A program made the translations under genes and the position numbers. Below are positions 1 to 64,000 of a stretch of 64,000 nt of DNA, piece after piece. How positions within the stretch are numbered: position 1 is the first letter of the stretch; the number at the start of each line of letters is the position of its first letter. The stretch is taken from contig NC_022041.1 in NCBI RefSeq assembly GCF_000444995.1, positions 1-64,000 of the forward strand, written 5' to 3'. Source of the stretch: Paracoccus aminophilus JCM 7686. GTDB taxonomy: Bacteria > Pseudomonadota > Alphaproteobacteria > Rhodobacterales > Rhodobacteraceae. Under the pieces are notes generated by a model. The model ran no database searches. It was not told where the DNA came from and worked only from the letters and a program-made list of their open reading frames with translations.

Positions 1-170
1 TTAGAAGAATCCCACTTTGACCTCATCGCCGCGAAACGGTTATCCACGCGCAAAAAAGCCTGTGAAAAGAGTCCAAGAATGTGACTTTTCCAGATACCAA
101 CAGGACCATCTGAATCATCAATCTTTAATTCTTCTTTAATTTTAAGATTAAGAGACTAAGGGTAGCGCCC
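1..170. other. oriC: Candidate chromosomal replication origin (oriC) segment
   Basis: No gene is seen in these 170 bases. They hold an 8-of-9 DnaA box, a strongly AT-rich stretch (about 117-150) suited to duplex unwinding, and three GANTC sites (7-11, 69-73, 112-116), the CcrM methylation target. In Caulobacter and relatives oriC lies beside hemE, near rho, mnmEG and parAB. Here the next genes are hemJ, rho, mnmE, mnmG, rsmG and parAB. The origin may extend left beyond the window. It could instead be only the hemJ promoter, since one good DnaA box is few for an origin. Confidence 0.5.
40..48 (+). promoter_or_regulatory. DnaA box (TTATCCACG)
   Basis: TTATCCACG matches the consensus TTATCCACA at eight of nine positions. 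A weak opposite-strand candidate, TGTGAAAAG at 61-69, matches only six of nine. It lies upstream of an AT-rich tract in the candidate origin. Confidence 0.6.
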
Positions 171-617
171 ATGACCGAACTCCTGAGCCTCACTTATCCC
201 TGGGCAAAAGCCCTCCACATCATGGCCGTCATTTCGTGGATGGCTGGCATGTTCTATCTGCCGCGTTTGTTCGTCTATCACGCCGAACGCGGGCGCAGCG
301 GCACCGAGCCGACGGCCTCTTTCGTCATCATGGAAGAGAAACTTCTGCGCATGATCATGAATCCGGCGATGATCGTCACCTGGATCGCGGGGCTGTGGCT
401 CGTCGCGACGCCCGGAATCGTCGATTGGTCGTCGATCTGGCCCTGGACGAAGGCCGCGGGCGTCCTTGCAATGTCGGGCTATCACGGTTGGCTGTCGAAA
501 CAGCGCAAAGAGCTGCTCGCCGGGCGAGGGGCCTCTGGTCGGACCTATCGGATCGCCAATGAAGTGCCGACTTTGCTGATGATTGTCATCGTTCTCTCGG
601 TGATTTTGAAGTTCTGA
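171..617 (+). CDS. hemJ: Protoporphyrinogen oxidase HemJ
   Basis: 148-residue integral membrane protein of the HemJ family, which oxidises protoporphyrinogen IX to protoporphyrin IX in haem synthesis at the inner membrane. Four hydrophobic segments are visible. The first carries the family's conserved histidine (ALHIMAVISWMAGMFYLP) and is followed by PRLFVYH. The length is typical of the family. AAGGG at 158-162 sits eight bases before the ATG. It is the first gene after the candidate origin, where alphaproteobacteria often keep haem genes, and it precedes rho. It is called from the N-terminal motif and topology. Confidence 0.85.
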   Translation: MTELLSLTYPWAKALHIMAVISWMAGMFYLPRLFVYHAERGRSGTEPTASFVIMEEKLLRMIMNPAMIVTWIAGLWLVATPGIVDWSSIWPWTKAAGVLAMSGYHGWLSKQRKELLAGRGASGRTYRIANEVPTLLMIVIVLSVILKF

Positions 618-621
618 ACCC

Positions 622-650
622 TGAGTCGCGTTGACTCACCGGGTTTGAGT
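622..650 (+). promoter_or_regulatory. GANTC cluster and small hairpin between hemJ and rho
   Basis: Three GANTC (CcrM) sites fall within 29 bases: 623-627, 633-637 and 646-650. The first two form a perfect six-base inverted repeat, TGAGTC-GCGTT-GACTCA (622-638), directly after the hemJ stop. A second hairpin, CCGCC-GTCC-GGCGG, lies at 668-681. The stretch is likely the rho leader or promoter. Methylation-sensitive control is an inference from site density. Confidence 0.45.
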
Positions 651-745
651 CCCTATCTGGGCAAAAACCGCCGTCCGGCGGGGATTCTCCATGCACTGAT
701 CCGACGCGCATCTTTCTGGGTGATCGCGCATATATGGGCGGAATG

Positions 746-2017
746 ATGAGCGAAGAACGTTTGAACCTGTCCGATCTCAAGGCCAAGAGCCCGGCCGACC
801 TGCTGGCGATGGCCGAGGAATGGGAGATCGAGAACGCTTCGGCGATGCGTAAGGGCGAGATGATGTTCTCGCTTCTGAAGGAACATGCCGAAGACGGGTT
901 CGAAATCGGCGGCGATGGCGTGCTCGAGGTCGTCCAGGACGGTTTCGGCTTCCTGCGCTCGCCCGAAGCGAACTATCTGCCGGGTCCGGACGATATTTAC
1001 GTCAGCCCGGACATGATCCGGCAGCATTCCTTGCGCACCGGCGACACCGTCGAGGGCGTGATCCGCGCGCCCGGCGAGAATGAGCGTTATTTCGCGCTGA
1101 CCAAGGTCGAGAAGATCAACTTCGAAAGCCCGGAGAAGGCGAAGCACAAGGTTGCCTTCGACAACCTGACGCCGCTTTATCCGAATGAGCGGCTGAAGAT
1201 GGAAATCGAGGATCCGACGATCAAGGACCGCTCGGCCCGGATCATCGACCTGGTCGCGCCGATCGGGAAGGGCCAGCGCTCGCTGATCGTGGCGCCGCCG
1301 CGGACCGGTAAGACGGTTCTGCTGCAGAACATCGCCAATTCGATCGAACGCAACCACCCCGAATGCTACCTGATCGTGCTTCTGATCGACGAGCGGCCGG
1401 AAGAGGTTACCGATATGCAGCGGTCAGTGAAGGGCGAGGTTGTGTCCTCGACCTTTGACGAACCGGCAAGCCGTCACGTCGCAGTCTCGGAAATGGTGAT
1501 CGAGAAGGCGAAGCGGCTGGTTGAGCATAAACGAGATGTAGTCATCCTGCTCGATTCGATCACAAGACTTGGTCGTGCCTTCAACACTGTGGTGCCGAGC
1601 TCGGGTAAAGTGCTTACTGGTGGTGTTGACGCCAATGCCTTGCAGCGCCCGAAGCGTTTCTTCGGCGCCGCGCGAAACATCGAAGAGGGCGGCTCGCTGA
1701 CGATCATCGCGACTGCACTGATTGACACCGGCTCGCGCATGGACGAGGTCATCTTCGAAGAATTCAAAGGGACCGGTAACTCGGAGATCGTACTTGATCG
1801 GAAAGTTGCGGATAAACGCGTCTTCCCGGCGATGGATATCCTGAAATCCGGCACCCGGAAGGAAGAGCTGCTGGTCGATTCGAAAGATCTTCAGAAAACC
1901 TACCTGTTGCGCCGCATTCTCAACCCAATGGGAACGACCGACGCGATTGAATTCTTGATTTCGAAGTTGAAACAGACCAAGTCGAACGGCGAATTCTTCG
2001 ATTCCATGAACGCCTGA
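746..2017 (+). CDS. rho: Transcription termination factor Rho
   Basis: Hexameric RNA helicase that ends transcription at Rho-dependent sites. The N-terminal RNA-binding domain is followed by an OB-fold, then a RecA-like ATPase with Walker A APPRTGKT (residues about 183-190). The conserved secondary-channel stretch [16 protein letters not shown] follows. The start at 746 gives the family N-terminus [12 protein letters not shown]. In-frame ATGs at 734 and 743 would add MGGM or M. No Shine-Dalgarno sequence decides among them, since GGCGGA at 737-742 is too close to 746 to be ideal. With the 746 start the protein is 423 residues, normal for Rho. Confidence 0.96.
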
Positions 2018-2033
2018 GGTCCGGGAGACTGAA

Positions 2034-3284
2034 TTGGACACGATTTTTGCAGAAGCAACGCCTCCCGGCCGGGGGGGCGTTTCTGTCATTCGTGTAAGCG
2101 GGCTGCGCGCGCGCGAGGCGCTTGAATATCTGGCGGGCGAGGTTGCGGAAGCGCGCCGCGGCTATCTTCGGACCTTGCGCGACGGGGATGACGTGATTGA
2201 CCAAGCGCTGGTCATCCGCTTTGAGCAAGATGCGAGTTTTACCGGCGAGAGCGTTGCCGAACTTCAGCTGCATGGCGCGCCTGTTATCGTTCAACGTGTT
2301 GAAACTGCACTGCTTTCTTTGGGATTGCGCCGTGCCGAGGCGGGTGAGTTCACGAAACGGGCGTTCATCAATGGGCGGATGGATCTTGCCGAGGCAGAGG
2401 GGCTCTCTGATCTCTTGGCCGCGGAAACAGAGGCGCAACGCAAGTTGGCAATGCGCGCGACGAGCGGTGAAATCGGGCAGTTTTCTGAACGGATGCGAGC
2501 GCTGCTAATTCGCGCCGGCGCTTTGGTTGAGGCGAGCATTGACTTTGCCGACGAGGATGTTCCGGAAGATATTCCCGCCGAGACGTTCCAGCTTTTGGCC
2601 GAAGTGCGCGCGGAGCTGGAACGGGTGTTGGCCCAGTACCCGGCGACAGAGCGGCTTCGCCAGGGTTACGAGGTCGCGATTATCGGGCCACCGAATGCCG
2701 GAAAATCAACGCTGCTAAATCAGATCGGTAAACGCAAGGTTGCGCTGGTATCAGATATTGCTGGGACGACTCGAGATGTGATCGAGTTACGCACGGATCT
2801 GAAAGGGCTCCCAGTTACATTCCTCGATACGGCCGGTCTTCGTGAAAGCGATGATCAGGTTGAGGCGATGGGCGTTGCTTTGGCACAGGAGCGCGCGGAT
2901 GCTGCAGATCTGCGAATCCATCTCTCGCCAGATGGGGGTAAGCAGGCCGGCTTCCGTGACGGCGATCTTCTTGTCCGGGCCAAGAGCGATCTATCTGGCG
3001 CGGGGATCTCTGGCTTGACCGGGGAGGGGGTCGCGGATTTGCTCGAATCGGTGTATAGCGTGTTAAGGATGCGATCCTCTGGTGTCGGACTTGTTAGCCA
3101 TCTTCGCCAGGCAGATGCACTAAGGCGGGCAGTATCGTCTTTGGAAATCGAGCGAGGGCTGTTACCGGAGTTTGTCGCGGAAAAAATTCGCCAGGCGATT
3201 CATGAGATGTCCTCGATGGTAGGGAAGATCGGCGCAGAAGAATATTTCGATGAGATCTTCTCGTCGTTCTGTATCGGGAAATAG
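2034..3284 (+). CDS. mnmE: tRNA uridine-5-carboxymethylaminomethyl modification GTPase MnmE
   Basis: GTPase that works with MnmG to modify wobble uridine U34 of tRNAs. It has an N-terminal tetrahydrofolate-binding domain (from MDTIFAEATPPGRGG). A helical domain is interrupted by a Ras-like G domain with P-loop GPPNAGKST near residues 218-226, DTAG (G3), and the C-terminal FCIGK whose Cys is catalytic. It starts at TTG, chosen because GGGAG at 2023-2027 is well spaced and no ATG fits the family N-terminus. At 416 residues it is slightly shorter than E. coli MnmE (about 454). The stop is immediately followed by mnmG, so translation is coupled. Confidence 0.95.
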   Translation: MDTIFAEATPPGRGGVSVIRVSGLRAREALEYLAGEVAEARRGYLRTLRDGDDVIDQALVIRFEQDASFTGESVAELQLHGAPVIVQRVETALLSLGLRRAEAGEFTKRAFINGRMDLAEAEGLSDLLAAETEAQRKLAMRATSGEIGQFSERMRALLIRAGALVEASIDFADEDVPEDIPAETFQLLAEVRAELERVLAQYPATERLRQGYEVAIIGPPNAGKSTLLNQIGKRKVALVSDIAGTTRDVIELRTDLKGLPVTFLDTAGLRESDDQVEAMGVALAQERADAADLRIHLSPDGGKQAGFRDGDLLVRAKSDLSGAGISGLTGEGVADLLESVYSVLRMRSSGVGLVSHLRQADALRRAVSSLEIERGLLPEFVAEKIRQAIHEMSSMVGKIGAEEYFDEIFSSFCIGK

Positions 3285-5153
3285 GTGTTTCACGTGAAAC
3301 AATATGATGTCGTAGTTATCGGTGGAGGCCATGCGGGATTGGAAGCCGCCATGGCATCAGCACGGATGGGCGTGAGTACTGCGTTGGTAACTCTCAAAAT
3401 CGACGATCTCGGGACGATGTCGTGCAATCCGGCAATTGGAGGTCTCGGGAAGGGGCATCTTGTTCGGGAAATCGACGCCCTTGACGGTGTCATGGGTAGG
3501 ATCGCGGACGAAGCTGGCATTCAGTTTAGGTTGCTGAACCGTCGAAAGGGGCCAGCGGTACAGGGACCGCGAGCGCAGGCTGACAGGGCGCTCTATCGTG
3601 CGGCGGCCTACAGAATGGCAACTGCGCAAAGAAATCTGGATCTTATATCCGGTGAAGTGGCCGAAATTGTGTCGGAAGGCGGCCAGGTCCGCGGTGTTCG
3701 CCTTGCAAATGGCGAGGAGATCTCGGCTCGATCCGTCATTCTCACTACGGGAACATTTCTTAACGGCGTTATTCACGTCGGCGATGTTAGCCGTCCGGCT
3801 GGACGCTGGGGCGATGCCGCCTCGGTAAGATTGGCGGAATCTTTGGCGCCCTTGGGGCTTACGCTCGGACGATTGAAAACTGGAACGCCGCCTCGATTGG
3901 ATCGTGCGAGCATCGACTGGGATTCCTTGGATAAGCAGCCTGGCGATGACGATCCTGTTCTCTTTTCCTATATGAATGACCAGTTTTCCGGCCAGCAGGT
4001 CGATTGTGCCATAACCCACACGAATGAGCGGACCCATGACGTCATCCGCCGGAACCTCGAGCGTTCGGCGATGTACGGCGGGCATATTGCCGGGGTTGGA
4101 CCTAGATATTGTCCCTCCATCGAGGACAAGGTCGTGCGCTTCGCCGATAAGCTGTCTCATCAGGTTTTTCTCGAGCCCGAAGGGTTGAATACCAATCTCG
4201 TTTATCCGAACGGCATATCGACGTCTTTGCCCGAGGATATTCAGCGAGAGTATGTGAAATCGATTCGAGGTCTGGAAGAGGTAGAAATTGTTCAACCAGG
4301 TTATGCGGTCGAATATGACTATGTCGATCCGCGCGCATTGAAATCGACGCTCGAAGTAAAGGCGATTGACGGTCTTTACTTCGCAGGGCAGATCAACGGT
4401 ACCACTGGTTATGAGGAAGCTGCTGCGCAAGGTTTGATTGCGGGTCTGAACGCCGCGCTTTCTGCTCAGGGACGATCACCGCTGGCGATGAGCCGTTCGC
4501 AGAGTTATATCGGTGTTATGATCGACGATCTTGTCACGCGTGGGGTGAGCGAGCCTTACCGGATGTTTACCTCGCGAGCTGAATACCGGCTGTCGTTGCG
4601 CGCTGATAACGCGGATCAGAGGCTTACACCGCTTGGAATCGAAATCGGCGCCGTGTCGGAGGACCGTAAGGCGCGCTTTTCTGACAAAATGAGCCGCTAT
4701 GACGCCGCGCGGCGCATTGCCCAGGGCTCCGCCTTTTCGCCATCCGAGCTTCTGTCCAGAGGCATAGAGGTTCGGCAAGATGGCGTAAGGCGCAGTGTAT
4801 TTGGTCTTCTGGGACAGGGCGGCATTGCGCGCGATGAGGTCCTTAGGCTGGATTCGCGTCTTGCAGATTTCTCTAAGGAGACAATTGAGCAAGTCGCGAC
4901 TGACGCGTTGTATTTTCAGTACACGGATCGGCAAGAGCGCGACGCGGAAATGCTGAGGAAGGAGGAGGGTGTAAAGATCCCGTCCGACTTTAGCTACGAA
5001 ACTATTTCAGGGCTTTCTAACGAATTGAAGGATAAGCTTCAGCGTTATCAGCCGACGACATTGTCCGCTGCCGCTGTGATAGAGGGCATGACCCCAGCAG
5101 CGCTGACGCTTTTGTTGGCCGTTTTGCGCACCAGCGAGCGGCGCTCAGCATGA
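3285..5153 (+). CDS. mnmG: tRNA uridine-5-carboxymethylaminomethyl modification enzyme MnmG
   Basis: FAD-dependent partner of MnmE in U34 tRNA modification. The N-terminal dinucleotide-binding motif [10 protein letters not shown], the SCNPAIGG(L)GKGHL block and the [18 protein letters not shown] stretch are diagnostic. At 622 residues it has the usual family length. The GTG start directly follows the mnmE stop. The first codons lie inside a perfect parS site, giving the peptide FHVK. An alternative GTG at 3294 would shorten it by three residues. Codons in this gene are much richer in A/T at third positions than in most of the window; 27 of 60 bases at 4261-4320 are G or C. Confidence 0.96.
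3286..3301. promoter_or_regulatory. parS: parS centromere site 1
   Basis: TGTTTCACGTGAAACA is a perfect 16-base palindrome identical to the canonical bacterial parS, the loading site for ParB. It overlaps the mnmG start codon region about 3.2 kb from the parB gene. Confidence 0.95.
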
Positions 5154-5737
5154 TCGATGTTTCACGTGAAACAGCGCGTGCGCTCGCGCAATACTGCGAG
5201 CTTGTTCGAAAATGGAACCCTCGGATCAATCTCGTAGCCGCAGGTAGCCTGCTGGAATTTGAAGAGCGGCATTTGCGGGATAGCCTGCAGCTCGTCGACT
5301 TGTCCGCAAAAACAAATACGAACTGGGTGGATCTTGGTAGCGGGGGCGGCTTACCCGGCTTGGTCGTTGCAATTTCACGGCCCGATCTTGAGGTAAAACT
5401 CATCGAAAGTGATCGGCGCAAAGCAGAGTTTTTGCGGACGGTTTGTCGAGAACTTGGGCTGAAGAATTGCGCAATCGTTGCGCAGCGGATCGAAGCTGTA
5501 GATCGGCTTGATGTCGCCAACATTAGTGCACGCGCTCTTGCGGCGCTTCCGCTTCTCATGTCATATGTGAGCAGGCATCTGGCAGAAGACGGGACCGCGT
5601 GGCTGATGAAAGGTAGAAATTGGCACGCCGAGGTCGAGGAAGCGCGGAAAACATGGCGCTTTGATCTGATATCACATCCAAGTCTGACCGACGAAAATGC
5701 CGCGATCCTGGAAATTAGAAGGATAGAACATGTCTGA
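5150..5737 (+). CDS. rsmG: 16S rRNA (guanine527-N7)-methyltransferase RsmG
   Basis: SAM-dependent methyltransferase of 16S rRNA G527, formerly GidB. The SAM-binding loop [15 protein letters not shown] is clear, followed by [12 protein letters not shown], which contacts the cofactor. At 195 residues it is near the family length. Its ATG overlaps the mnmG stop (ATGA), and its 3' end overlaps parA by eight bases, so mnmE-mnmG-rsmG-parA is one transcript unit. A second perfect parS site covers codons 3-8. Confidence 0.94.
5158..5173. promoter_or_regulatory. parS: parS centromere site 2
   Basis: A second perfect TGTTTCACGTGAAACA, 1,872 bases from the first. It lies inside the start of rsmG and is read in a different frame (VSRET) from site 1 (FHVK). 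The DNA palindrome is therefore conserved independently of the peptide. Confidence 0.95.
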
Positions 5738-6506
5738 GGCCCGGATCATCGCGGTCGCAAACCAGAAGGGCGGGGTGGGAAAGACCACAACAGCCGTCAA
5801 TCTTGGGGCATCGCTTGCGGAACTTGGCCATTCGGTCGTTGTGATTGATTTGGACCCGCAGGGAAACGCGTCTACCGGCTTGGGTGTTCCTCCTGAGGCG
5901 CGAGAAGTCAATTCGTTCGACCTGCTTCTGGGAGAAATGGCTTTCTCTGATAGCATCCAGAGTACCGAGATTGAAAACCTTCGAATTGTCCCCTCGAGCA
6001 GCGATCTCGCCGCCGCTGATTTGCAGCTCGCGTCGATTCCGGGGCGCACTCAGTTACTCCGCAAGAAGCTGCGCGCAAGCAGTGAAGCCAGCTATATCTT
6101 GATTGACTGCCCACCAGCTCTGGGATTGCTGACCGTGAATGCGATGGTCGCAGCCGATAGCGTTTTGGTTCCGCTACAGGCAGAGTTTTACGCGCTTGAA
6201 GGTCTGTCGCAATTGCTCATGACCGTACGCGAGGTCAGGCAAGGGGCCAATCCAGATCTGCGCATTGAAGGTGTGTTGCTGACAATGGCAGATAATCGTA
6301 ACAATCTTTCGCAGCAGGTTGAGGCCGACGCTCGAGCGACTTTGTCCGATCTGGTTTACTCGACGGTTATTCCGCGAAATGTCCGTCTTTCTGAAGCGCC
6401 GTCGCATGCGATGCCGGTGTTGAGCTATGATTCCACGTCCAAGGGGAGCGGCGCTTACCGCGCGCTCGCCCGAGAATTTCTGAGCCGCCAGCTTGTATCT
6501 GTTTAA
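5730..6506 (+). CDS. parA: Chromosome partitioning ATPase ParA
   Basis: Deviant-Walker ATPase that forms the DNA-bound gradient pulling ParB-parS complexes to the poles. The motif QKGGVGKTTTAVNL lies near the N-terminus. The DLDPQGNAST (A') and DCPPALGLLTVNA (Walker B) blocks follow. At 258 residues it is the size of chromosomal Soj/ParA, without the N-terminal HTH of plasmid ParA proteins. The ATG overlaps rsmG and parB follows after 15 bases. The two parS sites just upstream identify this as the chromosomal partition locus. Confidence 0.95.
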   Translation: MSEARIIAVANQKGGVGKTTTAVNLGASLAELGHSVVVIDLDPQGNASTGLGVPPEAREVNSFDLLLGEMAFSDSIQSTEIENLRIVPSSSDLAAADLQLASIPGRTQLLRKKLRASSEASYILIDCPPALGLLTVNAMVAADSVLVPLQAEFYALEGLSQLLMTVREVRQGANPDLRIEGVLLTMADNRNNLSQQVEADARATLSDLVYSTVIPRNVRLSEAPSHAMPVLSYDSTSKGSGAYRALAREFLSRQLVSV

Positions 6507-6521
6507 GAAGGAAAAAATGAC

Positions 6522-7403
6522 GTGTCGGAAGCGAAACCAGAGAAGCGGGGACTTGGCCGGGGGCTTTCTGCACTGATGGCCGATGTCGACTTGATTCCTT
6601 CCGAGCGTCCGGCGCAGCGCCAGACGCTTCCTGTTGAACAGATTACGCCCAATCCGGACCAACCGCGGCGGAGCTTTGAGCCGGAAGCTCTGCAGGAATT
6701 GGCGCAATCTTTGCGCAGCAGGGGCATTCTTCAGCCGCTCATCGTGCGCCCGCATCCGCAGGATAAGGGGCTCTATCAGATTGTCGCCGGTGAGCGCCGC
6801 TGGCGTGCGGCGCAGATCGCGCAGCTGCATGAAGTGCCGGTGATTGTCAGCAATCTGAGCGATACCGAAGTTCTAGAGATTGCAATTGTCGAGAACATCC
6901 AGCGTTCGGATCTGAATGCGATCGAAGAGGCGGGCTCCTACAAGCAGTTGATGGAGCGGTTTGGTCATACGCAAGAGCGGCTCGCTGAGGCGTTGAACAA
7001 GAGCCGCAGCCATATCGCGAACCTTTTGCGCCTTTTGAACCTGCCGGAGCAGGTTCAGGCCTGGCTAAAAGAGGGTAAACTGACCGCGGGTCACGCCCGT
7101 GCTTTGATTACCGCGCCAAACGCCGTCGAGCTAGCCCGCAAGGTGATCGAGCGCAATCTGTCCGTTCGTGAGACGGAAGAGCTCGTTCGCCGGCAGGCAG
7201 AGCCTAGCCAGGCCAAAGCGCGGCGTCCGCGCGAAGTTGAGAAGGACGCGGACACCCGGGCTCTGGAAGGGGATCTGACGGCGCAGCTGCGGATGCCGGT
7301 GAGCATTAACCACGCTGGCCTTGATGGCGGCGAGATCGTCGTGCGCTACAAAGACCTCGATCAGCTTGATCGTCTGTGCCAACTGCTGGGCGCGGGCGCC
7401 TAG
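6522..7403 (+). CDS. parB: Chromosome partitioning protein ParB
   Basis: CTP-dependent DNA clamp that loads at parS and spreads. Visible parts are the N-terminal GRGLSAL segment and the CTP-binding motifs GERRWRA and ENIQRSDLNAIEEA. Next come a helix-turn-helix (TQERLAEALNKSRSHIANLLRLL) and a C-terminal dimerisation domain. The GTG start at 6522 was chosen because AAGAAGGA at 6505-6512 is spaced nine bases upstream. The nearer ATG at 6517 is out of frame. At 293 residues it has the normal chromosomal ParB length. A strong terminator follows. Confidence 0.95.
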   Translation: MSEAKPEKRGLGRGLSALMADVDLIPSERPAQRQTLPVEQITPNPDQPRRSFEPEALQELAQSLRSRGILQPLIVRPHPQDKGLYQIVAGERRWRAAQIAQLHEVPVIVSNLSDTEVLEIAIVENIQRSDLNAIEEAGSYKQLMERFGHTQERLAEALNKSRSHIANLLRLLNLPEQVQAWLKEGKLTAGHARALITAPNAVELARKVIERNLSVRETEELVRRQAEPSQAKARRPREVEKDADTRALEGDLTAQLRMPVSINHAGLDGGEIVVRYKDLDQLDRLCQLLGAGA

Positions 7404-7434
7404 GGGTTTACGTTATCCGATCTGAGTAAATTAC

Positions 7435-7463
7435 GCCGGAGATGTTACATCTCCGGCTTTTTT
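7435..7463 (+). terminator. Rho-independent terminator after parB
   Basis: GCCGGAGATG-TTA-CATCTCCGGC forms a perfect ten-base stem (7435-7457) with a three-base loop and six T residues directly after it. It closes the hemJ/rho-to-parB gene block. Confidence 0.93.
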
Positions 7464-7660
7464 GTTCCCCTTTTTGTGCCTCTTTGCGAATGCCGCAACG
7501 AGATCAAGCGCGGAATCCCGCGTCTTTCCCTGAACATGCACCCGTTAAGGAAAAATGTCCTATTTTTTGGCGTCAGCGAATTAATATCTACCAATCCAAT
7601 CGTCTTTTGGTATTATCATTTTTGCCAACGAACGAATCTGCAAGGCAAAGGAGTAGAATC
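7464..7660 (+). promoter_or_regulatory. Upstream region and candidate autoregulatory operator of the Lrp-type gene
   Basis: No gene is supported here; it is AT-richer than its surroundings. An inverted repeat TACCAA-N12-TTGGTA spans 7589-7612, about 49 bases before the Lrp-type start. AT-rich imperfect palindromes are typical Lrp/AsnC sites, and most members control their own gene. AAAGGAG at 7647-7653 is the ribosome-binding site of the next gene. Confidence 0.45.
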
Positions 7661-8134
7661 ATGGCTGAACTTGACCTGATCGACCGCAAAATCGTTGCCT
7701 CGCTGATGCAGGACGCGTCGCTTTCCGTCGCGCGCCTGGCCGAGCGGGTCGGGCTGTCGCAAACACCGTGCTGGAAGCGCATCCAGCGGCTTGAGAGCAC
7801 GGGGATCATTACTGGCCGCGTCGCTCGGGTCGATCCGGTGAAGCTTGGGCTGGGCCTGACGGTCTTTGTCGCGGTCGAGGCCGCCGATCACAGCGCCGAC
7901 TGGCGCGAGCATTTCCAGACGGAGCTCGCGCGTCACCCAGAGATCATCGAGGCGCATCGCCTTGCCGGTCCGACCGACTATCTGCTGCGTGTCGTGGTGA
8001 AAGACATGCCCGCCTTTGACGACTTCTACCGTCGTCTGACCAGCGGTGTGCCGATGCGCAATGTGACCTCACATTTCGCGATGGAGCCGGTCAAGAACGA
8101 GAATGTTCTGCCGATCGACACCCGCAATCACTGA
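7661..8134 (+). CDS. Lrp/AsnC family transcriptional regulator
   Basis: 157-residue feast/famine-type regulator. The N-terminal helix-turn-helix runs from LDLIDRKIVASL through SVARLAERVGLSQTPCWKRIQRLE. The C-terminal RAM ligand domain includes HRLAGPTDYLLRVVVKDM. The start at 7661 is set by AAAGGAG seven bases upstream. A longer frame opens at 7442 inside the parB terminator and is not credible. The protein resembles small amino-acid-responsive regulators, but its targets cannot be told from the sequence. Its 3' end overlaps convergent nagB by seven bases. Confidence 0.9.
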   Translation: MAELDLIDRKIVASLMQDASLSVARLAERVGLSQTPCWKRIQRLESTGIITGRVARVDPVKLGLGLTVFVAVEAADHSADWREHFQTELARHPEIIEAHRLAGPTDYLLRVVVKDMPAFDDFYRRLTSGVPMRNVTSHFAMEPVKNENVLPIDTRNH

Positions 8135-8913
8135 AGCTCGTCACGCGCCGAGCCGTCGGGATGAACGTGAAGGTAATAGTCCTTCAGCTTCAGATCCTGG
8201 GCGGCGGCGCGGTCGAGAATGACCGTCGCTTTCGGATGCAGCTGTAATGCCGAGGCAGGGCAGACGGCAGCCAGCGGACCCTCGACCATCGCCGCGACCG
8301 GCGCGGCCTTGCCCGCGCCCACAGCGAGCAGAAGGCAGCCTCTCGCGTCGAGGATCGTGCCCACGCCCATGGTGATCGCAAGGGACGGGATATGCTCGTC
8401 CGCACGAAAATAGCGGCTGTTTGCCTCTCTGGTTTCGCGGGTCAATGTCTTGATCCGCGTTCTGCTTTTGAGGCTCGAGGTCGGCTCATTAAAGCCGATA
8501 TGCCCGTTGTGCCCGATCCCGAGCAGCTGCAGATCAAGGCCGCCGCATTGGGCGATCGTGGCCTCATAGCGGGCGGCCTCGGCTTCGGGATCGCGGGCAT
8601 CGCCGCGCGGCAGGTGGGTGCGCTGAAGGTCGATGTCGACCTGCGAAAACAGCACCCGGTTCATATAGCTGCGATAGGATTGCGGATGGCTGGGCGCGAG
8701 GCCGACATATTCGTCGAGGTTGAAGGTCGTGACCCCAGAGAAGCTGAGTTTGCCCGCGCGGTGGCACGCCACCAGCCGCTCATAGACCGGCAGCATGGTG
8801 CCCCCAGTCGCCAGCCCCAGCACCGTGCGGCTGCGTTCGCGGATCGCCTCTGAAATCATCTCTGCCGCGCGTTCCTGCGCGGCTTCTGCGGTGTCGAGAA
8901 TCAGGATTTTCAT
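8128..8913 (-). CDS. nagB: Glucosamine-6-phosphate deaminase NagB
   Basis: Converts glucosamine 6-phosphate to fructose 6-phosphate and ammonia in amino-sugar catabolism. The family signatures are LGLATGGTMLPVYERL near the N-terminus, FNLDEYVGL with the catalytic Asp, and GIGHNGHIGFNEP around the active-site His. Length of 261 residues fits NagB. No nagA or N-acetylglucosamine transporter lies beside it here. It follows the tauR-like gene on the same strand after a 66-base gap, so it may be read through from there. Confidence 0.9.
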   Translation of the reverse strand: MKILILDTAEAAQERAAEMISEAIRERSRTVLGLATGGTMLPVYERLVACHRAGKLSFSGVTTFNLDEYVGLAPSHPQSYRSYMNRVLFSQVDIDLQRTHLPRGDARDPEAEAARYEATIAQCGGLDLQLLGIGHNGHIGFNEPTSSLKSRTRIKTLTRETREANSRYFRADEHIPSLAITMGVGTILDARGCLLLAVGAGKAAPVAAMVEGPLAAVCPASALQLHPKATVILDRAAAQDLKLKDYYLHVHPDGSARDELQ

Positions 8914-8979
8914 GGCTTTGCCTTCCTTGGGTGCCGGGATGGTGCCGGTCTGCCCCGCAGCGTCAAGCCCCTGAATGAA

Positions 8980-10449
8980 TTACGTCTTCGCCCGCTCGAT
9001 CGCACCCGAAATGCGGGCGATGCCTTCCGCGATCCGCTCGCTTGGGATCGAGGAATATGCGAGGCGGTAGTGTTGGGGCTGGGGCTCGGGGTCGAAGAAG
9101 AAATCGGGGCCGGGCTCGATAACCACGTCCTGCGCCAAGAGATCTTGAGCGAGGCGGGTCGTATCGATCCCGGGCGGAGTGCGCATCCAAAAGCTCGATC
9201 CGCCCGCGCCACTGCCTGCGCCCGCGATCTCAAGTCGGTGCCGGGCGATGGCTTCTTCCATGACGGCGCGCCGCTCGGCATAGACCCGGCGCATGTGCTC
9301 CATCTGACGATCGGCATGACCGAGCGAGAGGAAATAGGCGACGGTGCGTTGCAGATGGCCGGGCGGGTGGCGCAGCACCAGCGCGCGCAGGGCGCGGGCC
9401 TCGGCCAGAAACTCGGTTGGCCCGACAAGGTAGCCCAGACGCAATCCGGGAAAAAGCGACTTCGAGAACGAGCCGACATAGATCACGCTCTCGGCCCGAT
9501 CGAGCGATTTCAGTGCGGGCGAGGGCGCATTGGTGAAGGACATTTCGAATTCGTAATCGTCTTCGACAATCGCAAATCCCTCGTGCTGCGCGCGCTCCAG
9601 CAGATCGCGGCGGCGGGCCAAAGACATGGTGGTGTTGGTCGGGCATTGGTGGCTGGCGGTGGTGAAGACGACATCGGTGCCTTGCGGGATCTGGTCGGGC
9701 GGCAAGCCTTCGGCATCGACATCGAGCGGGCGGACATGGCAGCGGGTCTGCTCGACGATCTGGCGCAAGCCGGGGTAACAGGGGTTCTCGATCACCGCCG
9801 TCCGGCGCTGGTTCAGCAGGACCTGCGCCGAGAGCCACAGCGCATTCTGCGCGCCAAGCGTCAGCAAAACCTCCTCGGGGCGGGCGTGAATGCCGCGCCG
9901 GGGCAGAAGGTGCCGGGTGATATAGAGCACCAGCTCGGGGTCGTCGGCTTCGTAGAAATCAGCGGTCAGCAGGTTGAAATCGCTTTGACCAAGCGCCTGC
10001 CGCGAGCATTGCCGCCAGGCGGCAAGATCGAAGAGCGCGGGGTCGGCTTGACCGTAGATGAACGGGTAGCGGTAGCTCCGCCATTCCGGATTGCGAAAGC
10101 GCCCGCGGCTGGTGCTGAAGCGTTGACCGATCAGCCGCGACCAATCGGCCCTTTGCTCGGCGTCGTTGGTGGGGGGCGCGGCCGGGCGGCTCTGGACACC
10201 CTCGGCGATGAAATAGCCCGAGCGGTCGCGCGACGACAGAAAGCCTTGCGCCATCAGATCGGCATAGGCGGTGGCCACGGTCAGCCGGCTGATGCCCAGA
10301 TGGCGCGCGAGCTCTCGGCTTGAGGGCAGGCGCTCGCCGGTCAGGAAGCGACGGTCAAGAATGGCCTCGACGATCTGCTGGCGCAGCTGGTGCTGCAGCG
10401 TCGCGGCGCTGGCGGGATCAAGGAAGAACAGCTCGGCTGCGATTGCCAT
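8980..10449 (-). CDS. tauR: MocR-type (GntR/aminotransferase) regulator, probable TauR
   Basis: 489-residue MocR regulator. The N-terminal GntR winged helix (about residues 15-80, with LPSSRELARHLGISRLTVATAY) is fused to a fold-type I aminotransferase domain with PLP-binding Lys330 in GSFSKSLFPGLRLGY. It lies directly downstream of a taurine-type aminotransferase on the same strand. That is the tpa-tauR order of Rhodobacter capsulatus, where TauR activates taurine-use genes. The symbol rests on this context; without it the protein could equally be a PdxR- or GabR-like regulator. The third gene of that operon, xsc, is not found in the window. Confidence 0.75.
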   Translation of the reverse strand: MAIAAELFFLDPASAATLQHQLRQQIVEAILDRRFLTGERLPSSRELARHLGISRLTVATAYADLMAQGFLSSRDRSGYFIAEGVQSRPAAPPTNDAEQRADWSRLIGQRFSTSRGRFRNPEWRSYRYPFIYGQADPALFDLAAWRQCSRQALGQSDFNLLTADFYEADDPELVLYITRHLLPRRGIHARPEEVLLTLGAQNALWLSAQVLLNQRRTAVIENPCYPGLRQIVEQTRCHVRPLDVDAEGLPPDQIPQGTDVVFTTASHQCPTNTTMSLARRRDLLERAQHEGFAIVEDDYEFEMSFTNAPSPALKSLDRAESVIYVGSFSKSLFPGLRLGYLVGPTEFLAEARALRALVLRHPPGHLQRTVAYFLSLGHADRQMEHMRRVYAERRAVMEEAIARHRLEIAGAGSGAGGSSFWMRTPPGIDTTRLAQDLLAQDVVIEPGPDFFFDPEPQPQHYRLAYSSIPSERIAEGIARISGAIERAKT

Positions 10450-10504
10450 CTTGCCCTCATCTGGCCCGGTGAGCGGGCCGGTCTGGACGTGGCGCTATCA
10501 TGGC

Positions 10505-10535
10505 AGAGGCCCGGCAGACAAGCTACCGGGCCTCT
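10505..10535 (-). terminator. Hairpin between tpa and tauR
   Basis: AGAGGCCCGG and CCGGGCCTCT form a perfect ten-base stem with an 11-base loop, 37 bases past the tpa stop. No clear U tract follows on the minus strand, so it may end or attenuate tpa transcription, or only protect the message. Confidence 0.5.
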
Positions 10536-10571
10536 TTGTCACACGTGAAACAATTTGTCGTTTAGATCGGC

Positions 10572-11963
10572 TCAGCCAAAGACGCGGGTCAGGGCCACGT
10601 CGATCGCATTGGTGATCGCGTCGATGTCGTCCGCTGTCGCGATCAGCGCGGGCGAAAGGCAGAGCGTGTTGTTCATCCCCGGCAGTGAGCGGTTGGTCAC
10701 GCCAATGATGACGCCCTGCGCCGAGCATTCCGCCACGACCTTCTGCGCCAGCTTCTCATCGACCGGCTCTTTGGTCTTGCGATCCGCGACCAGCTCGGCG
10801 CCTTGGAAGAGACCGATGCCGCGCACGTCGCCGATGACCTCGTGCTTCTCCATCAGCGCCTTCAGGTTCGCGGTCAGCCGCGCGCCCATGCGCTTGGTGT
10901 TGCCCAGGAGATCCTCGTCGATGATGATGCGCATGTTTTCCAGCGCCGCTGCCGGGCCAGCCGCGCAGCCGCCAAAGGTCGAGATGTCGCGGAAGTAGCT
11001 GAGCGGATCGCTCGGGTCGTCCTTGAACTGATCGAAGACCGCCTCGGTCGTGACCATGCAGGAAATCGCCGCATAGCCCGAAGCGACGCCTTTCGCCATG
11101 GTCACGAAATCCGGCTTGATGTCGAAGTTCTGATAGCCAAACCATTCGCCGGTCCGGCCAAGGCCGCAGACGACCTCGTCGATATGCAGGAGGATATTGT
11201 ACTTCTTGCAGATCTCCTGAACCCGCTCCCAATAGCCTTCCGGCGGGGTGATGACGCCGCCGCCCGCCGTGATCGGTTCGAGGCAGAGCAGGCCGACCTC
11301 GTCCGGGCCTTCGCGCAGGATCACCTCTTCGATGGCATCGGCGGCGCGGCGGCCGTAATCCTCGACATCCCATTGCTTGCGGTATTCGAGGCAATGCGGG
11401 ACCTCGACGAAACCGGCGGGCAGGGGGCCGTAAAGCGCGGCGCGTTCAGGCTGGCCACAGGCGGCGAGGTTCGCGAGTGTGGTGCCGTGATAGTCGCGCT
11501 CGCGATAGAGGATCTTCCATTTCTTGCCGCCGTGATGGCGCGCCGAGATCTGGCGGACCATCTTGAAGACCTTCTCATTCGCCTCAGAACCCGAGTTCGC
11601 GTAATAGATCCGGCTCAGCCCCGGCATCTTGTCCAAGAGCGCCTCGGCAAAAAGCGAGCCGGGGATCGAGCCCGCCGATTGCGCGAAATAGTTCATCTGG
11701 ATCAGCTGGTCGCGCACGGCATTGGCGATGCTCTCGCGGCCATAGCCGACGTTGACCGTCCAAACCCCGCCCGAAACCGCGTCGATGAATTCGCGCCCGG
11801 CGGCGTCCCAGACCCGGATGCCCTTGCCCTCGACGATGATGCGCGGATCGGTGGTTTCCAGCGCCTTGTGCTGAAGCAGGTGGTGCCAGATATGCGCGCG
11901 GTCGGTTTCGATGATATGGGTGAGATCATTGCCGCGAGCGGTGAGCGGATTGGCGATGTTCAT
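10572..11963 (-). CDS. tpa: Class III aminotransferase, probable taurine-pyruvate aminotransferase
   Basis: 463-residue PLP-dependent class III (omega) aminotransferase. It shows YYANSGSEANE, the cofactor Asp in LLHIDEVVCGLGRTG (about D262), and the PLP Lys in FVTMAKGVASGY (about K291). The expected reaction is taurine plus pyruvate to sulfoacetaldehyde plus alanine. The start at 11963 (MNIANPLTARGND) was chosen over an upstream ATG at 12089 whose extension is not family-like. The following MocR regulator fits taurine control. Substrate identity is inferred; other omega-amino acids such as hypotaurine or beta-alanine remain possible. Confidence 0.75.
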   Translation of the reverse strand: MNIANPLTARGNDLTHIIETDRAHIWHHLLQHKALETTDPRIIVEGKGIRVWDAAGREFIDAVSGGVWTVNVGYGRESIANAVRDQLIQMNYFAQSAGSIPGSLFAEALLDKMPGLSRIYYANSGSEANEKVFKMVRQISARHHGGKKWKILYRERDYHGTTLANLAACGQPERAALYGPLPAGFVEVPHCLEYRKQWDVEDYGRRAADAIEEVILREGPDEVGLLCLEPITAGGGVITPPEGYWERVQEICKKYNILLHIDEVVCGLGRTGEWFGYQNFDIKPDFVTMAKGVASGYAAISCMVTTEAVFDQFKDDPSDPLSYFRDISTFGGCAAGPAAALENMRIIIDEDLLGNTKRMGARLTANLKALMEKHEVIGDVRGIGLFQGAELVADRKTKEPVDEKLAQKVVAECSAQGVIIGVTNRSLPGMNNTLCLSPALIATADDIDAITNAIDVALTRVFG

Positions 11964-12118
11964 GGCGGGGCCTCTTGGACGGAAGGACGGTTGTGTCGGC
12001 CACAGCCTCTCATGTCCCCGCACGCGGCAATAGTGCCAGATGCCCTGAATCGATAAGGCCAGTTGCGGGGATTTCCGACAGCTGGCCAAATCATCTTTGC
12101 AGGTCTGATCTTCTGGGA

Positions 12119-12679
12119 TCAGCCGGGGTTCGAGCTGACGCCGACCTTGGCCGGGCGCAGCAGGCGATCGTGCAGCATGAAGCCGTTGTCCATGGTCTGG
12201 ATGATCGTGCCCTTCACTGTGCCCGGGACCGGAGCCTCGAACATCGCCTCGTGCAGCTTGGGATCGAAGGTCTCGCCAAGGGCCGGGCTGATGACGGTAA
12301 TGCCGTGTTTGGTGAAGATGCTTTCCAGCTCGCGCAGGGTCAGCTCGACGCCTTCGATCAAGGCGCCCGCGACAGCGCGCTGCTCTTCGGTGGCATGGGT
12401 CAGGGCGCGGGTCAGGTTGTCATGGACCGGGGCCAGATCGCGGGCGAGACGAGTGCCGCCATATTGCTCGGCATCGCGACGTTCGCGGTCGGCGCGTTTG
12501 CGGGCATTCTCGGCATCGGCGAGCGCGCGCATGAAGCGGTCGCGATATTCGTCACGTTCGGCAATGATGGCTTCGATCTCCGGGGCGGCGGTCACATCCC
12601 CAAGGTCAACATCTTCCCCGAAGATATCCTCTGGGAGATCGCTCTCGGGCAGGCGCCCGTTTTGGTTGTCTTTCGTCAT
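12119..12679 (-). CDS. grpE: Nucleotide exchange factor GrpE
   Basis: Releases ADP from the Hsp70 chaperone DnaK. The sequence has a long acidic, coiled-coil N-terminal half (IIAERDEYRDRFMRALADAENARKR) and the C-terminal beta domain ending near GTIIQTMDNGFMLHDRLLRPAKVGVS, the family signature. The second of two adjacent ATGs (12679) was chosen because AAGGA lies seven bases upstream; 12682 is the alternative. The hrcA stop is one base before that first ATG, so hrcA-grpE is an operon. Length is 186 residues. Confidence 0.93.
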   Translation of the reverse strand: MTKDNQNGRLPESDLPEDIFGEDVDLGDVTAAPEIEAIIAERDEYRDRFMRALADAENARKRADRERRDAEQYGGTRLARDLAPVHDNLTRALTHATEEQRAVAGALIEGVELTLRELESIFTKHGITVISPALGETFDPKLHEAMFEAPVPGTVKGTIIQTMDNGFMLHDRLLRPAKVGVSSNPG

Positions 12680-12683
12680 CATC

Positions 12684-13739
12684 TCATCCTTTTCTGCCGG
12701 AGAGGACCCGCCCGACCAATTGGGCAGTGTAATCCACGATAGGCACGATGCGTCCATAGTTCAGTCGCGTCGGTCCAATCACCCCCACGGCTCCGACAAT
12801 TTTCCGGTCAGCGTTCATATAGGGGGAAACCACCAGAGAGGAACCAGAAAGTGAAAAGAGTTTGTTTTCAGAGCCGATGAAGATGCGCACCCCCTCGCCA
12901 TCTTCCGCCAGTTCAAGAAAACGCGCGATGTCGCGCTTTCGTTCAAGGTCGTCGAAAAGCACGCGGATCCGTTCGAGATCCTCGACCTCGTGATCCAGCA
13001 GATTGGCGCGCCCGCGCACGATCAACCGCGAGTCCGAGCCGTCGCCTTCCCAAAGCGCCAGCCCGGTCGAGACCAGCTCGGCTGCGAGCCCGTCCAGCTG
13101 CTGACGCGAGGCGGTGATCTCTTTGGTGATCGAGGCGCGCAAGTCGGTCAGCGTCCGGCCCTCGCCGATGGCGTTCAGGAAATTCCCGGCCTCGCGCATC
13201 GAAGAGGGCGTCTGTCCCAGCGGCGGGGTAAAGACGCGGTTCTCGACGCGGCCGTCGGCGAAGACCAGAACGACCAGCGCGCGGTCGGCGGCGAGGCTCA
13301 CGAATTCGATATGGCGGATCGGCGCTTCCTGTTTGGGCGTCAGCACCAGCGAGGCGCCATGGGTCAGCGCCGACAGCGCGCCGCCGATCCGGTCCAGAAG
13401 CAGGCCGGTGTCCGAGGTGTCGTGACCCACGGTCTCGTCAATAGCGCTGCGGTCGGTCTCGGTCACCGGACCGGCCTCCATCAGCGCATCGACGAAAAGC
13501 CGCAGCCCGATCTGCGTCGGCAGGCGCCCGGCGGAAATATGGGGGCTGTTCAGAAGGCCCAGATGTTCGAGATCCTGCATGACATTGCGGATCGTCGCGG
13601 CACTGACCCTTTCGCTCATGTCGCGGGTCAGCGTGCGCGAGCCCACCGGCTCGCCCGTGTCGAGATATGCCTCGACCACGCGCCGGAACACCTCGCGAGA
13701 GCGGTCGTTGAGTTCGGAAAGCAGGCTGTGTTCGGGCAT
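12684..13739 (-). CDS. hrcA: Heat-inducible transcriptional repressor HrcA
   Basis: Repressor of heat-shock genes that binds CIRCE operators. The N-terminal winged helix (LNDRSREVFRRVVEAYLDTGEPVGSRTL, then SAATIRNVMQDLEHLGLL) is followed by a GAF-like domain and a C-terminus with VGVIGPTRLNYGRIVPIVDYTAQ. At 351 residues it has normal length. It heads the hrcA-grpE pair and diverges from rph. I found no CIRCE repeat in the 109 bases upstream, so autoregulation through CIRCE is not supported at this promoter. Confidence 0.95.
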   Translation of the reverse strand: MPEHSLLSELNDRSREVFRRVVEAYLDTGEPVGSRTLTRDMSERVSAATIRNVMQDLEHLGLLNSPHISAGRLPTQIGLRLFVDALMEAGPVTETDRSAIDETVGHDTSDTGLLLDRIGGALSALTHGASLVLTPKQEAPIRHIEFVSLAADRALVVLVFADGRVENRVFTPPLGQTPSSMREAGNFLNAIGEGRTLTDLRASITKEITASRQQLDGLAAELVSTGLALWEGDGSDSRLIVRGRANLLDHEVEDLERIRVLFDDLERKRDIARFLELAEDGEGVRIFIGSENKLFSLSGSSLVVSPYMNADRKIVGAVGVIGPTRLNYGRIVPIVDYTAQLVGRVLSGRKG

Positions 13740-13848
13740 TTCGTCTCGGATTGGCCTTCATGGGTCGGGGCGGGGGCTGCGGTGACGGGTTGCGAACCAG
13801 GGCCGCTGGCCTGTAATTGGCAGCAACCTATCCCGAAAGGAATGTCAG

Positions 13849-14562
13849 ATGCGCCCGTCAGGACGAAATTTAAGCGATATGCGCCCGATTTCAATTGAAA
13901 CCGGGGTTATGCGTCACGCCGAGGGCTCTTGCCTGATCCGTTGCGGCGGCACCGAAGTGCTGTGCACGGCCTCGCTCGAAGAAAAATGTCCGCCCTTTCT
14001 CAAGGGTTCTGGGCAGGGCTGGGTGACGGCGGAATACGGGATGCTGCCGCGTGCGACGAACAGCCGCAACAAGCGCGAAGCTGCGCTTGGCAAGCAATCG
14101 GGCCGCTCGCAGGAAATCCAGCGCCTGATCGGTCGCTCGCTGCGCGCAGGCGTCGATCGCCGCGCGCTTGGTGAACGCCAGATCATCATCGACTGCGATG
14201 TCATTCAGGCCGATGGCGGCACCCGCTGCGCCGCGATCACCGGCGGTTGGGTCGCGCTGCGCCTTGCGGTGAACAAGCTGATGAAGGCCGGGCTGATCAA
14301 CATCGACCCGATCATCGACCATGTCGCCGCGGTCTCTTGCGGGATCTATGCCGGGCAGGCGGTGATGGATCTCGACTATGCCGAGGACAGCGAAGCGGGC
14401 ACCGATGGCAATTTCGTTCTGACCGGGGCGGGGCGTCTTATCGAGGTACAGATGTCGGCAGAGGGCTCGCCCTTCTCGCGCGATCAGATGAACCAGCTCA
14501 TGGATCTGGCCGAGGCGGGTGTGGCCCAGCTCGTGGCTGCGCAGAAGGCTGCCATCGCATGA
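13849..14562 (+). CDS. rph: Ribonuclease PH
   Basis: Phosphorolytic 3'-5' exoribonuclease that trims tRNA 3' ends. The sequence from [14 protein letters not shown] through [28 protein letters not shown] and [20 protein letters not shown] is the family core with its phosphate-binding residues. At 237 residues it has the standard length. GAAAGGA lies upstream of the ATG. Its stop overlaps the rdgB start (ATGA). Divergent hrcA starts 109 bases away. Confidence 0.96.
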
Positions 14563-15164
14563 GAAAGCTGACTGAGAAGAAGCTGCTGATCGCGACCCAC
14601 AACAAGGGCAAGCTTGACGAGATGCGCGCGATGTTCGCGCCGCATGGCATCGAGGTCACCTCGGCGGGCGAGCTCGGTCTGGCCGAGCCGGTCGAGACCG
14701 AGGACAATTTCGTCGGCAATGCCCGGATCAAGGCCCGCGCCGCGATGGAGGCGACCGGCCTGCCGGTTCTGGCCGATGACAGCGGCATCACCATCGACGG
14801 TCTGGGCGGCGCGCCCGGCGTCTATACCGCCGATTGGGCCGAGACCCCGAATGGCCGCGATTTCGATCTCGCCATGACCCGCGCCTGGACCGAGCTTGAG
14901 GCGCTGAACGCGCCCGAGCCGCGCACCGCGCAATTCCGCGCCACGCTGCTTTTACTGTGGCCGGACGGGCATGAGGAAATCTTCGAGGGCGTCGCGCCGG
15001 GGCATCTCGTCTGGCCGACGCGCGGGGCGCATGGTCACGGCTATGATCCGATGTTCATCCCGGATGGGCAGGATCGCACCTTCGCGGAAATGACCGCAGA
15101 AGAGAAAAACCAGATCAGCCACCGCGCCGATGCCTTCCGCAAATTGGAGGCCGTCCTTGCGTAA
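14559..15164 (+). CDS. rdgB: XTP/dITP diphosphatase RdgB (HAM1 family)
   Basis: House-cleaning pyrophosphatase that removes non-canonical purine nucleoside triphosphates (XTP, dITP). The N-terminal [18 protein letters not shown], the [20 protein letters not shown] block and the C-terminal [21 protein letters not shown] are diagnostic. The start at 14559 overlaps the rph stop. A longer frame reading upstream through rph is a shadow. Length is 201 residues. Confidence 0.95.
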
Positions 15165-15531
15165 AATCTCGGGTGGATCGGCCTTCGAGGCCAAACTGGG
15201 CTACAGCCGCGCCGTGGTCAAAGGCCCGTGGTGTTTCGTGTCGGGCGTGACCGGCTATGACTACACCGCCATGGCGATGCCAGACGCCGCCGCCGATCAG
15301 GCGCGCAACTGCTTCGAGACCATCGTTGCGGCTTTGACCGAGGGCGGCTTTTCGCTCTCGGATGTCGTGCGGGTTCAATACACCGTGACCGACGCCGGGT
15401 TGGTGGATGAAATCGCGCCGGTGCTTGCCCATTATCTGGGAGAGATCCGGCCTGCGGCGACCATGGTGGTCGCGGGGCTGATCAAGCCCGAGATGAAGAT
15501 CGAAGTCGAAGTCACCGCTTTGAAGGAGTGA
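15157..15531 (+). CDS. RidA family (YjgF/YER057c/UK114) protein
   Basis: 124-residue RidA-fold protein. Family members hydrolyse reactive enamine/imine intermediates or act in related deaminations. The segments VSGVTGYDY, ARNCFETIVAALTEGGFSLSDVVRVQYTVTD and the C-terminal KIEVEVTALKE fit the family. The TTG start at 15157 was chosen because TTGGAGG at 15144-15150 is ideally spaced and gives a family-like N-terminus. An ATG at 15130 would bury the Shine-Dalgarno inside the gene. It overlaps the rdgB end by eight bases. Confidence 0.85.
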   Translation: MRKISGGSAFEAKLGYSRAVVKGPWCFVSGVTGYDYTAMAMPDAAADQARNCFETIVAALTEGGFSLSDVVRVQYTVTDAGLVDEIAPVLAHYLGEIRPAATMVVAGLIKPEMKIEVEVTALKE

Positions 15532-15567
15532 CGGCGGTCGCAGACCTGCCCTCATCCAAGACCGACC

Positions 15568-15595
15568 GCGTGGGCAAAGCCTGCTCTGCCCACGC
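15568..15595 (+). terminator. Hairpin between the RidA gene and hemW
   Basis: GCGTGGGCA and TGCCCACGC form a perfect nine-base stem with a ten-base loop. No U tract follows, so it is a weak terminator or a message-stabilising structure. Confidence 0.4.
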
Positions 15596-15635
15596 CCCGC
15601 CAGCCCGTCCTCAGCCCGCCGCGTAGAAGTCCCAG

Positions 15636-16823
15636 ATGATCCAAGACCAGATTTCGCCCGATCCGGCCGCCAATGACTGGCGCTCGGGCGGTTTCGGCCT
15701 TTACGTCCATTGGCCGTTCTGCGCCTCGAAATGTCCCTATTGCGACTTCAACAGCCATGTTGCGGGGGCGATCGACCAAAGCCGTTGGGCGCGCGCCTAT
15801 GAGGTTGAGCTGGCGCGTCTGGGCCAGCAGGCGCCGGGGCGGGTGCTCAATTCGATCTTCTTCGGTGGCGGCACGCCCTCGCTGATGGCGCCGGAAACCG
15901 TGGCCTCGGTGATCGAGGCCGCGCGCGCCGCCTGGCCCTTCGCCAATGACATCGAGATCACGCTGGAAGCCAACCCCACCTCGGTCGAGATGGGGCGTTT
16001 TCGCGCCTATGCCGAGGCCGGGGTGAACCGGCTGTCGATGGGCGTGCAGGCGCTGAATGACGCCGATCTGCACAAGCTCGGGCGGATGCATTCGGTGGCC
16101 GAGGCGCAGGCGGCGTTCGACATCGCGCGCTCGGCCTTTGACCGCGTGAGCTTCGATCTGATCTATGCCCGGCAGGATCAAAGCCGCGAGGCTTGGCGCA
16201 AAGAGCTGACCGAGGCGCTGGCGATGGCGGTCGATCACCTCTCGCTTTACCAACTGACGATCGAGCCGGGCACGGCTTTTGGCGCGCGCCACGACAAGGG
16301 CGGGCTGAAGGGCCTGCCCGACGACGATCTGGCGGCCGATATGTATCTTGAGACGCAGGACATTCTGGCCGAGGCCGGGATGCCCGCCTATGAGGTCTCG
16401 AACCACGCGCGCGACGGCGCGCAAAGCCGGCACAATCTGGTCTATTGGCGCCAAGGCGACTGGGCCGCCGCTGGCCCCGGCGCGCATGGCCGCCTGACGC
16501 TCGACCGCACCCGCTACGCGACTGAGGCCCATCGCGCCCCCGGCGCATGGCTGGCCGCGCTTGAGGCCGAGGGCACCGGCGAAAGCCTGCGCGATGCGCT
16601 GACGCTCGAAGACCGCGCGCTCGAATATCTGCTGATGTCGCTGCGTCTGGCCGAGGGCATGGAGATCTCGCGCTACGAGGCTCTGGCCGGGCAGGCGTTG
16701 CCCGCCGACAAGCTTGCCGATCTGAGCCAGATGGGGCTGGTCACCCGCCGGGGCGACCGGCTGGCCGCGACCGATCAGGGCCGTCCGGTCCTCAACGCCA
16801 TTCTGCGCGAGCTCGCGGCCTGA
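15636..16823 (+). CDS. hemW: Radical SAM family haem chaperone HemW
   Basis: 395-residue radical SAM protein of the HemN/HemW family. The cluster motif is FCASKCPYC (C-x3-C-x2-C, about residues 31-37), followed by FFGGGTPSL. The sequence lacks the N-terminal extension of coproporphyrinogen dehydrogenase HemN, which favours HemW, a haem-binding insertion chaperone. SAM-site blocks LSMGVQALNDADLHKLGRMH and FDLIYARQ are present. No clear Shine-Dalgarno precedes the ATG. Its stop overlaps the next start (TGATG). Confidence 0.9.
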   Translation: MIQDQISPDPAANDWRSGGFGLYVHWPFCASKCPYCDFNSHVAGAIDQSRWARAYEVELARLGQQAPGRVLNSIFFGGGTPSLMAPETVASVIEAARAAWPFANDIEITLEANPTSVEMGRFRAYAEAGVNRLSMGVQALNDADLHKLGRMHSVAEAQAAFDIARSAFDRVSFDLIYARQDQSREAWRKELTEALAMAVDHLSLYQLTIEPGTAFGARHDKGGLKGLPDDDLAADMYLETQDILAEAGMPAYEVSNHARDGAQSRHNLVYWRQGDWAAAGPGAHGRLTLDRTRYATEAHRAPGAWLAALEAEGTGESLRDALTLEDRALEYLLMSLRLAEGMEISRYEALAGQALPADKLADLSQMGLVTRRGDRLAATDQGRPVLNAILRELAA

Positions 16824-17188
16824 TGCGGATCGTCTATCTGGGCATGGGCTGGCTGGGCGTCATCCTTGGCGCAATCGGGGCGCTTTTGCCGGTCATACCG
16901 ACCGTGCCCTTCCTGATCGTCGCGGTCTGGGCGTTTTCGCGCTCCTCGCCGGAACTGCGCGACCGCATCCTGAACCACCCGACGCTCGGCCCGCCGATCC
17001 GCGCTTGGCGCGACGATGGCACGATCAAGCGCCGGGTCAAATATTTCGCGACGGCGGCGATGATCATGGGGCTCGGCTGGTCGATCTTTCTGGACCTGCC
17101 GCTTTACGTGATCATCCCGCAGGGGCTGATCTGCACGGCCATCGCTTTGTTCATCGTGACCCGGCCAGAGCCCGCCGCAAAGCCCTGA
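16823..17188 (+). CDS. DUF454 (YbaN-like) inner membrane protein
   Basis: 121-residue membrane protein. It has an N-terminal hydrophobic segment (LGMGWLGVILGAIGALLPVIP), the family motif VPFLIVAVWAFSRSSPELRDRILNHPTLGPPI, and two more hydrophobic segments. It matches the YbaN/DUF454 group of small inner membrane proteins of unknown function. It is translationally coupled to hemW. Confidence 0.85.
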   Translation: MRIVYLGMGWLGVILGAIGALLPVIPTVPFLIVAVWAFSRSSPELRDRILNHPTLGPPIRAWRDDGTIKRRVKYFATAAMIMGLGWSIFLDLPLYVIIPQGLICTAIALFIVTRPEPAAKP

Positions 17189-17293
17189 GGGCAAGGGCAG
17201 GGCGTGCCCGGCCCGCTTCCCGGCCTGGCTTCCTGCCGGGCTTGCCGCCGCCTGCCGCGCGGCTATTCTGCTGCCCGGGCAAAGGGAGCGCAG

Positions 17294-17995
17294 ATGAAGA
17301 CGATTGGCATTCTGGGCGGCATGTCCGCCGCCTCGACCCAGATCTATTACCGGACGTTGTGCGATCTGACGCGGGACCGTCTGGGCGGGCTGCATTCGCC
17401 GGAGCTGCTGATCCGCTCGCTCGATTTCGCGCCGATTGCGGCGTTGCAGGCGGCGGGCGATTGGGCCGGGGCCGGGCGGATCCTCAACCGCGAGGCGCTG
17501 GCCTTGCAGCGCGGCGGGGCCGATCTTTTGCTGCTCGCGACCAATACGATGCACAAGCTTGCGCCTGAAATGATGGCGGGCGTGACGGTCCCGCTGATCC
17601 ATATCGCCGATGCGACCGCCGCCGCGATCCGCGGGCAGGGCCTGCGCCGCCCCGGCCTGATGGCCACGGCCTTCACGATGGAGCAGAGCTTTTACACCGA
17701 CCGTCTGGCGGCGGCAGGGCTGGCTCCGGCGATCCCGAAGCCAGAGGACCGCGCCCAGATCCACCGCATCATCTATGACGAGCTTTGCCGCGATCTGGTC
17801 ACCGACGAGAGCCGCGCGCGCTTTGAAGAGATCGCCGCAAGGCTGGTCGCGGACGGGGCGGATAGCCTGATTCTGGGCTGCACCGAGGTCGGGATGCTAC
17901 TTCATCAGGGCAATGTCGTGGTGCCGGTCTTTGACACGGTCGCGGTCCATTGTCAGGCCGCGCTCGAGGCTGCCTTGGCGGGTGACCCCGCCTGA
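17294..17995 (+). CDS. Aspartate/glutamate racemase family protein
   Basis: 233-residue protein of the aspartate/glutamate racemase superfamily. MKTIGILGGMSAASTQIYYR opens the first half-domain. The catalytic cysteine pair is normally one per half: LLATNTMHKL carries Thr in place of the first Cys, while LILGCTEVGMLL keeps the second Cys. That single-Cys pattern suggests activity other than classical racemisation, or a YgeA-like amino-acid racemase with altered chemistry. AAAGGGAG precedes the ATG at 17294; the frame open from 17204 is an unlikely extension. Confidence 0.8.
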   Translation: MKTIGILGGMSAASTQIYYRTLCDLTRDRLGGLHSPELLIRSLDFAPIAALQAAGDWAGAGRILNREALALQRGGADLLLLATNTMHKLAPEMMAGVTVPLIHIADATAAAIRGQGLRRPGLMATAFTMEQSFYTDRLAAAGLAPAIPKPEDRAQIHRIIYDELCRDLVTDESRARFEEIAARLVADGADSLILGCTEVGMLLHQGNVVVPVFDTVAVHCQAALEAALAGDPA

Positions 17996-18274
17996 GCGTG
18001 CCGGTCCCCGGGGCGGCGCGCGCGGAATAGTTCAAGACAAAATACTGTTTATGCGGCATAGTCGGGCCTGCGACGCTCTGTCAGAGCGCGATGTCTCAGG
18101 GAACCGACGGGGGAAATCCCCTTGCGTCCGCAGGTTGAGCCCCTGCGCCGATCTTCTCTGTTTTGCAGCAATTTCAGCAGTTTTATCTTCGGGATACAAC
18201 CTTTTGACCACTTGCGCCCGGTGCCCGGCACGCGTGATTTTGCGAACAGATTTAGTCCTATCGGAGGATGGACC
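17996..18274 (+). promoter_or_regulatory. Leader/promoter region of gfa
   Basis: 279 bases without a credible gene. A near-perfect palindrome, CGCTCTG-T-CAGAGCG at 18074-18088, is a possible operator. GGAGG at 18263-18267 is the gfa ribosome-binding site, seven bases before the ATG. Sequence near 18045 (AAAATACTGTTTATG) only loosely resembles the motif found upstream of xoxF. Confidence 0.4.
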
Positions 18275-18859
18275 ATGGTTGATACTTCTGGCGTGAAAAT
18301 TCACCCCGCCGTTGATAATGGCATCAAGCCGTCGAAGCCCGGCTTCGCTGGTGGCGAGCTTCAGTGCAAATGCGCATCGAACCCGGTCAAAGTGAAAGTT
18401 GCTTCGCAGACCGCCCACAACCACGTCTGTGGTTGCACCAAGTGCTGGAAGCCGGAAGGCGCAGTCTTCTCGCAGATCGCCGTCGTCGGCCGTGATGCCG
18501 TCGAAGTGGTTTCGGGCGCCGAGAAACTCGAGATCGTCAACAAAGACGCTCCGATCCAGCGCCACAAGTGCAAAGATTGCGGCGTTCACATGTATGGCCG
18601 CATCGAGAACAAAAACCATCCGTTCTACGGTCTCGATTTCGTGCACACCGAACTGTCGAGCACCGACGGCTGGGCCGCTCCGGAATTCGCAGCTTTCGTC
18701 AGCTCGATCATCGAATCCGGCGTCGAGCCGAGCCGCATGGACGCGATTCGCGCCCGTCTGAAAGAGCTCGGCCTCGAGCCCTATGACGCGCTGTCCCCGC
18801 CGCTCATGGATGCGATCGCGACCCATGTCGCGAAACGCTCCGGCGCCCTTCCGGCCTGA
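18275..18859 (+). CDS. gfa: S-(hydroxymethyl)glutathione synthase
   Basis: Zinc enzyme that speeds condensation of formaldehyde with glutathione, first step of glutathione-dependent formaldehyde oxidation in the cytoplasm. The cysteines of the two zinc sites are visible in [19 protein letters not shown] and [14 protein letters not shown]. At 194 residues it matches Paracoccus Gfa. The start at 18275 is fixed by GGAGG seven bases upstream; a frame open from 18122 is a non-coding extension. It lies directly before flhA, as in Paracoccus denitrificans. Confidence 0.95.
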
Positions 18860-18987
18860 GCTGGTATCATTTAGACTAGACAACGTCGGGGGCCGGGAAA
18901 CTGGCCCCCACCGCTATCGAGACCTCGACAGCAAGACATGACGAACAGGCTGGCCGGCACGGCCCGCAACATCAAGGAGAGCCCAAA

Positions 18988-20115
18988 ATGAGAACACGCG
19001 CAGCTGTTGCCCTTGCACCCGGCCAACCTCTGGAGGTCATGGAGGTCAATCTCGAGGGCCCGAAGAAGGGCGAAGTCCTCGTTGAGATCAAGGCAACCGG
19101 CCTTTGCCACACCGATGATTTCACCCGTTCGGGCGCTGACCCGGAAGGCATCTTCCCTTGCATCTTGGGCCATGAAGGCGCGGGCGTTGTTGTCGAAGTC
19201 GGTGAAGGCGTCACCACGCTGAAAGTCGGCGATCACGTGATCCCGCTTTACACCCCCGAGTGCCGTCAGTGCCCGTCGTGCCTGTCGCAGAAAACCAACC
19301 TCTGCACCTCGATCCGCGCGACCCAGGGCCAGGGCCTGATGCCCGATGGCACCACCCGTTTCTCGATGCTCGACGGCACCCCGATCTATCACTACATGGG
19401 CTGCTCGACCTTCGCGAACCACACCGTTCTGCCGGAAATCGCTTTGGCGAAAGTCCGTGAAGACGCCCCCTTCGAAAAAATCTGCTACATCGGCTGCGGT
19501 GTCACCACCGGCATCGGCGCCGTGATCAAGACCGCAAAGGTCGAGATCGGCGCGACCGCCGTTGTCTTCGGTCTGGGCGGCATCGGCCTGAACGTGCTTC
19601 AGGGCCTGAAAATGGCTGGCGCTGACAAGATCATCGGCGTGGACCTGAACGACGGCAAAGAAGAAATGGCGCGCCACTTCGGCATGACCCATTTCATCAA
19701 CCCGTCGAAAGTCGACAACGTGGTTCAGGAAATCATCAACCTGACCAAGACGCCCTTCGACCAGATCGGTGGCGCGGATTACTCGTTCGACTGCACCGGC
19801 AACGTCAAAGTCATGCGTGATGCGCTTGAGTGCACCCACCGTGGCTGGGGCCAGTCGATCGTCATCGGCGTGGCACCTGCTGGCGCCGAAATCTCGACCC
19901 GTCCGTTCCAGCTGGTCACCGGCCGCGTCTGGAAAGGCTCGGCCTTCGGTGGCGCGCGTGGCCGTACCGACGTTCCGACCTTTGTCGATTGGTACATGGA
20001 CGGCAAGATCGAGATCGATCCGATGATCACCCACATCCTGACGCTGGACGAGATCAACCATGGCTTCGATCTGATGCATAAGGGTGAATCGATCCGCGCG
20101 GTGGTGGTTTACTGA
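18988..20115 (+). CDS. flhA: S-(hydroxymethyl)glutathione dehydrogenase (class III alcohol dehydrogenase)
   Basis: NAD-dependent zinc enzyme oxidising S-hydroxymethylglutathione to S-formylglutathione. Catalytic zinc ligands lie in GLCHTDDF and ILGHEGAG. The structural zinc cysteines are C-x2-C-x2-C-x7-C in [15 protein letters not shown]. The coenzyme loop [14 protein letters not shown] follows. At 375 residues it has standard class III length. AAGGAG precedes the ATG. The 128-base gap after gfa holds ATCATTTAGACTAGAC near 18868, loosely like the xoxF upstream element, so flhA may have its own promoter. Confidence 0.97.
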
Positions 20116-20189
20116 TCCTCAAGCACTGCTTAGGTAAAAGACGGCGGGGGCGGGGAACCGGCTCCGCCGTCAACATGAAAGGACCGATC

Positions 20190-20825
20190 ATGGCAAAGCA
20201 TTTCATTCTGGACGACGACGATGATGACGAGGACGAGCCGCGTCAGGATGCTCCCAAGGATGAGGGGCTGGGCCTGCCGGAAGGCGACAAGATCGGGAAG
20301 CTCTATTTCAAATCGCGCACGGTGATCGTCGCGGGCCAGATCAACGACAAGCTGGCGCAGCGCACCGTTGCCCATCTGCTCGCTCTGGCAGAAGAAAGCG
20401 ACAAGCCGATCAATGTGCTGATCTCGTCGCCCGGCGGTCACGTCGAATCCGGCGACATGATCCATGACGTGATCAAGTTCATCAAACCGACCGTCCGCAC
20501 CATCGGTTCGGGTTGGGTGGCTTCGGCTGGCGCGCTGATCTTCGTTGCGGCGAAGAAGGAAAACCGCTTCTGCCTGCCCAACACCCGTTTCCTGATCCAC
20601 CAGCCCTCGGGCGGGATCGGCGGCACCTCGACCGATATGATGATCCAGGCAGAGCAGGTTCGCATCATGCGCGACCGTCTCAACCACATCTTCGCCGACG
20701 CCACCGGTCAGACGATCGAGCGGATCGAGAAAGACACCCAACGCGACTTCTGGCTGAACACGCAAGAGGCGCTGGACTACGGTCTGCTGGGCAAGGTCAT
20801 CCGCTCGTCGGACGAGCTGAAATGA
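20190..20825 (+). CDS. ClpP-like serine protease
   Basis: 211-residue ClpP-family protein with an acidic head (six Asp in a row at residues 8-13) not seen in housekeeping ClpP. The catalytic triad is intact: Ser112 in GWVASAG, His137 in FLIHQPSGG, Asp186 in KDTQRDFWL. The start at 20190 was chosen over ATG 20175 because AAAGGA (20179-20184) lies between them at good spacing. It sits between flhA and fghA, overlapping the acetyltransferase start, so it belongs to the formaldehyde operon. A role in turnover of these enzymes is only inferred; it is probably a second ClpP paralogue. Confidence 0.85.
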   Translation: MAKHFILDDDDDDEDEPRQDAPKDEGLGLPEGDKIGKLYFKSRTVIVAGQINDKLAQRTVAHLLALAEESDKPINVLISSPGGHVESGDMIHDVIKFIKPTVRTIGSGWVASAGALIFVAAKKENRFCLPNTRFLIHQPSGGIGGTSTDMMIQAEQVRIMRDRLNHIFADATGQTIERIEKDTQRDFWLNTQEALDYGLLGKVIRSSDELK

Positions 20826-21343
20826 CGACAGACAGCCGGGGCGTAGCGATACGCCCCGCTTTGGCCTCTGATGAGGAGGCCATCTGGGCGATCCTCCAGC
20901 CGGTCTATCGCGCTGGAGAGACCTATTGCATCCCGCAAGACATCACGCGCGAAGAGGCTCTGGCCGATTGGTTCGCCGCGCCCTTCACCGCCTTCGTGGC
21001 CGAGGTTGACGGGCAGGTGCTGGGCATCAGCCATGTCGGCCGCAACCGCCCCGGACCGGCCGCCCATGTCGCCAACGCAAGCTTTGCCACGGCGCCCGCC
21101 GCGCGCGGACGCGGGGTGGCGCGGGCCTTGGTCGATCATGCCAAGGACTGGGCGCGGCAGCAGGGCTTTCGCGCCATGCAATTCAACTTCGTGGTTTCGA
21201 CCAATCAGGATGCCGTCCATTTGTGGCAGAAAGCCGGTTTTGAGATTGTGGGCCGGCTGCCCGCGGCATTCGATCACCCCATCCATGGCTATGTCGATGC
21301 GCTGGTCATGTTCCAGGATCTGACGAGAGGAGAGCAAGAATGA
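20822..21343 (+). CDS. GNAT family N-acetyltransferase
   Basis: 173-residue GNAT protein. The acetyl-CoA loop is visible as APAARGRGVARALVDHAKDWA (the R-G-x-G-x-A type), followed by FNFVVSTNQDAVHLWQKAGFEIVGRLP. Its ATG overlaps the ClpP-like stop, and its stop overlaps the fghA start (ATGA at both ends), so it is translated with the formaldehyde genes. The acyl acceptor is unknown. The family includes phosphinothricin-type and small-molecule acetylases. Confidence 0.85.
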   Translation: MTTDSRGVAIRPALASDEEAIWAILQPVYRAGETYCIPQDITREEALADWFAAPFTAFVAEVDGQVLGISHVGRNRPGPAAHVANASFATAPAARGRGVARALVDHAKDWARQQGFRAMQFNFVVSTNQDAVHLWQKAGFEIVGRLPAAFDHPIHGYVDALVMFQDLTRGEQE

Positions 21344-22179
21344 CGCTGACCTATGAAACCCTGTCCGAAAACCGCAGCTTTGGCGGCACGCAGGGCGTCT
21401 ACAAGCACAAGTCCGAAACCACCGGGACCGAGATGACCTTCGCGGTCTATCTGCCGCCCGAGGCTCAGTTCGGCAAGGTGCCGGTGCTGTGGTATCTCTC
21501 GGGCCTGACCTGCACCCATGAAAACGCGATGACCAAGGCGGGCGCGCAGGAATGGGCCTCGGAATACGGCATTGCGCTGATCTTCCCCGATACCTCGCCG
21601 CGCGGCGAAGGCGTCGCCAATGACGATGCCTATGATTTGGGGCAGGGCGCGGGCTTTTACGTCGATGCGACCGAGAAGCCGTGGAGCCCGCATTTCAAGA
21701 TGTGGCACTACATCGCCCATGAGCTGCCCGAGCTGGTGTTCTCGAACTTCCCGCTCGACCGCGATGCGCAGGGCATCACCGGCCATTCGATGGGCGGCCA
21801 CGGCGCGCTGACGCTGGCGATGACCTTCCCCGAGACCTATAAATCGGTCTCGGCCTTCGCGCCCATCGCCAACCCGAGCCAGTCCGACTGGGGCCGCAAG
21901 CAGTTCACGGCCTATCTCGGCGCTGACGAATCGAAATGGCAGGCCCATGATTCGACCGTGCTGATGCGCGAGCGCGGCTATCCGCGCGAAATCCTGATCG
22001 ATCAGGGCGCATCGGATCAGTTCCTGAACCTGCTCAAGCCCGAAGCTCTGGCCCATGCGATGATGGAGCGTCGCCAGCCCGGCGTCTTCCGGATGCAGGA
22101 AGGTTACGATCACAGCTACTTCTTCGTGCAGACCTTCATGGCCGATCACGTCGCCTGGCACGCCGAGCGTTTGGGCTGA
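21340..22179 (+). CDS. fghA: S-formylglutathione hydrolase
   Basis: Serine esterase releasing formate and glutathione from S-formylglutathione, third step of the pathway. The nucleophile elbow ITGHSMGGHGAL is typical of the esterase D family. LWYLSGLTCTHEN near the N-terminus and DHSYFFVQTFMADH with the catalytic His near the C-terminus complete the signature. At 279 residues it has the family length. It overlaps the acetyltransferase and is followed by a stable hairpin. Confidence 0.96.
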   Translation: MTLTYETLSENRSFGGTQGVYKHKSETTGTEMTFAVYLPPEAQFGKVPVLWYLSGLTCTHENAMTKAGAQEWASEYGIALIFPDTSPRGEGVANDDAYDLGQGAGFYVDATEKPWSPHFKMWHYIAHELPELVFSNFPLDRDAQGITGHSMGGHGALTLAMTFPETYKSVSAFAPIANPSQSDWGRKQFTAYLGADESKWQAHDSTVLMRERGYPREILIDQGASDQFLNLLKPEALAHAMMERRQPGVFRMQEGYDHSYFFVQTFMADHVAWHAERLG

Positions 22180-22193
22180 TTTATCAGAGAAAT

Positions 22194-22219
22194 TTTCCCC
22201 CGGTGAATACCGGGGGAAA
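22194..22219 (+). terminator. Hairpin after fghA
   Basis: TTTCCCCCGGT-GAAT-ACCGGGGGAAA is a perfect 11-base stem with a tetraloop, 14 bases past the fghA stop. It lacks a downstream U tract, so it may stabilise the message or end it weakly before xoxF. Confidence 0.6.
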
Positions 22220-22239
22220 GCTCACTCGCCTTATGCCGA

Positions 22240-22257
22240 ATTTCCCTAATACTTTAG
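22240..22257 (+). promoter_or_regulatory. Conserved upstream element of xoxF
   Basis: ATTTCCCTAATACTTTAG lies 109 bases before xoxF. The same element, differing only in two spacer bases (ATTTCCCTGAAACTTTAG), occurs on the minus strand at 28024-28041 in the divergent accessory-gene promoter. Its right half recurs before the cytochrome gene at 24191-24202. It is probably a regulator-binding or promoter element of the methanol genes. Confidence 0.6.
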
Positions 22258-22322
22258 ACCTAGATGAGTCCCGGTTCGATTGACGGAAGGCTTTGGCATA
22301 CCAATCCTCCTATTAAGTTGAT

Positions 22323-22344
22323 GACGTGTCCATAAGGACGCGTC
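22323..22344 (+). promoter_or_regulatory. 5'-leader hairpin of xoxF
   Basis: GACGTGTCC-ATAA-GGACGCGTC folds as a nine-base stem with one G-U pair and a tetraloop, ending 22 bases before the xoxF ATG and just ahead of GGGAGGA. It may stabilise or gate the highly expressed message. Confidence 0.45.
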
Positions 22345-22366
22345 GCGACACCAAGGGAGGAAAGTC

Positions 22367-24169
22367 ATGAAAGCACTGCTGAACGGCGCTTCCATCGCGC
22401 TGCTGCTGTCAGGCACAGCTGCGCTGGCCAACGACAGCGTCACGGCCGCGATCGCTAAGCCCGAACAATGGGCAATCCAGACGGGTGATTATGCGAATAC
22501 GCGCTACTCGACCCTCAATCAAATCAACAAGGATAACGTGAAGGACCTGCGGGTTGCATGGACCTTCTCGACCGGCGTGCTGCGTGGACACGAGGGCTCG
22601 CCGCTGGTGATCGGCGACATCATGTATGTCCATACGCCGTTCCCGAACAACGTCTTCGCGCTTGACTTGAACAATGACGGCAAGATCCTGTGGCGCTACG
22701 AGCCGCAGCAGGATCCGAACGTCATCGCCGTCATGTGCTGTGACACCGTCAACCGTGGTCTGGCCTATGCCGATGACACGATCTTCCTGCATCAGGCCGA
22801 CACCACGCTGGTCGCGCTCGACGCGAAAACCGGCGCGGTGAAATGGTCGGTCAAGACCGGCGATCCGGCGATCGGCGAGACCAACACCGCCACCGTCATG
22901 CCCGTCAAGGACAAGCTGATCGTCGGCATCTCGGGTGGTGAATACGGCGTGCGCGGCTATGCTGCTGCCTATAACATCAAGGACGGCTCGCTGGCGTGGA
23001 AAGCCTATTCCACCGGCCCGGACAAAGAGATGCTGGTCGATCCCGAAAAGACCACCGCACTTGGCAAGCCGATCGGGCCGGACAGCTCGCTGAAGAGCTG
23101 GGAAGGCGATCAGTGGAAAATCGGCGGTGGCACGACCTGGGGCTGGTATTCCTATGACCCCGAGCTGAACCTGGTCTATTACGGCACCGGCAACCCCTCG
23201 ACCTGGAACCCGTCGCAGCGTCCGGGCGACAACAAATGGTCGATGACGATCATGGCCCGCGATGCCGACACCGGCATGGCCAAATGGTTCTATCAGATGA
23301 CGCCCCATGACGAATGGGACTATGACGGCGTCAACGAGATGATCCTGACCAACCAGCAGATCGACGGCAAGGATCGCAAGCTTCTGACCCACTTCGACCG
23401 CAACGGTCTGGGCTATACGCTTGACCGCGAAACCGGCGAGCTTCTGGTGGCCAAGAAATTCGACCCGGCGGTGAACTGGACGACCGGCGTCGATATGGAT
23501 CCGAAATCCGAGACCTATGGCCGCCCGGCCGTGGTGGCTCAATATTCGACCAGCCAGAACGGCGAAGACGAGAACACCACCGGGGTTTGCCCGGCGGCGC
23601 TTGGCTCGAAAGACCAACAGCCGGCGGCCTTCTCGCCCAAAACCAATCTGTTCTACGTGCCGACCAACCACGTTTGCATGGATTACGAACCCTTCCGCGT
23701 CGCCTATACGGCGGGCCAGCCCTATGTTGGCGCGACGCTGTCCATGTATCCGGCCCCGAACAGCCATGGCGGCATGGGTAACTTCATCGCCTGGGACAAC
23801 ACCAAGGGCGAGATCAAATGGTCGCTGCCTGAGCAGTTCTCGGTGTGGTCGGGCGCTCTGGCCACCGCAGGCGATGTCGTCTTCTACGGCACGCTGGAAG
23901 GCTATCTGAAGGCAGTCGATGCCGAGACGGGCAAAGAGCTCTACAAGTTCAAAACCCCCTCGGGCATCATCGGCAACGTCATGACCTACGAGCACAAGGG
24001 CAAGCAGTATATCGGCATCCTCTCGGGCGTCGGTGGCTGGGCCGGGATCGGCCTTGCGGCTGGCCTGACCAACCCGAACGAAGGTCTCGGCGCGGTCGGC
24101 GGCTATGCGGCTCTGTCGGATTATACCGAGCTCGGCGGCCAGCTGACGGTCTTCGAAGTGCCCGGCTAA
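22367..24169 (+). CDS. xoxF: Lanthanide-dependent methanol dehydrogenase XoxF (PQQ)
   Basis: Periplasmic PQQ quinoprotein oxidising methanol. A signal peptide ends near residue 21 (GTAALA). The eight-bladed propeller has the vicinal disulfide Cys124-Cys125 (VMCCDTV). The catalytic Asp318 with extra ligand Asp320 lies in EWDYDG. That second Asp marks the lanthanide-type XoxF; calcium-type MxaF has Ala there. At 600 residues it is full length. No mxaF, mxaI or pqq synthesis genes are in the window, so PQQ genes must be elsewhere. The cytochrome and xoxJ follow as usual. Confidence 0.97.
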
Positions 24170-24190
24170 GAGGCAGTTAGGCCTCATATT

Positions 24191-24202
24191 CTCATACTTT
24201 AG
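24191..24202 (+). promoter_or_regulatory. Conserved element upstream of the cytochrome c553i gene
   Basis: CTCATACTTTAG matches CTAATACTTTAG of the xoxF element (22246-22257) at 11 of 12 positions. It sits 91 bases before the cytochrome start. It suggests cytochrome expression is driven from its own, co-regulated promoter as well as from xoxF. Confidence 0.5.
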
Positions 24203-24293
24203 TTCAGATTCCTGAACTGTCATCTATCCAAGGACCGCCCCGAGCCTAACCTTTGGGCGGTCCTTTCGTGCGACCAAGGGAGGGAGAACAACA

Positions 24294-24938
24294 ATGAAAT
24301 TCACCGCGACCGCAGGTGTGATCGCTTTTGGGCTGGCACTGGCAAGCGTTGCCGCCGCCCAGACGACCGACGAACAGGCAGCCAAAACCGAAGGAACTGC
24401 TCCGGCTGCTGAAAGCCAGCCCGCCTCGACCGATGCCGCACCGGCCTCGCAAGAGGGGATCACCGTCACGCCAGGGGCGACGACGCTTCCCAACGGGCAG
24501 GACATCAAAGCGGATCACATGGAAAATGGTCGCTGGTACACGGCCGAGGGCGTTCCGACCTTCAAAGTCGAGGCGGACGGCACGGTGGATTATGCCACGT
24601 TCTCGGGCTATCGCCGCTATTCGGCGGAATGCCATGTTTGCCACGGTCCCGACGGCGAGGGCTCGACCTATGCGCCTGCGCTGAAGGATTCGGTTCTCAA
24701 GATCGACTATTACGAATTCCAGCAGATCGTTGCCTCGGGGAAGCAAGATGTCAGCAAGGCCGCGAACCTGGTGATGCCGGCTTTCGGCACCAACAAGAAC
24801 GTCTGGTGCTATGTGGATGACATCTACGCTTATCTGCTCGCCCGCGGCACGAATGAAATCCCGCGCGGTCGTCCGGCCAAGAAGGCCGAGAAGACGGCGG
24901 ACTTCACGACGCAGGAAGATTCCTGCATGAACGGCTGA
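24294..24938 (+). CDS. cycB: Cytochrome c553i, electron acceptor of the methanol dehydrogenase
   Basis: Secreted c-type cytochrome of 214 residues. A signal peptide (to about residue 22, VAAAQ) is followed by an Ala/Pro/Thr-rich spacer to about residue 60. Haem attachment is C113-HVC-H117. A likely Met ligand lies in NLVMPAFG. It matches the cytochrome c553i type found next to xoxF in Paracoccus. Its stop and the xoxJ start share one base, so they are coupled. It probably carries electrons from XoxF to a terminal oxidase. Confidence 0.92.
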   Translation: MKFTATAGVIAFGLALASVAAAQTTDEQAAKTEGTAPAAESQPASTDAAPASQEGITVTPGATTLPNGQDIKADHMENGRWYTAEGVPTFKVEADGTVDYATFSGYRRYSAECHVCHGPDGEGSTYAPALKDSVLKIDYYEFQQIVASGKQDVSKAANLVMPAFGTNKNVWCYVDDIYAYLLARGTNEIPRGRPAKKAEKTADFTTQEDSCMNG

Positions 24939-25753
24939 TGCGCGCGCGCATCGCAGCCCTGATGCTTGGCCTCGCCGCGATGGGATCCCCCGTCGCGGCG
25001 CAGGTCGCTGATCTGCGCTCACATCACGAATTGCGCGTCTGCGCCGATCCGGGAGCCTATCCGATGTCCTCCGAGGATGGGCGCGGCTTCGAAAACAAGA
25101 TCGCCACGCTTTTGGGCGAAAAGCTCAACCTGCCGGTGGTCTATACATGGTTCCCGCAAGGCATGGGCTTCATCACCAAGACCCTGCGCGCTGGGGTCTG
25201 TGACGTTGTGATCGGCTATGCGCAGGGCGATGAGATGGTTCAGAACACGAACCATTATTACACCTCGGCTTATGGAATCGTGACGCGCAAGGACAGCGCA
25301 TTGGCCAAGGTCGATACGCTGAAAGACCCTGCGCTTCAGGGTCAGCCGATCGGCGTCGTCGCCGGAACGCCGCCCGCGACCCATCTCGCGAAAGCCGGGC
25401 TGGCCAAGGACATGCATGGCTTCGACCTCTTCGTCGATCGCCGCGTGCGTGATCCGGTCGGCGATATGCTGGCGCAGGTGAAGTCAGGGCAGCTTGCGGC
25501 GGCGGTGGTCTGGGGGCCGCTCGCCGGTCCTCTGGTCAAGGACGATCCCGAGCTGCAATTCGTGCCCTTGCTGAAAGATCCCGAAAATCCGAAGCTGTTT
25601 TTCCGCATCACCATGGGCGTGCGCCCGGCCGAGCAGGAATGGAAGCGTGAGCTCAACAGCTTCATTCGCCGCAATCAAACCGAGATCGACACCATTCTAC
25701 GGGATGCCGGGGTGCCGTTGCTCGATGATTACGGCAAGGAGCTGAAACCATGA
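24938..25753 (+). CDS. xoxJ: XoxJ, periplasmic binding-protein-like methanol oxidation factor
   Basis: 271-residue secreted protein of the MxaJ/XoxJ group. The signal peptide ends near residue 21 (PVAAQ). The body has the bilobal solute-binding fold (LRVCADPGAYPMSSEDGRGFENKIA, then VVTRKD-like lobe-2 blocks). XoxJ proteins are thought to activate or assemble XoxF rather than serve import. It is the third gene of xoxF-cycB-xoxJ and overlaps the next gene (ATGA). Confidence 0.92.
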   Translation: MRARIAALMLGLAAMGSPVAAQVADLRSHHELRVCADPGAYPMSSEDGRGFENKIATLLGEKLNLPVVYTWFPQGMGFITKTLRAGVCDVVIGYAQGDEMVQNTNHYYTSAYGIVTRKDSALAKVDTLKDPALQGQPIGVVAGTPPATHLAKAGLAKDMHGFDLFVDRRVRDPVGDMLAQVKSGQLAAAVVWGPLAGPLVKDDPELQFVPLLKDPENPKLFFRITMGVRPAEQEWKRELNSFIRRNQTEIDTILRDAGVPLLDDYGKELKP

Positions 25754-26325
25754 AGGCGCTGGCGCTTGCCCTTTGTCTGATCGCAGGAACGGTCTGGGCA
25801 GAGGGCGCGCCGTCGCCCGATGCGAATGCCGCAAGCCCGCCTGCGGCACCCGTGGCCGAGCCTGAGGGCTTTCGCAGCGATCCCTATAACGCGCCTGTGC
25901 CCCCGACCCTGACTGGGGCCGAGGTGATCGACACGGCGCAAGCTCTGGCCTTTCACGACCAGGGCATGCCCTTTGTCGATGTCTATCCGCGCCAGCTTCG
26001 CCCCGACAATCTGCCCGAGCACACGGTCTGGCGCCCCGAGCCGCATCTGACGATCCCGGACTCGATCTGGCTGTGGAACACCGGCTACGACAAGCTGAAC
26101 CGGGCGGAAACGGCTCGACTTGAGGACGGGCTGAAGCAGGTCACCAAGGGTGATTTGGCGCAGCCTTTCGTCATCTTCTGCCGCGCCAATTGCTGGATGA
26201 GCTGGAATGCGGGCAAGCGCGCCGTCGCGCTCGGCTATACCAAGGTTTATTGGTATCCGCTGGGGACAGATGGCTGGGAAGCCGCGGGACGCGAGCTGGT
26301 GCGCGCTACTGTTGTCGCCCGGTAA
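25750..26325 (+). CDS. PQQ-dependent catabolism-associated CXXCW-motif protein (rhodanese-like)
   Basis: 191-residue secreted protein. A signal peptide ends near residue 17 (TVWAEG), followed by a Pro/Ala-rich linker. A rhodanese-like domain carries FCRANCWMSWNAGKRA. The family is named for CXXCW; here the two cysteines are three residues apart (C-RAN-C-W). Proteins of this type lie beside PQQ alcohol dehydrogenases. The job is unknown, perhaps redox or sulfur handling in the periplasm. It overlaps the convergent propeller gene by 20 bases. Confidence 0.85.
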   Translation: MKALALALCLIAGTVWAEGAPSPDANAASPPAAPVAEPEGFRSDPYNAPVPPTLTGAEVIDTAQALAFHDQGMPFVDVYPRQLRPDNLPEHTVWRPEPHLTIPDSIWLWNTGYDKLNRAETARLEDGLKQVTKGDLAQPFVIFCRANCWMSWNAGKRAVALGYTKVYWYPLGTDGWEAAGRELVRATVVAR

Positions 26326-27232
26326 AGAGGCCGAAGGCCCGGGGCCCGTCAGGCAGCTCGATCGACTTTCGCACGGCCAGTGTCGCGGCATCCACGATCA
26401 CCATCGTGTTCGATTCCCAATGCACGATTGCCACGCCACTGCCATCGGGCAAAGTGGCGATGCCTTCGGGGTAATCCCCGGTTTCCAGCGTGGCGAGTGG
26501 CGCCAACGTCTTGGCGTCAAAGACCGAGATCGTGCCAGCATATTGATTGGTGACAAAGCCCTTGCCGCCCGCAAACGCGAGCCCATAGGGGTGGCTGCCG
26601 GTGGGGATCGTCGCCTCGACCCGCCCGAGGATCGGGTCCACGACCGTGACCGTGTCCGACTGCACGTCCGTGGTCCAGAGCCGGCCATCATAGGCCACGA
26701 TCGCATAGGGATGCTTGCCGACCTTGATCGCGCGCAGCCGTCGCCCGTTCGAGGCGTCGTAAAGCGAGATCTGGTCATCGTCGCGGTCTGCCGTGGCCAC
26801 CAGCGCACCGTCGCTGGTCAGCGCGACACCTGCGGGAGAGGCGCCGGTCCGCACGCTCCAGATCCGAGAGAGGCGGCCGTCGTAACGTGACAGCCGGTGC
26901 CCATACCAGTCGGTGATAAAAAGCCCGCCGTCCTGCGCAATGGCGATGCCGAATGCGCCTTCGCCCAGTTTGATGCGCCAGACATCGCGCCCGGTCTCGT
27001 TCAGCACATGCAGCACGCCGTCCTTGGCCGAGATGACATAGGCCAGACTGCGTTGCGCGTCATAGGCGACCGGCGCGGGGGCGCCGGACACCGGGGTCGA
27101 GGAGATGATCTGCCCCGAGCCAAGATCGACAATCGTCACCATATCCGCATTTTGCGAGGTCACGAAGGCCAGATCCCCGGCCAAAGCCGGGGAGAGGCCA
27201 AGGGTGCAGCACAGAAGGGCTGCCCGGATCAC
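26306..27232 (-). CDS. Secreted YVTN-type beta-propeller protein
   Basis: 308-residue periplasmic protein with a signal peptide (LGLSPALAG). The repeating strands are of the YVTN/NHL propeller type (for example GKGFVTNQYAGTISVFDAKTLAPLATLETGDYPEGIA). It is a paralogue of the propeller at 29333 but lies on the opposite strand in a pair with an SRPBCC protein. Its ATG overlaps that gene's stop (ATGA). PQQ clusters often encode such propellers; no substrate is known. Confidence 0.85.
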   Translation of the reverse strand: MIRAALLCCTLGLSPALAGDLAFVTSQNADMVTIVDLGSGQIISSTPVSGAPAPVAYDAQRSLAYVISAKDGVLHVLNETGRDVWRIKLGEGAFGIAIAQDGGLFITDWYGHRLSRYDGRLSRIWSVRTGASPAGVALTSDGALVATADRDDDQISLYDASNGRRLRAIKVGKHPYAIVAYDGRLWTTDVQSDTVTVVDPILGRVEATIPTGSHPYGLAFAGGKGFVTNQYAGTISVFDAKTLAPLATLETGDYPEGIATLPDGSGVAIVHWESNTMVIVDAATLAVRKSIELPDGPRAFGLFTGRQQ

Positions 27233-27777
27233 GGTGCCTTGCCGAATTTCTCTGCCAAAGCGTCAAAACCAGCCTGATAGATGGCCGTGACCCCTTTGGT
27301 TGCCGCTTCGTCACTGTGTTCGGGAGCGGGTTTGCCGTTCGGATCGCCGCGATAGAAGCCGCCCTTCCAGACCACCTTGGCCTTGCCGCCTTCATCCTGA
27401 ACGCAAAGCGTTGCCGCATAATTCGTCACCGGCAGGACCGAGAGCTCGACCTTTTCGATCCGGTAGCCGTAGCAGCGCTTTTCCGGCTGCCATTTCGCCA
27501 GAACCTCGGTGATGGTCGGATCCCCGTCACCCTTGAGATGCAGCACGCGCTCGGATTTCTCGGGCTGATCCACTGATCCGTCCCCGCTGATCTCGGTCTT
27601 TGCGATCGCGGGATGCCAGCTCATATCGTCGAATTTGCCGATCACCGCCCAAACCTCGTCGGGCGTCGCATTCAGGACCTCGTCCATTTCGAGCTTCAAT
27701 CGCACCGGGCCGTGCGCCATGGCCGTAGAGGCAAAGGCCACGACCCCGGCGACCGCGAAAGCGAACATGCGGGTCAT
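27229..27777 (-). CDS. SRPBCC family (MxaD-like) periplasmic protein
   Basis: 182-residue protein with a signal peptide (VAFASTAMAHG). The START/SRPBCC-like fold resembles MxaD, a periplasmic protein that helps electron transfer between methanol dehydrogenase and its cytochrome. Visible features are EVLNATPDEVWAVIGKFDDMSWHP at the start of the fold and GVTAIYQAGFDALAEKFG at the C-terminal helix. It leads a two-gene minus-strand unit with the propeller protein. ATG 27768 is a possible alternative start. Confidence 0.8.
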   Translation of the reverse strand: MTRMFAFAVAGVVAFASTAMAHGPVRLKLEMDEVLNATPDEVWAVIGKFDDMSWHPAIAKTEISGDGSVDQPEKSERVLHLKGDGDPTITEVLAKWQPEKRCYGYRIEKVELSVLPVTNYAATLCVQDEGGKAKVVWKGGFYRGDPNGKPAPEHSDEAATKGVTAIYQAGFDALAEKFGKAP

Positions 27778-28121
27778 CAGATACTCCTCCTGAGAATAGT
27801 CAGATTGTGAAGCCTGAAGGGGATACGAAAGCCTGTCGCGATCATCGACGAAGAATCCGTCTTGGCCAAGCCAAATTTCCCTCCAATGATAAGGACATCG
27901 GGGCCGATCTTCGGCACTCTGCCGTGGTTTGCGGCAGGGGTGCAGATGAAGAGCCCATCACGTCACCCGGCGAAGATGCGCCTTGCCTCGGCGCTCCGTC
28001 CATCACCCAAAAGTCATATCATGCTAAAGTTTCAGGGAAATCTCCCTGAGTTTGCAAAGGGCTTATTGCCGGGTTGGCGCAAGACGATTCGCCCGCCATG
28101 ATGATTCGGGGGGAGAGTCAC
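27778..28121. promoter_or_regulatory. Divergent promoter region of the PQQ accessory genes
   Basis: 344 bases without a credible gene, between the MxaD-like gene (minus) and the ABC binding-protein gene (plus). At 28024-28041 it carries, on the minus strand, the ATTTCCCTnAnACTTTAG element shared with xoxF. A perfect seven-base inverted repeat, TCAGGGA-AATC-TCCCTGA (28032-28049), overlaps it and could be an operator dimer site. GGGGGAGAG at 28109-28117 serves the rightward gene. Confidence 0.6.
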
Positions 28122-29324
28122 ATGAAGAATGCAGCCGCGTTTCTATTGCTCGCCGTGGCGGGCACAAGTCCTGCCTTTGCGCAAGAGACCCCGGCCACCG
28201 GGGCCAAGGCACTGACCCAGATCCGGGCCGCGGTGCTGCGGGTCGATCGCGAGAGCTTGCCGCCGATCTCGCGGCTCGATCTGCCGCCGGCCGATCTGGG
28301 CTTTGCCGGCGCAAGGCTGGCGATCGAGGACAATGACACCACCGGCAAGTTCATGGGCCAGGATTTCGAGGCGCTTGAGGTCACCGCGACGCCCGACACC
28401 GCCAAGGCCGAGATGGACAAGATCCTCGCCGAAAAGATCCCGTTCGTCGTGGTTCTGGCCGATGATGCGACGACGCTGGCGCTGTCCGATCAGGTCGGAG
28501 ACCGCGCCTTGGTGCTCAATGCCCGGGCCCGGGGCGATAATCTGCGCGGCAAGGATTGCCGGGTGAACACGCTCCATATCGCGCCAAGCTATGCGATGCT
28601 GACCGATGGGCTCGCGCAGTTTCTGATGTGGAAACGCTGGCCGAACTGGTTTCTCGTGACCGGCAGCCATCCCGAGGATCAGGCGCTGGGCGCGGCCTAT
28701 CAGCGGGCGGCGACGAAATTCGGCGCCAAGATCGTCGAGAGCCGCGTCTATGAGGACACCGGCGGCGCCCGGCGCACGGATACCGGCTATGTGCAGGTGC
28801 AAAAGCAGATGCCGGTCTTCACGCAGGATGCGAAGGCCTATGATGTCATGGTCACGGCAGATGAGGCCGGGATCTTTGCCGCCTATCTGCCCTATCAGAC
28901 CTGGGATCCGCGCCCGGTGACCGGCTCGGCGGGGCTGGTGCCGCAAAGCTGGGATGCGAGCTTTGAGGCTTATGGCGGGATGCAGTTCCAGAACCGCTTC
29001 GAAAAGCTGGCCAAGCGCCCGATGCGGGATGAGGACTACCAAAGCTGGCTGGCCCTGCGCATGATCGGCGAGGCCGCGACCCGAACCCAATCCGCCGATC
29101 CGGCAGCACTCAAGGCCTTCATGCTCTCGGACAAGTTCGAGATTGCGGGCTTCAAGGGCCAGAAGCTGACCCTGCGCGACTGGGACCACCAGCTGCGTCA
29201 GCCGATCCTGCTGACATCGGGCAAGATCGTCGCCTCGGTCAGCCCGCAAGACGAATATCTGCACCAAAGCTCACAGCTCGACACATTGGGCATCGACCGT
29301 CCTGAAACCGAATGCAAATTCTGA
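28122..29324 (+). CDS. ABC transporter substrate-binding protein, PQQ-dependent alcohol dehydrogenase system
   Basis: 400-residue secreted protein with a signal peptide (VAGTSPAFAQ) and a branched-chain-amino-acid-receptor-like (type I periplasmic binding) body. It matches the binding-protein family defined by its place beside PQQ alcohol dehydrogenases. The start at 28122 follows GGGGGAGAG; the ATG at 28074 lacks such a site and would mask the signal peptide. The ATPase and permease of the system follow three genes later. The ligand is unknown. Confidence 0.85.
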   Translation: MKNAAAFLLLAVAGTSPAFAQETPATGAKALTQIRAAVLRVDRESLPPISRLDLPPADLGFAGARLAIEDNDTTGKFMGQDFEALEVTATPDTAKAEMDKILAEKIPFVVVLADDATTLALSDQVGDRALVLNARARGDNLRGKDCRVNTLHIAPSYAMLTDGLAQFLMWKRWPNWFLVTGSHPEDQALGAAYQRAATKFGAKIVESRVYEDTGGARRTDTGYVQVQKQMPVFTQDAKAYDVMVTADEAGIFAAYLPYQTWDPRPVTGSAGLVPQSWDASFEAYGGMQFQNRFEKLAKRPMRDEDYQSWLALRMIGEAATRTQSADPAALKAFMLSDKFEIAGFKGQKLTLRDWDHQLRQPILLTSGKIVASVSPQDEYLHQSSQLDTLGIDRPETECKF

Positions 29325-29332
29325 GGGAGACC

Positions 29333-30307
29333 ATGAAAGCTGCATTGAAGACCTCTGTCGCGCTTTTGCTCTGCATGGCCGCGACTCCGGCCTTGGCGAA
29401 CCGCGTCTTCGTCTCGAATGAAAAGGGCAATGACGTCACCGTCATCGACAGCGAAACGATGGAGGTGATCGGTCATTATCCGGTCGGCGCCCGCCCGCGG
29501 GGCATCACCATCAGCCCCGATGGCAAGGAGCTTTATGTCTGCGTCTCGGACGATGACCTCGTCCGGGTCTTCAACCCCGACACGATGGAGGAGATGCACA
29601 CCTTGCCCTCGGGGCCTGACCCCGAGCTCTTCGTGCTCCATCCCTCGGGCAACCCGCTTTATATCGCCAATGAGGACGACAACCTCGTCACCGTGGTCGA
29701 TACCAAGACCCACAAGGTTCTGGCCGAGATCCCGGTGGGCGTCGAACCCGAGGGCATGGCGGTCAGCCCGGATGGCAAGACCGTGGTGAACACCTCGGAA
29801 ACCACCAATATGGCGCATTTCATCGACAGCACGACCTTCGAGATCACCGCGAATACGCTGGTCGATTCCCGGCCGCGCTTCGCCGAATTCAGCCCGGATG
29901 AGAAACATCTCTATGTCTCGGCAGAGATCGGCGGCACGGTCAGCGTCATCGACCCCGCCACCCGCGAAGTCATCAAGAAGATCACCCTCGAGATCCCCGG
30001 CGTTTTGCCCGAGGCGATCCAGCCCGTCGGCGTGCGCGTGACCAAGGACAGCAAGAAGGTCTTTGTCGCGCTCGGCCCGGCGAACCGGGTTGCGGTGATC
30101 AATGGCGAGACCATGGAGGTCGAGAAATACCTGCTGGTCGGCCAGCGCGTCTGGCAGCTCGCCTTCACGCCGGACCAGAAATACCTCTACACGACCAACG
30201 GCAATTCGAATGACGTGTCAGTCATTGATGTCGCGAAAGAAGAAGTCGTGAAATCGATCCCCGTGGGCCAACAGCCCTGGGGGGTCACCATTGCTCCCAA
30301 TAAATAA
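29333..30307 (+). CDS. PQQ-dependent catabolism-associated beta-propeller protein
   Basis: 324-residue secreted YVTN propeller. Signal peptide to ATPALAN, then about seven repeats of the type FVSNEKGNDVTVIDSETMEV and PRGITISPDGKELYV. It belongs to the propeller family that accompanies the PQQ ABC system. The start at 29333 follows GAGGGAGA; the frame opens at 29312 inside the previous gene, which is less likely. It is thought to be structural or sensory; no catalytic residues are evident. Confidence 0.88.
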   Translation: MKAALKTSVALLLCMAATPALANRVFVSNEKGNDVTVIDSETMEVIGHYPVGARPRGITISPDGKELYVCVSDDDLVRVFNPDTMEEMHTLPSGPDPELFVLHPSGNPLYIANEDDNLVTVVDTKTHKVLAEIPVGVEPEGMAVSPDGKTVVNTSETTNMAHFIDSTTFEITANTLVDSRPRFAEFSPDEKHLYVSAEIGGTVSVIDPATREVIKKITLEIPGVLPEAIQPVGVRVTKDSKKVFVALGPANRVAVINGETMEVEKYLLVGQRVWQLAFTPDQKYLYTTNGNSNDVSVIDVAKEEVVKSIPVGQQPWGVTIAPNK

Positions 30308-30345
30308 ATAAACGCGACAAAATAATCTCGACAAGGAGGAAGACC

Positions 30346-30939
30346 ATGACCCGATTGCTGACCTGTCTGATGATCATGGCGGGGCTTGCCCTGCCTGCCG
30401 CTGCGCAAGAAACGGCTCCGGCTGCAAAGCCCGGCGCGAGTGCTGCGGCCGATCAGGGCGCGGCCGCGCAAAAGGATGACGATGATGACGGCGATGAGGC
30501 CAAACCGGCCGAAGCAGCTGCCGCCCCGGCAGCAGCTGCCGCCCCGGCAGCAGGTGCCGTTCAACACCACGATTTCGGACCTTCGGGCATTATGGCCAAG
30601 GCCAATCGCGAGGATCTGGCGCCGCTGACGCTCAGCGCGGGCAAGCCGGTCGCTGAGGGCCCCTATACGCTGCAATCGGGCGGCTATTACCGCATCAAGA
30701 TCGTCGCGGACGGGACGCAAGAGCTTGGCCTGTCGGGCGGTGATTTCTTCCGCGCGATTTGGGTCAATGAAGTCGTCATCAACTCGATCGAGATCCGTCC
30801 GATGGGCATCCATTCGTTCGAATTCGACGAGGCCGGTGAAATCACCATGACCTTCATCGCGATCAAGCCCGGCACCTATGAGCTGTCGATCCCGCGCTCG
30901 ACCGGCGAGTCGCAAAAGGCCACCTTCACCATCCGCTAA
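30346..30939 (+). CDS. Secreted protein of unknown function in the PQQ/ABC operon
   Basis: 197 residues. A signal peptide (LPAAAQE) is followed by a low-complexity Ala/Pro and Asp-rich linker (about residues 25-75), then a compact beta-rich domain (GPYTLQSGGYYRIKIVADGTQE... to KATFTIR). The domain's size and its ending in GTYELSIP recall cupredoxin-like folds, but I see no complete copper site (His-Cys-Met) and make no such call. The linker contains an exact 18-base tandem duplication. AAGGAGG lies before the ATG. Confidence 0.7.
   Translation: MTRLLTCLMIMAGLALPAAAQETAPAAKPGASAAADQGAAAQKDDDDDGDEAKPAEAAAAPAAAAAPAAGAVQHHDFGPSGIMAKANREDLAPLTLSAGKPVAEGPYTLQSGGYYRIKIVADGTQELGLSGGDFFRAIWVNEVVINSIEIRPMGIHSFEFDEAGEITMTFIAIKPGTYELSIPRSTGESQKATFTIR
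30514..30549 (+). repeat. 18-base tandem duplication in the Ala/Pro linker
   Basis: GCAGCTGCCGCCCCGGCA is repeated exactly twice (30514-30531, 30532-30549) with a partial third copy after it. It encodes AAAAPA-type linker units, so copy number could vary between strains without breaking the frame. Confidence 0.9.
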
Positions 30940-30954
30940 TAGCGGCGTGCCAAC

Positions 30955-30978
30955 ACCGGAGGCGCTTCCGCCTCCGGT
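30955..30978 (+). terminator. Intergenic hairpin before the ABC ATPase gene
   Basis: ACCGGAGGCG-CTTC-CGCCTCCGGT is a perfect ten-base stem with a tetraloop and no U tract. It lies between the unknown secreted protein and the ATPase, so it probably tunes message stability or partial read-through. Confidence 0.55.
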
Positions 30979-30999
30979 CCTGATCATCGACGGGATATC

Positions 31000-31725
31000 A
31001 TGAACAGCCCTGCGCTTGAGATCGACAATGTCAGCCATAATTTCGGCAAGGTGAAGGCGCTGGACGATGTTTCTCTGACCGTGCCGCGCGGCAGTTTCAC
31101 CGCGCTGCTCGGCGTGAACGGCGCGGGCAAGACCACGCTGTTTTCGCTGATTACGCGACTTTACACCAATAGTTCAGGCGTGATCCGGGTCGCGGGCCAT
31201 GATTTGCGCCGTGATCCCGCGCAGGCTTTGGCCCGGCTGGGCGTGGTCTTTCAGTCGCGCGCGCTCGATACCGATCTGACCGTGCGCCAGAACCTCGAAT
31301 ACCACGCCAGCCTGCATGGGATTTCTCGCCGCATGGCCCGCGAGCGCATAGCGCAGGTGCTCGATCTGGTCGATCTGGCCGATCGCCGCGATGTCCGGGT
31401 TTCGGCGCTGTCGGGGGGCCAAAGCCGCCGGGCCGAGATTGCGCGCGCGCTGATCAACCGCCCCGAGCTTTTGCTTCTCGACGAAGCGACGGTCGGGCTG
31501 GATGTGAAATCCCGGGCCGAGGTGCTTGCGCTCACCCGCCGCCTGATCGCCGAGGAAAACGTCTCCGCGCTGTGGGCCACGCATATCATGGACGAGATCG
31601 CGCCAAGCGACGGGCTGGTGATCTTGCATCAGGGGCGGGTCCTGCGTCGCGGTCTGGCTGGCGAGATCGAGGCCGGTGGAGATCTGACGACGACATTCCT
31701 TGAACTGACGGGGCAAAGCGCATGA
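31000..31725 (+). CDS. ABC transporter ATP-binding protein, PQQ-dependent alcohol dehydrogenase system
   Basis: 241-residue ABC ATPase with Walker A GVNGAGKTT, Q-loop VVFQSRALD, signature LSGGQSRR, Walker B LLLLDEAT and H-loop WATH. It fits the ATPase family of the PQQ-associated ABC system, which resembles ABC-2 exporters of the multidrug or copper (NosF) type. Its stop overlaps the permease start (ATGA). The presence of an importer-like binding protein with an ABC-2 permease in one operon is unusual but typical of this system. Confidence 0.9.
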   Translation: MNSPALEIDNVSHNFGKVKALDDVSLTVPRGSFTALLGVNGAGKTTLFSLITRLYTNSSGVIRVAGHDLRRDPAQALARLGVVFQSRALDTDLTVRQNLEYHASLHGISRRMARERIAQVLDLVDLADRRDVRVSALSGGQSRRAEIARALINRPELLLLDEATVGLDVKSRAEVLALTRRLIAEENVSALWATHIMDEIAPSDGLVILHQGRVLRRGLAGEIEAGGDLTTTFLELTGQSA

Positions 31726-32543
31726 ATGTCCGCCGCTTTCCCGCCCGCGCTTGGGCGACCGCTTTTCTGGGCATCACCAAGCGCGAGACCCTGCGCTTCA
31801 TCAACCAGCGCGGCCGCTTCCTTGCCGCGCTGGTCCGGCCTCTGGTCTGGCTTTTCATCTTCGCGGCGGGATTTCGCGCCGTGCTGGGTCTCTCGATCAC
31901 GCCGCCCTATCAGACCTATGTGCTCTATGAGGTCTATGTCACGCCCGGTCTGGTCGGGATGATCCAGCTCTTCAACGGGATGCAAAGCTCGCTTTCTATG
32001 GTCTATGACCGCGAGACCGGCGCGATGCGCACCCTGCTGGTCAGCCCGTTCCCGCGCTGGTTCCTGCTGGGCTCAAAACTGGTCGCCGGGGTGCTGGTTT
32101 CTCTGCTGCAAGCCTATGCCTTTCTGGCGATTGCGTGGCTCTGGGGCATCCATGTGCCGCTGTGGGGCTATGTTACGGTTCTGCCCGCGCTGTTTTTGTC
32201 GGGGCTGATGCTGGGGGCGATGGGGCTCTTTCTGTCGTCGGGCATCCGGCAGCTTGAAAACTTCGCGGGGGTGATGAATTTCGTCATCTTCCCGATGTTT
32301 TTCGCCTCGACCGCGCTTTATCCGCTCTGGCGAATGAAAGAGGCCTCGGTGCTGCTTTACCGCATCTGCGCGCTGAACCCGTTCAGCCATGCGGTGGAAC
32401 TGATCCGCTTTGCGCTTTACGGACAGGTGAATTTCCTGTCCCTTGCTGTGGTGCTGGGCTGTCTTGCAGCTTTCTTTCTGGGTGCGGTCTGGATGTATGA
32501 TCCATCCAAGGGGCTCTGGGCCCGGCGAAAGGGGGGAATATGA
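31722..32543 (+). CDS. ABC-2 type permease, PQQ-dependent alcohol dehydrogenase system
   Basis: 273-residue membrane protein with six predicted hydrophobic segments. It carries the ABC-2 hallmark NPFSHAVELIRFALYG near the C-terminus and FNGMQSSLSMVYDRETGAMRTLLVSPFPRWF in the middle. Overlaps on both sides couple it to the ATPase and to the next secreted protein. The transported substance is not known. Confidence 0.9.
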   Translation: MNVRRFPARAWATAFLGITKRETLRFINQRGRFLAALVRPLVWLFIFAAGFRAVLGLSITPPYQTYVLYEVYVTPGLVGMIQLFNGMQSSLSMVYDRETGAMRTLLVSPFPRWFLLGSKLVAGVLVSLLQAYAFLAIAWLWGIHVPLWGYVTVLPALFLSGLMLGAMGLFLSSGIRQLENFAGVMNFVIFPMFFASTALYPLWRMKEASVLLYRICALNPFSHAVELIRFALYGQVNFLSLAVVLGCLAAFFLGAVWMYDPSKGLWARRKGGI

Positions 32544-33145
32544 AGCGGATTCTTCTGACGGCGGCAATGGTCGGAGGCCTTGGGGCCGGGATGGCTTGGG
32601 CCGAGACGGGCACCGATCCTGATTGGCCCTGCATCCAGCGCAAGCAGCCGCATCTGTCGCTTGGGCAGGTCTGGACCGGCCCGGTGCCGACCGAGGCCCA
32701 GCAAGAGCTGGCGAAGACGCGCGACATCGCCAATCTTGCCGAGGCGCTCGAGCAAAGGCGGGTTTCGGTCGAGGATGCCGAAAAGCAGATCGGCGATTAC
32801 GCCAAGACGGCCAGCAATGACCAGCTCACCGCGCTGATGGTGGCGATCTTCGACCGTCTGGACAGCCGCCGCGCCTCGCTGATCGAGGGGATCGGCCGCT
32901 ATGGTCACAAGCAGGTCGCGCTCGCCCAGCAGATCGATGACCGTCGCGGCAAGATGGAAGCGATGCAGAAGGCCGACAAACCGGACTTCGATGCGATCGA
33001 CAAAGAGGAAGCCGCGCTCGACTGGGACACGCGCATCTTCACCGACCGCCAGCAATCGCTGACCTATGTCTGCGAGACGCCGGTGATCCTTGAACAGCGC
33101 GCCTTCTCTCTGGGCCGGGCAATTGCCGCCGGGCTGAAATCCTGA
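32540..33145 (+). CDS. Conserved secreted protein of unknown function, end of the PQQ/ABC operon
   Basis: 201 residues. The signal peptide ends near residue 21 (MAWAET). The mature part begins DPDWPCIQRKQPHLSLGQVWTGP and is mostly charged alpha-helix, with a second Cys (TYVCETP) near the C-terminus. The two cysteines could form a disulfide in the periplasm. It overlaps the permease (ATGA), so it is part of the system. I recognise no catalytic motif. Confidence 0.7.
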   Translation: MKRILLTAAMVGGLGAGMAWAETGTDPDWPCIQRKQPHLSLGQVWTGPVPTEAQQELAKTRDIANLAEALEQRRVSVEDAEKQIGDYAKTASNDQLTALMVAIFDRLDSRRASLIEGIGRYGHKQVALAQQIDDRRGKMEAMQKADKPDFDAIDKEEAALDWDTRIFTDRQQSLTYVCETPVILEQRAFSLGRAIAAGLKS

Positions 33146-33255
33146 CGTTCGGTTTTTTCGAACGCGGCAATTGAAACTGACGGACTAACCGAACCATTCA
33201 TCGGCTCTTAAGTTGAGTTCGACATGATTGCGTGTGATTCCCAAGGGACAGGCAA

Positions 33256-33855
33256 ATGACCAAGGTTCTCGTTCTCTATTATTCGGCTTATGGCCATATC
33301 GAACAGATGGCGGAAGCCGTCGCTGAAGGCGCTCGCGAAACCGGCGCCACCGTCGACATCAAGCGCGTTCCCGAGCTGGTGCCGGAAGAAATCGCCAAAG
33401 CGTCCTATTACAAGATGGACCAGAAGGCACCGATCGCGACCATCGCGGATCTGGAAAACTATGATGCGATCATCATCGGCACCGGCACGCGCTTTGGCCG
33501 GATGACCGGGCAGATGTCGAACTTTCTCGATCAGGCGGGCGGTCTCTGGGCGCGCGGCGCTTTGAACGGCAAGGTCGGCGCGGCCTTCACCTCGACCGCG
33601 ACCCAGCATGGCGGTCAGGAAACCACGCTGTTTTCGATCATCACCAATATGCTGCATTTCGGCATGACCGTCGTCGGGCTCGACTATGGTTTCGCCGGTC
33701 AGATGGACAATTCCAAGATCGTCGGCGGCGCGCCCTATGGCGCCACGACCATCGCGAACGGCGACGGCTCGCGTCAGCCGGGGCCGGAAGAGCTGGACGG
33801 CGCGCGCTATCTCGGTCGCCGCGCCGCGACGACGGCGGCAAAGCTTTTTGCCTAA
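33256..33855 (+). CDS. wrbA: NAD(P)H:quinone oxidoreductase WrbA
   Basis: 199-residue flavodoxin-like protein that reduces quinones by two electrons using FMN. It shows [23 protein letters not shown] (phosphate loop), [24 protein letters not shown] and [14 protein letters not shown], all WrbA signatures. Length is normal. AAGGGACAGG lies before the ATG. It stands alone between the PQQ operon and a strong terminator. Confidence 0.95.
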
Positions 33856-33889
33856 GATCAGGGCTTAAGCCCCGCACATCAGATCAGCG

Positions 33890-33919
33890 AAAGGCGTCGG
33901 AGCGATCCGGCGCCTTTTT
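33890..33919 (+). terminator. Rho-independent terminator after wrbA
   Basis: AAAGGCGTCGG-AGCGAT-CCGGCGCCTTT forms an 11-base stem with one G-U pair, continuing into a run of five T residues (33915-33919). Confidence 0.88.
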
Positions 33920-33932
33920 CCGTCCCCAGGGC

Positions 33933-34262
33933 TCAGGCTTTGCAGCTGACCTCGACCACGGTCTTGTACCAGCGCACCGGCAGCCCCTTGTCCGAGCGCA
34001 CGATCATCCCGCCATCCTTGCGCGACAGCTCTTGATAGCCACGCGGGCAGAACTGGGCGGCGCGGGTTTTCACCTGCGCGTTCAGCGCGTTCTGATAGCC
34101 GATGGTCGTGGCCTTTTCCTGCACGATGAAGCTGTAGATGTTCTGGCCATTGCGGGCCTCGACCAGTGCGGCATTCTGCTGCTGGGGCACCGCGTCACAG
34201 GCTGCCAAAGCGAGAGACATCGCTCCGAGCATGGAAAGTTTGAGGGCGGTCTGTCGGATCAT
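33933..34262 (-). CDS. Small secreted lipoprotein of unknown function
   Basis: 109 residues. The lipobox LALAAC places the lipidated Cys at residue 22. The mature part has two more cysteines (QFCPRGYQELS and VVEVSCKA) that may pair. The start at 34262 gives a classical lipoprotein signal; a longer frame to 34580 is spurious and overlaps mobA on the other strand. It converges with wrbA across the terminator. Confidence 0.75.
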   Translation of the reverse strand: MIRQTALKLSMLGAMSLALAACDAVPQQQNAALVEARNGQNIYSFIVQEKATTIGYQNALNAQVKTRAAQFCPRGYQELSRKDGGMIVRSDKGLPVRWYKTVVEVSCKA

Positions 34263-34415
34263 TCGCGTGTCCTTGCATGTCTTGAGCCACATCGGGCTGG
34301 GCGGGCTGAAATTCAATATGTCAGGCCATTCCGATTTCATCCCGACCTCAACCTTGCGGCTGGGACCGGCAGAGAGCGCTGGCCTTTCGCATGTCGCCCC
34401 GTCACAGTGAAGGGG

Positions 34416-35087
34416 ATGCAGCCGAAAATGGTGAATATTCTGGGCCCGAAGAGCAAAAAACTCCCCGCGATCATCCTCGCCGGAGGCCGTGCCACCCGAA
34501 TGGGCGGCGGCAACAAGGCGTTGCGCGTCCTCGGGGGCGAGACTTTGCTGGCCCGGGTCATCGCCCGGCTTTCGGACCAATGCGCGCCGGTGGCGATCAA
34601 CGCCAATACCGATCCCGAGGCTTTCGCGGGCTATAAGCTCCCGATCATCGCCGACACGATCCCGGGCTTTCCGGGTCCGCTCGCTGGGATCTTGGCGGGG
34701 ATGGAATGGGCCGCCGGGCTTGGGGCCGAGGCGGTGGTGAGCGTGTCAGTCGACACGCCCTTCCTGCCGCTCGATCTGGTGCATCGTCTGCGCGAGGCGG
34801 CGGGGCGGCACGGGATTGCGCTCGCGGCCAGCACGGACGCCGAAACGGGGCGAATGCAGGATCATCCGACCTGCTCGCTCTGGCCGGTCAGCCTGCGCGA
34901 AGACTTGGCGCAGGCGATCGAAAGCGGGCTTTTGAGGCCGGGGCAGTTCGCGGCGGCCTATGATCCGGGCCGCGCGGTCTTTGCCAGCCAGCCCTTCGAC
35001 CCGTTCACCAATGTGAACACGCCCGGCGATCTGGCAGAGGCAGAGGCCCTGACCCGGACCCCCGCCGGTTCCCTGCGCGGCTTCTAG
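34416..35087 (+). CDS. mobA: Molybdenum cofactor guanylyltransferase MobA
   Basis: Transfers GMP to molybdopterin to make the bis-MGD cofactor. The nucleotide-binding motif LAGGRATRMGGGNKAL, the GFPGPLAGILAGMEWA block and VSVDTPFLP are diagnostic. The start could be ATG 34416 or 34428; neither has a well-placed Shine-Dalgarno (AAGGGG ends at 34415). About 223 residues. Its stop shares the bases CTAG with the stop of convergent thiX. Implies molybdoenzymes elsewhere in the genome. Confidence 0.9.
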   Translation: MQPKMVNILGPKSKKLPAIILAGGRATRMGGGNKALRVLGGETLLARVIARLSDQCAPVAINANTDPEAFAGYKLPIIADTIPGFPGPLAGILAGMEWAAGLGAEAVVSVSVDTPFLPLDLVHRLREAAGRHGIALAASTDAETGRMQDHPTCSLWPVSLREDLAQAIESGLLRPGQFAAAYDPGRAVFASQPFDPFTNVNTPGDLAEAEALTRTPAGSLRGF

Positions 35088-35824
35088 GCGCCGTAGCGCT
35101 TGAGCCCGCGGCGCAGGATGTAGGCGATCAGCTGGGCGAAGATCACGGTCATCAGCGACAGGACCAGAAGCGCCGCAAAGACCTGATCGGTCTTCATCCG
35201 GCCATTGGCGTGGATCATCAGTGCGCCCAAGCCCTTGGCCCCGCCAACCCATTCACCGACCACCGCGCCAATCGGCGCATAAACGGCGGCAAGGCGCAGC
35301 CCGGTTCCAAGCTGCGGCAAAGCGGCGGGAATGCGCAGATGCCACATCCGCCGCGCCGGAGAGGCCCCCATGACCTGCGCCAGATCGAGCGCGGCGGCAG
35401 GCGTGCGCAGCAAGCCATCGAGAAAGGCCGAGGCGACCGGGAAGAAGACGATCAGCACCGTCATCGCGATCTTGGGCTGCATCCCATAGCCCAGCCAGAG
35501 CGTCAGGATTGGCGCCAGCGCAAAGACCGGGATGGTCTGGCTGAAGGTCAAAAGCGGGTGGAGCACGCCGCTGATGCGCCGCGACGAGGCCATGATGACC
35601 GCGAGCGCCGCGCCAAGGCTCGCGCCGATCACGAAACCCAGAACGACCTCGGCCCCGGTGAAGCTGGCGGCCTGCGCGATCTCGGCGCGGTTCAGCCACA
35701 AAGATTTCACCACGGCCACGGGCGAGGGCAGCAGGAAGGGCGGCAATTGCGCGATCCAGATGATGCCTTGCCAAATCAGCAAGGCGACGATCAGGACGGG
35801 CAGGATGGCTTTCAGGGTCTTCAT
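35084..35824 (-). CDS. thiX: ABC permease ThiX, thiamine-precursor uptake
   Basis: 246-residue inner membrane permease of the SsuC/ThiX type. It has six hydrophobic segments and the coupling-helix EAA-like motif (VMGASPARRMWHLRIPAALPQLGTGLRLA). It is last of the ten-gene thiamine operon and pairs with ThiZ and ThiY. By context it imports formyl-aminopyrimidine-type HMP precursors that TenA can use. The substrate is inferred from the tenA neighbour. ThiZ stop overlaps its start (ATGA). Confidence 0.85.
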   Translation of the reverse strand: MKTLKAILPVLIVALLIWQGIIWIAQLPPFLLPSPVAVVKSLWLNRAEIAQAASFTGAEVVLGFVIGASLGAALAVIMASSRRISGVLHPLLTFSQTIPVFALAPILTLWLGYGMQPKIAMTVLIVFFPVASAFLDGLLRTPAAALDLAQVMGASPARRMWHLRIPAALPQLGTGLRLAAVYAPIGAVVGEWVGGAKGLGALMIHANGRMKTDQVFAALLVLSLMTVIFAQLIAYILRRGLKRYGA

Positions 35825-36561
35825 GCCAGCATCCTGCGCAAAAGGGCGGCCTCGGCTGCCATGACTTCGGGCGCATCGAAGGGACGCGCCTGACCCGGCG
35901 CGCGCGGGCCGGGGATCGGCTGATCCTCGAGCCCGGTTTCGGTCAAAAGCACGATCCGGTCGCCCAGACGCGCGGCCTCGGCCGGATCATGGGTCACCAA
36001 AAGCACCGTCCGCCCCTCCAACAGCCGCGCCGAGAGGCTTTGCATCCCCGCCCGCGTGCGCGCATCCAGCGCCGAGAAGGGCTCATCGAGCAGCACCAAG
36101 GGGCGATCTTCAAAAAGCGTGCGCGCCAAAGCCACGCGCTGGCGCTGCCCGCCCGAGAGGCGGTCGGGGCGGTGATCGGCGCGCTCGGCCAGACCGACGG
36201 CAGCGACCAGAGCTTCGGCGCGGGCGCGGTCGGGACGCTCGCCGCGCAGCCGCGCGCCCAGCATGACATTGCCGATGACATCGAGCCAACCGATCAGCCC
36301 CGGATCCTGTGCCATCAGTGCGACCGGCGTCTGCCGTTCCGCGATGCCCTCAAAGCGCACGCCGGTCTCGAGCCCCGCGATCAGGCGCAAGACCGTCGAT
36401 TTCCCGACGCCCGAGGGGCCAAGCAGGCAGGTCCATTCGCCCGCGCGCAGGTCCAGATCGATCGGCCCGAACAAAGGCGCGTCCCCGACCCAAGCCCGAC
36501 CCGCCAGATGGGCGGCCAGTTGGGGATGGGACGGGGCGCCAGACGGGGCGGCTGTGCTCAT
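35821..36561 (-). CDS. thiZ: ABC ATPase ThiZ
   Basis: 246-residue ABC ATPase with Walker A LLGPSGVGKST, signature LSGGQRQR, Walker B LVLLDEPFSALD and H-loop VTHDP. It powers the ThiXYZ importer. The N-terminal 20 residues are a divergent Ala/Pro-rich extension. The start at 36561 overlaps the tenA stop; the much longer frame to 37305 is a shadow across tenA. Tight overlaps on both sides show operon membership. Confidence 0.9.
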   Translation of the reverse strand: MSTAAPSGAPSHPQLAAHLAGRAWVGDAPLFGPIDLDLRAGEWTCLLGPSGVGKSTVLRLIAGLETGVRFEGIAERQTPVALMAQDPGLIGWLDVIGNVMLGARLRGERPDRARAEALVAAVGLAERADHRPDRLSGGQRQRVALARTLFEDRPLVLLDEPFSALDARTRAGMQSLSARLLEGRTVLLVTHDPAEAARLGDRIVLLTETGLEDQPIPGPRAPGQARPFDAPEVMAAEAALLRRMLA

Positions 36562-37262
36562 GCCCGGCCCAAGCCCCAGAAACCGACCTCGAGCCGGGTC
36601 GCGGTGGCGAAGCGTTGTGAGAGCTCGCGCCAGCGCGGCAGGCTGTGCGCATCGGGGCCCAGACGGCGGGCAATGGCGCTGTCCAAAAGCGCGCCGACCG
36701 CGTGGCAGGCTTTCTGGTAGTCCTCGCCGGCATAGGTGTCGATCCAGTCGCGATAGGGCGTGTCGGGCGCGGCCTCGCGCGCAAGGCGCAGCCCGATTTC
36801 GCCATAGCCCAGAACGCAGGGCGCAAGCGCCGCGACCACGTCGAGGAAATCGCCGGAAAAGCCGCTGTCGAGCACATAGCGCGTATAGGCAAGGTTCGGG
36901 ATCGCCTCGACCGTCGCTTCCAGCGTGGCGCGCGATATTCCCGCCGCCTCGCAAATCCCGACATGAAGCGCCATTTCCCCATCCAGCAGCGTATGGACCG
37001 TGGCCGAGCAGGCGCGCATTTCCTCGAAATTGCCGGCCTTGACCACCGCCAGCGCCCAAGCGCGCGAGAAATGGATCAGGAAGACGTAATCCTGTTGCAG
37101 ATAGGTCAGGAAATCGGCGCGGGGCAAAGCGCCCGAGCCGAGCCCTTCGACGAACGCATGGCGCGTGTAATCGTGCCAGTCGCTGGCGCAATCCTTGCGC
37201 CATGCGGCGAAGGCCTGCCCGTAATCTGGGCCGTAATCGGGAGAGTTCATCGGACCGCTCAC
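36558..37262 (-). CDS. tenA: Aminopyrimidine aminohydrolase TenA (thiaminase II)
   Basis: Salvages thiamine breakdown products by hydrolysing aminomethyl-pyrimidine to HMP. The nucleophile lies in APCVLGYGEIG, with the downstream Glu in LEVGFWGLGRA. Early blocks RHAFVEGLGSGALPRADFLTYLQQDYVFL carry the substrate-binding Asp and Tyr. At 234 residues it has normal length. It sits between thiY and thiZ, which ties uptake to salvage. Confidence 0.93.
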   Translation of the reverse strand: MSGPMNSPDYGPDYGQAFAAWRKDCASDWHDYTRHAFVEGLGSGALPRADFLTYLQQDYVFLIHFSRAWALAVVKAGNFEEMRACSATVHTLLDGEMALHVGICEAAGISRATLEATVEAIPNLAYTRYVLDSGFSGDFLDVVAALAPCVLGYGEIGLRLAREAAPDTPYRDWIDTYAGEDYQKACHAVGALLDSAIARRLGPDAHSLPRWRELSQRFATATRLEVGFWGLGRA

Positions 37263-38212
37263 GGGCGCGGCCCTTCCTGCCAGCCGATATCAATCGCCAG
37301 ATCACCCACCGGGCGGATGTTGTCGATCAGCGCGGCCTCGCGCAGAAAGGCCTCGAAGCGCGCATAGCGGCCCTGATCGAGCGCGGCGGGGCTTTGCGAG
37401 AAGCGCGGCACGGTGTCTTTCCACGCCTGCGCATTCAGCTCGTCCTTGAGATCGGGCGCGGTCGCGGAAAAGAGCGCCCAGCTTTCCTCGGGATGGTTGA
37501 CGATATATTGCGCGCCGCGCTCGACCGCATGGAGGAAGCGGCGGGTTTCGTCGCGGTCGAGCTTCAACGGATTGGCGACGAAGATCAGCTCGTCATAGGT
37601 CGGAACGCCTTGTTCTTCCACGAAAAGGCAACGACCCTCGCCGCCCTCAATCTTCATCTGGGTCAGCTCGAAATTGCGATAGCCGCCGATGGTGGCATCG
37701 ACCTGACCGGTCATTAGCGCCGGCGTCAGAGACCAGTTGACATTGACCATCTCGATGTCATTCGGGGTCAGTCCGGCTTGGGCGAGCATCGCATTGATCA
37801 GCGCGGTTTCGACGCCCGAGACCGAATAGCCGATCTTCTTGCCCTTGAGATCCGCCACGGTCTGGATCGGGCCATTGGCATTCACCATCAGGCAGTTGAG
37901 CGGCGTTGCGATCAGCGTGCCGACACGGACCAAGGGCAGGCCCTCATGGACTTGCAGATGCAGCTGCGGCTGATAGCTCACCGCCAGATCGGCCTGACCG
38001 GCGGCGACCATTTTGGGCGGATCGGCGGGATCGGCGGGGGCGATGATTTCGAGATCGAGCCCCTCGTCTTTGAAGAAACCCTTTTCCTGCGCGACGATGA
38101 TCGGGCCATGATCGGGGTTCACGAACCAGTCGAGCATCAGGGTCAGCTTGTCAGCGGCCAGCACCGGCTGGGCGATCAGGGCGAAGGCGCCCGCGAGCAA
38201 CGTATGTTTCAT
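37259..38212 (-). CDS. thiY: Periplasmic binding protein ThiY (NMT1/THI5-like)
   Basis: 317-residue secreted solute-binding protein of the NMT1/THI5-like family. Signal peptide to PVLAAD, then LTLMLDWFVNPDHGPIIVAQEKGFFKDEGLDLEI and SYQPQLHLQVHEGLPL, typical of the ThiY type that binds aminopyrimidines. The start at 38212 overlaps the thiF stop; the frame open to 38257 is an unlikely extension. Confidence 0.92.
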   Translation of the reverse strand: MKHTLLAGAFALIAQPVLAADKLTLMLDWFVNPDHGPIIVAQEKGFFKDEGLDLEIIAPADPADPPKMVAAGQADLAVSYQPQLHLQVHEGLPLVRVGTLIATPLNCLMVNANGPIQTVADLKGKKIGYSVSGVETALINAMLAQAGLTPNDIEMVNVNWSLTPALMTGQVDATIGGYRNFELTQMKIEGGEGRCLFVEEQGVPTYDELIFVANPLKLDRDETRRFLHAVERGAQYIVNHPEESWALFSATAPDLKDELNAQAWKDTVPRFSQSPAALDQGRYARFEAFLREAALIDNIRPVGDLAIDIGWQEGPRP

Positions 38213-39174
38213 TCGGTTTCTCCTTGAAGGGCCAGAAGCGCGATATCTCCGCTCCAACGGCCGGTCAGTCGGTTGGCGGCCCGCCAGGCGCGAAGCCCCG
38301 AGCGGCAGGCAATGACGATGCGGCGGCCCGGATCGGGCAGGAGGCCGGTCGCGCCGTAATCGGGCAGGCGCAGGGCATCGGGGGTGGCGGCGACGGGCGC
38401 CTCATCCTCGGGGCGCAGGTCGATGACGAGATCGCTGGCGCGCAGATCGGCGCGGGCGATAAAGCGCGGGCCGGGGCTTTCCGGGGCGCGGTCAAAGCGG
38501 AATTGCGAAAAGCGCAGATCGGCATCCATGCGGATGAAAAGGCCAAGCGGCGAGGGCGCGATCCCCAAGAGCACGCGCAGCGCCATCTGGGCCTGCAAGG
38601 CGCCAAGCGTGCCGACGACCGGGCCAAGCACGCCCGCCGTGGCGCAGGTCGCGCCATTGCCCGAGGGGTCGGGAAAGACCGCCCGCAGCGAGGGCGCACC
38701 GCCGCAATAGCCGCCGACATAGCCCTCGAGCCCCAAGGCCGAGGCCGAGATCAGCGGCTTTCCCGCAGCAAAACAGACGTCCGAGAGGATATAGCTCGCC
38801 GCATAGCTGTCGGCGCAATCGAGCACCAGATCGGCGCGCGTGACGAGATCCGCCGCATTGGCGGGCGTTAGCCAGTCAAGGAGCGGCGTCACGCGGACCT
38901 CGGGATTGAGCCCGGCCATGACCTCGGCCGCGACCTCGGCTTTCGGGCGGCCAATGTCCGCCATGCGGTAAAGCGGCTGGCGGTGGAGGTTCGTGGCCTC
39001 GATCCCGTCGGCATCGACCAGCGTGATCTGTCCGACGCCCGCGCCGGTCAGATATTGCAGCGCCGGGACGCCAAGCGCGCCCGCGCCGACGATCAGCACA
39101 TGGGCCGCGCCCAGCCGGGCCTGCCCTTCCGGGCCGACCTCGGGCAGGATCATCTGGCGGGCATAGCGGCTCAT
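38209..39174 (-). CDS. thiF: ThiF/HesA/MoeB-family adenylyltransferase with C-terminal rhodanese-like domain
   Basis: 321 residues. The first 240 are a ThiF/MoeB adenylyltransferase (VLIVGAGALGVPALQYLTGAGVGQITLVDAD) that activates the ThiS C-terminus; GATCATAGVLGPVVG keeps the catalytic Cys. The last 75 form a short rhodanese-like domain with an active loop ACRSGLRA. Both zinc-binding Cys pairs usual in MoeB/ThiF are absent; the first is replaced around PSLRAVFP. The fusion could supply sulfur for ThiS thiocarboxylate itself, an inference. It overlaps thiE and thiY. Confidence 0.88.
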   Translation of the reverse strand: MSRYARQMILPEVGPEGQARLGAAHVLIVGAGALGVPALQYLTGAGVGQITLVDADGIEATNLHRQPLYRMADIGRPKAEVAAEVMAGLNPEVRVTPLLDWLTPANAADLVTRADLVLDCADSYAASYILSDVCFAAGKPLISASALGLEGYVGGYCGGAPSLRAVFPDPSGNGATCATAGVLGPVVGTLGALQAQMALRVLLGIAPSPLGLFIRMDADLRFSQFRFDRAPESPGPRFIARADLRASDLVIDLRPEDEAPVAATPDALRLPDYGATGLLPDPGRRIVIACRSGLRAWRAANRLTGRWSGDIALLALQGETE

Positions 39175-39785
39175 GCGGGGGCCTTGGCTGTGGCGCAGAC
39201 CGCCAGCCAGTCGCGGATGCGGGCCTCGGGGTCGGCGTTCAGCGTGATATCGGTCACGACCGAGACCACATCCGCCCCCGCCGCAAAGGCTTGCGCGCCG
39301 CGCTCGGGCGTCATGCCGCCAATCGCGATCAGAGGAATATCGCCGATCAGCCGCTTCCATTCGGACACGCGGTCGAGCCCCTGCTGCTCCCATTTCATCT
39401 TCTTCAGGATCGTCGGCCAGACCGGCCCCAGTGCGATATAATCGGGCGCAAAGGACAGCGCGCGGTCAAGCTCGGCATGATCATGGGTCGAGATGCCGAC
39501 GCGGATGCCGGCGCGGCGGATCGCGGGCAGGTCGGCCTCGTCAAGATCTTCCTGACCAAGGTGGACGTAATCGCAGCCGAGATCAATCGCCTCGCGCCAG
39601 TAATCATTCACGACCAATTGCGCCCCCGCCGCCGCGCAAAGATCGCGGGCGCGGGTCAGCTCAAGGCGCAGATCCTCGGGTGTGCGGTCCTTGGCGCGGA
39701 TTTGCACCAGCTTGACGCCAAGTGGCAAAGCGCGGGGCAGCCAATCGGCCGTGTCGAAGATCGGATAGAACCGGGGAAGCGTCAT
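39171..39785 (-). CDS. thiE: Thiamine phosphate synthase ThiE
   Basis: Joins HMP pyrophosphate and the thiazole phosphate. [43 protein letters not shown] and IALGPVWPT match the TIM-barrel family and its pyrophosphate-binding residues. [28 protein letters not shown] closes the barrel. Length is 204 residues. Overlaps at both ends (ATGA) couple it to thiG and thiF. Confidence 0.95.
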
Positions 39786-40546
39786 GCCAGCACCGCCATG
39801 CCCATCAGGGGCGTTGAGGGAGAGGCCATGTCCCGGGCCTCGATCGGGTCGGCGGCGCGGGCGAGCGCGCCCGCCTCGATCGCCAAAGCCATGGCGCGCG
39901 CCATCGCCACCGGATCGCCCGCCTTGGCGACGGCGGTGTTCAAAAGCACGGCATCATAGCCCAGCTCCATCGCTTGCGCCGCATGAGAGGGCAGGCCGAT
40001 CCCGGCATCCACCACCAGCGGCACATCAGGATAATGGGCCCGCAAGGTCTTCAGCCCATAAATGTTGTTTAGACCACGACCTGAGCCAATAGGAGCCCCC
40101 CAAGGCATCAAGACCTTGCATCCGGCGTCCAAAAGCCGCTCGCAGATCGAGAGATCTTCGGTGCAATAGGGGAAGACTTCGAAGCCTTCACTACAAAGGA
40201 TACGCGCCGCCTCGATCAGAGCAACAACATCTGGTTGCAGTGTGTCGTGATCGCCGATCACCTCCAGCTTGATCCAGGGCGTGTCGAAAAACTCGCGTGC
40301 CATATGGGCGGTGGTCACCGCTTCCTTGACGCCATGACAGCCTGCGGTGTTCGGCAAGACCGCGACATTCAGCTCGCGGATGAGCTGGTGAAAGGCCGCG
40401 CCCTCGCCGCCCTCGCGCCGCAGCGAGACCGTGGCGATCCCGGCGTGCGAGGCGCGAAAGGCCTCGGCCAGAATGGCGGGCGAGGGATATTGCGCCGTCC
40501 CGAGCATCAGCGGGCTGGTGATTTCTTTCCCGTAAAAGACAGGCAT
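39782..40546 (-). CDS. thiG: Thiazole synthase ThiG
   Basis: Builds the thiazole phosphate from deoxyxylulose phosphate, ThiS thiocarboxylate and dehydroglycine. The Schiff-base Lys lies in [28 protein letters not shown] and [32 protein letters not shown] are family hallmarks. The start at 40546 was chosen at MPVFYGKEI, one base after the thiS stop. The frame open to 40690 is read through thiS. Length is 254 residues. Confidence 0.95.
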
Positions 40547-40547
40547 G

Positions 40548-40745
40548 TCAGCCCCCTTGCATCGAGGAGAGCGCCTCGAGCGCGTCTCCGTCCGAGATTG
40601 CGGTTGTGGCGCGCAGACCGGCGGGCAGGAACTCGCCATTGAGCGCGGTGGCGACTTTGACCTCGCCCAGACCGATTTCGGCCAGCACATCGGCGACAGT
40701 CGGGCCGCTGACCGCGCGGCGGGTGCCGTTAAGGATTATGTTCAT
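40548..40745 (-). CDS. thiS: Sulfur carrier protein ThiS
   Basis: 65-residue ubiquitin-like protein ending in Gly-Gly (SSMQGG), the tail adenylated by ThiF and made into a thiocarboxylate. [12 protein letters not shown] at the N-terminus and [15 protein letters not shown] in the middle are typical. Its start overlaps the last 17 bases of thiO and its stop precedes thiG by one base. Confidence 0.95.
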
Positions 40746-41709
40746 CCATGAACTCCGGGATCTGGCCCGTCTGAAGGTGATCGGCAGCCATGCGGGCCAC
40801 GGCGGGGGCCAGAAGATAGCCGTGGCGGTAAAGGCCGTTTGCGAAAAGCGTGCTGCCGCGACGACGCAGGCGGGGCAGGTTGTCGGGGAAGGCCGGGCGG
40901 GCATCGGCGCCGAGCTCGAGGATCTCGGCCTCGGCAAAACCGGGGTGGAGCGCATAGGCCGAGGAGAGCATCTCGACCGCCGCCCGCGCTGTGACCCGGC
41001 TTTTCGCGCCGCTTTCCAGCATGGTCGCGCCCAGCATATAGACGCCCTCGCCGCGCGGGACGATGTAAAGCGGGATGCGCGGATGCAGCAGGCGAATGGT
41101 GCGGGTGAGCGTGACCTCGGGGCAGCGGATCATCAGCATCTCGCCGCGTACGCCGCGCAGATCGGGCAGGGCATCGCGCGCCGCAAAGCCGCGCGCATCG
41201 ACGACCAGCCCTTCGGGCGTGCCTTCGGTTTCAATCTCGATGCCCTTGGCGGCCAGCCCGTCGCGCAAGGCGGTCAGGGCCTGTCGCGGGGTCAGGTGGC
41301 TTTCGCTGGCGTAGAAAAGACCACGGCGGAATCGGCTTTCCAGCTCGGGCTCCAGCGCGGCGATCTTGGGCGCGGTGACGGTTTCATGGGTGCGGGTGCG
41401 GCGGGCGAAGCGGTCGAGCTCGGCCTGATCGCGGCCAAGCGCGAGGACGAGCGTGCCGGTCGGGTGGACCGTGGCGCCATGGCGCGCCCACCAATCGGCG
41501 GCATCAAGGCCAAGGCGAACGACCGCAGGCTCGGCGCTTTCCTCCTCGCAATAGGGGGCGAGCATTCCGCCCGCCCACCAGCTGCACCCCTGCGGGCCGG
41601 GGCCGCCTGCCGGGTCGATGATCCGCAGGGGGATGCCCCGTGCGGCGAGCTCGGTCGCGATGGCAAGGCCAAGCACGCCCGCGCCAAGGACGGTGACGGG
41701 CGTGGTCAT
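40729..41709 (-). CDS. thiO: Glycine oxidase ThiO
   Basis: FAD amine oxidase giving the dehydroglycine needed by ThiG in place of the ThiH tyrosine lyase. The N-terminal FAD motif is [48 protein letters not shown] and the C-terminal [14 protein letters not shown] match ThiO. Use of ThiO fits an aerobe. It overlaps thiD (ATGA) and thiS (17 bases). Length is 326 residues. Confidence 0.94.
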
Positions 41710-42539
41710 TCGGCGGCCTCGCGGGTTTTCGCGGGCCAGAAGGCGTGGAAGTGATGGACCGGGCCGTGGCCTTGGCCGATTTGCAGGTCATCGGCGGCGC
41801 GGATCGCCTGTTGCAACCAGCGATGCGCGGCCTTGACCGCCTCGGGCACGGCCAAGCCCTGCGCGAGCCCCGCCGCAATGGCGGAGGACAGTGAGCAGCC
41901 GGTGCCATGGGTGTTTTTTGTGATCACACGCGGGGCGGTCAGGGTCAGGATCTGGCTGCCGACCAGCAGATCGGTGCAGATCTCGCCGCGCCCATGCCCG
42001 CCTTTCATCAACACAAAGCGCGGCCCTTTGGCGCGCAGGGTCTGGCCTTGCAGCGCCATGTCTTGCGGCGAGGTGGCCTCGGCCATGTTCAGCAAAGCGG
42101 CGGCTTCGGGCAGGTTCGGCGTCAGGACGGTGGCGAGCGGCAGCAGATGCCGCAGCATCGCGGTGATCGCATCGGCAGGCAGCAAAGCGTCGCCGGATTT
42201 CGCAATCATCACCGGGTCGAGCACGACCGGGATCGGCCGGACGGCGAGATGGTGGCGCAGACGCTCGGCGACAGTTGTGATCACATTCGCGCCGCCGATC
42301 ATCCCGATCTTGACCGCATCAACGCGCAGATCGTCGAAAACCGCGTCGATCTGGGCCGCGACCATCGCCGGAGAGACCGCCTCGATCCCCGTCACCGCGC
42401 GGGTGTTCTGCGCGGTGATCGCTGTGATCACAGAAGCGCCATAGGTTCCCAGCGCGGAAAATGTCTTGAGATCGGCCTGAATCCCCGCGCCGCCGCCGCT
42501 GTCAGAGCCCGCAATGGTCAAAGCTATGGCCTGCGCCAT
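41706..42539 (-). CDS. thiD: Bifunctional HMP kinase / HMP-phosphate kinase ThiD
   Basis: Phosphorylates HMP twice to HMP pyrophosphate for ThiE. LTIAGSDSGGGAGIQADLKTFSALGTYGASVITAITAQNT is the family start. VLDPVMIAKSGD and KNTHGTGCSLSSAIAAGLA with the anion hole follow. First gene after the TPP riboswitch. Shine-Dalgarno AAAGGCGGGA (minus strand, 42550-42541) can pair with an upstream anti-Shine-Dalgarno. thiC is absent here, so HMP must come from a distant thiC or from the ThiXYZ-TenA salvage route. Length is 277 residues. Confidence 0.95.
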   Translation of the reverse strand: MAQAIALTIAGSDSGGGAGIQADLKTFSALGTYGASVITAITAQNTRAVTGIEAVSPAMVAAQIDAVFDDLRVDAVKIGMIGGANVITTVAERLRHHLAVRPIPVVLDPVMIAKSGDALLPADAITAMLRHLLPLATVLTPNLPEAAALLNMAEATSPQDMALQGQTLRAKGPRFVLMKGGHGRGEICTDLLVGSQILTLTAPRVITKNTHGTGCSLSSAIAAGLAQGLAVPEAVKAAHRWLQQAIRAADDLQIGQGHGPVHHFHAFWPAKTREAAE

Positions 42540-42540
42540 G

Positions 42541-42610
42541 TCCCGCCTTTCTTGCCCGGATCACCAGCAAAGGGGGAGATTGTGCGCAGGGATGGGGGCC
42601 GAAGCCCCTG
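42541..42610 (-). promoter_or_regulatory. Expression platform between TPP aptamer and thiD
   Basis: On the minus strand, the thiD Shine-Dalgarno (42550-42541) can pair with CCCCCTTT-type sequence at 42577-42569 over eight of nine positions, with an 18-base loop. Next to the aptamer is GGGGC-TTCG-GCCCC (42608-42595), a very stable tetraloop hairpin. No U tract follows, so translational rather than transcriptional control is favoured. Confidence 0.6.
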
Positions 42611-42624
42611 CCGCGTCACTCTAC

Positions 42625-42709
42625 CCTTCCCTCCGCCGGTATGAGCCGGATCAGGTTCGATGGGTCGGTGCCGCGCACCTCTCAGCCCCGTTGCGGGGCC
42701 CCCCAAGTG
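42625..42709 (-). promoter_or_regulatory. TPP riboswitch (THI element)
   Basis: Read on the minus strand, the conserved CTGAGA follows a GGGGC stem, then CGACCC, GAACCTGATC, GGCTCATACCGGC and GGAGGGAAGG. These are the invariant parts of the thiamine pyrophosphate aptamer, in the right order. It lies 86 bases before thiD and controls the ten-gene operon; thiamine pyrophosphate should switch it off. Confidence 0.95.
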
Positions 42710-42766
42710 TATGAGTCGGGCTAAAGGCTAGGCCCCTCGGCGGGGCTTGGCAAGGGGGGAGCGCGC

Positions 42767-43771
42767 TTAGACGCCGTAATAGCTGCGATACCAATCGACA
42801 TAGGCGCGGATGCCGTCGGTGACGCTGGTCTGCGGCTGATAACCGGTCAGGCTTTGCAGCAAAGTGGTATCGGCCCAGGTCGCGGGCACATCGCCGGGCT
42901 GCATCGGCAGCATCTCTTTGACCGCCTCGCGCCCGGTGGCGGCCTCGATCGCGGCGATGAATTCCATCAGCGGGACCGGCGCGCCATTGCCGATATTGAC
43001 CACCCGCCAAGGCGCGACGGGCGAGAGGCTGTCCTCGGGCCCGACCGGCGCGCCCTTGACCGGAGGCCGGTCCATCAGCAGCCGGATCCCCCGCACGATA
43101 TCGCCGACATAGGTGAAATCGCGCTGCATCTTGCCGTGGTTAAAGACCTTGATCGGACGGCCTTCGGTGATCGCGCTGGTGAAGAGCGCGGGCGCCATAT
43201 CGGGGCGTCCCCACGGGCCATAAACCGTGAAGAAGCGAAACATTGTCACAGGTAAATCAAAGAGATGCGCGTGCGAATGGGCCATCGCTTCGGCCGCTTT
43301 CTTGCTGGCGGCATAGAAGGACATTTGGCTGTCGGCCTTGTCGATCTCGCGGTAGGGCATGGCGGTATTCGCGCCGTAAACCGAAGAGGTCGAGGCCATG
43401 AGAAGATGTGGCAGGTGATGGGCGCGCGCGGCTTCGAGCAGCTCGAAACTGCCCGCGATATTGGCCTCGAGATAGGCGCGCGGGTTGTCGATCGAATAGC
43501 GCACCCCCGCCTGCGCGGCGAGATGAACGGCATGGCTTGGCCGGTGCTCGGCGATCAGCGACGCGAGAAGGCCCGGGGTCTCGACCTTGCCTTGCGTGAA
43601 GCGAAAGCCCGGATGCGCCGCCAGCCGAGCCAGCCGCGCCGCCTTCAGCGCGGGGTCGTAATAGTCATTCAGACTGTCCACGCCGATGACGGTGCAGCCC
43701 TCTGCCAGCAGCAACTCGCTGAGATGAAAGCCAATAAAGCCCGCAGCGCCCGTGACCAGAACCGTCGTCAT
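42767..43771 (-). CDS. NAD-dependent epimerase, probable UDP-glucuronate 4-epimerase
   Basis: 334-residue short-chain epimerase. NAD motif TGAAGFIGFHLSELLL; the catalytic Tyr and Lys are in SFYAASKKAAEAM; QAGVRYSIDNP and FTVYGPWGRPDMA are typical of UDP-glucuronate epimerases. It lies directly after a UDP-glucose dehydrogenase that would make its substrate. The product, UDP-galacturonate, would serve surface polysaccharide or LPS. The ATG at 43771 overlaps the upstream stop by one base; a TTG at 43774 is possible. Confidence 0.85.
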   Translation of the reverse strand: MTTVLVTGAAGFIGFHLSELLLAEGCTVIGVDSLNDYYDPALKAARLARLAAHPGFRFTQGKVETPGLLASLIAEHRPSHAVHLAAQAGVRYSIDNPRAYLEANIAGSFELLEAARAHHLPHLLMASTSSVYGANTAMPYREIDKADSQMSFYAASKKAAEAMAHSHAHLFDLPVTMFRFFTVYGPWGRPDMAPALFTSAITEGRPIKVFNHGKMQRDFTYVGDIVRGIRLLMDRPPVKGAPVGPEDSLSPVAPWRVVNIGNGAPVPLMEFIAAIEAATGREAVKEMLPMQPGDVPATWADTTLLQSLTGYQPQTSVTDGIRAYVDWYRSYYGV

Positions 43772-44937
43772 CAATCGACCCCGAACAGATCGCGGGTATA
43801 GACCTTGTCCTTCACGTCGATCAGGTCAGAGGTCAGGCGGTTGGCAAGGATCAGGTCGCTTTCCGCCTTGAAGGCAGTCAGATCGCGGATGACGCGGCTG
43901 TTGAAGAAATGGTCTTCGTTCAGGACCGGTTCATAGACGATGACCTCGATCCCCTTGGCCTTGATCCGCTTCATAATCCCTTGGATGGAGCTGTCGCGGA
44001 AATTATCCGAGCCCGCTTTCATCACCAGCCGGTGCACGCCGACGACTTTGGGGCGCTTCGCAATGATCTGGTCCGAGATGAAATCCTTGCGCGTCCGGTT
44101 CGATTCCACGATCGCCTGAATGAGGTTCTGCGGCACGTTGTCGTAATTCGCCAGAAGCTGCTTGGTGTCCTTGGGCAGGCAATAACCGCCATAGCCGAAG
44201 GAGGGGTTGTTGTAATGCGCCCCGATGCGCGGATCGAGGCCGACGCCGTCGATGATCTCGCGCGTGTCGAGCCCGCGCGCCATGGCGTAGCTGTCGAGCT
44301 CGTTGAAATAGGCGACGCGCATAGCGAGATAAGTGTTTGAAAACAGCTTGATGGCCTCGGCCTCGGTCGAGCCGGTGTAAAGCACCGGCATGTCCTTGCG
44401 GATCGCGGCTTCGACCAGCAGTTCGGCAAAGCGCTGCGCCTCGGGGCCGTGATCGCCGACCACGATGCGCGAGGGGTGCAGGTTGTCGTAAAGCGCCTTT
44501 CCTTCGCGCAGGAACTCGGGCGAGAAGAGGATCTTCTCGCTGCCCATCTCGGCGCGCAGATCGTCGGTGCAGCCGACATAGATCGTTGATTTGATGACGA
44601 TCGTTGCATCGGGGGCAAGGGCGCGGGCCTGACGGATGACCTGCTCGACGCTTGAGATGTCGAAGCGGTTGCTGCGCGTGTCGTAATTCGTCGGCGTGGC
44701 GACGATGATGTAATCGGCCCCGGCAAAGGCCTCGGCGGGGTCGGTGGTCGCGGTCAGATCCAACGGCTTCGTGGCCAGCCAATCGCGGATTTCGGCATCC
44801 TCAATCGGCGGCTCGCGGCGGTTGACCTTGGCAACCCGGTCGGCGTTGACGTCAAGCGCGCGGACCTGATTGTGCTGAGACAAAAGGACCGCCAGCGACA
44901 GCCCGACATACCCCAGTCCAGCAACTGCGATTTTCAT
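43771..44937 (-). CDS. UDP-glucose 6-dehydrogenase
   Basis: 388-residue nucleotide-sugar dehydrogenase, the same length as E. coli Ugd. The Rossmann motif is [43 protein letters not shown] and the catalytic Cys in [16 protein letters not shown] are diagnostic. It oxidises UDP-glucose to UDP-glucuronate. Two adjacent ATGs (44940, 44937) are possible; the second gives the family N-terminus. It forms an operon with the epimerase. Confidence 0.9.
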
Positions 44938-45120
44938 CATTCCTGCGCCTTCTTTCGTTCGATTCCTTGGCGTAACACAGCTGCCCGGCGCAGTGAACAG
45001 TCGACATATTCAGCCGACATGAAGTATACACAGCCAAAGCGGCTGCGGCCGAAGCTGAGACCGGGCCTGCCGGAGATCGACGCCGGCAAGGCTCAAACGC
45101 GACATGGGAAAGGGCAGGAC

Positions 45121-46635
45121 ATGGGTTGGACACCAAAGGGAACGCATCTGATCGCAGGCGAGTGGCTGGGCGGCGCGGAGCAATTCCGCTCGACGCCCGC
45201 GCATGGCCCGGCGCATGACTTCGCGCTTGGCTCGGTCGATCTGGTTGATCGCGCCTGCGCCGCCGCCGAAGAGGCCTTCTGGGACTATGGCTGGACCAGC
45301 CGGGCGGCGCGCGCGGATTTTCTCGACGCCATCGCCGATGAGATCGAGGCCCGCGCCGAGGCGATCACCGAGATCGGCACGCAGGAAACCGGCCTGCCCG
45401 CCGCGCGGTTGCAAGGCGAGCGGGGCCGCACCACCGGCCAGCTGCGGCTGTTCGCCGATCATATCCGCAAGGGCGATTATCTTGACCGGCGGGTCGATGC
45501 GGCGCTGCCCGATCGCCAGCCCGCGCCCCGGCCCGAGATCCGCATGATCGAACGTCCGATTGGTCCGGTCGCGGTTTTTGGTGCCTCGAACTTCCCGCTC
45601 GCCTTCTCGACGGCGGGCGGCGATACGGCGGCGGCTTTGGCTGCGGGCTGTCCGGTCGTGGTGAAGGGCCATCCCGCCCATCCCGGCACGGCCGAGATCA
45701 TTGCCGAGGCCGTGCTGGCCGCAATCGACAAGACCGGGATGCCGAATGGCACCTTCAGTCTGGTGCAGGACGGCGGCGCGGCGGTCGGGGCGGCGCTGGT
45801 CCAGCATCCGCTGATCAAGGCGGTGGGCTTTACCGGCTCGCTGGCCGGGGGGCGCGCGCTCTTTGATCTCTGTGCTGCGCGACCCGAGCCGATCCCCTTT
45901 TTCGGCGAGCTTGGCTCGGTCAATCCGATGTTCCTGCTGCCTGAAGCGATGAAGGCGCGGGCCGAGGATCTGGGCAAGGGCTGGGCCGGGTCTCTGACCA
46001 TGGGCGCGGGCCAGTTCTGCACCAATCCGGGCATTTCGGTGGTGCTCGATGGCGCCGATGCCGACCGCTATACCGCCAGCGCCAAAGCCGCGCTGGAGGC
46101 GGTCGCGCCGCAAACCATGCTGACCGAGGGCATTGCCAAGGCCTATCAGGCGGGCAAGGCTCGGTTCGAGGCGCGCAATTCGGTGAAGCCGGTCCTGACG
46201 ACGGAGCAGGCCGGGCGCGAGGCCAGTCCGAACCTCTATGAGACGACCGGCGCGAATTACCTGCAAGATCATAGCCTTGGCGAAGAGGTCTTCGGACCTC
46301 TGGGGCTGATCGTGCGCGTGGGCTCGGTCGCGGAAATGGTGACGCTGGCGCGCGGCTTCGAGGGCCAACTGACCGCGACCATCCAGATGGAGCCGGGCGA
46401 TCTGGCCGATGCGCAAAAGCTTCTGCCGGTGCTGGAGCGCAAGGCGGGCCGGGTGCTGGTCAATGGCTTCCCGACCGGCGTCGAGGTGGTCGATGCCATG
46501 GTCCATGGCGGGCCCTATCCGGCCTCGACCAATTTCGGCGCGACCAGCGTCGGCACTTTGGCGATCCGCCGCTTCCTGCGCCCGGTCAGCTATCAGAACC
46601 TGCCTACAGAGCTTCTGCCCGAAGACCTGCGCTGA
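45121..46635 (+). CDS. Alpha-ketoglutarate semialdehyde (2,5-dioxovalerate) dehydrogenase
   Basis: 504-residue NAD(P)-dependent aldehyde dehydrogenase. HLIAGEWLGGAEQFRS at the N-terminus, FTGSLAGGRALFDLCAARPEPIPFFGELGSVNP and the catalytic GAGQFCTNPG fit the 2,5-dioxovalerate dehydrogenase subgroup used in uronate, pentose or hydroxyproline catabolism. The start at 45121 follows AGGGCAGGAC; the frame open from 44872 runs antisense to ugd. It stands alone in the plus direction; its substrate assignment is by family resemblance. Confidence 0.83.
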   Translation: MGWTPKGTHLIAGEWLGGAEQFRSTPAHGPAHDFALGSVDLVDRACAAAEEAFWDYGWTSRAARADFLDAIADEIEARAEAITEIGTQETGLPAARLQGERGRTTGQLRLFADHIRKGDYLDRRVDAALPDRQPAPRPEIRMIERPIGPVAVFGASNFPLAFSTAGGDTAAALAAGCPVVVKGHPAHPGTAEIIAEAVLAAIDKTGMPNGTFSLVQDGGAAVGAALVQHPLIKAVGFTGSLAGGRALFDLCAARPEPIPFFGELGSVNPMFLLPEAMKARAEDLGKGWAGSLTMGAGQFCTNPGISVVLDGADADRYTASAKAALEAVAPQTMLTEGIAKAYQAGKARFEARNSVKPVLTTEQAGREASPNLYETTGANYLQDHSLGEEVFGPLGLIVRVGSVAEMVTLARGFEGQLTATIQMEPGDLADAQKLLPVLERKAGRVLVNGFPTGVEVVDAMVHGGPYPASTNFGATSVGTLAIRRFLRPVSYQNLPTELLPEDLR

Positions 46636-46689
46636 TCTGGCGTTCAGCGAAAGGGGGCGCGCACAGGAAAGCGCGCCTCTTTCGCGGCG

Positions 46690-46911
46690 CTAGAGCTTCG
46701 TCGCGATGCTGGTCACGGCCTGCAAATTGCCGAGGGTCTGGCGATTGGCCTGACGCGCCTCGGAGGCCTCTTTCTGCATACAGGCCGCTTTTTCCGGCGT
46801 GCCGTTCTTGAAGCCATAGGCCGCGCAGGTCGCCGCGTATCGCGACATGGATTGCTGCGGCGACTCGCAAGCGGCGAGGGCAAGGACAACCAGCAACAGG
46901 GTCTTTTTCAT
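46690..46911 (-). CDS. Small lipoprotein of unknown function
   Basis: 73 residues. MKKTLLLVVLALAAC gives a clear signal and lipobox with Cys at residue 15. Two further cysteines follow (TCAAYGF, AACMQKEA). The start is the ATG at 46911 rather than 46923, which would precede the Lys-rich signal start. It converges with the aldehyde dehydrogenase. Confidence 0.72.
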   Translation of the reverse strand: MKKTLLLVVLALAACESPQQSMSRYAATCAAYGFKNGTPEKAACMQKEASEARQANRQTLGNLQAVTSIATKL

Positions 46912-46994
46912 CGCAAACTCCATCTGCCTCTCGCAACTGTGTCGCGGGAGGCTGTGGTGATCAAGACCCGATCAAGACCGGATGCGGGGCGCCT

Positions 46995-47783
46995 CTAGCG
47001 CCAGCCGGTGGGCGCCGAGGGGATCGGGCTGGCCTCGACCTTGCGCAGCAGCGCGATCATCGCGTCAATCTGGTGATCGCAGATCGCGCGGCCCTTGTCG
47101 GCGGTCGAGTCCGCCGCGTCGCCGACCGTGCCCGAGGCGTGCAGATCGGCCGAGATCCAGCCATAAGACACCGGGCCGATCGGGCTGATCAGGCTGTCCT
47201 CGGCGCTCGAGATAAAATTCTCGGCCTTGGACATATCGACCAGCTCGGGGTGGAAGGCCAGCATCAGCGAGGTTTCGTCATCGCCGCCGTGGATGCCGTA
47301 TTTCGCCTGCCTTTCCGAGAACGAGCCCTCGGGCGCGCCAAAGCCCATCCACTGGCATTTCACCGCCAGCATTCCGGCCTGCACCCGCAGCTCTCGCGTG
47401 AGGATCGAGACCAGATCGAGATTGCCGCCATGGCTGTTCACGACCACGATCTTTTTGACGCCCGCCCGCGCGACCGAGAGGCCGATCTGCGTCCAGGCCG
47501 CCAGCGCAGTCGGGGCATCGAGCGTCAGCGTGCCCGCCGCCCAAAGATGCTCGGTCGATTTACCGACGGCCTGCGCGGGCAGGATGCGGATGTCGAGATC
47601 CTCGGGGCATTTCTCACGCAGGCGCTTCAGCATCCCTTCGGCGATCAGCGTATCGGTGCCGACCGGCAGATGGGGGCCGTGCTGCTCGATCGCGCAGGTC
47701 GGCAGGATCGCGATGGTCTTCATCGGGTCGAGACCGGCGAATTCCGGGGCGCGGAAATCGGCCCAGTTGAAGCGGCGAGTCAT
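46995..47783 (-). CDS. Creatininase family amidohydrolase
   Basis: 262-residue creatininase-fold metal hydrolase. EQHGPHLPVGTDTLIAEG, VVNSHGGNLDLVSIL and IHGGDDETSLMLAFHPELV provide the expected metal ligands. The family opens cyclic amides (creatinine) or deformylates aminopyrimidines (ArfB). It is the last gene of a seven-gene operon and overlaps the reductase gene (ATGA). The substrate is not known, but a ring-opening amide hydrolysis fits the neighbours. Confidence 0.85.
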   Translation of the reverse strand: MTRRFNWADFRAPEFAGLDPMKTIAILPTCAIEQHGPHLPVGTDTLIAEGMLKRLREKCPEDLDIRILPAQAVGKSTEHLWAAGTLTLDAPTALAAWTQIGLSVARAGVKKIVVVNSHGGNLDLVSILTRELRVQAGMLAVKCQWMGFGAPEGSFSERQAKYGIHGGDDETSLMLAFHPELVDMSKAENFISSAEDSLISPIGPVSYGWISADLHASGTVGDAADSTADKGRAICDHQIDAMIALLRKVEASPIPSAPTGWR

Positions 47784-48397
47784 GTCTTTTCCTTCTTCAA
47801 AGGCGCGAGCAGGCGGGTCATGGCGCGGTCCACCCGTTTGAGGTGGCGCTTGCGGCTGCGCGGGGTCGAGCTGTCCATTTTGTAATGCGCCGCAAAGATG
47901 CTGCGGCGCTGCGGGGCGCAAAGATAGCCGACGCCGCGCAGCAAGGTGCGCCGTCCCGGTGCGCCGACCAGCGCGGTCAACCAGCGACTGGCGCCGCAGG
48001 TGGTGAAGACGCCGATCCGGGTGATCTGGGTCAGGCCGGGGCGGATGTCCTTGTTTTGTGCGTCGGGCATCAGAAAGGCCGCCTCGGGCAAAAGCACGCG
48101 GTCGAGCCAGCCTTTCAGCATGGCGGGCAGGCCATACCACCAGGTCGGATAGGTGAAGATCAGCGTGTCGCACCAAGCCAGCGCGGCCACGTGATCTTCG
48201 ACCCCCGAACGGTTCGCGGGCGCGTCCAGATAGCCGCGCCACTCCGGCCCCGAGAGCACCGGATCAAAGCCCTGCGCGTAAAGATCCATCACCCGGATCT
48301 CGGCTCCGGCCCGGGTAAGGTGATCCAGTACCCGGTCGCGGACGGCCGCGGTGAAGCTTTCGGCCTCCGGGTGGCAATGGATCACCAAGGCCTTCAT
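47780..48397 (-). CDS. NAD(P)H dehydrogenase (quinone)-like flavodoxin-fold reductase
   Basis: 205-residue flavoprotein of the NQO1/MdaB type. ALVIHCHPEAESFTAAVRDRVLDHL is the phosphate-binding start. FTYPTWWYGLPAMLKGWLDRVL is the family signature. It overlaps the FAD oxidase gene upstream and the creatininase gene downstream. It may supply reduced flavin or recycle a quinone acceptor for the pathway. The start at 48397 overlaps the upstream stop (ATGA). Confidence 0.85.
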   Translation of the reverse strand: MKALVIHCHPEAESFTAAVRDRVLDHLTRAGAEIRVMDLYAQGFDPVLSGPEWRGYLDAPANRSGVEDHVAALAWCDTLIFTYPTWWYGLPAMLKGWLDRVLLPEAAFLMPDAQNKDIRPGLTQITRIGVFTTCGASRWLTALVGAPGRRTLLRGVGYLCAPQRRSIFAAHYKMDSSTPRSRKRHLKRVDRAMTRLLAPLKKEKT

Positions 48398-49785
48398 GCG
48401 CGGCGCAGGCCCGGATAGGCATACATCGTCTTGAAGTCCCAGTTCGGATCCTCCCAAGCGATCATCTTGCCGGGGTTGAGGATGCCTTTGGGATCGGCCT
48501 CGCGCTTGAAGTTGAGCTGACGGTCATCGACGATCTGACGCCCACCTTCTTCCAGCGTGTAGCGATGCGGGTTGAAGATCATGCAGCCCATATCCTCGTG
48601 GATCTGGACGATTTCGTTCAGCCGCTCTTCGGTCGTGAACCGCACCAAGGTCAGCCCCGCCGCCGTCATCACCCCGTTTTCCTTGAGGAATTCGATGTGC
48701 TGGATCAGCTCGTCACCGAAATGCGCGCGGATCGCGTCGATCTTGTCGAGGAAACCCTCACCGGCATAGCGGACCTGAAGATAGGTGATCTCGGGCTCAA
48801 CCTTCAGCGCGCGCAACGTCGTGTGGTTCCAGCCATATTCATAGGCCGGGCCGGGGTCGCGCGGCCAGTCGTTGGCATCGCTGCGATAGATCAGCTTCGC
48901 CTCGGGGTCATGGCCAAGGAAGGTCAGGAAACCGTCCATCGACTGCGGCGCGATCATCAGAGCGATCACTGAATCCGTCTCGGAGACATGGTCCTTGAAG
49001 CGCTGGAAATAGCGCGCGGCAATCGGCGCCTCGCAAACCGTGTCGAGCTTCATCGCGATCCCGTCTTGCAGCGAGATCTGATGCGCGAGCCGGCTCGCCT
49101 TGGCGAAATCGGGATGGGTCACGAAGACATGGACCCAGTCATAAGCGGGCGCGAGCGGCAGCTCGATTTCGGTGACGATGCCGTTGGTGCCGTAAGCATG
49201 GCTGACGCGGGCGAGGTCCTCGCCGGTGAAGTCCAGAACGCGCGGCTCGGCCTCGGCGGTGACGACGCGGATGCGGATGATATTGCCGTAATCGCGCAGC
49301 ACGCCCCAGCGGACCGAGCCAACCCCGCCCGAGCCGCCGCAGATGAAGCCACCGATGGTCGCGGTCGCGGCGGTCGAGGGCGTCATGCGCAGCTCTTGGC
49401 CGGAATGCGCGCGGGTCTGGCGGTCGAGATCGCGGATGACCAGCCCCGGCTCGACCACGATGCGGCCGGGGGCGATCTCATGGATCTTGTTCATGTTCTG
49501 CATATGCAGGATGCAGCCGCCTTTCAGCGGCATGGCCTGACCGTAATTGCCGGTCCCCGCGCCGCGCACCGTGACCGGCACGTCATGGGCGTGACAGATG
49601 CGCAGAACCTCGATGACCTCGTCCTGCGAGCGCGGCATGACCACGAAATCGGCACAAACCCCGTCGAGGCGATCCTTCAGGACCGGCGAATACCAGAAGA
49701 AATCCCGGCTTTTCGCCTTCACCGAGGGCGGGTTGTCGTCGATGTCGAGATGGGCGAGGGCGGCTTTGGCGGCGTCGATGTTCAT
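48394..49785 (-). CDS. FAD-linked oxidase (GlcD / vanillyl-alcohol oxidase fold)
   Basis: 463-residue oxidase or dehydrogenase with an N-terminal PCMH-type FAD domain (VPVTVRGAGTGNYGQAMPLKGG, then TATIGGFICGGSGGVGSVRWG) and a C-terminal domain ending ADPKGILNPGKMIAW, as in glycolate or lactate dehydrogenases. The exact substrate is unknown. The start at 49785 overlaps the amidohydrolase stop; a frame to 49899 is spurious. Part of the seven-gene operon. Confidence 0.85.
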   Translation of the reverse strand: MNIDAAKAALAHLDIDDNPPSVKAKSRDFFWYSPVLKDRLDGVCADFVVMPRSQDEVIEVLRICHAHDVPVTVRGAGTGNYGQAMPLKGGCILHMQNMNKIHEIAPGRIVVEPGLVIRDLDRQTRAHSGQELRMTPSTAATATIGGFICGGSGGVGSVRWGVLRDYGNIIRIRVVTAEAEPRVLDFTGEDLARVSHAYGTNGIVTEIELPLAPAYDWVHVFVTHPDFAKASRLAHQISLQDGIAMKLDTVCEAPIAARYFQRFKDHVSETDSVIALMIAPQSMDGFLTFLGHDPEAKLIYRSDANDWPRDPGPAYEYGWNHTTLRALKVEPEITYLQVRYAGEGFLDKIDAIRAHFGDELIQHIEFLKENGVMTAAGLTLVRFTTEERLNEIVQIHEDMGCMIFNPHRYTLEEGGRQIVDDRQLNFKREADPKGILNPGKMIAWEDPNWDFKTMYAYPGLRRA

Positions 49786-51071
49786 GGGCAATCCATCAGA
49801 TGGTCGAGTTCGGCGTAATCGGGCAGGGTGCGGTCGATCTGGCGACCGTCCCGGATCACGATCCGGTCGGATTGGGGGCGGGCAAAAAGCTCGGTCCAAG
49901 AGCGGGCGCGGCAGATCACCAGATCCGCAGGCGCCCCGGGGGCAAGGCTCGGCGCGGCAAAGCCTGCGGCTTTGGCCGGATTGGTCAGGAAGGCGTGGCT
50001 CCAGTCGCTGCGCGAATGGTCAAGATGCGCGATCCGGGTCGCCTCGCGCATGACCTCGATCATGTCGAGATCGCCGTAGGCATAGAAGGGGTCGCGGGTG
50101 TTGTCCGAAGCGAAGCTCACATTGATCCCGCGCGCCGCCATCTCATGGACCAGCGTGACGCCCCGCCAGCGCGGGGTGCGCGCAGGCGCGGTCTGGGCCA
50201 CGCGATCTTGCAGGTAAAGGTTGCACATCGGCAGGCTGACGACATGCAACCCCGCCTTGGCGACCAGATCGAGCGTGCGCAGGGCCTCGGCCTCGGGCTG
50301 GACCGCCAGCGAGCAGCAATGGCCGACCGTCACCGGCGCGTCGAAGCCGGTTTCCAGCACGATCTCGGCAATCTCGCGCAGGGTCGCGACCGAGGCATCG
50401 CCGGTTTCATCGGTGTGGAAATCGGCATGAAGCCCGCGATTGGCGGCATGGGCGAAGAAGGCGCGCAGCCGGTCGCGGATCTGCGCATCGGGGAAGGTGA
50501 CGCAGCCCAGAACCGAGCCGGTTTGCGCGACGAGATCCGCCAGCGCGCCGAAATCGCCGCCATTGTAGGGATCAATCAGGTCGATCGTCGTCAGGCAGGC
50601 CGCTTGCAGGTCGATCCGGCCCGCCCATTCCTCGCGCAGTTTGACGAATTCGCCAAAGCTGATCTCGGCCTGCGGCGGGATCGCGTCGAGATGGGTGCGG
50701 ATCGCGCGGGTGCCATGCGCATAGGCAGAGCGCAGCGCGAAATCCATGCGCGCCCGCACATCGGCACCCGACCAGTTCGCGGTGCGGTCGGCATCGACGG
50801 TCGTCAGCGCCCCCATAAAGCTGCCGTCCGGGTTGGAGGCACGGGGCCAGATATGGCCCTTGTCGAGATGGGTGTGCATGTCGATGAAAGCGGGAAAGAC
50901 CATCGCGCGGTTCATCTCGACCACCGGCAAGGTGGGATCGGGGGCCGCGATCTTGCCGTCGCGGATCGTCAGATCAATCTGCGCCAGATCTCCGGGTTCG
51001 CCGATCAGACAGGCGGGGACGGTCAGGCCTTTCAGCGTGACCGCGCCTTGCGGAAGTGTCCGGAAATCCAT
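49782..51071 (-). CDS. Cytosine-deaminase-like amidohydrolase
   Basis: 429-residue metal-dependent amidohydrolase. HTHLDKGHIWPR carries the first metal ligands, HADFHTDETGD and VTVGHCCSLAV the next, and FASDNTRDPFYAYGDLDMIEVM the catalytic Asp, as in cytosine/creatinine/isoguanine deaminases. It probably deaminates a nitrogen ring. ATG 51071 overlaps the permease stop; a GTG at 51074 is a possible alternative start. Confidence 0.85.
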   Translation of the reverse strand: MDFRTLPQGAVTLKGLTVPACLIGEPGDLAQIDLTIRDGKIAAPDPTLPVVEMNRAMVFPAFIDMHTHLDKGHIWPRASNPDGSFMGALTTVDADRTANWSGADVRARMDFALRSAYAHGTRAIRTHLDAIPPQAEISFGEFVKLREEWAGRIDLQAACLTTIDLIDPYNGGDFGALADLVAQTGSVLGCVTFPDAQIRDRLRAFFAHAANRGLHADFHTDETGDASVATLREIAEIVLETGFDAPVTVGHCCSLAVQPEAEALRTLDLVAKAGLHVVSLPMCNLYLQDRVAQTAPARTPRWRGVTLVHEMAARGINVSFASDNTRDPFYAYGDLDMIEVMREATRIAHLDHSRSDWSHAFLTNPAKAAGFAAPSLAPGAPADLVICRARSWTELFARPQSDRIVIRDGRQIDRTLPDYAELDHLMDCP

Positions 51072-51913
51072 CACATTTCCCTTTTGATCGCGCTTTCATG
51101 CCATTTGCGCAGTGCCAGATGTGAAATCAGCGAGAGCACGGCAAAGATCATCACGCCCAGCAATGCGATCAGCACGAGGGCCGCGAACATGCGCGGAATA
51201 TTGAGGCGATAGCTCGCTTCGAGGATGCGGAAAGCCAGCCCCGAGCCGATGCCGCCGGTGCCCGCGACATATTCCGCGACCACGGCGCCGATCAGCGAGA
51301 GACCGCCCGCAATGCGCAGACCGCCGAGGAAATAGGGCAAAGCCGAGGGCAGTTGCAGGTGGATCAGCCTTTGCCAGCGGTTCGCGCCATAGATGCGGTA
51401 GAGGTCCGAGAGGTTGTGATCGACCGAGCGCAGGCCAAGCGTCGTGTTCGACAGGATCGGGAAAAAGGCCACGATCCAGGCGCAGAGCAAGAGCCCCGCC
51501 ATCTTGTTCTCGACATAGATGAAGATCAGCGGCGCAATCGCCACGACCGGCGTCACCTGCAAGATGACCGCGAAGGGATAGAAGGACATCTCGGCCCATC
51601 GGCTGAGGCTGAAGAGCACCGCAAGCCCGACGCCGCCGATGATCGCGACGGCCAGCGCCATCAGCGTGATCTTCATCGTGACCAGCGCGGCGGGGCCAAG
51701 AATGGCCCAGTCCTTAACAAGAGTTTGTAGAACGAGCCCCGGGCTTGGCAAGATATAGTGGGGGATCTTGTACCAAGCCACAACGCGGTCCCAGAGCACC
51801 AGCGCGATGACAAGGGCCAGAACCGGCATGAGCCAGCGCCCGATCTTCTCGGCGCGCTTGCGCCGCATCCGGGCGGCTTCTTCGGGGTCGATGGCGGAGG
51901 AAAGATCGGTCAC
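51071..51913 (-). CDS. ABC permease for an unknown nitrogen compound
   Basis: 280-residue permease of the SsuC/ThiX type. Six hydrophobic segments follow a charged N-terminal 25 residues. The EAA-type loop is GANRWQRLIHLQLPSALPYFLGGLRIAGG. It lies between its ATPase and the amidohydrolase, with four-base overlap to the former. Confidence 0.87.
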   Translation of the reverse strand: MTDLSSAIDPEEAARMRRKRAEKIGRWLMPVLALVIALVLWDRVVAWYKIPHYILPSPGLVLQTLVKDWAILGPAALVTMKITLMALAVAIIGGVGLAVLFSLSRWAEMSFYPFAVILQVTPVVAIAPLIFIYVENKMAGLLLCAWIVAFFPILSNTTLGLRSVDHNLSDLYRIYGANRWQRLIHLQLPSALPYFLGGLRIAGGLSLIGAVVAEYVAGTGGIGSGLAFRILEASYRLNIPRMFAALVLIALLGVMIFAVLSLISHLALRKWHESAIKREM

Positions 51914-52689
51914 GCCTGTTCTCCCATAGCGTCAGAAAGCGCATCCGAGGCCGCGCGGCAGAGCGCCGCATATTCGGCCGAGGTGCGGAAGTCTTCGTCG
52001 CGCGGTCCCTCCACATCGACGCGCAGCTCATGGGCGACGCGACCGGGGCGGGGGGCCATGACCACGATGCGGTTGGACAGGAACACGCTTTCAAAGACCG
52101 AATGGGTCACGAAAATCACCGTGCAATTCAGGGTCTTTTGCAGATCCATCAGATCGCGGTTCATCTTGTTGCGGGTGATCTCGTCCAGCGCGGCGAAGGG
52201 CTCGTCCATCAGGATCAGCCGCGGTTTCGTCACCAGCGCACGGGCGATCGAGACCCGCATTTTCATCCCGCCGGAAAGCTCGCGCGGATAGGAATTCGCG
52301 AAGTTTTCCAACCCGACCATCTTGAGCGCATCATGAATCTGGGCCTCGACATCGCCGAATTTCACGCCGCGTAGCCGCATCGGCAGCCAGACGTTCTTGG
52401 CGACCGTGGCCCAGGGCATCAGCGTTGCTTCCTGAAAGACGACACCGAGGTCTCCGGCCTGCTGGCTGCCCTCCCATTGCACGCGACCGGCGGTCGGATG
52501 CATCAGCCCGGCGATCAGCCGCAAGGCGGTCGATTTCCCGCAGCCCGACGGGCCGAGCAGCGAGATGAAATCGCCCTGCCGGACGGTGAGGTTCATGTCC
52601 TTGAGCGCGGTGACGCCCCCGGCGAACACCTTGCTGACCCCCTCCATCCGCAGGACGGTGGGGGCCGTCATATCGCTTGCCTGTGTCAT
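51910..52689 (-). CDS. ABC ATPase for an unknown nitrogen compound
   Basis: 259-residue ATPase of the nitrate/sulfonate/taurine importer class. Walker A LLGPSGCGKST, Q-loop VVFQEATLMPW, signature LSGGMKMR, Walker B LILMDEPFAALD and H-loop VTHSVFE are all present. It directly follows the binding-protein gene and overlaps the permease. Confidence 0.9.
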   Translation of the reverse strand: MTQASDMTAPTVLRMEGVSKVFAGGVTALKDMNLTVRQGDFISLLGPSGCGKSTALRLIAGLMHPTAGRVQWEGSQQAGDLGVVFQEATLMPWATVAKNVWLPMRLRGVKFGDVEAQIHDALKMVGLENFANSYPRELSGGMKMRVSIARALVTKPRLILMDEPFAALDEITRNKMNRDLMDLQKTLNCTVIFVTHSVFESVFLSNRIVVMAPRPGRVAHELRVDVEGPRDEDFRTSAEYAALCRAASDALSDAMGEQA

Positions 52690-53682
52690 TTACTTCTTCA
52701 GATCCAGTCCGACGCCCTTGCCGACGAATTGCAGCGTATAGGCCTGTGAGTAATCGAGATCGGCCGGGACCAGCTCGGCCTTGACCATCTTGTCGTAGAA
52801 ATCCTTGATCCGGGTTTCGGTCATCACGCCGATGCCTTTTTCCAGCGTGTCGCCGGAATCGACAATGCCGTTGTCTTTCAATGCCTTGATCGAGAAGGCG
52901 ATCTGTTCATCGGTCAGATCCGGGTTGTCGGCTTTGATCTTTTCGATGGCTTTGGAATTGTCGCCGTAAAGGTAGTTATACCAGCCCTTGGCGGTGCCAT
53001 CGACGAAGCACTGAACCACCTCGGGTTTCGAGGCGACGGTGTCCGCCATGGCTTCGATGATCGTCGAATAGGTCGACCAGCCGGCATCGGCGAGCAGCTG
53101 GACATCGGGTTTGAAGCCGGCCTCTTTCTCGATCATCAGCGGCTCGGAAGAGATGAAGCCCTGAATGGCGCTGTCTTCGTTCTGGATGAAGGGCGCGACG
53201 TTGAACGTATAGACCTCGCGCTGTTCGTCGGTGAAGCCGAAGTCCTTCTTCATCCATTGGTAAAAGGTCGCGAAGCCCTCGTCAGAGATCATCAGCTTGA
53301 GATTTTTCAGATCCTCGAAGGTCTTGGCCTTGCCGGGATGGGCGAGGATGACCTGCGGGTCTTTCTGGAAGACACCCATGACCGCCACGACCGGCACGTT
53401 TTCCGCCGCCGAGCTGAAGGTCCCGAGCAGGTTGCCCGCCATGTTGAAGTCGATCTTGCCCGCCAGCATCATCGCGCGGTTGTTCACCTGCGGGCCGCCC
53501 GGCACGATGGTCACGTCAAGGCCGCAAGCCGCATAGGTGCCGTCCACGACCGCCTGATAATAGCCGCCATGCTCCGCCTGAGCGACCCAGTTGGTGCCGA
53601 ATTTCACGGCTTCATTCGCGCTGGCGCCGGTGGCGATCAGGCCGAAGGTTGTGCTCAGGGAAATGAGGATGTGGCGAGGCAT
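52690..53682 (-). CDS. NMT1/THI5-like periplasmic substrate-binding protein
   Basis: 330-residue secreted binding protein (signal peptide TGASANEA). GTNWVAQAEHGGYYQAVVDGTYAACGLDVTIVPGG and NNRAMMLAGKIDFNM place it in the pyrimidine/nitrate/taurine-binding class. It is the first gene of the operon. A frame to 53709 gives an unlikely start; 53682 (MPRHILISL) gives a proper signal peptide. The ligand could be a pyrimidine-like ring given the downstream hydrolases. Confidence 0.88.
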   Translation of the reverse strand: MPRHILISLSTTFGLIATGASANEAVKFGTNWVAQAEHGGYYQAVVDGTYAACGLDVTIVPGGPQVNNRAMMLAGKIDFNMAGNLLGTFSSAAENVPVVAVMGVFQKDPQVILAHPGKAKTFEDLKNLKLMISDEGFATFYQWMKKDFGFTDEQREVYTFNVAPFIQNEDSAIQGFISSEPLMIEKEAGFKPDVQLLADAGWSTYSTIIEAMADTVASKPEVVQCFVDGTAKGWYNYLYGDNSKAIEKIKADNPDLTDEQIAFSIKALKDNGIVDSGDTLEKGIGVMTETRIKDFYDKMVKAELVPADLDYSQAYTLQFVGKGVGLDLKK

Positions 53683-53878
53683 GACGGCTCCTGCTGTTGG
53701 GTGACGCAAGGTTGCGATGATTTTTTCGGGTTTCTAGCAACTTGTTTAGACGAATCGCAACGCGAGCGACATCTTCCTTTCGTTCTTCCCACCAAAAAGA
53801 GGCAATTTCCTCAGGATAGAGGAGACGGGCCGGGGCGCCGTCTTGACCGCGAACCCGGCTCTGACGCAGGATCGCGCC
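53683..53878. promoter_or_regulatory. Divergent control region of the seven-gene operon and the RidA-HAD pair
   Basis: 196 bases without a gene. An exact eight-base inverted pair, GTTGCGAT at 53711-53718 and ATCGCAAC at 53754-53761, is spaced 43 bases apart (about four helical turns). A third half-site CGCAA at 53705-53709 faces the first across two bases. An AT-rich core lies between. This resembles a two-operator site for one regulator controlling both directions. No regulator gene is adjacent. Confidence 0.5.
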
Positions 53879-54274
53879 ATGAAAGCGCTTGCCCCTTCCT
53901 CGATTTCCGCCCCCTTCGGTCGCTATTCGCATGGCGTCGCTCTGGACGGTCCGGGTCGCCTTGTCGCGACCTCGGGCCAGCTCGCCTTGCGCGCCGATGG
54001 CACGGTGCCGGAGGGCGCCTATGCGCAGGCGCGGCAATGCTTTGCCAATTGCACCGCCATTCTCGCCGAGGCCGGTTTCGGCCCTGCGGATGCGGTGCGG
54101 ATCAATGCTTTCGTCACCGATCGGTCGCATTTCCCCGATTATATGCGGGCGCGGGATGAATGGTTGTCCGAGGTCGAGGTGCTGCCCGCCTCGACATTGG
54201 TGATCGTCGTCGGTTTCACCCGGCCTGAATTTCTCGTTGAAGTCGAAGTCACCGCATTCCGGAGCCAGCCATGA
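53879..54274 (+). CDS. RidA family protein
   Basis: 131-residue RidA-fold protein. VATSGQLALRADGTVPEGAYAQARQCFANCTAILAEAGF and LVIVVGFTRPEFLVEVEVTAF fit the family, including the C-terminal Glu. As RutC does in the Rut pyrimidine pathway, it may clear an enamine or aminoacrylate product. It diverges from the seven-gene operon. The start at 53879 is chosen over 53843, which has no better ribosome-binding site. Overlaps the HAD gene (ATGA). Confidence 0.85.
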   Translation: MKALAPSSISAPFGRYSHGVALDGPGRLVATSGQLALRADGTVPEGAYAQARQCFANCTAILAEAGFGPADAVRINAFVTDRSHFPDYMRARDEWLSEVEVLPASTLVIVVGFTRPEFLVEVEVTAFRSQP

Positions 54275-54876
54275 CCAATATCGTCTTCGACCTCGGTTTC
54301 GTGCTGATCGGCTGGCGGCCCGAACGCGCGTTCACCGCGCATTTCGACGATGCCGCGCAGATCTCGGACTGGATGGCGCGGGTGGATTTTCCGCGCTGGA
54401 ACCGTTTGCAGGATGGGGGCCGCAGCCTTGAGGCGGCGCTCGATCAGGTCCGCGCGGATCATGGCGAGGAAGATGCCGCGATCCTCGCCAGCTATATCCG
54501 CAATTTCGACGACACCATCACCGAGCCGGTGCCGGGAGCCTGGGAGCTTTTGGAAGAGCTTTCCGCCGCCGGGCATCCGCTTTACGCGATCACCAATTGG
54601 GGTGCCGACACCTGGCCCGCGGCGCTGGCGCGTTATCCGCGTCTGGCTTCGGTCTTTCGCGATATCGTGGTTTCGGGCGAGGTGAAGCTGCTCAAGCCCG
54701 AGCCCGAGATCTATCACCTGCTGTTGTCGCGCAACGGGCTTGAGGCCGGGGACTCGCTTTTCATTGACGATACCTTGGCCAATGTCGAAGGCGCGCGCGC
54801 GGTCGGGATGGATGCGATCCATTTCACCGATGCGCCCGCGCTGGCCCGCGAGCTGGGCGCACGCGGGCTTTATTGA
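54271..54876 (+). CDS. HAD superfamily hydrolase
   Basis: 201-residue haloacid-dehalogenase-like hydrolase. The first motif is altered: VFDLGFVLIGW has Asp then Leu-Gly where the usual nucleophile pair is D-x-D/G. YAITNWG (motif II), KPEPEIYHLLL (motif III Lys) and LFIDDTLANVEGA (motif IV) are present. It resembles 2-haloacid dehalogenase and phosphoglycolate phosphatase-type proteins. Translationally coupled to the RidA gene, so perhaps part of the same pathway. Confidence 0.83.
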   Translation: MTNIVFDLGFVLIGWRPERAFTAHFDDAAQISDWMARVDFPRWNRLQDGGRSLEAALDQVRADHGEEDAAILASYIRNFDDTITEPVPGAWELLEELSAAGHPLYAITNWGADTWPAALARYPRLASVFRDIVVSGEVKLLKPEPEIYHLLLSRNGLEAGDSLFIDDTLANVEGARAVGMDAIHFTDAPALARELGARGLY

Positions 54877-54883
54877 GCCGGGC

Positions 54884-55648
54884 TCAAGAGGGCCAGCGCG
54901 CTCGCAAGTCGCGCAAGGCCTTCAGCATCACTGCGATGTCGATGCCGACGGCGGTGAAATTCGTGCCAGCCGCGACGCTTTCTTCCAAAAGCGTCTCGTC
55001 CAGCGTGACGATCCCGGCGGGTTTGCCCGCGGCGCGGATGCGTTTGATCGCCTCGATGATCTTGGCGCGAACCTCGGGATGGGAGAGTTGGCCGGGTCGA
55101 CCCATGGTCGCGGACAGATCGGCGGGACCGACGAAGATGCCATCCACGCCCTCGACGGCGGCGATTTCCTCGATCCGCTCGACCGCATCCAGACTTTCGA
55201 TCTGGACGAGCACACAGATTTCCTGCGCGGCCCGGTTCAGATAATCCGGCACGCTGCCGTAGCGGCTGGCCCGCGCCAACCCGGCAACGCCGCGAAAGCC
55301 TGCCGGGGCATAGCGGGTCGCGGCGACGGCGCGCGCGGCCTCTTCGGCGTTTTCGACATAGGGGATCAGCAGCGATTGCGCGCCGATGTCGAGCAGGCGC
55401 TTGATCTCGACCGGATCATTCCAGCCCGGGCGCACCACCGGCTGAACCGGGTAGGGCGCCATTGCCTGCAGCATGGACTGGACCGCGCCGAGATCAATCG
55501 GCGCATGTTCGCAGTCGATCAGGATCCAGTCATAACCGCAGGTCGCCAACATCTCGGCATAGCCCCCGCCCGGAATCGAGCACCAAAGCCCGATCTGCTG
55601 ACGGCCCTCGGCCAGAGCTGCTTTGAAGCGGTTTTTCGGCAAATCCAT
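54884..55648 (-). CDS. HpcH/HpaI family aldolase
   Basis: 254-residue metal-dependent class II aldolase, type 4-hydroxy-2-oxoheptanedioate aldolase. WILIDCEHAPIDLGAVQSML, PVVRPGWNDPVEIKRLLDIGAQSLLIPYV and CVLVQIESLDAVERIEEIAAVEGVDGIFVGPADLS are diagnostic with the metal-binding Glu and Asp. It converges with the HAD gene, separated by seven bases. Whether it acts in the neighbouring pathway is unclear. Confidence 0.88.
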   Translation of the reverse strand: MDLPKNRFKAALAEGRQQIGLWCSIPGGGYAEMLATCGYDWILIDCEHAPIDLGAVQSMLQAMAPYPVQPVVRPGWNDPVEIKRLLDIGAQSLLIPYVENAEEAARAVAATRYAPAGFRGVAGLARASRYGSVPDYLNRAAQEICVLVQIESLDAVERIEEIAAVEGVDGIFVGPADLSATMGRPGQLSHPEVRAKIIEAIKRIRAAGKPAGIVTLDETLLEESVAAGTNFTAVGIDIAVMLKALRDLRARWPS

Positions 55649-55692
55649 GATCTTCCCCCCTGTGGCGCGCCGGTCTGGCGTCCGACCTTGTC

Positions 55693-56133
55693 TCAGCCCA
55701 CGACCAAAGTGGCAAGGCGGCGGAGCGCCAGCTGATAGCCCTCGACCCCGAGCCCCGCGATCACGCCATCGGCGCGATGGCTGATATAGGAGTGGTGGCG
55801 GAAGGACTCGCGCTTGTGGATGTTCGAGATATGCACCTCGATCACCGGATCCTCATAGATATTGAGCGCATCGAGGATCGCGACCGAGGTATGGCTGTAA
55901 GCGCCCGGGTTGATGATGATCCCGGCGGTGGTGCCGCGCGCCTCGTGGATGCGGTCAATGATCGCGCCCTCATGGTTCGACTGGAAATCCGCGATTCCGA
56001 GCCCAAGCTCTTGGCCCAACTGGGTGCAGGCGGCGATGACATCGGCCAGAGTGTCACGGCCATAGATTTCCGGCTGGCGCTTGCCCAGCAGGTTGAGATT
56101 GGGACCGTTGATGATGAGAATGGTCGGGGTCAT
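55693..56133 (-). CDS. aroQ: 3-dehydroquinate dehydratase, type II
   Basis: 146-residue dodecameric type II dehydroquinase of the shikimate pathway. [21 protein letters not shown] (active Tyr), [33 protein letters not shown] and [20 protein letters not shown] are all present. The start at 56133 matches the family; an ATG at 56193 would add a non-family extension. Confidence 0.95.
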
Positions 56134-56373
56134 GCGGCACTCGTGGCTGAGGGTTTGCCCCGGATTACCATATTGCCGCGCGCTTCTCGACATCTTCCTG
56201 AGCGGGCTTTCTCAAGGGGGCAAGCGCGGGAAGCAGCCGATGGCCGGGCCAAAGCGAAACCCGCGCTTGCCCGGCGCGCTTATATCAGGGATTGGCGTCG
56301 GCCAGATATGGCCGGAAGATGAGGCCAGAACATGATGCCGGGTCCGAGCCCAGGTCCGAGGAGGAGAACCAAG

Positions 56374-58059
56374 ATGCGTCACCTGCCGCTTTTGCTGGCC
56401 GCGTTGATCGCGGCAAGCCCGGCGCTTGCCGAAGACCGGGGCGTTGTGATCACCAACACCCGCTACGAAAACGCGCCGCAGCTTGCGGAGGGGGACGGCA
56501 CCGAGGCCGCCGCCGCGATGCGGGAGGCGGGGTTTCGCACGGTCTCGGGCAAGGATCTGATCATCGGCGATGTCCGTCAGGCGATCTCGGATCTGCTGCG
56601 CCCGGACGATCGGCCGGGGGCGCGGCTGGTGCTGCTGAACGGGCGTTTCCTGCACAATGCGCGCGACAGCTGGTTCATGGGCGCGGATGCGCAAAAGCCC
56701 GATGTGGTCGGCGCGGGGTCGCAGGGGGTCGCGCTGTCAACGCTGGTCGATCTTCTGCGCGATGCCGATCCCGGCGCGATCTTGCTGCTGGGCTCGGACG
56801 ATCAGGCGATGGATCACGCGGCGGGGCTGGAAAATGGCATTGGTACGCTGACCGCGCCCGAGGGCGTGGTGGTGATTTCCGGCCCGGCCGCAGCCACGGC
56901 AAAGGCCGCCGAGGCTTTGCTGAAACCCGGCACCTCGGTCGGCGATGTGCTTAAGGCGGATCCCAGCCTCAGCATGGTCGAAGGCGGCGACGCCGCGCTT
57001 GTGCTGGTCGAAGCGGTTGCGACAGATCGCGGCGCGAATGCCGTGGCCGAGGGCAATCCGACCGAAAGCGACCGCGATCTCTGGGCGAAATCCGCCGCGA
57101 CCGACACGGCCGAGGCGTATCAGGCCTATCTGAGCGCCTATCCGAACGGGCTTTATTCGGCCGCTGCCAGCGAGCGTTTGGGCAAGCTCGGCGGCGTGCC
57201 GAAAAGCGACCGCGATCTTTGGGCAGAGGCGGCGGCGATCAATACCGCTGCGGCCTATGAGAGCTATCTGGCGCAATATCCGACCGGCGAGTTCTCCGAG
57301 GCGGCCCGCAAGCGCCAACTCGAATTCCGGCTGGCCGAAGAGCAGGCGCGCACGCCGGCTCCTGCTCCGGTTCCTGCGCCTGCTCCGGTCCAAGTGCCGC
57401 GGCGGCGCGAGCCCGAGATCCAGACCCCGCGACAGCAGGCAGTCCCCGGTCAGGCGATCGAGAATCGGCTGGGCCTGTCGCGCAATGATCGCGCGGCGGT
57501 GCAGCGTCGGCTGAATGCTTTGGGATATTCGACCGGCGGCACCGATGGCGTCTTCGGCACCCGTTCGCGCTCGGCGATTCGCGGCTGGCAGCAGCAGAAT
57601 GGGTTCCCGGTTACCGGCTATCTGACCGCGAATCAGCTCTCGGTCATGCGCAGCCAGGTCGAATCGATCGCGCCGAGCGCCGAGCAGCAGGATCGCGATT
57701 ACTGGCAGCGCACCGGGGCGAAGGGCGGGGCGGCCAATCTGCGCGCCTATCTCGATCGCTATCCGAACGGGATCTATGCTCAGACCGCGCGCAACCGGCT
57801 CTCGCAGCTGACGGGCTCGGGCTATTCCTCGGGGCGTGAAGCGGAGGTCTGGGCCGAGGTGCGCCGCGTCGATTCGGTTCAGGCCTATAACTACTATCTG
57901 CAGAACTTTCCGCGCGGCGAACATGCCAAGCAAGCACGTCAGCGCCGCGATCGCTTGATCCGGCAGGGCAACCCCGGTGTGGGCCTTGGTGGAAATGGGC
58001 TGGGCGGAAACGGTTTGGGGATCTCTCCCGAAGCCATTATCCGCGAGCTGATCAAATAA
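56374..58059 (+). CDS. Secreted peptidoglycan-binding repeat protein with caspase-like N-terminal domain
   Basis: 561 residues. Signal peptide to about residue 19. Residues 20-215 resemble a C14 caspase/metacaspase fold (GVVITNTRYENAPQLAEGDG...AAAMREAGFRTV) but lack the catalytic His-Gly and Cys motifs, so it looks inactive. Four repeats of about 41 residues follow (about 232, 278, 438, 489), with consensus D-x2-W then Y-x2-YL-x2-YP-x-G. A Pro/Ala linker and a PG-binding domain (366-425) separate repeats two and three. A Gly/Asn-rich tail ends it. Function unknown; envelope location likely. Confidence 0.78.
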   Translation: MRHLPLLLAALIAASPALAEDRGVVITNTRYENAPQLAEGDGTEAAAAMREAGFRTVSGKDLIIGDVRQAISDLLRPDDRPGARLVLLNGRFLHNARDSWFMGADAQKPDVVGAGSQGVALSTLVDLLRDADPGAILLLGSDDQAMDHAAGLENGIGTLTAPEGVVVISGPAAATAKAAEALLKPGTSVGDVLKADPSLSMVEGGDAALVLVEAVATDRGANAVAEGNPTESDRDLWAKSAATDTAEAYQAYLSAYPNGLYSAAASERLGKLGGVPKSDRDLWAEAAAINTAAAYESYLAQYPTGEFSEAARKRQLEFRLAEEQARTPAPAPVPAPAPVQVPRRREPEIQTPRQQAVPGQAIENRLGLSRNDRAAVQRRLNALGYSTGGTDGVFGTRSRSAIRGWQQQNGFPVTGYLTANQLSVMRSQVESIAPSAEQQDRDYWQRTGAKGGAANLRAYLDRYPNGIYAQTARNRLSQLTGSGYSSGREAEVWAEVRRVDSVQAYNYYLQNFPRGEHAKQARQRRDRLIRQGNPGVGLGGNGLGGNGLGISPEAIIRELIK

Positions 58060-58166
58060 GGCGCGGGTTGGATTTCCCTTGGGCCCCTGCGGCGCTGATC
58101 GCGCGGGGGCCCGAGGGCACAGCCGGATCGGAGCGAATCGGGCAGGGCTGCGGTCAGGGCGTAGCA

Positions 58167-58200
58167 AAAGAAAACGCCCGCAGCCAAAAGGCGCGGGCGT
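58167..58200 (-). terminator. Terminator of rpmJ
   Basis: On the minus strand ACGCCCGC and GCGGGCGT pair around an inner GCC-AAAA-GGC-type stem with one bulge (58174-58200). This is followed by TTTTCTTTT (58174-58166). It lies 39 bases after the rpmJ stop. Confidence 0.88.
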
Positions 58201-58238
58201 CGTTTCTGTCTGGTCTTGGTCCCTGTCGGGACCTGTCA

Positions 58239-58364
58239 TCAACCCTGACGCGCTTTGAAGCGACGGTTGGTTTTGTTGATAACGTAGATCCGGCCCTTGC
58301 GGCGCACGACCTGGCAATCACGATGCCGGGTCTTGAGCGAGCGGAGCGAATTGCGAACCTTCAT
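58239..58364 (-). CDS. rpmJ: 50S ribosomal protein L36
   Basis: 41-residue protein. [45 protein letters not shown] composition and order identify L36 of the alpha-proteobacterial form, which keeps only part of the zinc-binding residues. GAGAAGACC-type sequence precedes the ATG. It lies 80 bases after the tRNA-Val gene and is separated from it by a terminator-like hairpin. Confidence 0.93.
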
Positions 58365-58413
58365 CGGTCTTCTCCTTTTCGCGGCGCATCGCAGCGCCTG
58401 GTTGAAACGAAAT

Positions 58414-58434
58414 GCCCCCGGAAAGCCCGGGGGC
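58414..58434 (-). terminator. Terminator-like hairpin after tRNA-Val
   Basis: On the minus strand GCCCCCGG pairs with CCGGGGGC (eight bases, five-base loop), ten bases past the tRNA 3' end, followed by a mildly T-rich stretch. Confidence 0.65.
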
Positions 58435-58444
58435 GTGAATAGAA

Positions 58445-58519
58445 TGGTGGGCGATACTGGGATCGAACCAGTGACCACTACGATGTCAACGTAGTGCTCT
58501 ACCGCTGAGCTAACCGCCC
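58445..58519 (-). tRNA. tRNA-Val (anticodon GAC)
   Basis: A 75-base cloverleaf on the minus strand with encoded CCA. The acceptor pairs GGGCGGT with ATCGCCC. The D stem is GCTC/GAGC. The anticodon stem CTACG/CGTAG holds loop TTGACAT with GAC. The T arm is ACTGG-TTCGATC-CCAGT. It reads Val codons GUC and GUU. Confidence 0.97.
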
Positions 58520-58656
58520 CACCTTGTGGCTGGCGTCCCTTTCGGGTGCCGAACCGCTTCGGTGAGAGGTCTATATAAGCAGGTTTCAGAGGTTTCAAGA
58601 GCCTTCCGTTATCGTTTATACACGAAAATGCAGCAAACTGGCGCGGACCTTTCTGA

Positions 58657-59520
58657 ATGACCTCCGACGACCCTGTCTTCGATCTGATGCGCCCGGCGGT
58701 TTGGCGCAGCGGCGTGATCTTCGCCTCTCCCCATTCGGGACGCTGCTATCCCCAGTGGTTTCAGGAAGAAACGCGGCTTTCCGAGGTTCATCTGCGCTCG
58801 TCCGAAGATGCCTTTGTCGACCGGCTGATTGCCCCTGCCGCCGATCATGGCGCGGTCGTTCTGACCTCGCGCATTCCGCGCGCTTTGGTCGATCTGAACC
58901 GCGCGGCGGATGATTTCGACCCGCTGGTGGTCGAGGGAATCGGTCCGGGCAAGCTCAATCCGCGAATCATGGCGGGGTTAGGCGTGATTCCCCGAGTCGT
59001 CTCGCAGGGCAGGGCGATCTATACCCGCCCGATGCCGCGCGCCGAGGCCGAGCGGCGAATCGAGCAGTTCTGGCGGCCCTATCACCGCAAGCTCTCGGGA
59101 CTGATCGCCGAGGCCTGCGAGAAATTCGGCGGCGCGATCCTGATCGACGCCCATTCCATGCCCCGCGATGCCTTGGCTCATTTGCCCGCGCCGCGTCCCG
59201 ATATCGTGCTGGGCGACCGCAATGGCGGCTCGGCGGCGGGGCGGATTTCGGATGCGGTGGCGCAGGCTGCGGCCGAGGTCGGGTTCCGACTGCGGCGCAA
59301 CTCGCCCTTTTCCGGTGCCTATATCACGGCGGCCTATGGGCGGCCGGTGCAGAATATCCATGTGGTCCAGATTGAGCTCGACCGCTCGCTTTATATGGAT
59401 GAGCGCCTGATTCAGCCGCGCCCCGATTTCGACCTCTTCGCCGCGCAGTTTTCGCGGCTGGTGGCCCGTCTTGCGCAGCTGCCGCCCGACGCAGACCGAT
59501 TGCCCTTGGCCGCCGAGTAA
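58657..59520 (+). CDS. N-formylglutamate amidohydrolase
   Basis: 287-residue zinc hydrolase giving glutamate and formate, the last step of one histidine-degradation route. [12 protein letters not shown] carries metal ligands. [19 protein letters not shown] and ILIDAHSMP, with a third ligand near [14 protein letters not shown] and [13 protein letters not shown], match the family. No hut genes lie beside it, so it may act as a general deformylase of N-formyl amino acids. Upstream is tRNA-Val on the other strand. Confidence 0.92.
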
Positions 59521-59556
59521 GCAAATACTGAGACATAACGAGCAACAAGGATTCCC

Positions 59557-60447
59557 ATGCCGCCCGAAATCGCTGAACTTCTCACCCGGAACCTGACGAT
59601 CATCATCCTTGCGGTGGTGGTGCTCATCGTCATCGGCCGTGCCGTCCGCATCGTGCCGCAGTCCGAAAAATTCGTGATCGAGCGTTTTGGCCGGCTGCAC
59701 GCGGTGCTGGGGCCGGGGATCAACTTCATCGTGCCCTTCCTTGATCGGGTGGCGCATAGGATCTCGGTGCTTGAGCGCCAGCTGCCCTCGACCAATCAGG
59801 ATGCGATCACCAAGGACAACGTGCTGGTGCAGGTCGAGACCTCGGTCTTTTACCGCATCACCGAGCCGGAAAAGACCGTCTACCGGATCCGCGACATTGA
59901 TGCGGCGATCTCGACCACGGTTGCGGGCATCGTGCGCTCGGAAATCGGCACGATGGAGCTGGATCAGGTCCAGTCCAATCGCGCCCAGCTGATCGACCGG
60001 ATCCGCGACAGTCTGGCGAATACCGTTGATGACTGGGGCATCGAGGTCACCCGGGCCGAGATTCTCGACGTCAATCTCGACCAGGCGACCCGCGCCGCCA
60101 TGCTGCAACAGCTCAATGCCGAGCGTGCGCGGCGCGCGCAGGTGACCGAGGCCGAGGGCAAGCGTCGCGCGACCGAGCTTGCTGCCGATGGTGAGCTTTA
60201 CGCCGCCGAGCAAGTCGCCAAGGCGCGCCGGATTCTCGCCGAGGCGGAAGCCTTTGCGACCTCGACCCTCGCCGCCGCGATCCGTGATGGCGGGCTCGAG
60301 GCCGCGCAATATCAGGTGGCGATGAAGCAGGTCGAGGTTCTGGGCGAGGTCGGCAAAGGCGCGGGCAAGCAGACCGTGCTCATTCCGGCCTCGGCGCTGG
60401 AGGCCTTTGGCAATGCCTTCAACCTGCTCAAGGGCGCGGGGAAATGA
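59557..60447 (+). CDS. SPFH (stomatin/prohibitin) family membrane protein, QmcA-like
   Basis: 296 residues. One N-terminal membrane segment (IIILAVVVLIVIG) is followed by an SPFH domain (VPQSEKFVIERFGRLHAVLGPGINFIVPF, VETSVFYRITEPEKTVYRI) and a coiled-coil Ala-rich C-terminus (ERARRAQVTEAEGKRRATELAADGE). It overlaps the NfeD-type gene; such pairs form membrane microdomain scaffolds. It may interact with proteases such as FtsH in other species. Confidence 0.92.
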   Translation: MPPEIAELLTRNLTIIILAVVVLIVIGRAVRIVPQSEKFVIERFGRLHAVLGPGINFIVPFLDRVAHRISVLERQLPSTNQDAITKDNVLVQVETSVFYRITEPEKTVYRIRDIDAAISTTVAGIVRSEIGTMELDQVQSNRAQLIDRIRDSLANTVDDWGIEVTRAEILDVNLDQATRAAMLQQLNAERARRAQVTEAEGKRRATELAADGELYAAEQVAKARRILAEAEAFATSTLAAAIRDGGLEAAQYQVAMKQVEVLGEVGKGAGKQTVLIPASALEAFGNAFNLLKGAGK

Positions 60448-60722
60448 GCGCGCTCAACGGCTGGTATTGGCTGATCGCCGCGCTGCTGATGGCGCTGGTC
60501 GAGGTGCTTTTGCCGGTCTGGTTGTTTCTGGGCCTCGCCATCGCCACGGCGGTGATGGGGCTTTTGCTGCTCGCGGGGCTTTGGGGCGGCTCGTTTGGCT
60601 GGGCTCTGGTCGTGACCGGCGTGCTCTCGGGCGTGATCTGGGTGCTGTTGCGCCGCGCCATGGGGGTGCAGCACGGTCAGGTGAAGATCTGGCACGACGA
60701 TATCAACGACAACCATCCCTGA
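60444..60722 (+). CDS. NfeD-like membrane protein, short form
   Basis: 92 residues, with three hydrophobic segments (WYWLIAALLMALVEVLLPVWLFLGLAIATAV and others) and only a short soluble tail. It lacks the OB-fold domain of longer NfeD proteins. Coupled to the SPFH gene by ATGA. It is the usual partner of QmcA-like proteins. Confidence 0.87.
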   Translation: MSALNGWYWLIAALLMALVEVLLPVWLFLGLAIATAVMGLLLLAGLWGGSFGWALVVTGVLSGVIWVLLRRAMGVQHGQVKIWHDDINDNHP

Positions 60723-60723
60723 G

Positions 60724-61179
60724 ATGACGCAGGACCAAGCCGCAGGGGCGCCCGAGACGGCGCCCTGTCACAGCGCAAGCTTTCATGGCGCGAAGCTTTT
60801 GCTGATCCATGACGGCGCGCTTCTGACGGCGCTGCGCGACAATTTTCCTCATATTCCCTTCCCGCATCACTGGGACCTGCCCGGAGGCGGGCGCGAGGGC
60901 GGTGAAAGCCCGGTCGCCTGCGCCCGGCGCGAGCTTTTCGAGGAGTTCGGGCTGGATCTCGCCCCCGCGCGAATGACCGGGCGCAGCTATCCTGCGGTCG
61001 GCGCGCCGGGGCAGGTCTCGTGGTTTTTCCGAGGCGAGATCACGGCGGCCGAAATCGCGGCGATCCGCTTTGGCGAGGAAGGCGAATGCTGGCAGATGAT
61101 GCCCATCGCCGATTATCTCGCCCATCCCAAGGCGGTGCCGCATTTCAAGACGCGGGTGCGCGACGCGCTTGGCCTTTAG
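60724..61179 (+). CDS. NUDIX hydrolase
   Basis: 151 residues with the NUDIX box GGGREGGESPVACARRELFEEFGL (G-x5-E-x7-R-E-U-x-E-E-x-G-U). The substrate is probably a nucleoside diphosphate linked to another moiety but cannot be told. It starts one base after the NfeD gene stop and overlaps the convergent membrane-protein gene by four bases. Confidence 0.88.
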   Translation: MTQDQAAGAPETAPCHSASFHGAKLLLIHDGALLTALRDNFPHIPFPHHWDLPGGGREGGESPVACARRELFEEFGLDLAPARMTGRSYPAVGAPGQVSWFFRGEITAAEIAAIRFGEEGECWQMMPIADYLAHPKAVPHFKTRVRDALGL

Positions 61180-61925
61180 GCGCTTTGCGCGGCCACCTGC
61201 CGCACCAAGGGTTGCAACGCCTGTCCCTTGACCGCCCAACTGGTCGCGAAGGCGACACAGGCGACGACCTCCAGCCAGAACACGGCGCGGAACCGCGCGG
61301 CGCTTTCGCTGAAGCCAAAGAGGCTTAACGCGGCAATCGCAAGAATGCAGGCCAGAATGACCCAGCCGCACAGGCCGTAGATGCGGTTCGCGGCGCATTT
61401 GAGCGGGTCGTCCAAGCCGCCGCGCCGGAAGTTCACCAGACAATAGGTCGCGAGCGCGCCGAAAAAGAGCAAAGCGCCAAGGAAGTGCAGCCGACCGACC
61501 CAAACCGGGTCGAAAAAGGTCTGCAGCAGGGTCGGCTCGAAGACCGGGGCCACGGCCTCTCCGCCGGGCGGCGCGGTCTTGGCGCTGGGGGCCATTGGGG
61601 CAAAGGCCACGATCAGCGCGCCAAGCGACGCGGCGCGCGAGACCATCTTGTCGGACAGGATTTCGCCCGCATCGGGCTTGTAGCCCTCATAATTCCACAA
61701 AAAGACCGCCTGCGCGCAGAGGATGCCGACGAAAAGCTCGCGCAGGGGGGAATAGAAATAGGCCGAGATGCTGGCCAGCGCCCATTGTCGGTCGAAGAGC
61801 CCGTAAAGGATCAGCACGGCGGGCAGGACATAACCCAGAAGGCCAAGCGCCCGACGGACCGCGAGGAAGGACAAGACGAGATCGTTCTCGGCCTTCTGAT
61901 CCGCGCCGCTTGCGTGGTCGGACAT
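61176..61925 (-). CDS. Multi-pass membrane protein of unknown function
   Basis: 249 residues, about six hydrophobic segments. Early residues (LGLLGYVLPAVLILYGLF) and a middle extracytoplasmic or cytoplasmic stretch rich in Ala/Pro (about 115-135) precede FFGALATYCLVNF and further helices. I do not recognise a motif for function. It ends four bases inside the NUDIX gene. Confidence 0.65.
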   Translation of the reverse strand: MSDHASGADQKAENDLVLSFLAVRRALGLLGYVLPAVLILYGLFDRQWALASISAYFYSPLRELFVGILCAQAVFLWNYEGYKPDAGEILSDKMVSRAASLGALIVAFAPMAPSAKTAPPGGEAVAPVFEPTLLQTFFDPVWVGRLHFLGALLFFGALATYCLVNFRRGGLDDPLKCAANRIYGLCGWVILACILAIAALSLFGFSESAARFRAVFWLEVVACVAFATSWAVKGQALQPLVRQVAAQSA

Positions 61926-61982
61926 GCCACCGCTCCCTTGTTACAGGGTCACGGTGGCACATATGCCCGTTATGTCAACGTT

Positions 61983-62681
61983 TCAGCGTGCGGCGGCGCG
62001 GATTTCCGCGACAATCGCCTCGGCGGCCGCGCGCGGATCGGCGGCTTGCCAGATCGGGCGGCCGACGACGAGATGGTCCGCGCCAGCGGCAATCGCCGAA
62101 GCGGGGGTCTCGATCCGCTTTTGGTCGCCCGCAGCCGTGCCCGCCGGACGCACGCCGGGCGTCACGATCAGCTTGCCGGCTGCTTGGGGCAAGGCGCGGA
62201 TCAGCGCGGCCTCGCGCGGGCTGGCGATCACGCCATCGGCCCCGGCTTCCAGCGCGCGGGCGGCGCGGGTCGTGGTGATTTCGGCCAGATCGCCCGGCAC
62301 GATCAGCCCGGCATCCAGATCGGCGCGGTCGAGCGAGGTCAGGATGGTCACGGCGAGGATTTTCAGATCCTTGCCTTTCGCCCCTTCCTTGGCCGCGCGC
62401 ACGACATGGGGGTCGCCATGCACAGTCAGGAAATCGAGATCATATTGCGCGATTCCGCGCACCGCCGCCTCGACCGTGGCGCCGATGTCGAAGAATTTCA
62501 TGTCGAGGAAGATGCGCTTGCCATGTTCCTGCTTCAGCTCGTTGGCGAGCGCGAGCCCGCCTCCGGTCAGCATCCCCAGCCCGATTTTGTAGAAGCTGAC
62601 AGCATCACCAAGCTTTTCGGCAAGCTCGAGTCCCACCAGTGCATTCGGCACGTCAAGCGCCACGATCAGACGATCGTCCAT
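61983..62681 (-). CDS. pyrF: Orotidine-5'-phosphate decarboxylase
   Basis: 232-residue TIM-barrel enzyme making UMP. LIVALDVPNALVGLELAEKL and the catalytic FLDMKFFDIGATVEAAVRG (Lys and Asp pair) identify it. VTPGVRPAGTAAGDQKRIETPASAIAAGADHLVVGRPI closes the barrel. The start at 62681 (MDDRLIVA) was chosen; the frame to 62813 is an unlikely extension through the clpB promoter region. Confidence 0.95.
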   Translation of the reverse strand: MDDRLIVALDVPNALVGLELAEKLGDAVSFYKIGLGMLTGGGLALANELKQEHGKRIFLDMKFFDIGATVEAAVRGIAQYDLDFLTVHGDPHVVRAAKEGAKGKDLKILAVTILTSLDRADLDAGLIVPGDLAEITTTRAARALEAGADGVIASPREAALIRALPQAAGKLIVTPGVRPAGTAAGDQKRIETPASAIAAGADHLVVGRPIWQAADPRAAAEAIVAEIRAAAR

Positions 62682-62736
62682 CCTAAAATCCCCGCAATTC
62701 CAGCAAACGGCCTGCTTATAAGGGGGAACCGAAGCC

Positions 62737-62765
62737 CTTGAAAGGCCGTTCTGTTCTGCCCATCT
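62737..62765 (+). promoter_or_regulatory. Sigma-32 (RpoH) heat-shock promoter of clpB
   Basis: CTTGAAA at 62737-62743 and CCCATCT at 62759-62765 are separated by 15 bases and match the RpoH -35 and -10 boxes (CTTGAAA, CCCATnT). The start of clpB is 75 bases downstream. Confidence 0.92.
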
Positions 62766-62839
62766 GAAGGTCAAGGCCCGACCGGGACCGTGCCTCTTGA
62801 AGGGCGGTCTCAAGCGGGTGCCAGGAAAGGGAAATTTTC

Positions 62840-64000
62840 ATGGATATGGAAAAATTCACCGAGCGTTCTCGGGGATTTCTGCAAGCTGCGCAAACGATTG
62901 CCATCCGCGAAGGGAACCAACGCGTTGTTCCCGAGCACCTTCTCAAAGCACTGATGGATGATGAGCAGGGCTTCGCCTCGAACCTGATTTCGCGCGCCGG
63001 TGGCGATGCGGGGGCGGTGCGTCAGGCCGCCGATCTGGCGGTGTCGAAGCTGCCCAAGGTCTCGGGCGGGGACGGTCAGGTTTATGTCGATCCGTCGATG
63101 GTGCGCGTGCTCGATGAGGCGGAAAAGCTGGCCAAAAAGGCCGGCGACAGCTTCGTGCCCGCCGAGCGCATTCTGACCGCTTTGGCGGTTGCCAATACCA
63201 ATGCACGGGATTCGCTGACCTCGGGTCACGTCACTGCGCAAAACCTCAACACCGCGATCAATGACATCCGCAAGGGTCGCACCGCCGACAGCGCCAGCGC
63301 CGAGGACAGTTTCGAGGCGCTCTCGAAATATGCCCGCGATCTGACCGCCGCCGCTGAAGAGGGCAAGATCGACCCGATCATTGGCCGGGACGAGGAAATT
63401 CGTCGCGCCATGCAGGTGCTCAGCCGCCGCACCAAGAACAACCCGGTGCTGATCGGCGAGCCGGGCGTCGGGAAAACCGCGATTGCCGAGGGTCTGGCTT
63501 TGCGTATCGTCGATGGCGATGTGCCCGAAAGCCTGCGCAACAAGAAGCTGATGGCGCTGGATATGGGCGCTTTGATCGCCGGGGCGAAATATCGCGGCGA
63601 ATTCGAAGAGCGTCTGAAAGCGATCCTCAAGGAAATCGAGAATGCCGCCGGAGAGATCATTCTCTTCATCGACGAGCTGCACACGCTGGTCGGTGCGGGC
63701 AAGACCGATGGCGCGATGGATGCCGCCAACCTGATCAAGCCTGCGCTTGCTCGGGGGGAACTCCATTGCGTTGGCGCGACCACCTTGGATGAGTATCGGA
63801 AATATATCGAGAAGGACGCGGCTTTGGCCCGTCGCTTCCAGCCGGTTCTGGTCGAAGAGCCGACGGTTGCCGATACGATCTCGATCCTGCGCGGCATCAA
63901 AGAGAAATATGAGCTGCACCACGGCGTCCGCATCAGCGATGCTGCGCTGGTGGCGGCGGCGACGCTCTCGAACCGCTATATCACCGACCGCTTCCTGCCC
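62840..64000 (+). CDS. clpB: ATP-dependent disaggregase ClpB (5' part, cut by window end)
   Basis: 387 residues of an expected 860-870 are inside the window, all in frame. [26 protein letters not shown] starts the N-terminal domain. The first AAA+ domain shows Walker [39 protein letters not shown] and [22 protein letters not shown]. The role is rescue of aggregated protein with DnaK. AGGAAAGGG lies before the ATG. The middle domain and second AAA+ domain lie beyond the right edge. Confidence 0.96.

Follow-up and report, generated by a model that had tools for sequence, protein, structure and literature searches.

A conserved gene module of Paracoccus aminophilus with a probable role in pterin catabolism

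Results

Organization of the locus

An open reading frame and Pfam scan of the window (the whole 64,000-nucleotide stretch of P. aminophilus JCM 7686 that was analyzed, NC_022041.1 positions 1 to 64,000) located all nine genes of the locus and assigned each to a family, which bears out the original prediction of seven contiguous minus-strand genes and a divergent Rid-HAD pair. Read from 53682 down to 46995, the minus strand encodes an NMT1/THI5-fold substrate-binding protein (52690..53682; NMT1, 74 bits), the ATPase (51910..52689; PF00005, ABC_tran, 121 bits) and the permease (51071..51913; PF00528, BPD_transp_1, 84 bits) of an ABC importer, a CodA-like amidohydrolase that is a putative pterin deaminase (49782..51074; Amidohydro_3, 101 bits; GTG start, or ATG at 51071), an FAD enzyme homologous to PDB 6V42 (48394..49785; FAD_binding_4, 103 bits), a flavodoxin-fold reductase (47780..48397; PF02525, Flavodoxin_2, 103 bits), and a creatininase-family metal hydrolase of 262 amino acids that may be a lactam or ring hydrolase (46995..47783; PF02633, 228 bits). 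On the plus strand lie the genes for a Rid-family protein (53879..54274; PF01042, Ribonuc_L-PSP, 80 bits) and a HAD hydrolase (54271..54876; PF00702, 53 bits).

Most junctions had been described as ATGA, and this holds for three of the six on the minus strand; two others are GTGA overlaps, and in one the stop codon TAA abuts the ATG. The Rid and HAD genes are also joined by ATGA. The Rid-HAD pair does diverge from the binding-protein gene, across an intergenic region of 196 bp (53683..53878), but the proposed common promoter is unsupported, as no sigma-70-type consensus was found between 46500 and 55200 (1.6 expected). Among 82 intergenic regions between Rid and binding-protein genes, no exact palindrome that might be a shared regulatory site was common to more than 6.

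Conservation of the gene set

Conservation extends over the seven minus-strand genes and the divergent Rid gene, which make up a module to which the HAD gene does not belong. The module recurs without HAD in Alphaproteobacteria, and a divergent form of it is found in Betaproteobacteria (Variovorax). Around the deaminase gene we compared the best 80 of 575 confirmed candidates, in titled genome records that include some MAGs; 56 of these 80 loci had enough flanking sequence and 24 were dropped for short flanks. In 54 of the 56 loci, the genes for the FAD enzyme, the importer components, and a flavodoxin reductase are found no more than 9 kb from the deaminase gene; a Rid gene is this close in 47 and a creatininase-family gene in 46. 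Since these loci are close relatives, the counts are not independent. A phylum-wide draw gave 20 loci (those of 28 deaminase matches that fall outside the window's own family), with the FAD gene in 18, the binding protein, ATPase, and flavodoxin reductase in 17 each, and the permease, creatininase family, and Rid in 16 each.

The FAD gene served as a second anchor. Of 297 genomes from one rhizobial-type family, 104 carry this gene (E up to 1e-150), and among these 104 genomes 20 regions were hand-picked for spread, one of which was dropped for a short flank; the deaminase, creatininase family, ATPase, and permease are present in all 19 remaining loci and the binding protein, Rid, and flavodoxin reductase in 17. 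The phylum-wide draw covered 398 genomes. The deaminase gene was detected in 27 of them at E up to 1e-80, and 32 had the FAD gene at E up to 1e-70. All but one of the 27 are also among the 32, and in each of these 26 genomes the two genes lie within 200 bases of each other. The check that had been suggested, a search for the same gene set in other genomes, revealed strong co-occurrence. The commonest neighbor families outside the module reach at most 10 of 101 sequences.

The HAD gene had been counted as part of the set; it is not conserved, since it lies near the module in only one of the 56 loci from the best 80 of 575 (L031, from Paracoccus halophilus), and we regard it as a local addition.

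The FAD enzyme and PDB 6V42

The FAD enzyme is homologous over its full length to the protein of PDB 6V42 (54% identity over 446 aligned residues), an entry whose title reads "flavin oxygenase ... involved in folate catabolism." A homologue with 88-89% identity to 6V42 is present in three genomes, and both examples examined (L146 and L147, a group that is Hoeflea judged by the names of its deaminase relatives) carry the gene in the same type of operon. The resemblance to the 6V42/6V43 flavin oxygenase extends from the full length of the protein to the gene order around its close homologues, with the difference that the source of 6V42 belongs to another bacterial family, as judged by similarity. 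On the strength of this homology and the title chosen by the depositors of 6V42, we infer a role in folate catabolism for the FAD enzyme. Proteins with this FAD fold are more often dehydrogenases or oxidases than oxygenases, and our search of the open-access literature found no paper that names 6V42 or 6V43.

A putative pterin deaminase

Among the matches listed, the named species whose deaminase is closest to that of the window is Paracoccus halophilus (79-80% identity). A further relative is protein P0268 of Variovorax paradoxus, which is named Pterin deaminase in UniRef and amidohydrolase family protein in NCBI; it shares 38% identity with the window deaminase over 407 residues and scores 305 bits against a profile of the window's family (A1), versus 138 bits for E. 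coli CodA. The name pterin deaminase is carried by 1 of 120 relatives of the Variovorax deaminase among the matches listed, the others being called amidohydrolase family protein or cytosine deaminase. In a tree, the window deaminase and P0268 fall into different forks with weak support (80/91 and 83/95) and long branches; the second fork, that of P0268, includes CodA at the end of a long branch.

The window deaminase has the metal and catalytic residues of the CodA type, which we take to be H67, H69, Q157, H220, E223, H252, and D324 from the residue functions of CodA. Six metal or catalytic positions are identical in CodA and in all of the 17 aligned relatives, and the Gln is found in 14 of the 17, a count that leaves out two distant paralogues from the window's own genome. 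The pocket is different: Asn325 and Phe330 are common to all 17 relatives, P0268 included, at positions where CodA has Asp and Trp, and the window deaminase thus lacks the CodA pair. NCBIfam model NF005759, "cytosine deaminase," gives the window deaminase 595.7 bits (cut-off, 403) and P0268 346 bits, but this match is a name and not an activity. Cytosine, suggested as a substrate by the family name alone, was rejected on the pocket residues. We propose that this enzyme is a putative pterin deaminase that is closer to P0268 than to CodA in profile score and pocket residues.

Arad3529 is reportedly a pterin deaminase, as described by Fan et al. in 2013. The 399-amino-acid pterin deaminase of Variovorax sp. 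F1, which is 37% identical to Arad3529 and deaminates folic and pteroic acid, was cloned by means of a primer placed in an "endoribonuclease" gene that is conserved downstream of it (You et al. 2022, PMC9513972). The available portions of that paper assign functions to the deaminase and carboxypeptidase G only, not to the FAD, creatininase-family, reductase, or import genes, and its discussion does not settle what follows deamination (PMC9513972). Our locus L174 comes from a genome in which the deaminase shares 96% identity with a Variovorax boronicumulans protein, and by length, genus, and neighboring gene it would be the counterpart of the Variovorax sp. F1 locus. The deaminase gene of L174 encodes 400 amino acids and overlaps the Rid gene downstream of it; facing it are genes for a flavodoxin reductase, a binding protein (55% identity to that of the window), an FAD enzyme (40%), a permease, an ATPase, and a creatininase-family protein. 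Like the Variovorax sp. F1 and Arad3529 enzymes, the window deaminase is an amidohydrolase, and it shares their metal and pocket residues; in a Variovorax-type genome the deaminase has an adjacent Rid gene and the same kind of module around it. A difference is that the window deaminase is only 38% identical to the Variovorax relative P0268.

Divergent relatives of the module

We also looked at FAD relatives with less than 50% identity, of which there were 12 matches, 9 with loci that were fetched with flanks. A creatininase-family gene is near in eight of these nine loci, an NMT1-type importer in six, and a deaminase relative in six, and some contain TauD-type or Rieske oxygenases, as recognized by eye. 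Such modules with other partners raise the possibility that the window's gene set is kin to a pterin module with a shifted substrate and acts on another N-heterocycle, such as a cytosine derivative, a purine-like base, or a flavin breakdown product, and the NCBIfam name of the deaminase would agree with this. We consider it unlikely, given that close homologues of 6V42 sit in the very same gene order as in the window and that the pocket Asn325 and Phe330 are common to P0268 and not to CodA, even though the divergent modules have them as well.

Reductases and oxygenases

Two flavodoxin reductases per locus are found in 53 of the 56 deaminase-anchored loci (from the best 80 of 575), 10 of the 20 phylum-draw loci, and 10 of the 19 FAD-anchored loci, copy numbers that were counted separately, as the neighbor counts cross-count two reductase and two oxygenase queries. 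The window has a single reductase, which is 65% identical to FLD2 of locus L045 versus 39% to FLD1 of the same locus and is thus of the second type. A search of the window's genome with FLD1 found only this reductase (39%) and one weak match.

A gene for an Fe(II)/2-oxoglutarate oxygenase lies within 9 kb of the deaminase gene in 36 of the 56 loci (from the best 80 of 575), and in loci such as L045 this DIOX_N/2OG-FeII_Oxy protein is encoded between the reductase and creatininase genes. The window's module lacks it, and no match was found in the window's genome in a search that had no positive control and so shows little.

The binding protein and a possible link to thiamin

In a structure comparison, the model of the binding protein was closest to thiamin-bound 4nmy, ThiY-type 3ix1, and Thi5, at 14-17% identity to the Thi5/ThiY-type structures. 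The module's binding protein thus shares the fold of the Thi5/ThiY aminopyrimidine-binding proteins, and this modeled fold would fit the aminopyrimidine-like ring of a pterin and equally the pyrimidine of thiamin. Together with a thiamin locus nearby in the window, it allows for a module that degrades the thiamin pyrimidine (HMP or toxopyrimidine) or a related aminopyrimidine by deamination at the 4-amino group, FAD-dependent oxidation of the hydroxymethyl group, and ring hydrolysis. This alternative appears improbable to us: the title of 6V42 says folate, the deaminase scores close to a named pterin deaminase, and no thi genes were recognized by eye among the recurrent neighbors of the module. 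Moreover, the thi locus is separate and has its own ThiY-like binding protein (24% identity to that of the module, 26.7 bits), and the only TPP riboswitch that Rfam finds in the window (42611-42715) lies away from the module operon. The module differs from ThiXYZ/HMP salvage both in this respect and in the low identity of its binding protein to Thi5/ThiY. A thiamin link by way of the nearby thi locus was accordingly rejected, as the riboswitch and the ThiY-like protein belong to that locus.

The creatininase-family hydrolase and N-methylated substrates

The creatininase-family protein scores 85.4 bits against the creatininase equivalog TIGR04448, for which the cut-off is 235, and Gly replaces the Glu of the HYEN motif, presumably a site of metal ligands in creatininase. 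Creatinine, suggested as a substrate by family names, was rejected on these two grounds.

A broader form of this idea, a pathway for creatinine, hydantoin, or another N-methyl-heterocycle, could draw on the presence of a creatininase-family protein next to an amidohydrolase, on the name cytosine/creatinine deaminase that JGI gives to some relatives of the deaminase, and on two FAD-GcvT fusion genes of the sarcosine/dimethylglycine-dehydrogenase kind, found next to the module in L092 and nine members of a single rhizobial set, 10 of 101 sequences in all. These neighbors could mean an N-methylated substrate, and for this reason we hold the pterin reading slightly less firmly. GcvT-type domains bind folate. 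In L115 and L092, however, the two fusion genes lie outside the operon and on the other strand, the surroundings of the module in the window show no gene of this kind, and the scores and the altered HYEN motif also stand against a creatininase, so that we regard this pathway as very improbable. No folate-cleaving enzyme was recognized by eye among the recurrent neighbors.

A Rid protein without the catalytic arginine

In an alignment to 1QU9, the column of Arg105 of E. coli RidA holds Ser in the window's Rid protein and in all 91 best Rid matches (one per locus from 120 loci, 29 of which gave none), and two Rid proteins of divergent modules also have Ser there. Because the protein lacks the catalytic arginine of RidA, the RidA-type clean-up of an enamine that had been predicted is unsupported. 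Rid4 to Rid7, which are without the imine-hydrolyzing arginine, appear not to hydrolyze imines and "remain mysterious" (Niehaus et al. 2015, PMC4433059). The Rut pyrimidine pathway shares with the module the logic of an N-heterocycle, a flavin step with a reductase, and a Rid protein; it differs in that the window's Rid protein reaches 21.8 of the 169.1 bits needed for the RutC equivalog and in that no RutA-type family is found among the window's module genes.

Discussion

The identities of the genes, their operon structure, their conservation, and their family relationships are established by our analysis, and the conserved gene set is probably a pterin-catabolism module. The kinship of the FAD enzyme to 6V42, together with that of the deaminase to the Variovorax pterin deaminase, makes a pterin a likelier substrate than cytosine, creatinine, or hydantoin. 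For the same two reasons, the label "unassigned" in the original prediction was too strong, while its general logic of N-heterocycle import, deamination, oxidation, and hydrolytic ring opening fits our findings and is joined by the strong co-occurrence of the genes elsewhere. The module is mostly explained by placing it with bacterial pterin and folate catabolism, the later steps of which are not described in the open-access literature that we found. No paper found there describes the full gene set, and a published pathway may exist outside open access.

We suggest that the THI5/ThiY-like binding protein and its ABC importer would take up pterins (2-amino-4-oxopteridines derived from folate, such as pterin and pterin-6-carboxylate), and that the CodA-like amidohydrolase would strip the 2-amino group as ammonia, giving lumazine. 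The FAD enzyme might oxidize or oxygenate the pteridine ring while the flavodoxin-fold enzyme serves it as NAD(P)H reductase, the creatininase-family hydrolase may open a lactam ring, and the arginine-less Rid protein may act on a late intermediate. For import and deamination we draw on homology to named proteins and for the flavin step on the title of 6V42, and the later steps are our extrapolation; the substrate and the roles of the reductase, the creatininase homologue, and Rid are likewise deduced from sequence. We are less confident of the order of the steps than of pterin catabolism as such.

Bacterial consumption of the pteridine ring of folate is poorly described, and the gene set supplies candidates for uptake and for subsequent steps in a pathway that now becomes testable in culturable Rhodobacterales. 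If the pterin reading is right, many "cytosine deaminase" names would need correcting. The module also places a Rid protein that lacks the imine-hydrolyzing arginine in a physiological context. More tentatively, and with the odds somewhat against it, we can envisage a widespread, modular mineralization of pterins in marine and rhizosphere proteobacteria, in which a THI5-fold importer brings in pterins, a flavin oxygenase and its reductase produce a lactam, the creatininase-family protein is a new pteridine-ring hydrolase, the arginine-less Rid protein is catalytic, and exchangeable oxygenases (Fe(II)/2-oxoglutarate, TauD-type, or Rieske) are matched to the side chains of the pterins. If this were true, a first physiological function would be found for a type of Rid protein described as mysterious.

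The flanks of some modules may bear on the fate of the ring. At L164, which has a divergent variant of the module, a profile scan found a ureidoglycolate-lyase-family gene and a gene for a 1120-residue hydantoinase A/B fusion, which diverge beside the module, and from this context a hydantoinase with a ureidoglycolate lyase would be what ureide-forming ring breakdown needs. On the other side of the same module lie a Rieske oxygenase gene and a glutamine-synthetase-like gene, and look-alikes of these flanking genes were recognized by eye at L165.

Partial relatives and neighbors of the module in other loci

Parts of the proposed pterin-catabolism module recur in other genomes. At 4672-10677 of locus L130 lies a shortened relative of the module: its NMT1-type importer and deaminase relative (42%) are accompanied by a LysR-like regulator and a gene resembling Fe(II)/2-oxoglutarate oxygenases, and neither the FAD enzyme nor the creatininase family has a match there. 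At 8265-10503 of locus L171, a relative of the FAD enzyme (37%) and a creatininase-family gene (39%) occur as a pair with neither the deaminase nor an NMT1-type importer close by, and this pair seems to be reused in another pathway.

FAD-GcvT fusion genes, similar to sarcosine/dimethylglycine-type dehydrogenases, adjoin the module in 10 of the 101 sequences, for example at 13551-15992 of L115 and 15711-21227 of L092.

Other features of the window

A TPP riboswitch (42611-42715, minus strand), identified with Rfam, heads the thiamin locus at 35087-42715. The ThiY-like binding protein of this locus is backed by a sequence match, while the ThiD-, ThiO-, ThiG-, ThiE-, ThiF-, TenA-, and ThiX/ThiZ-like genes were named by eye. 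Also by eye, a methanol/formaldehyde oxidation cluster-like run spans 18293-29321, with a PQQ-type dehydrogenase (22367-24166), a glutathione-dependent formaldehyde pathway, and a c-type cytochrome, and a second Rid-family-like gene lies at 15157-15528, away from the module cluster. GC content is reduced in the 3300-5700 stretch (0.546 measured over 4001-6000), where inspection by eye revealed no convincing genes; MnmE-like and ParA-like genes flank it.
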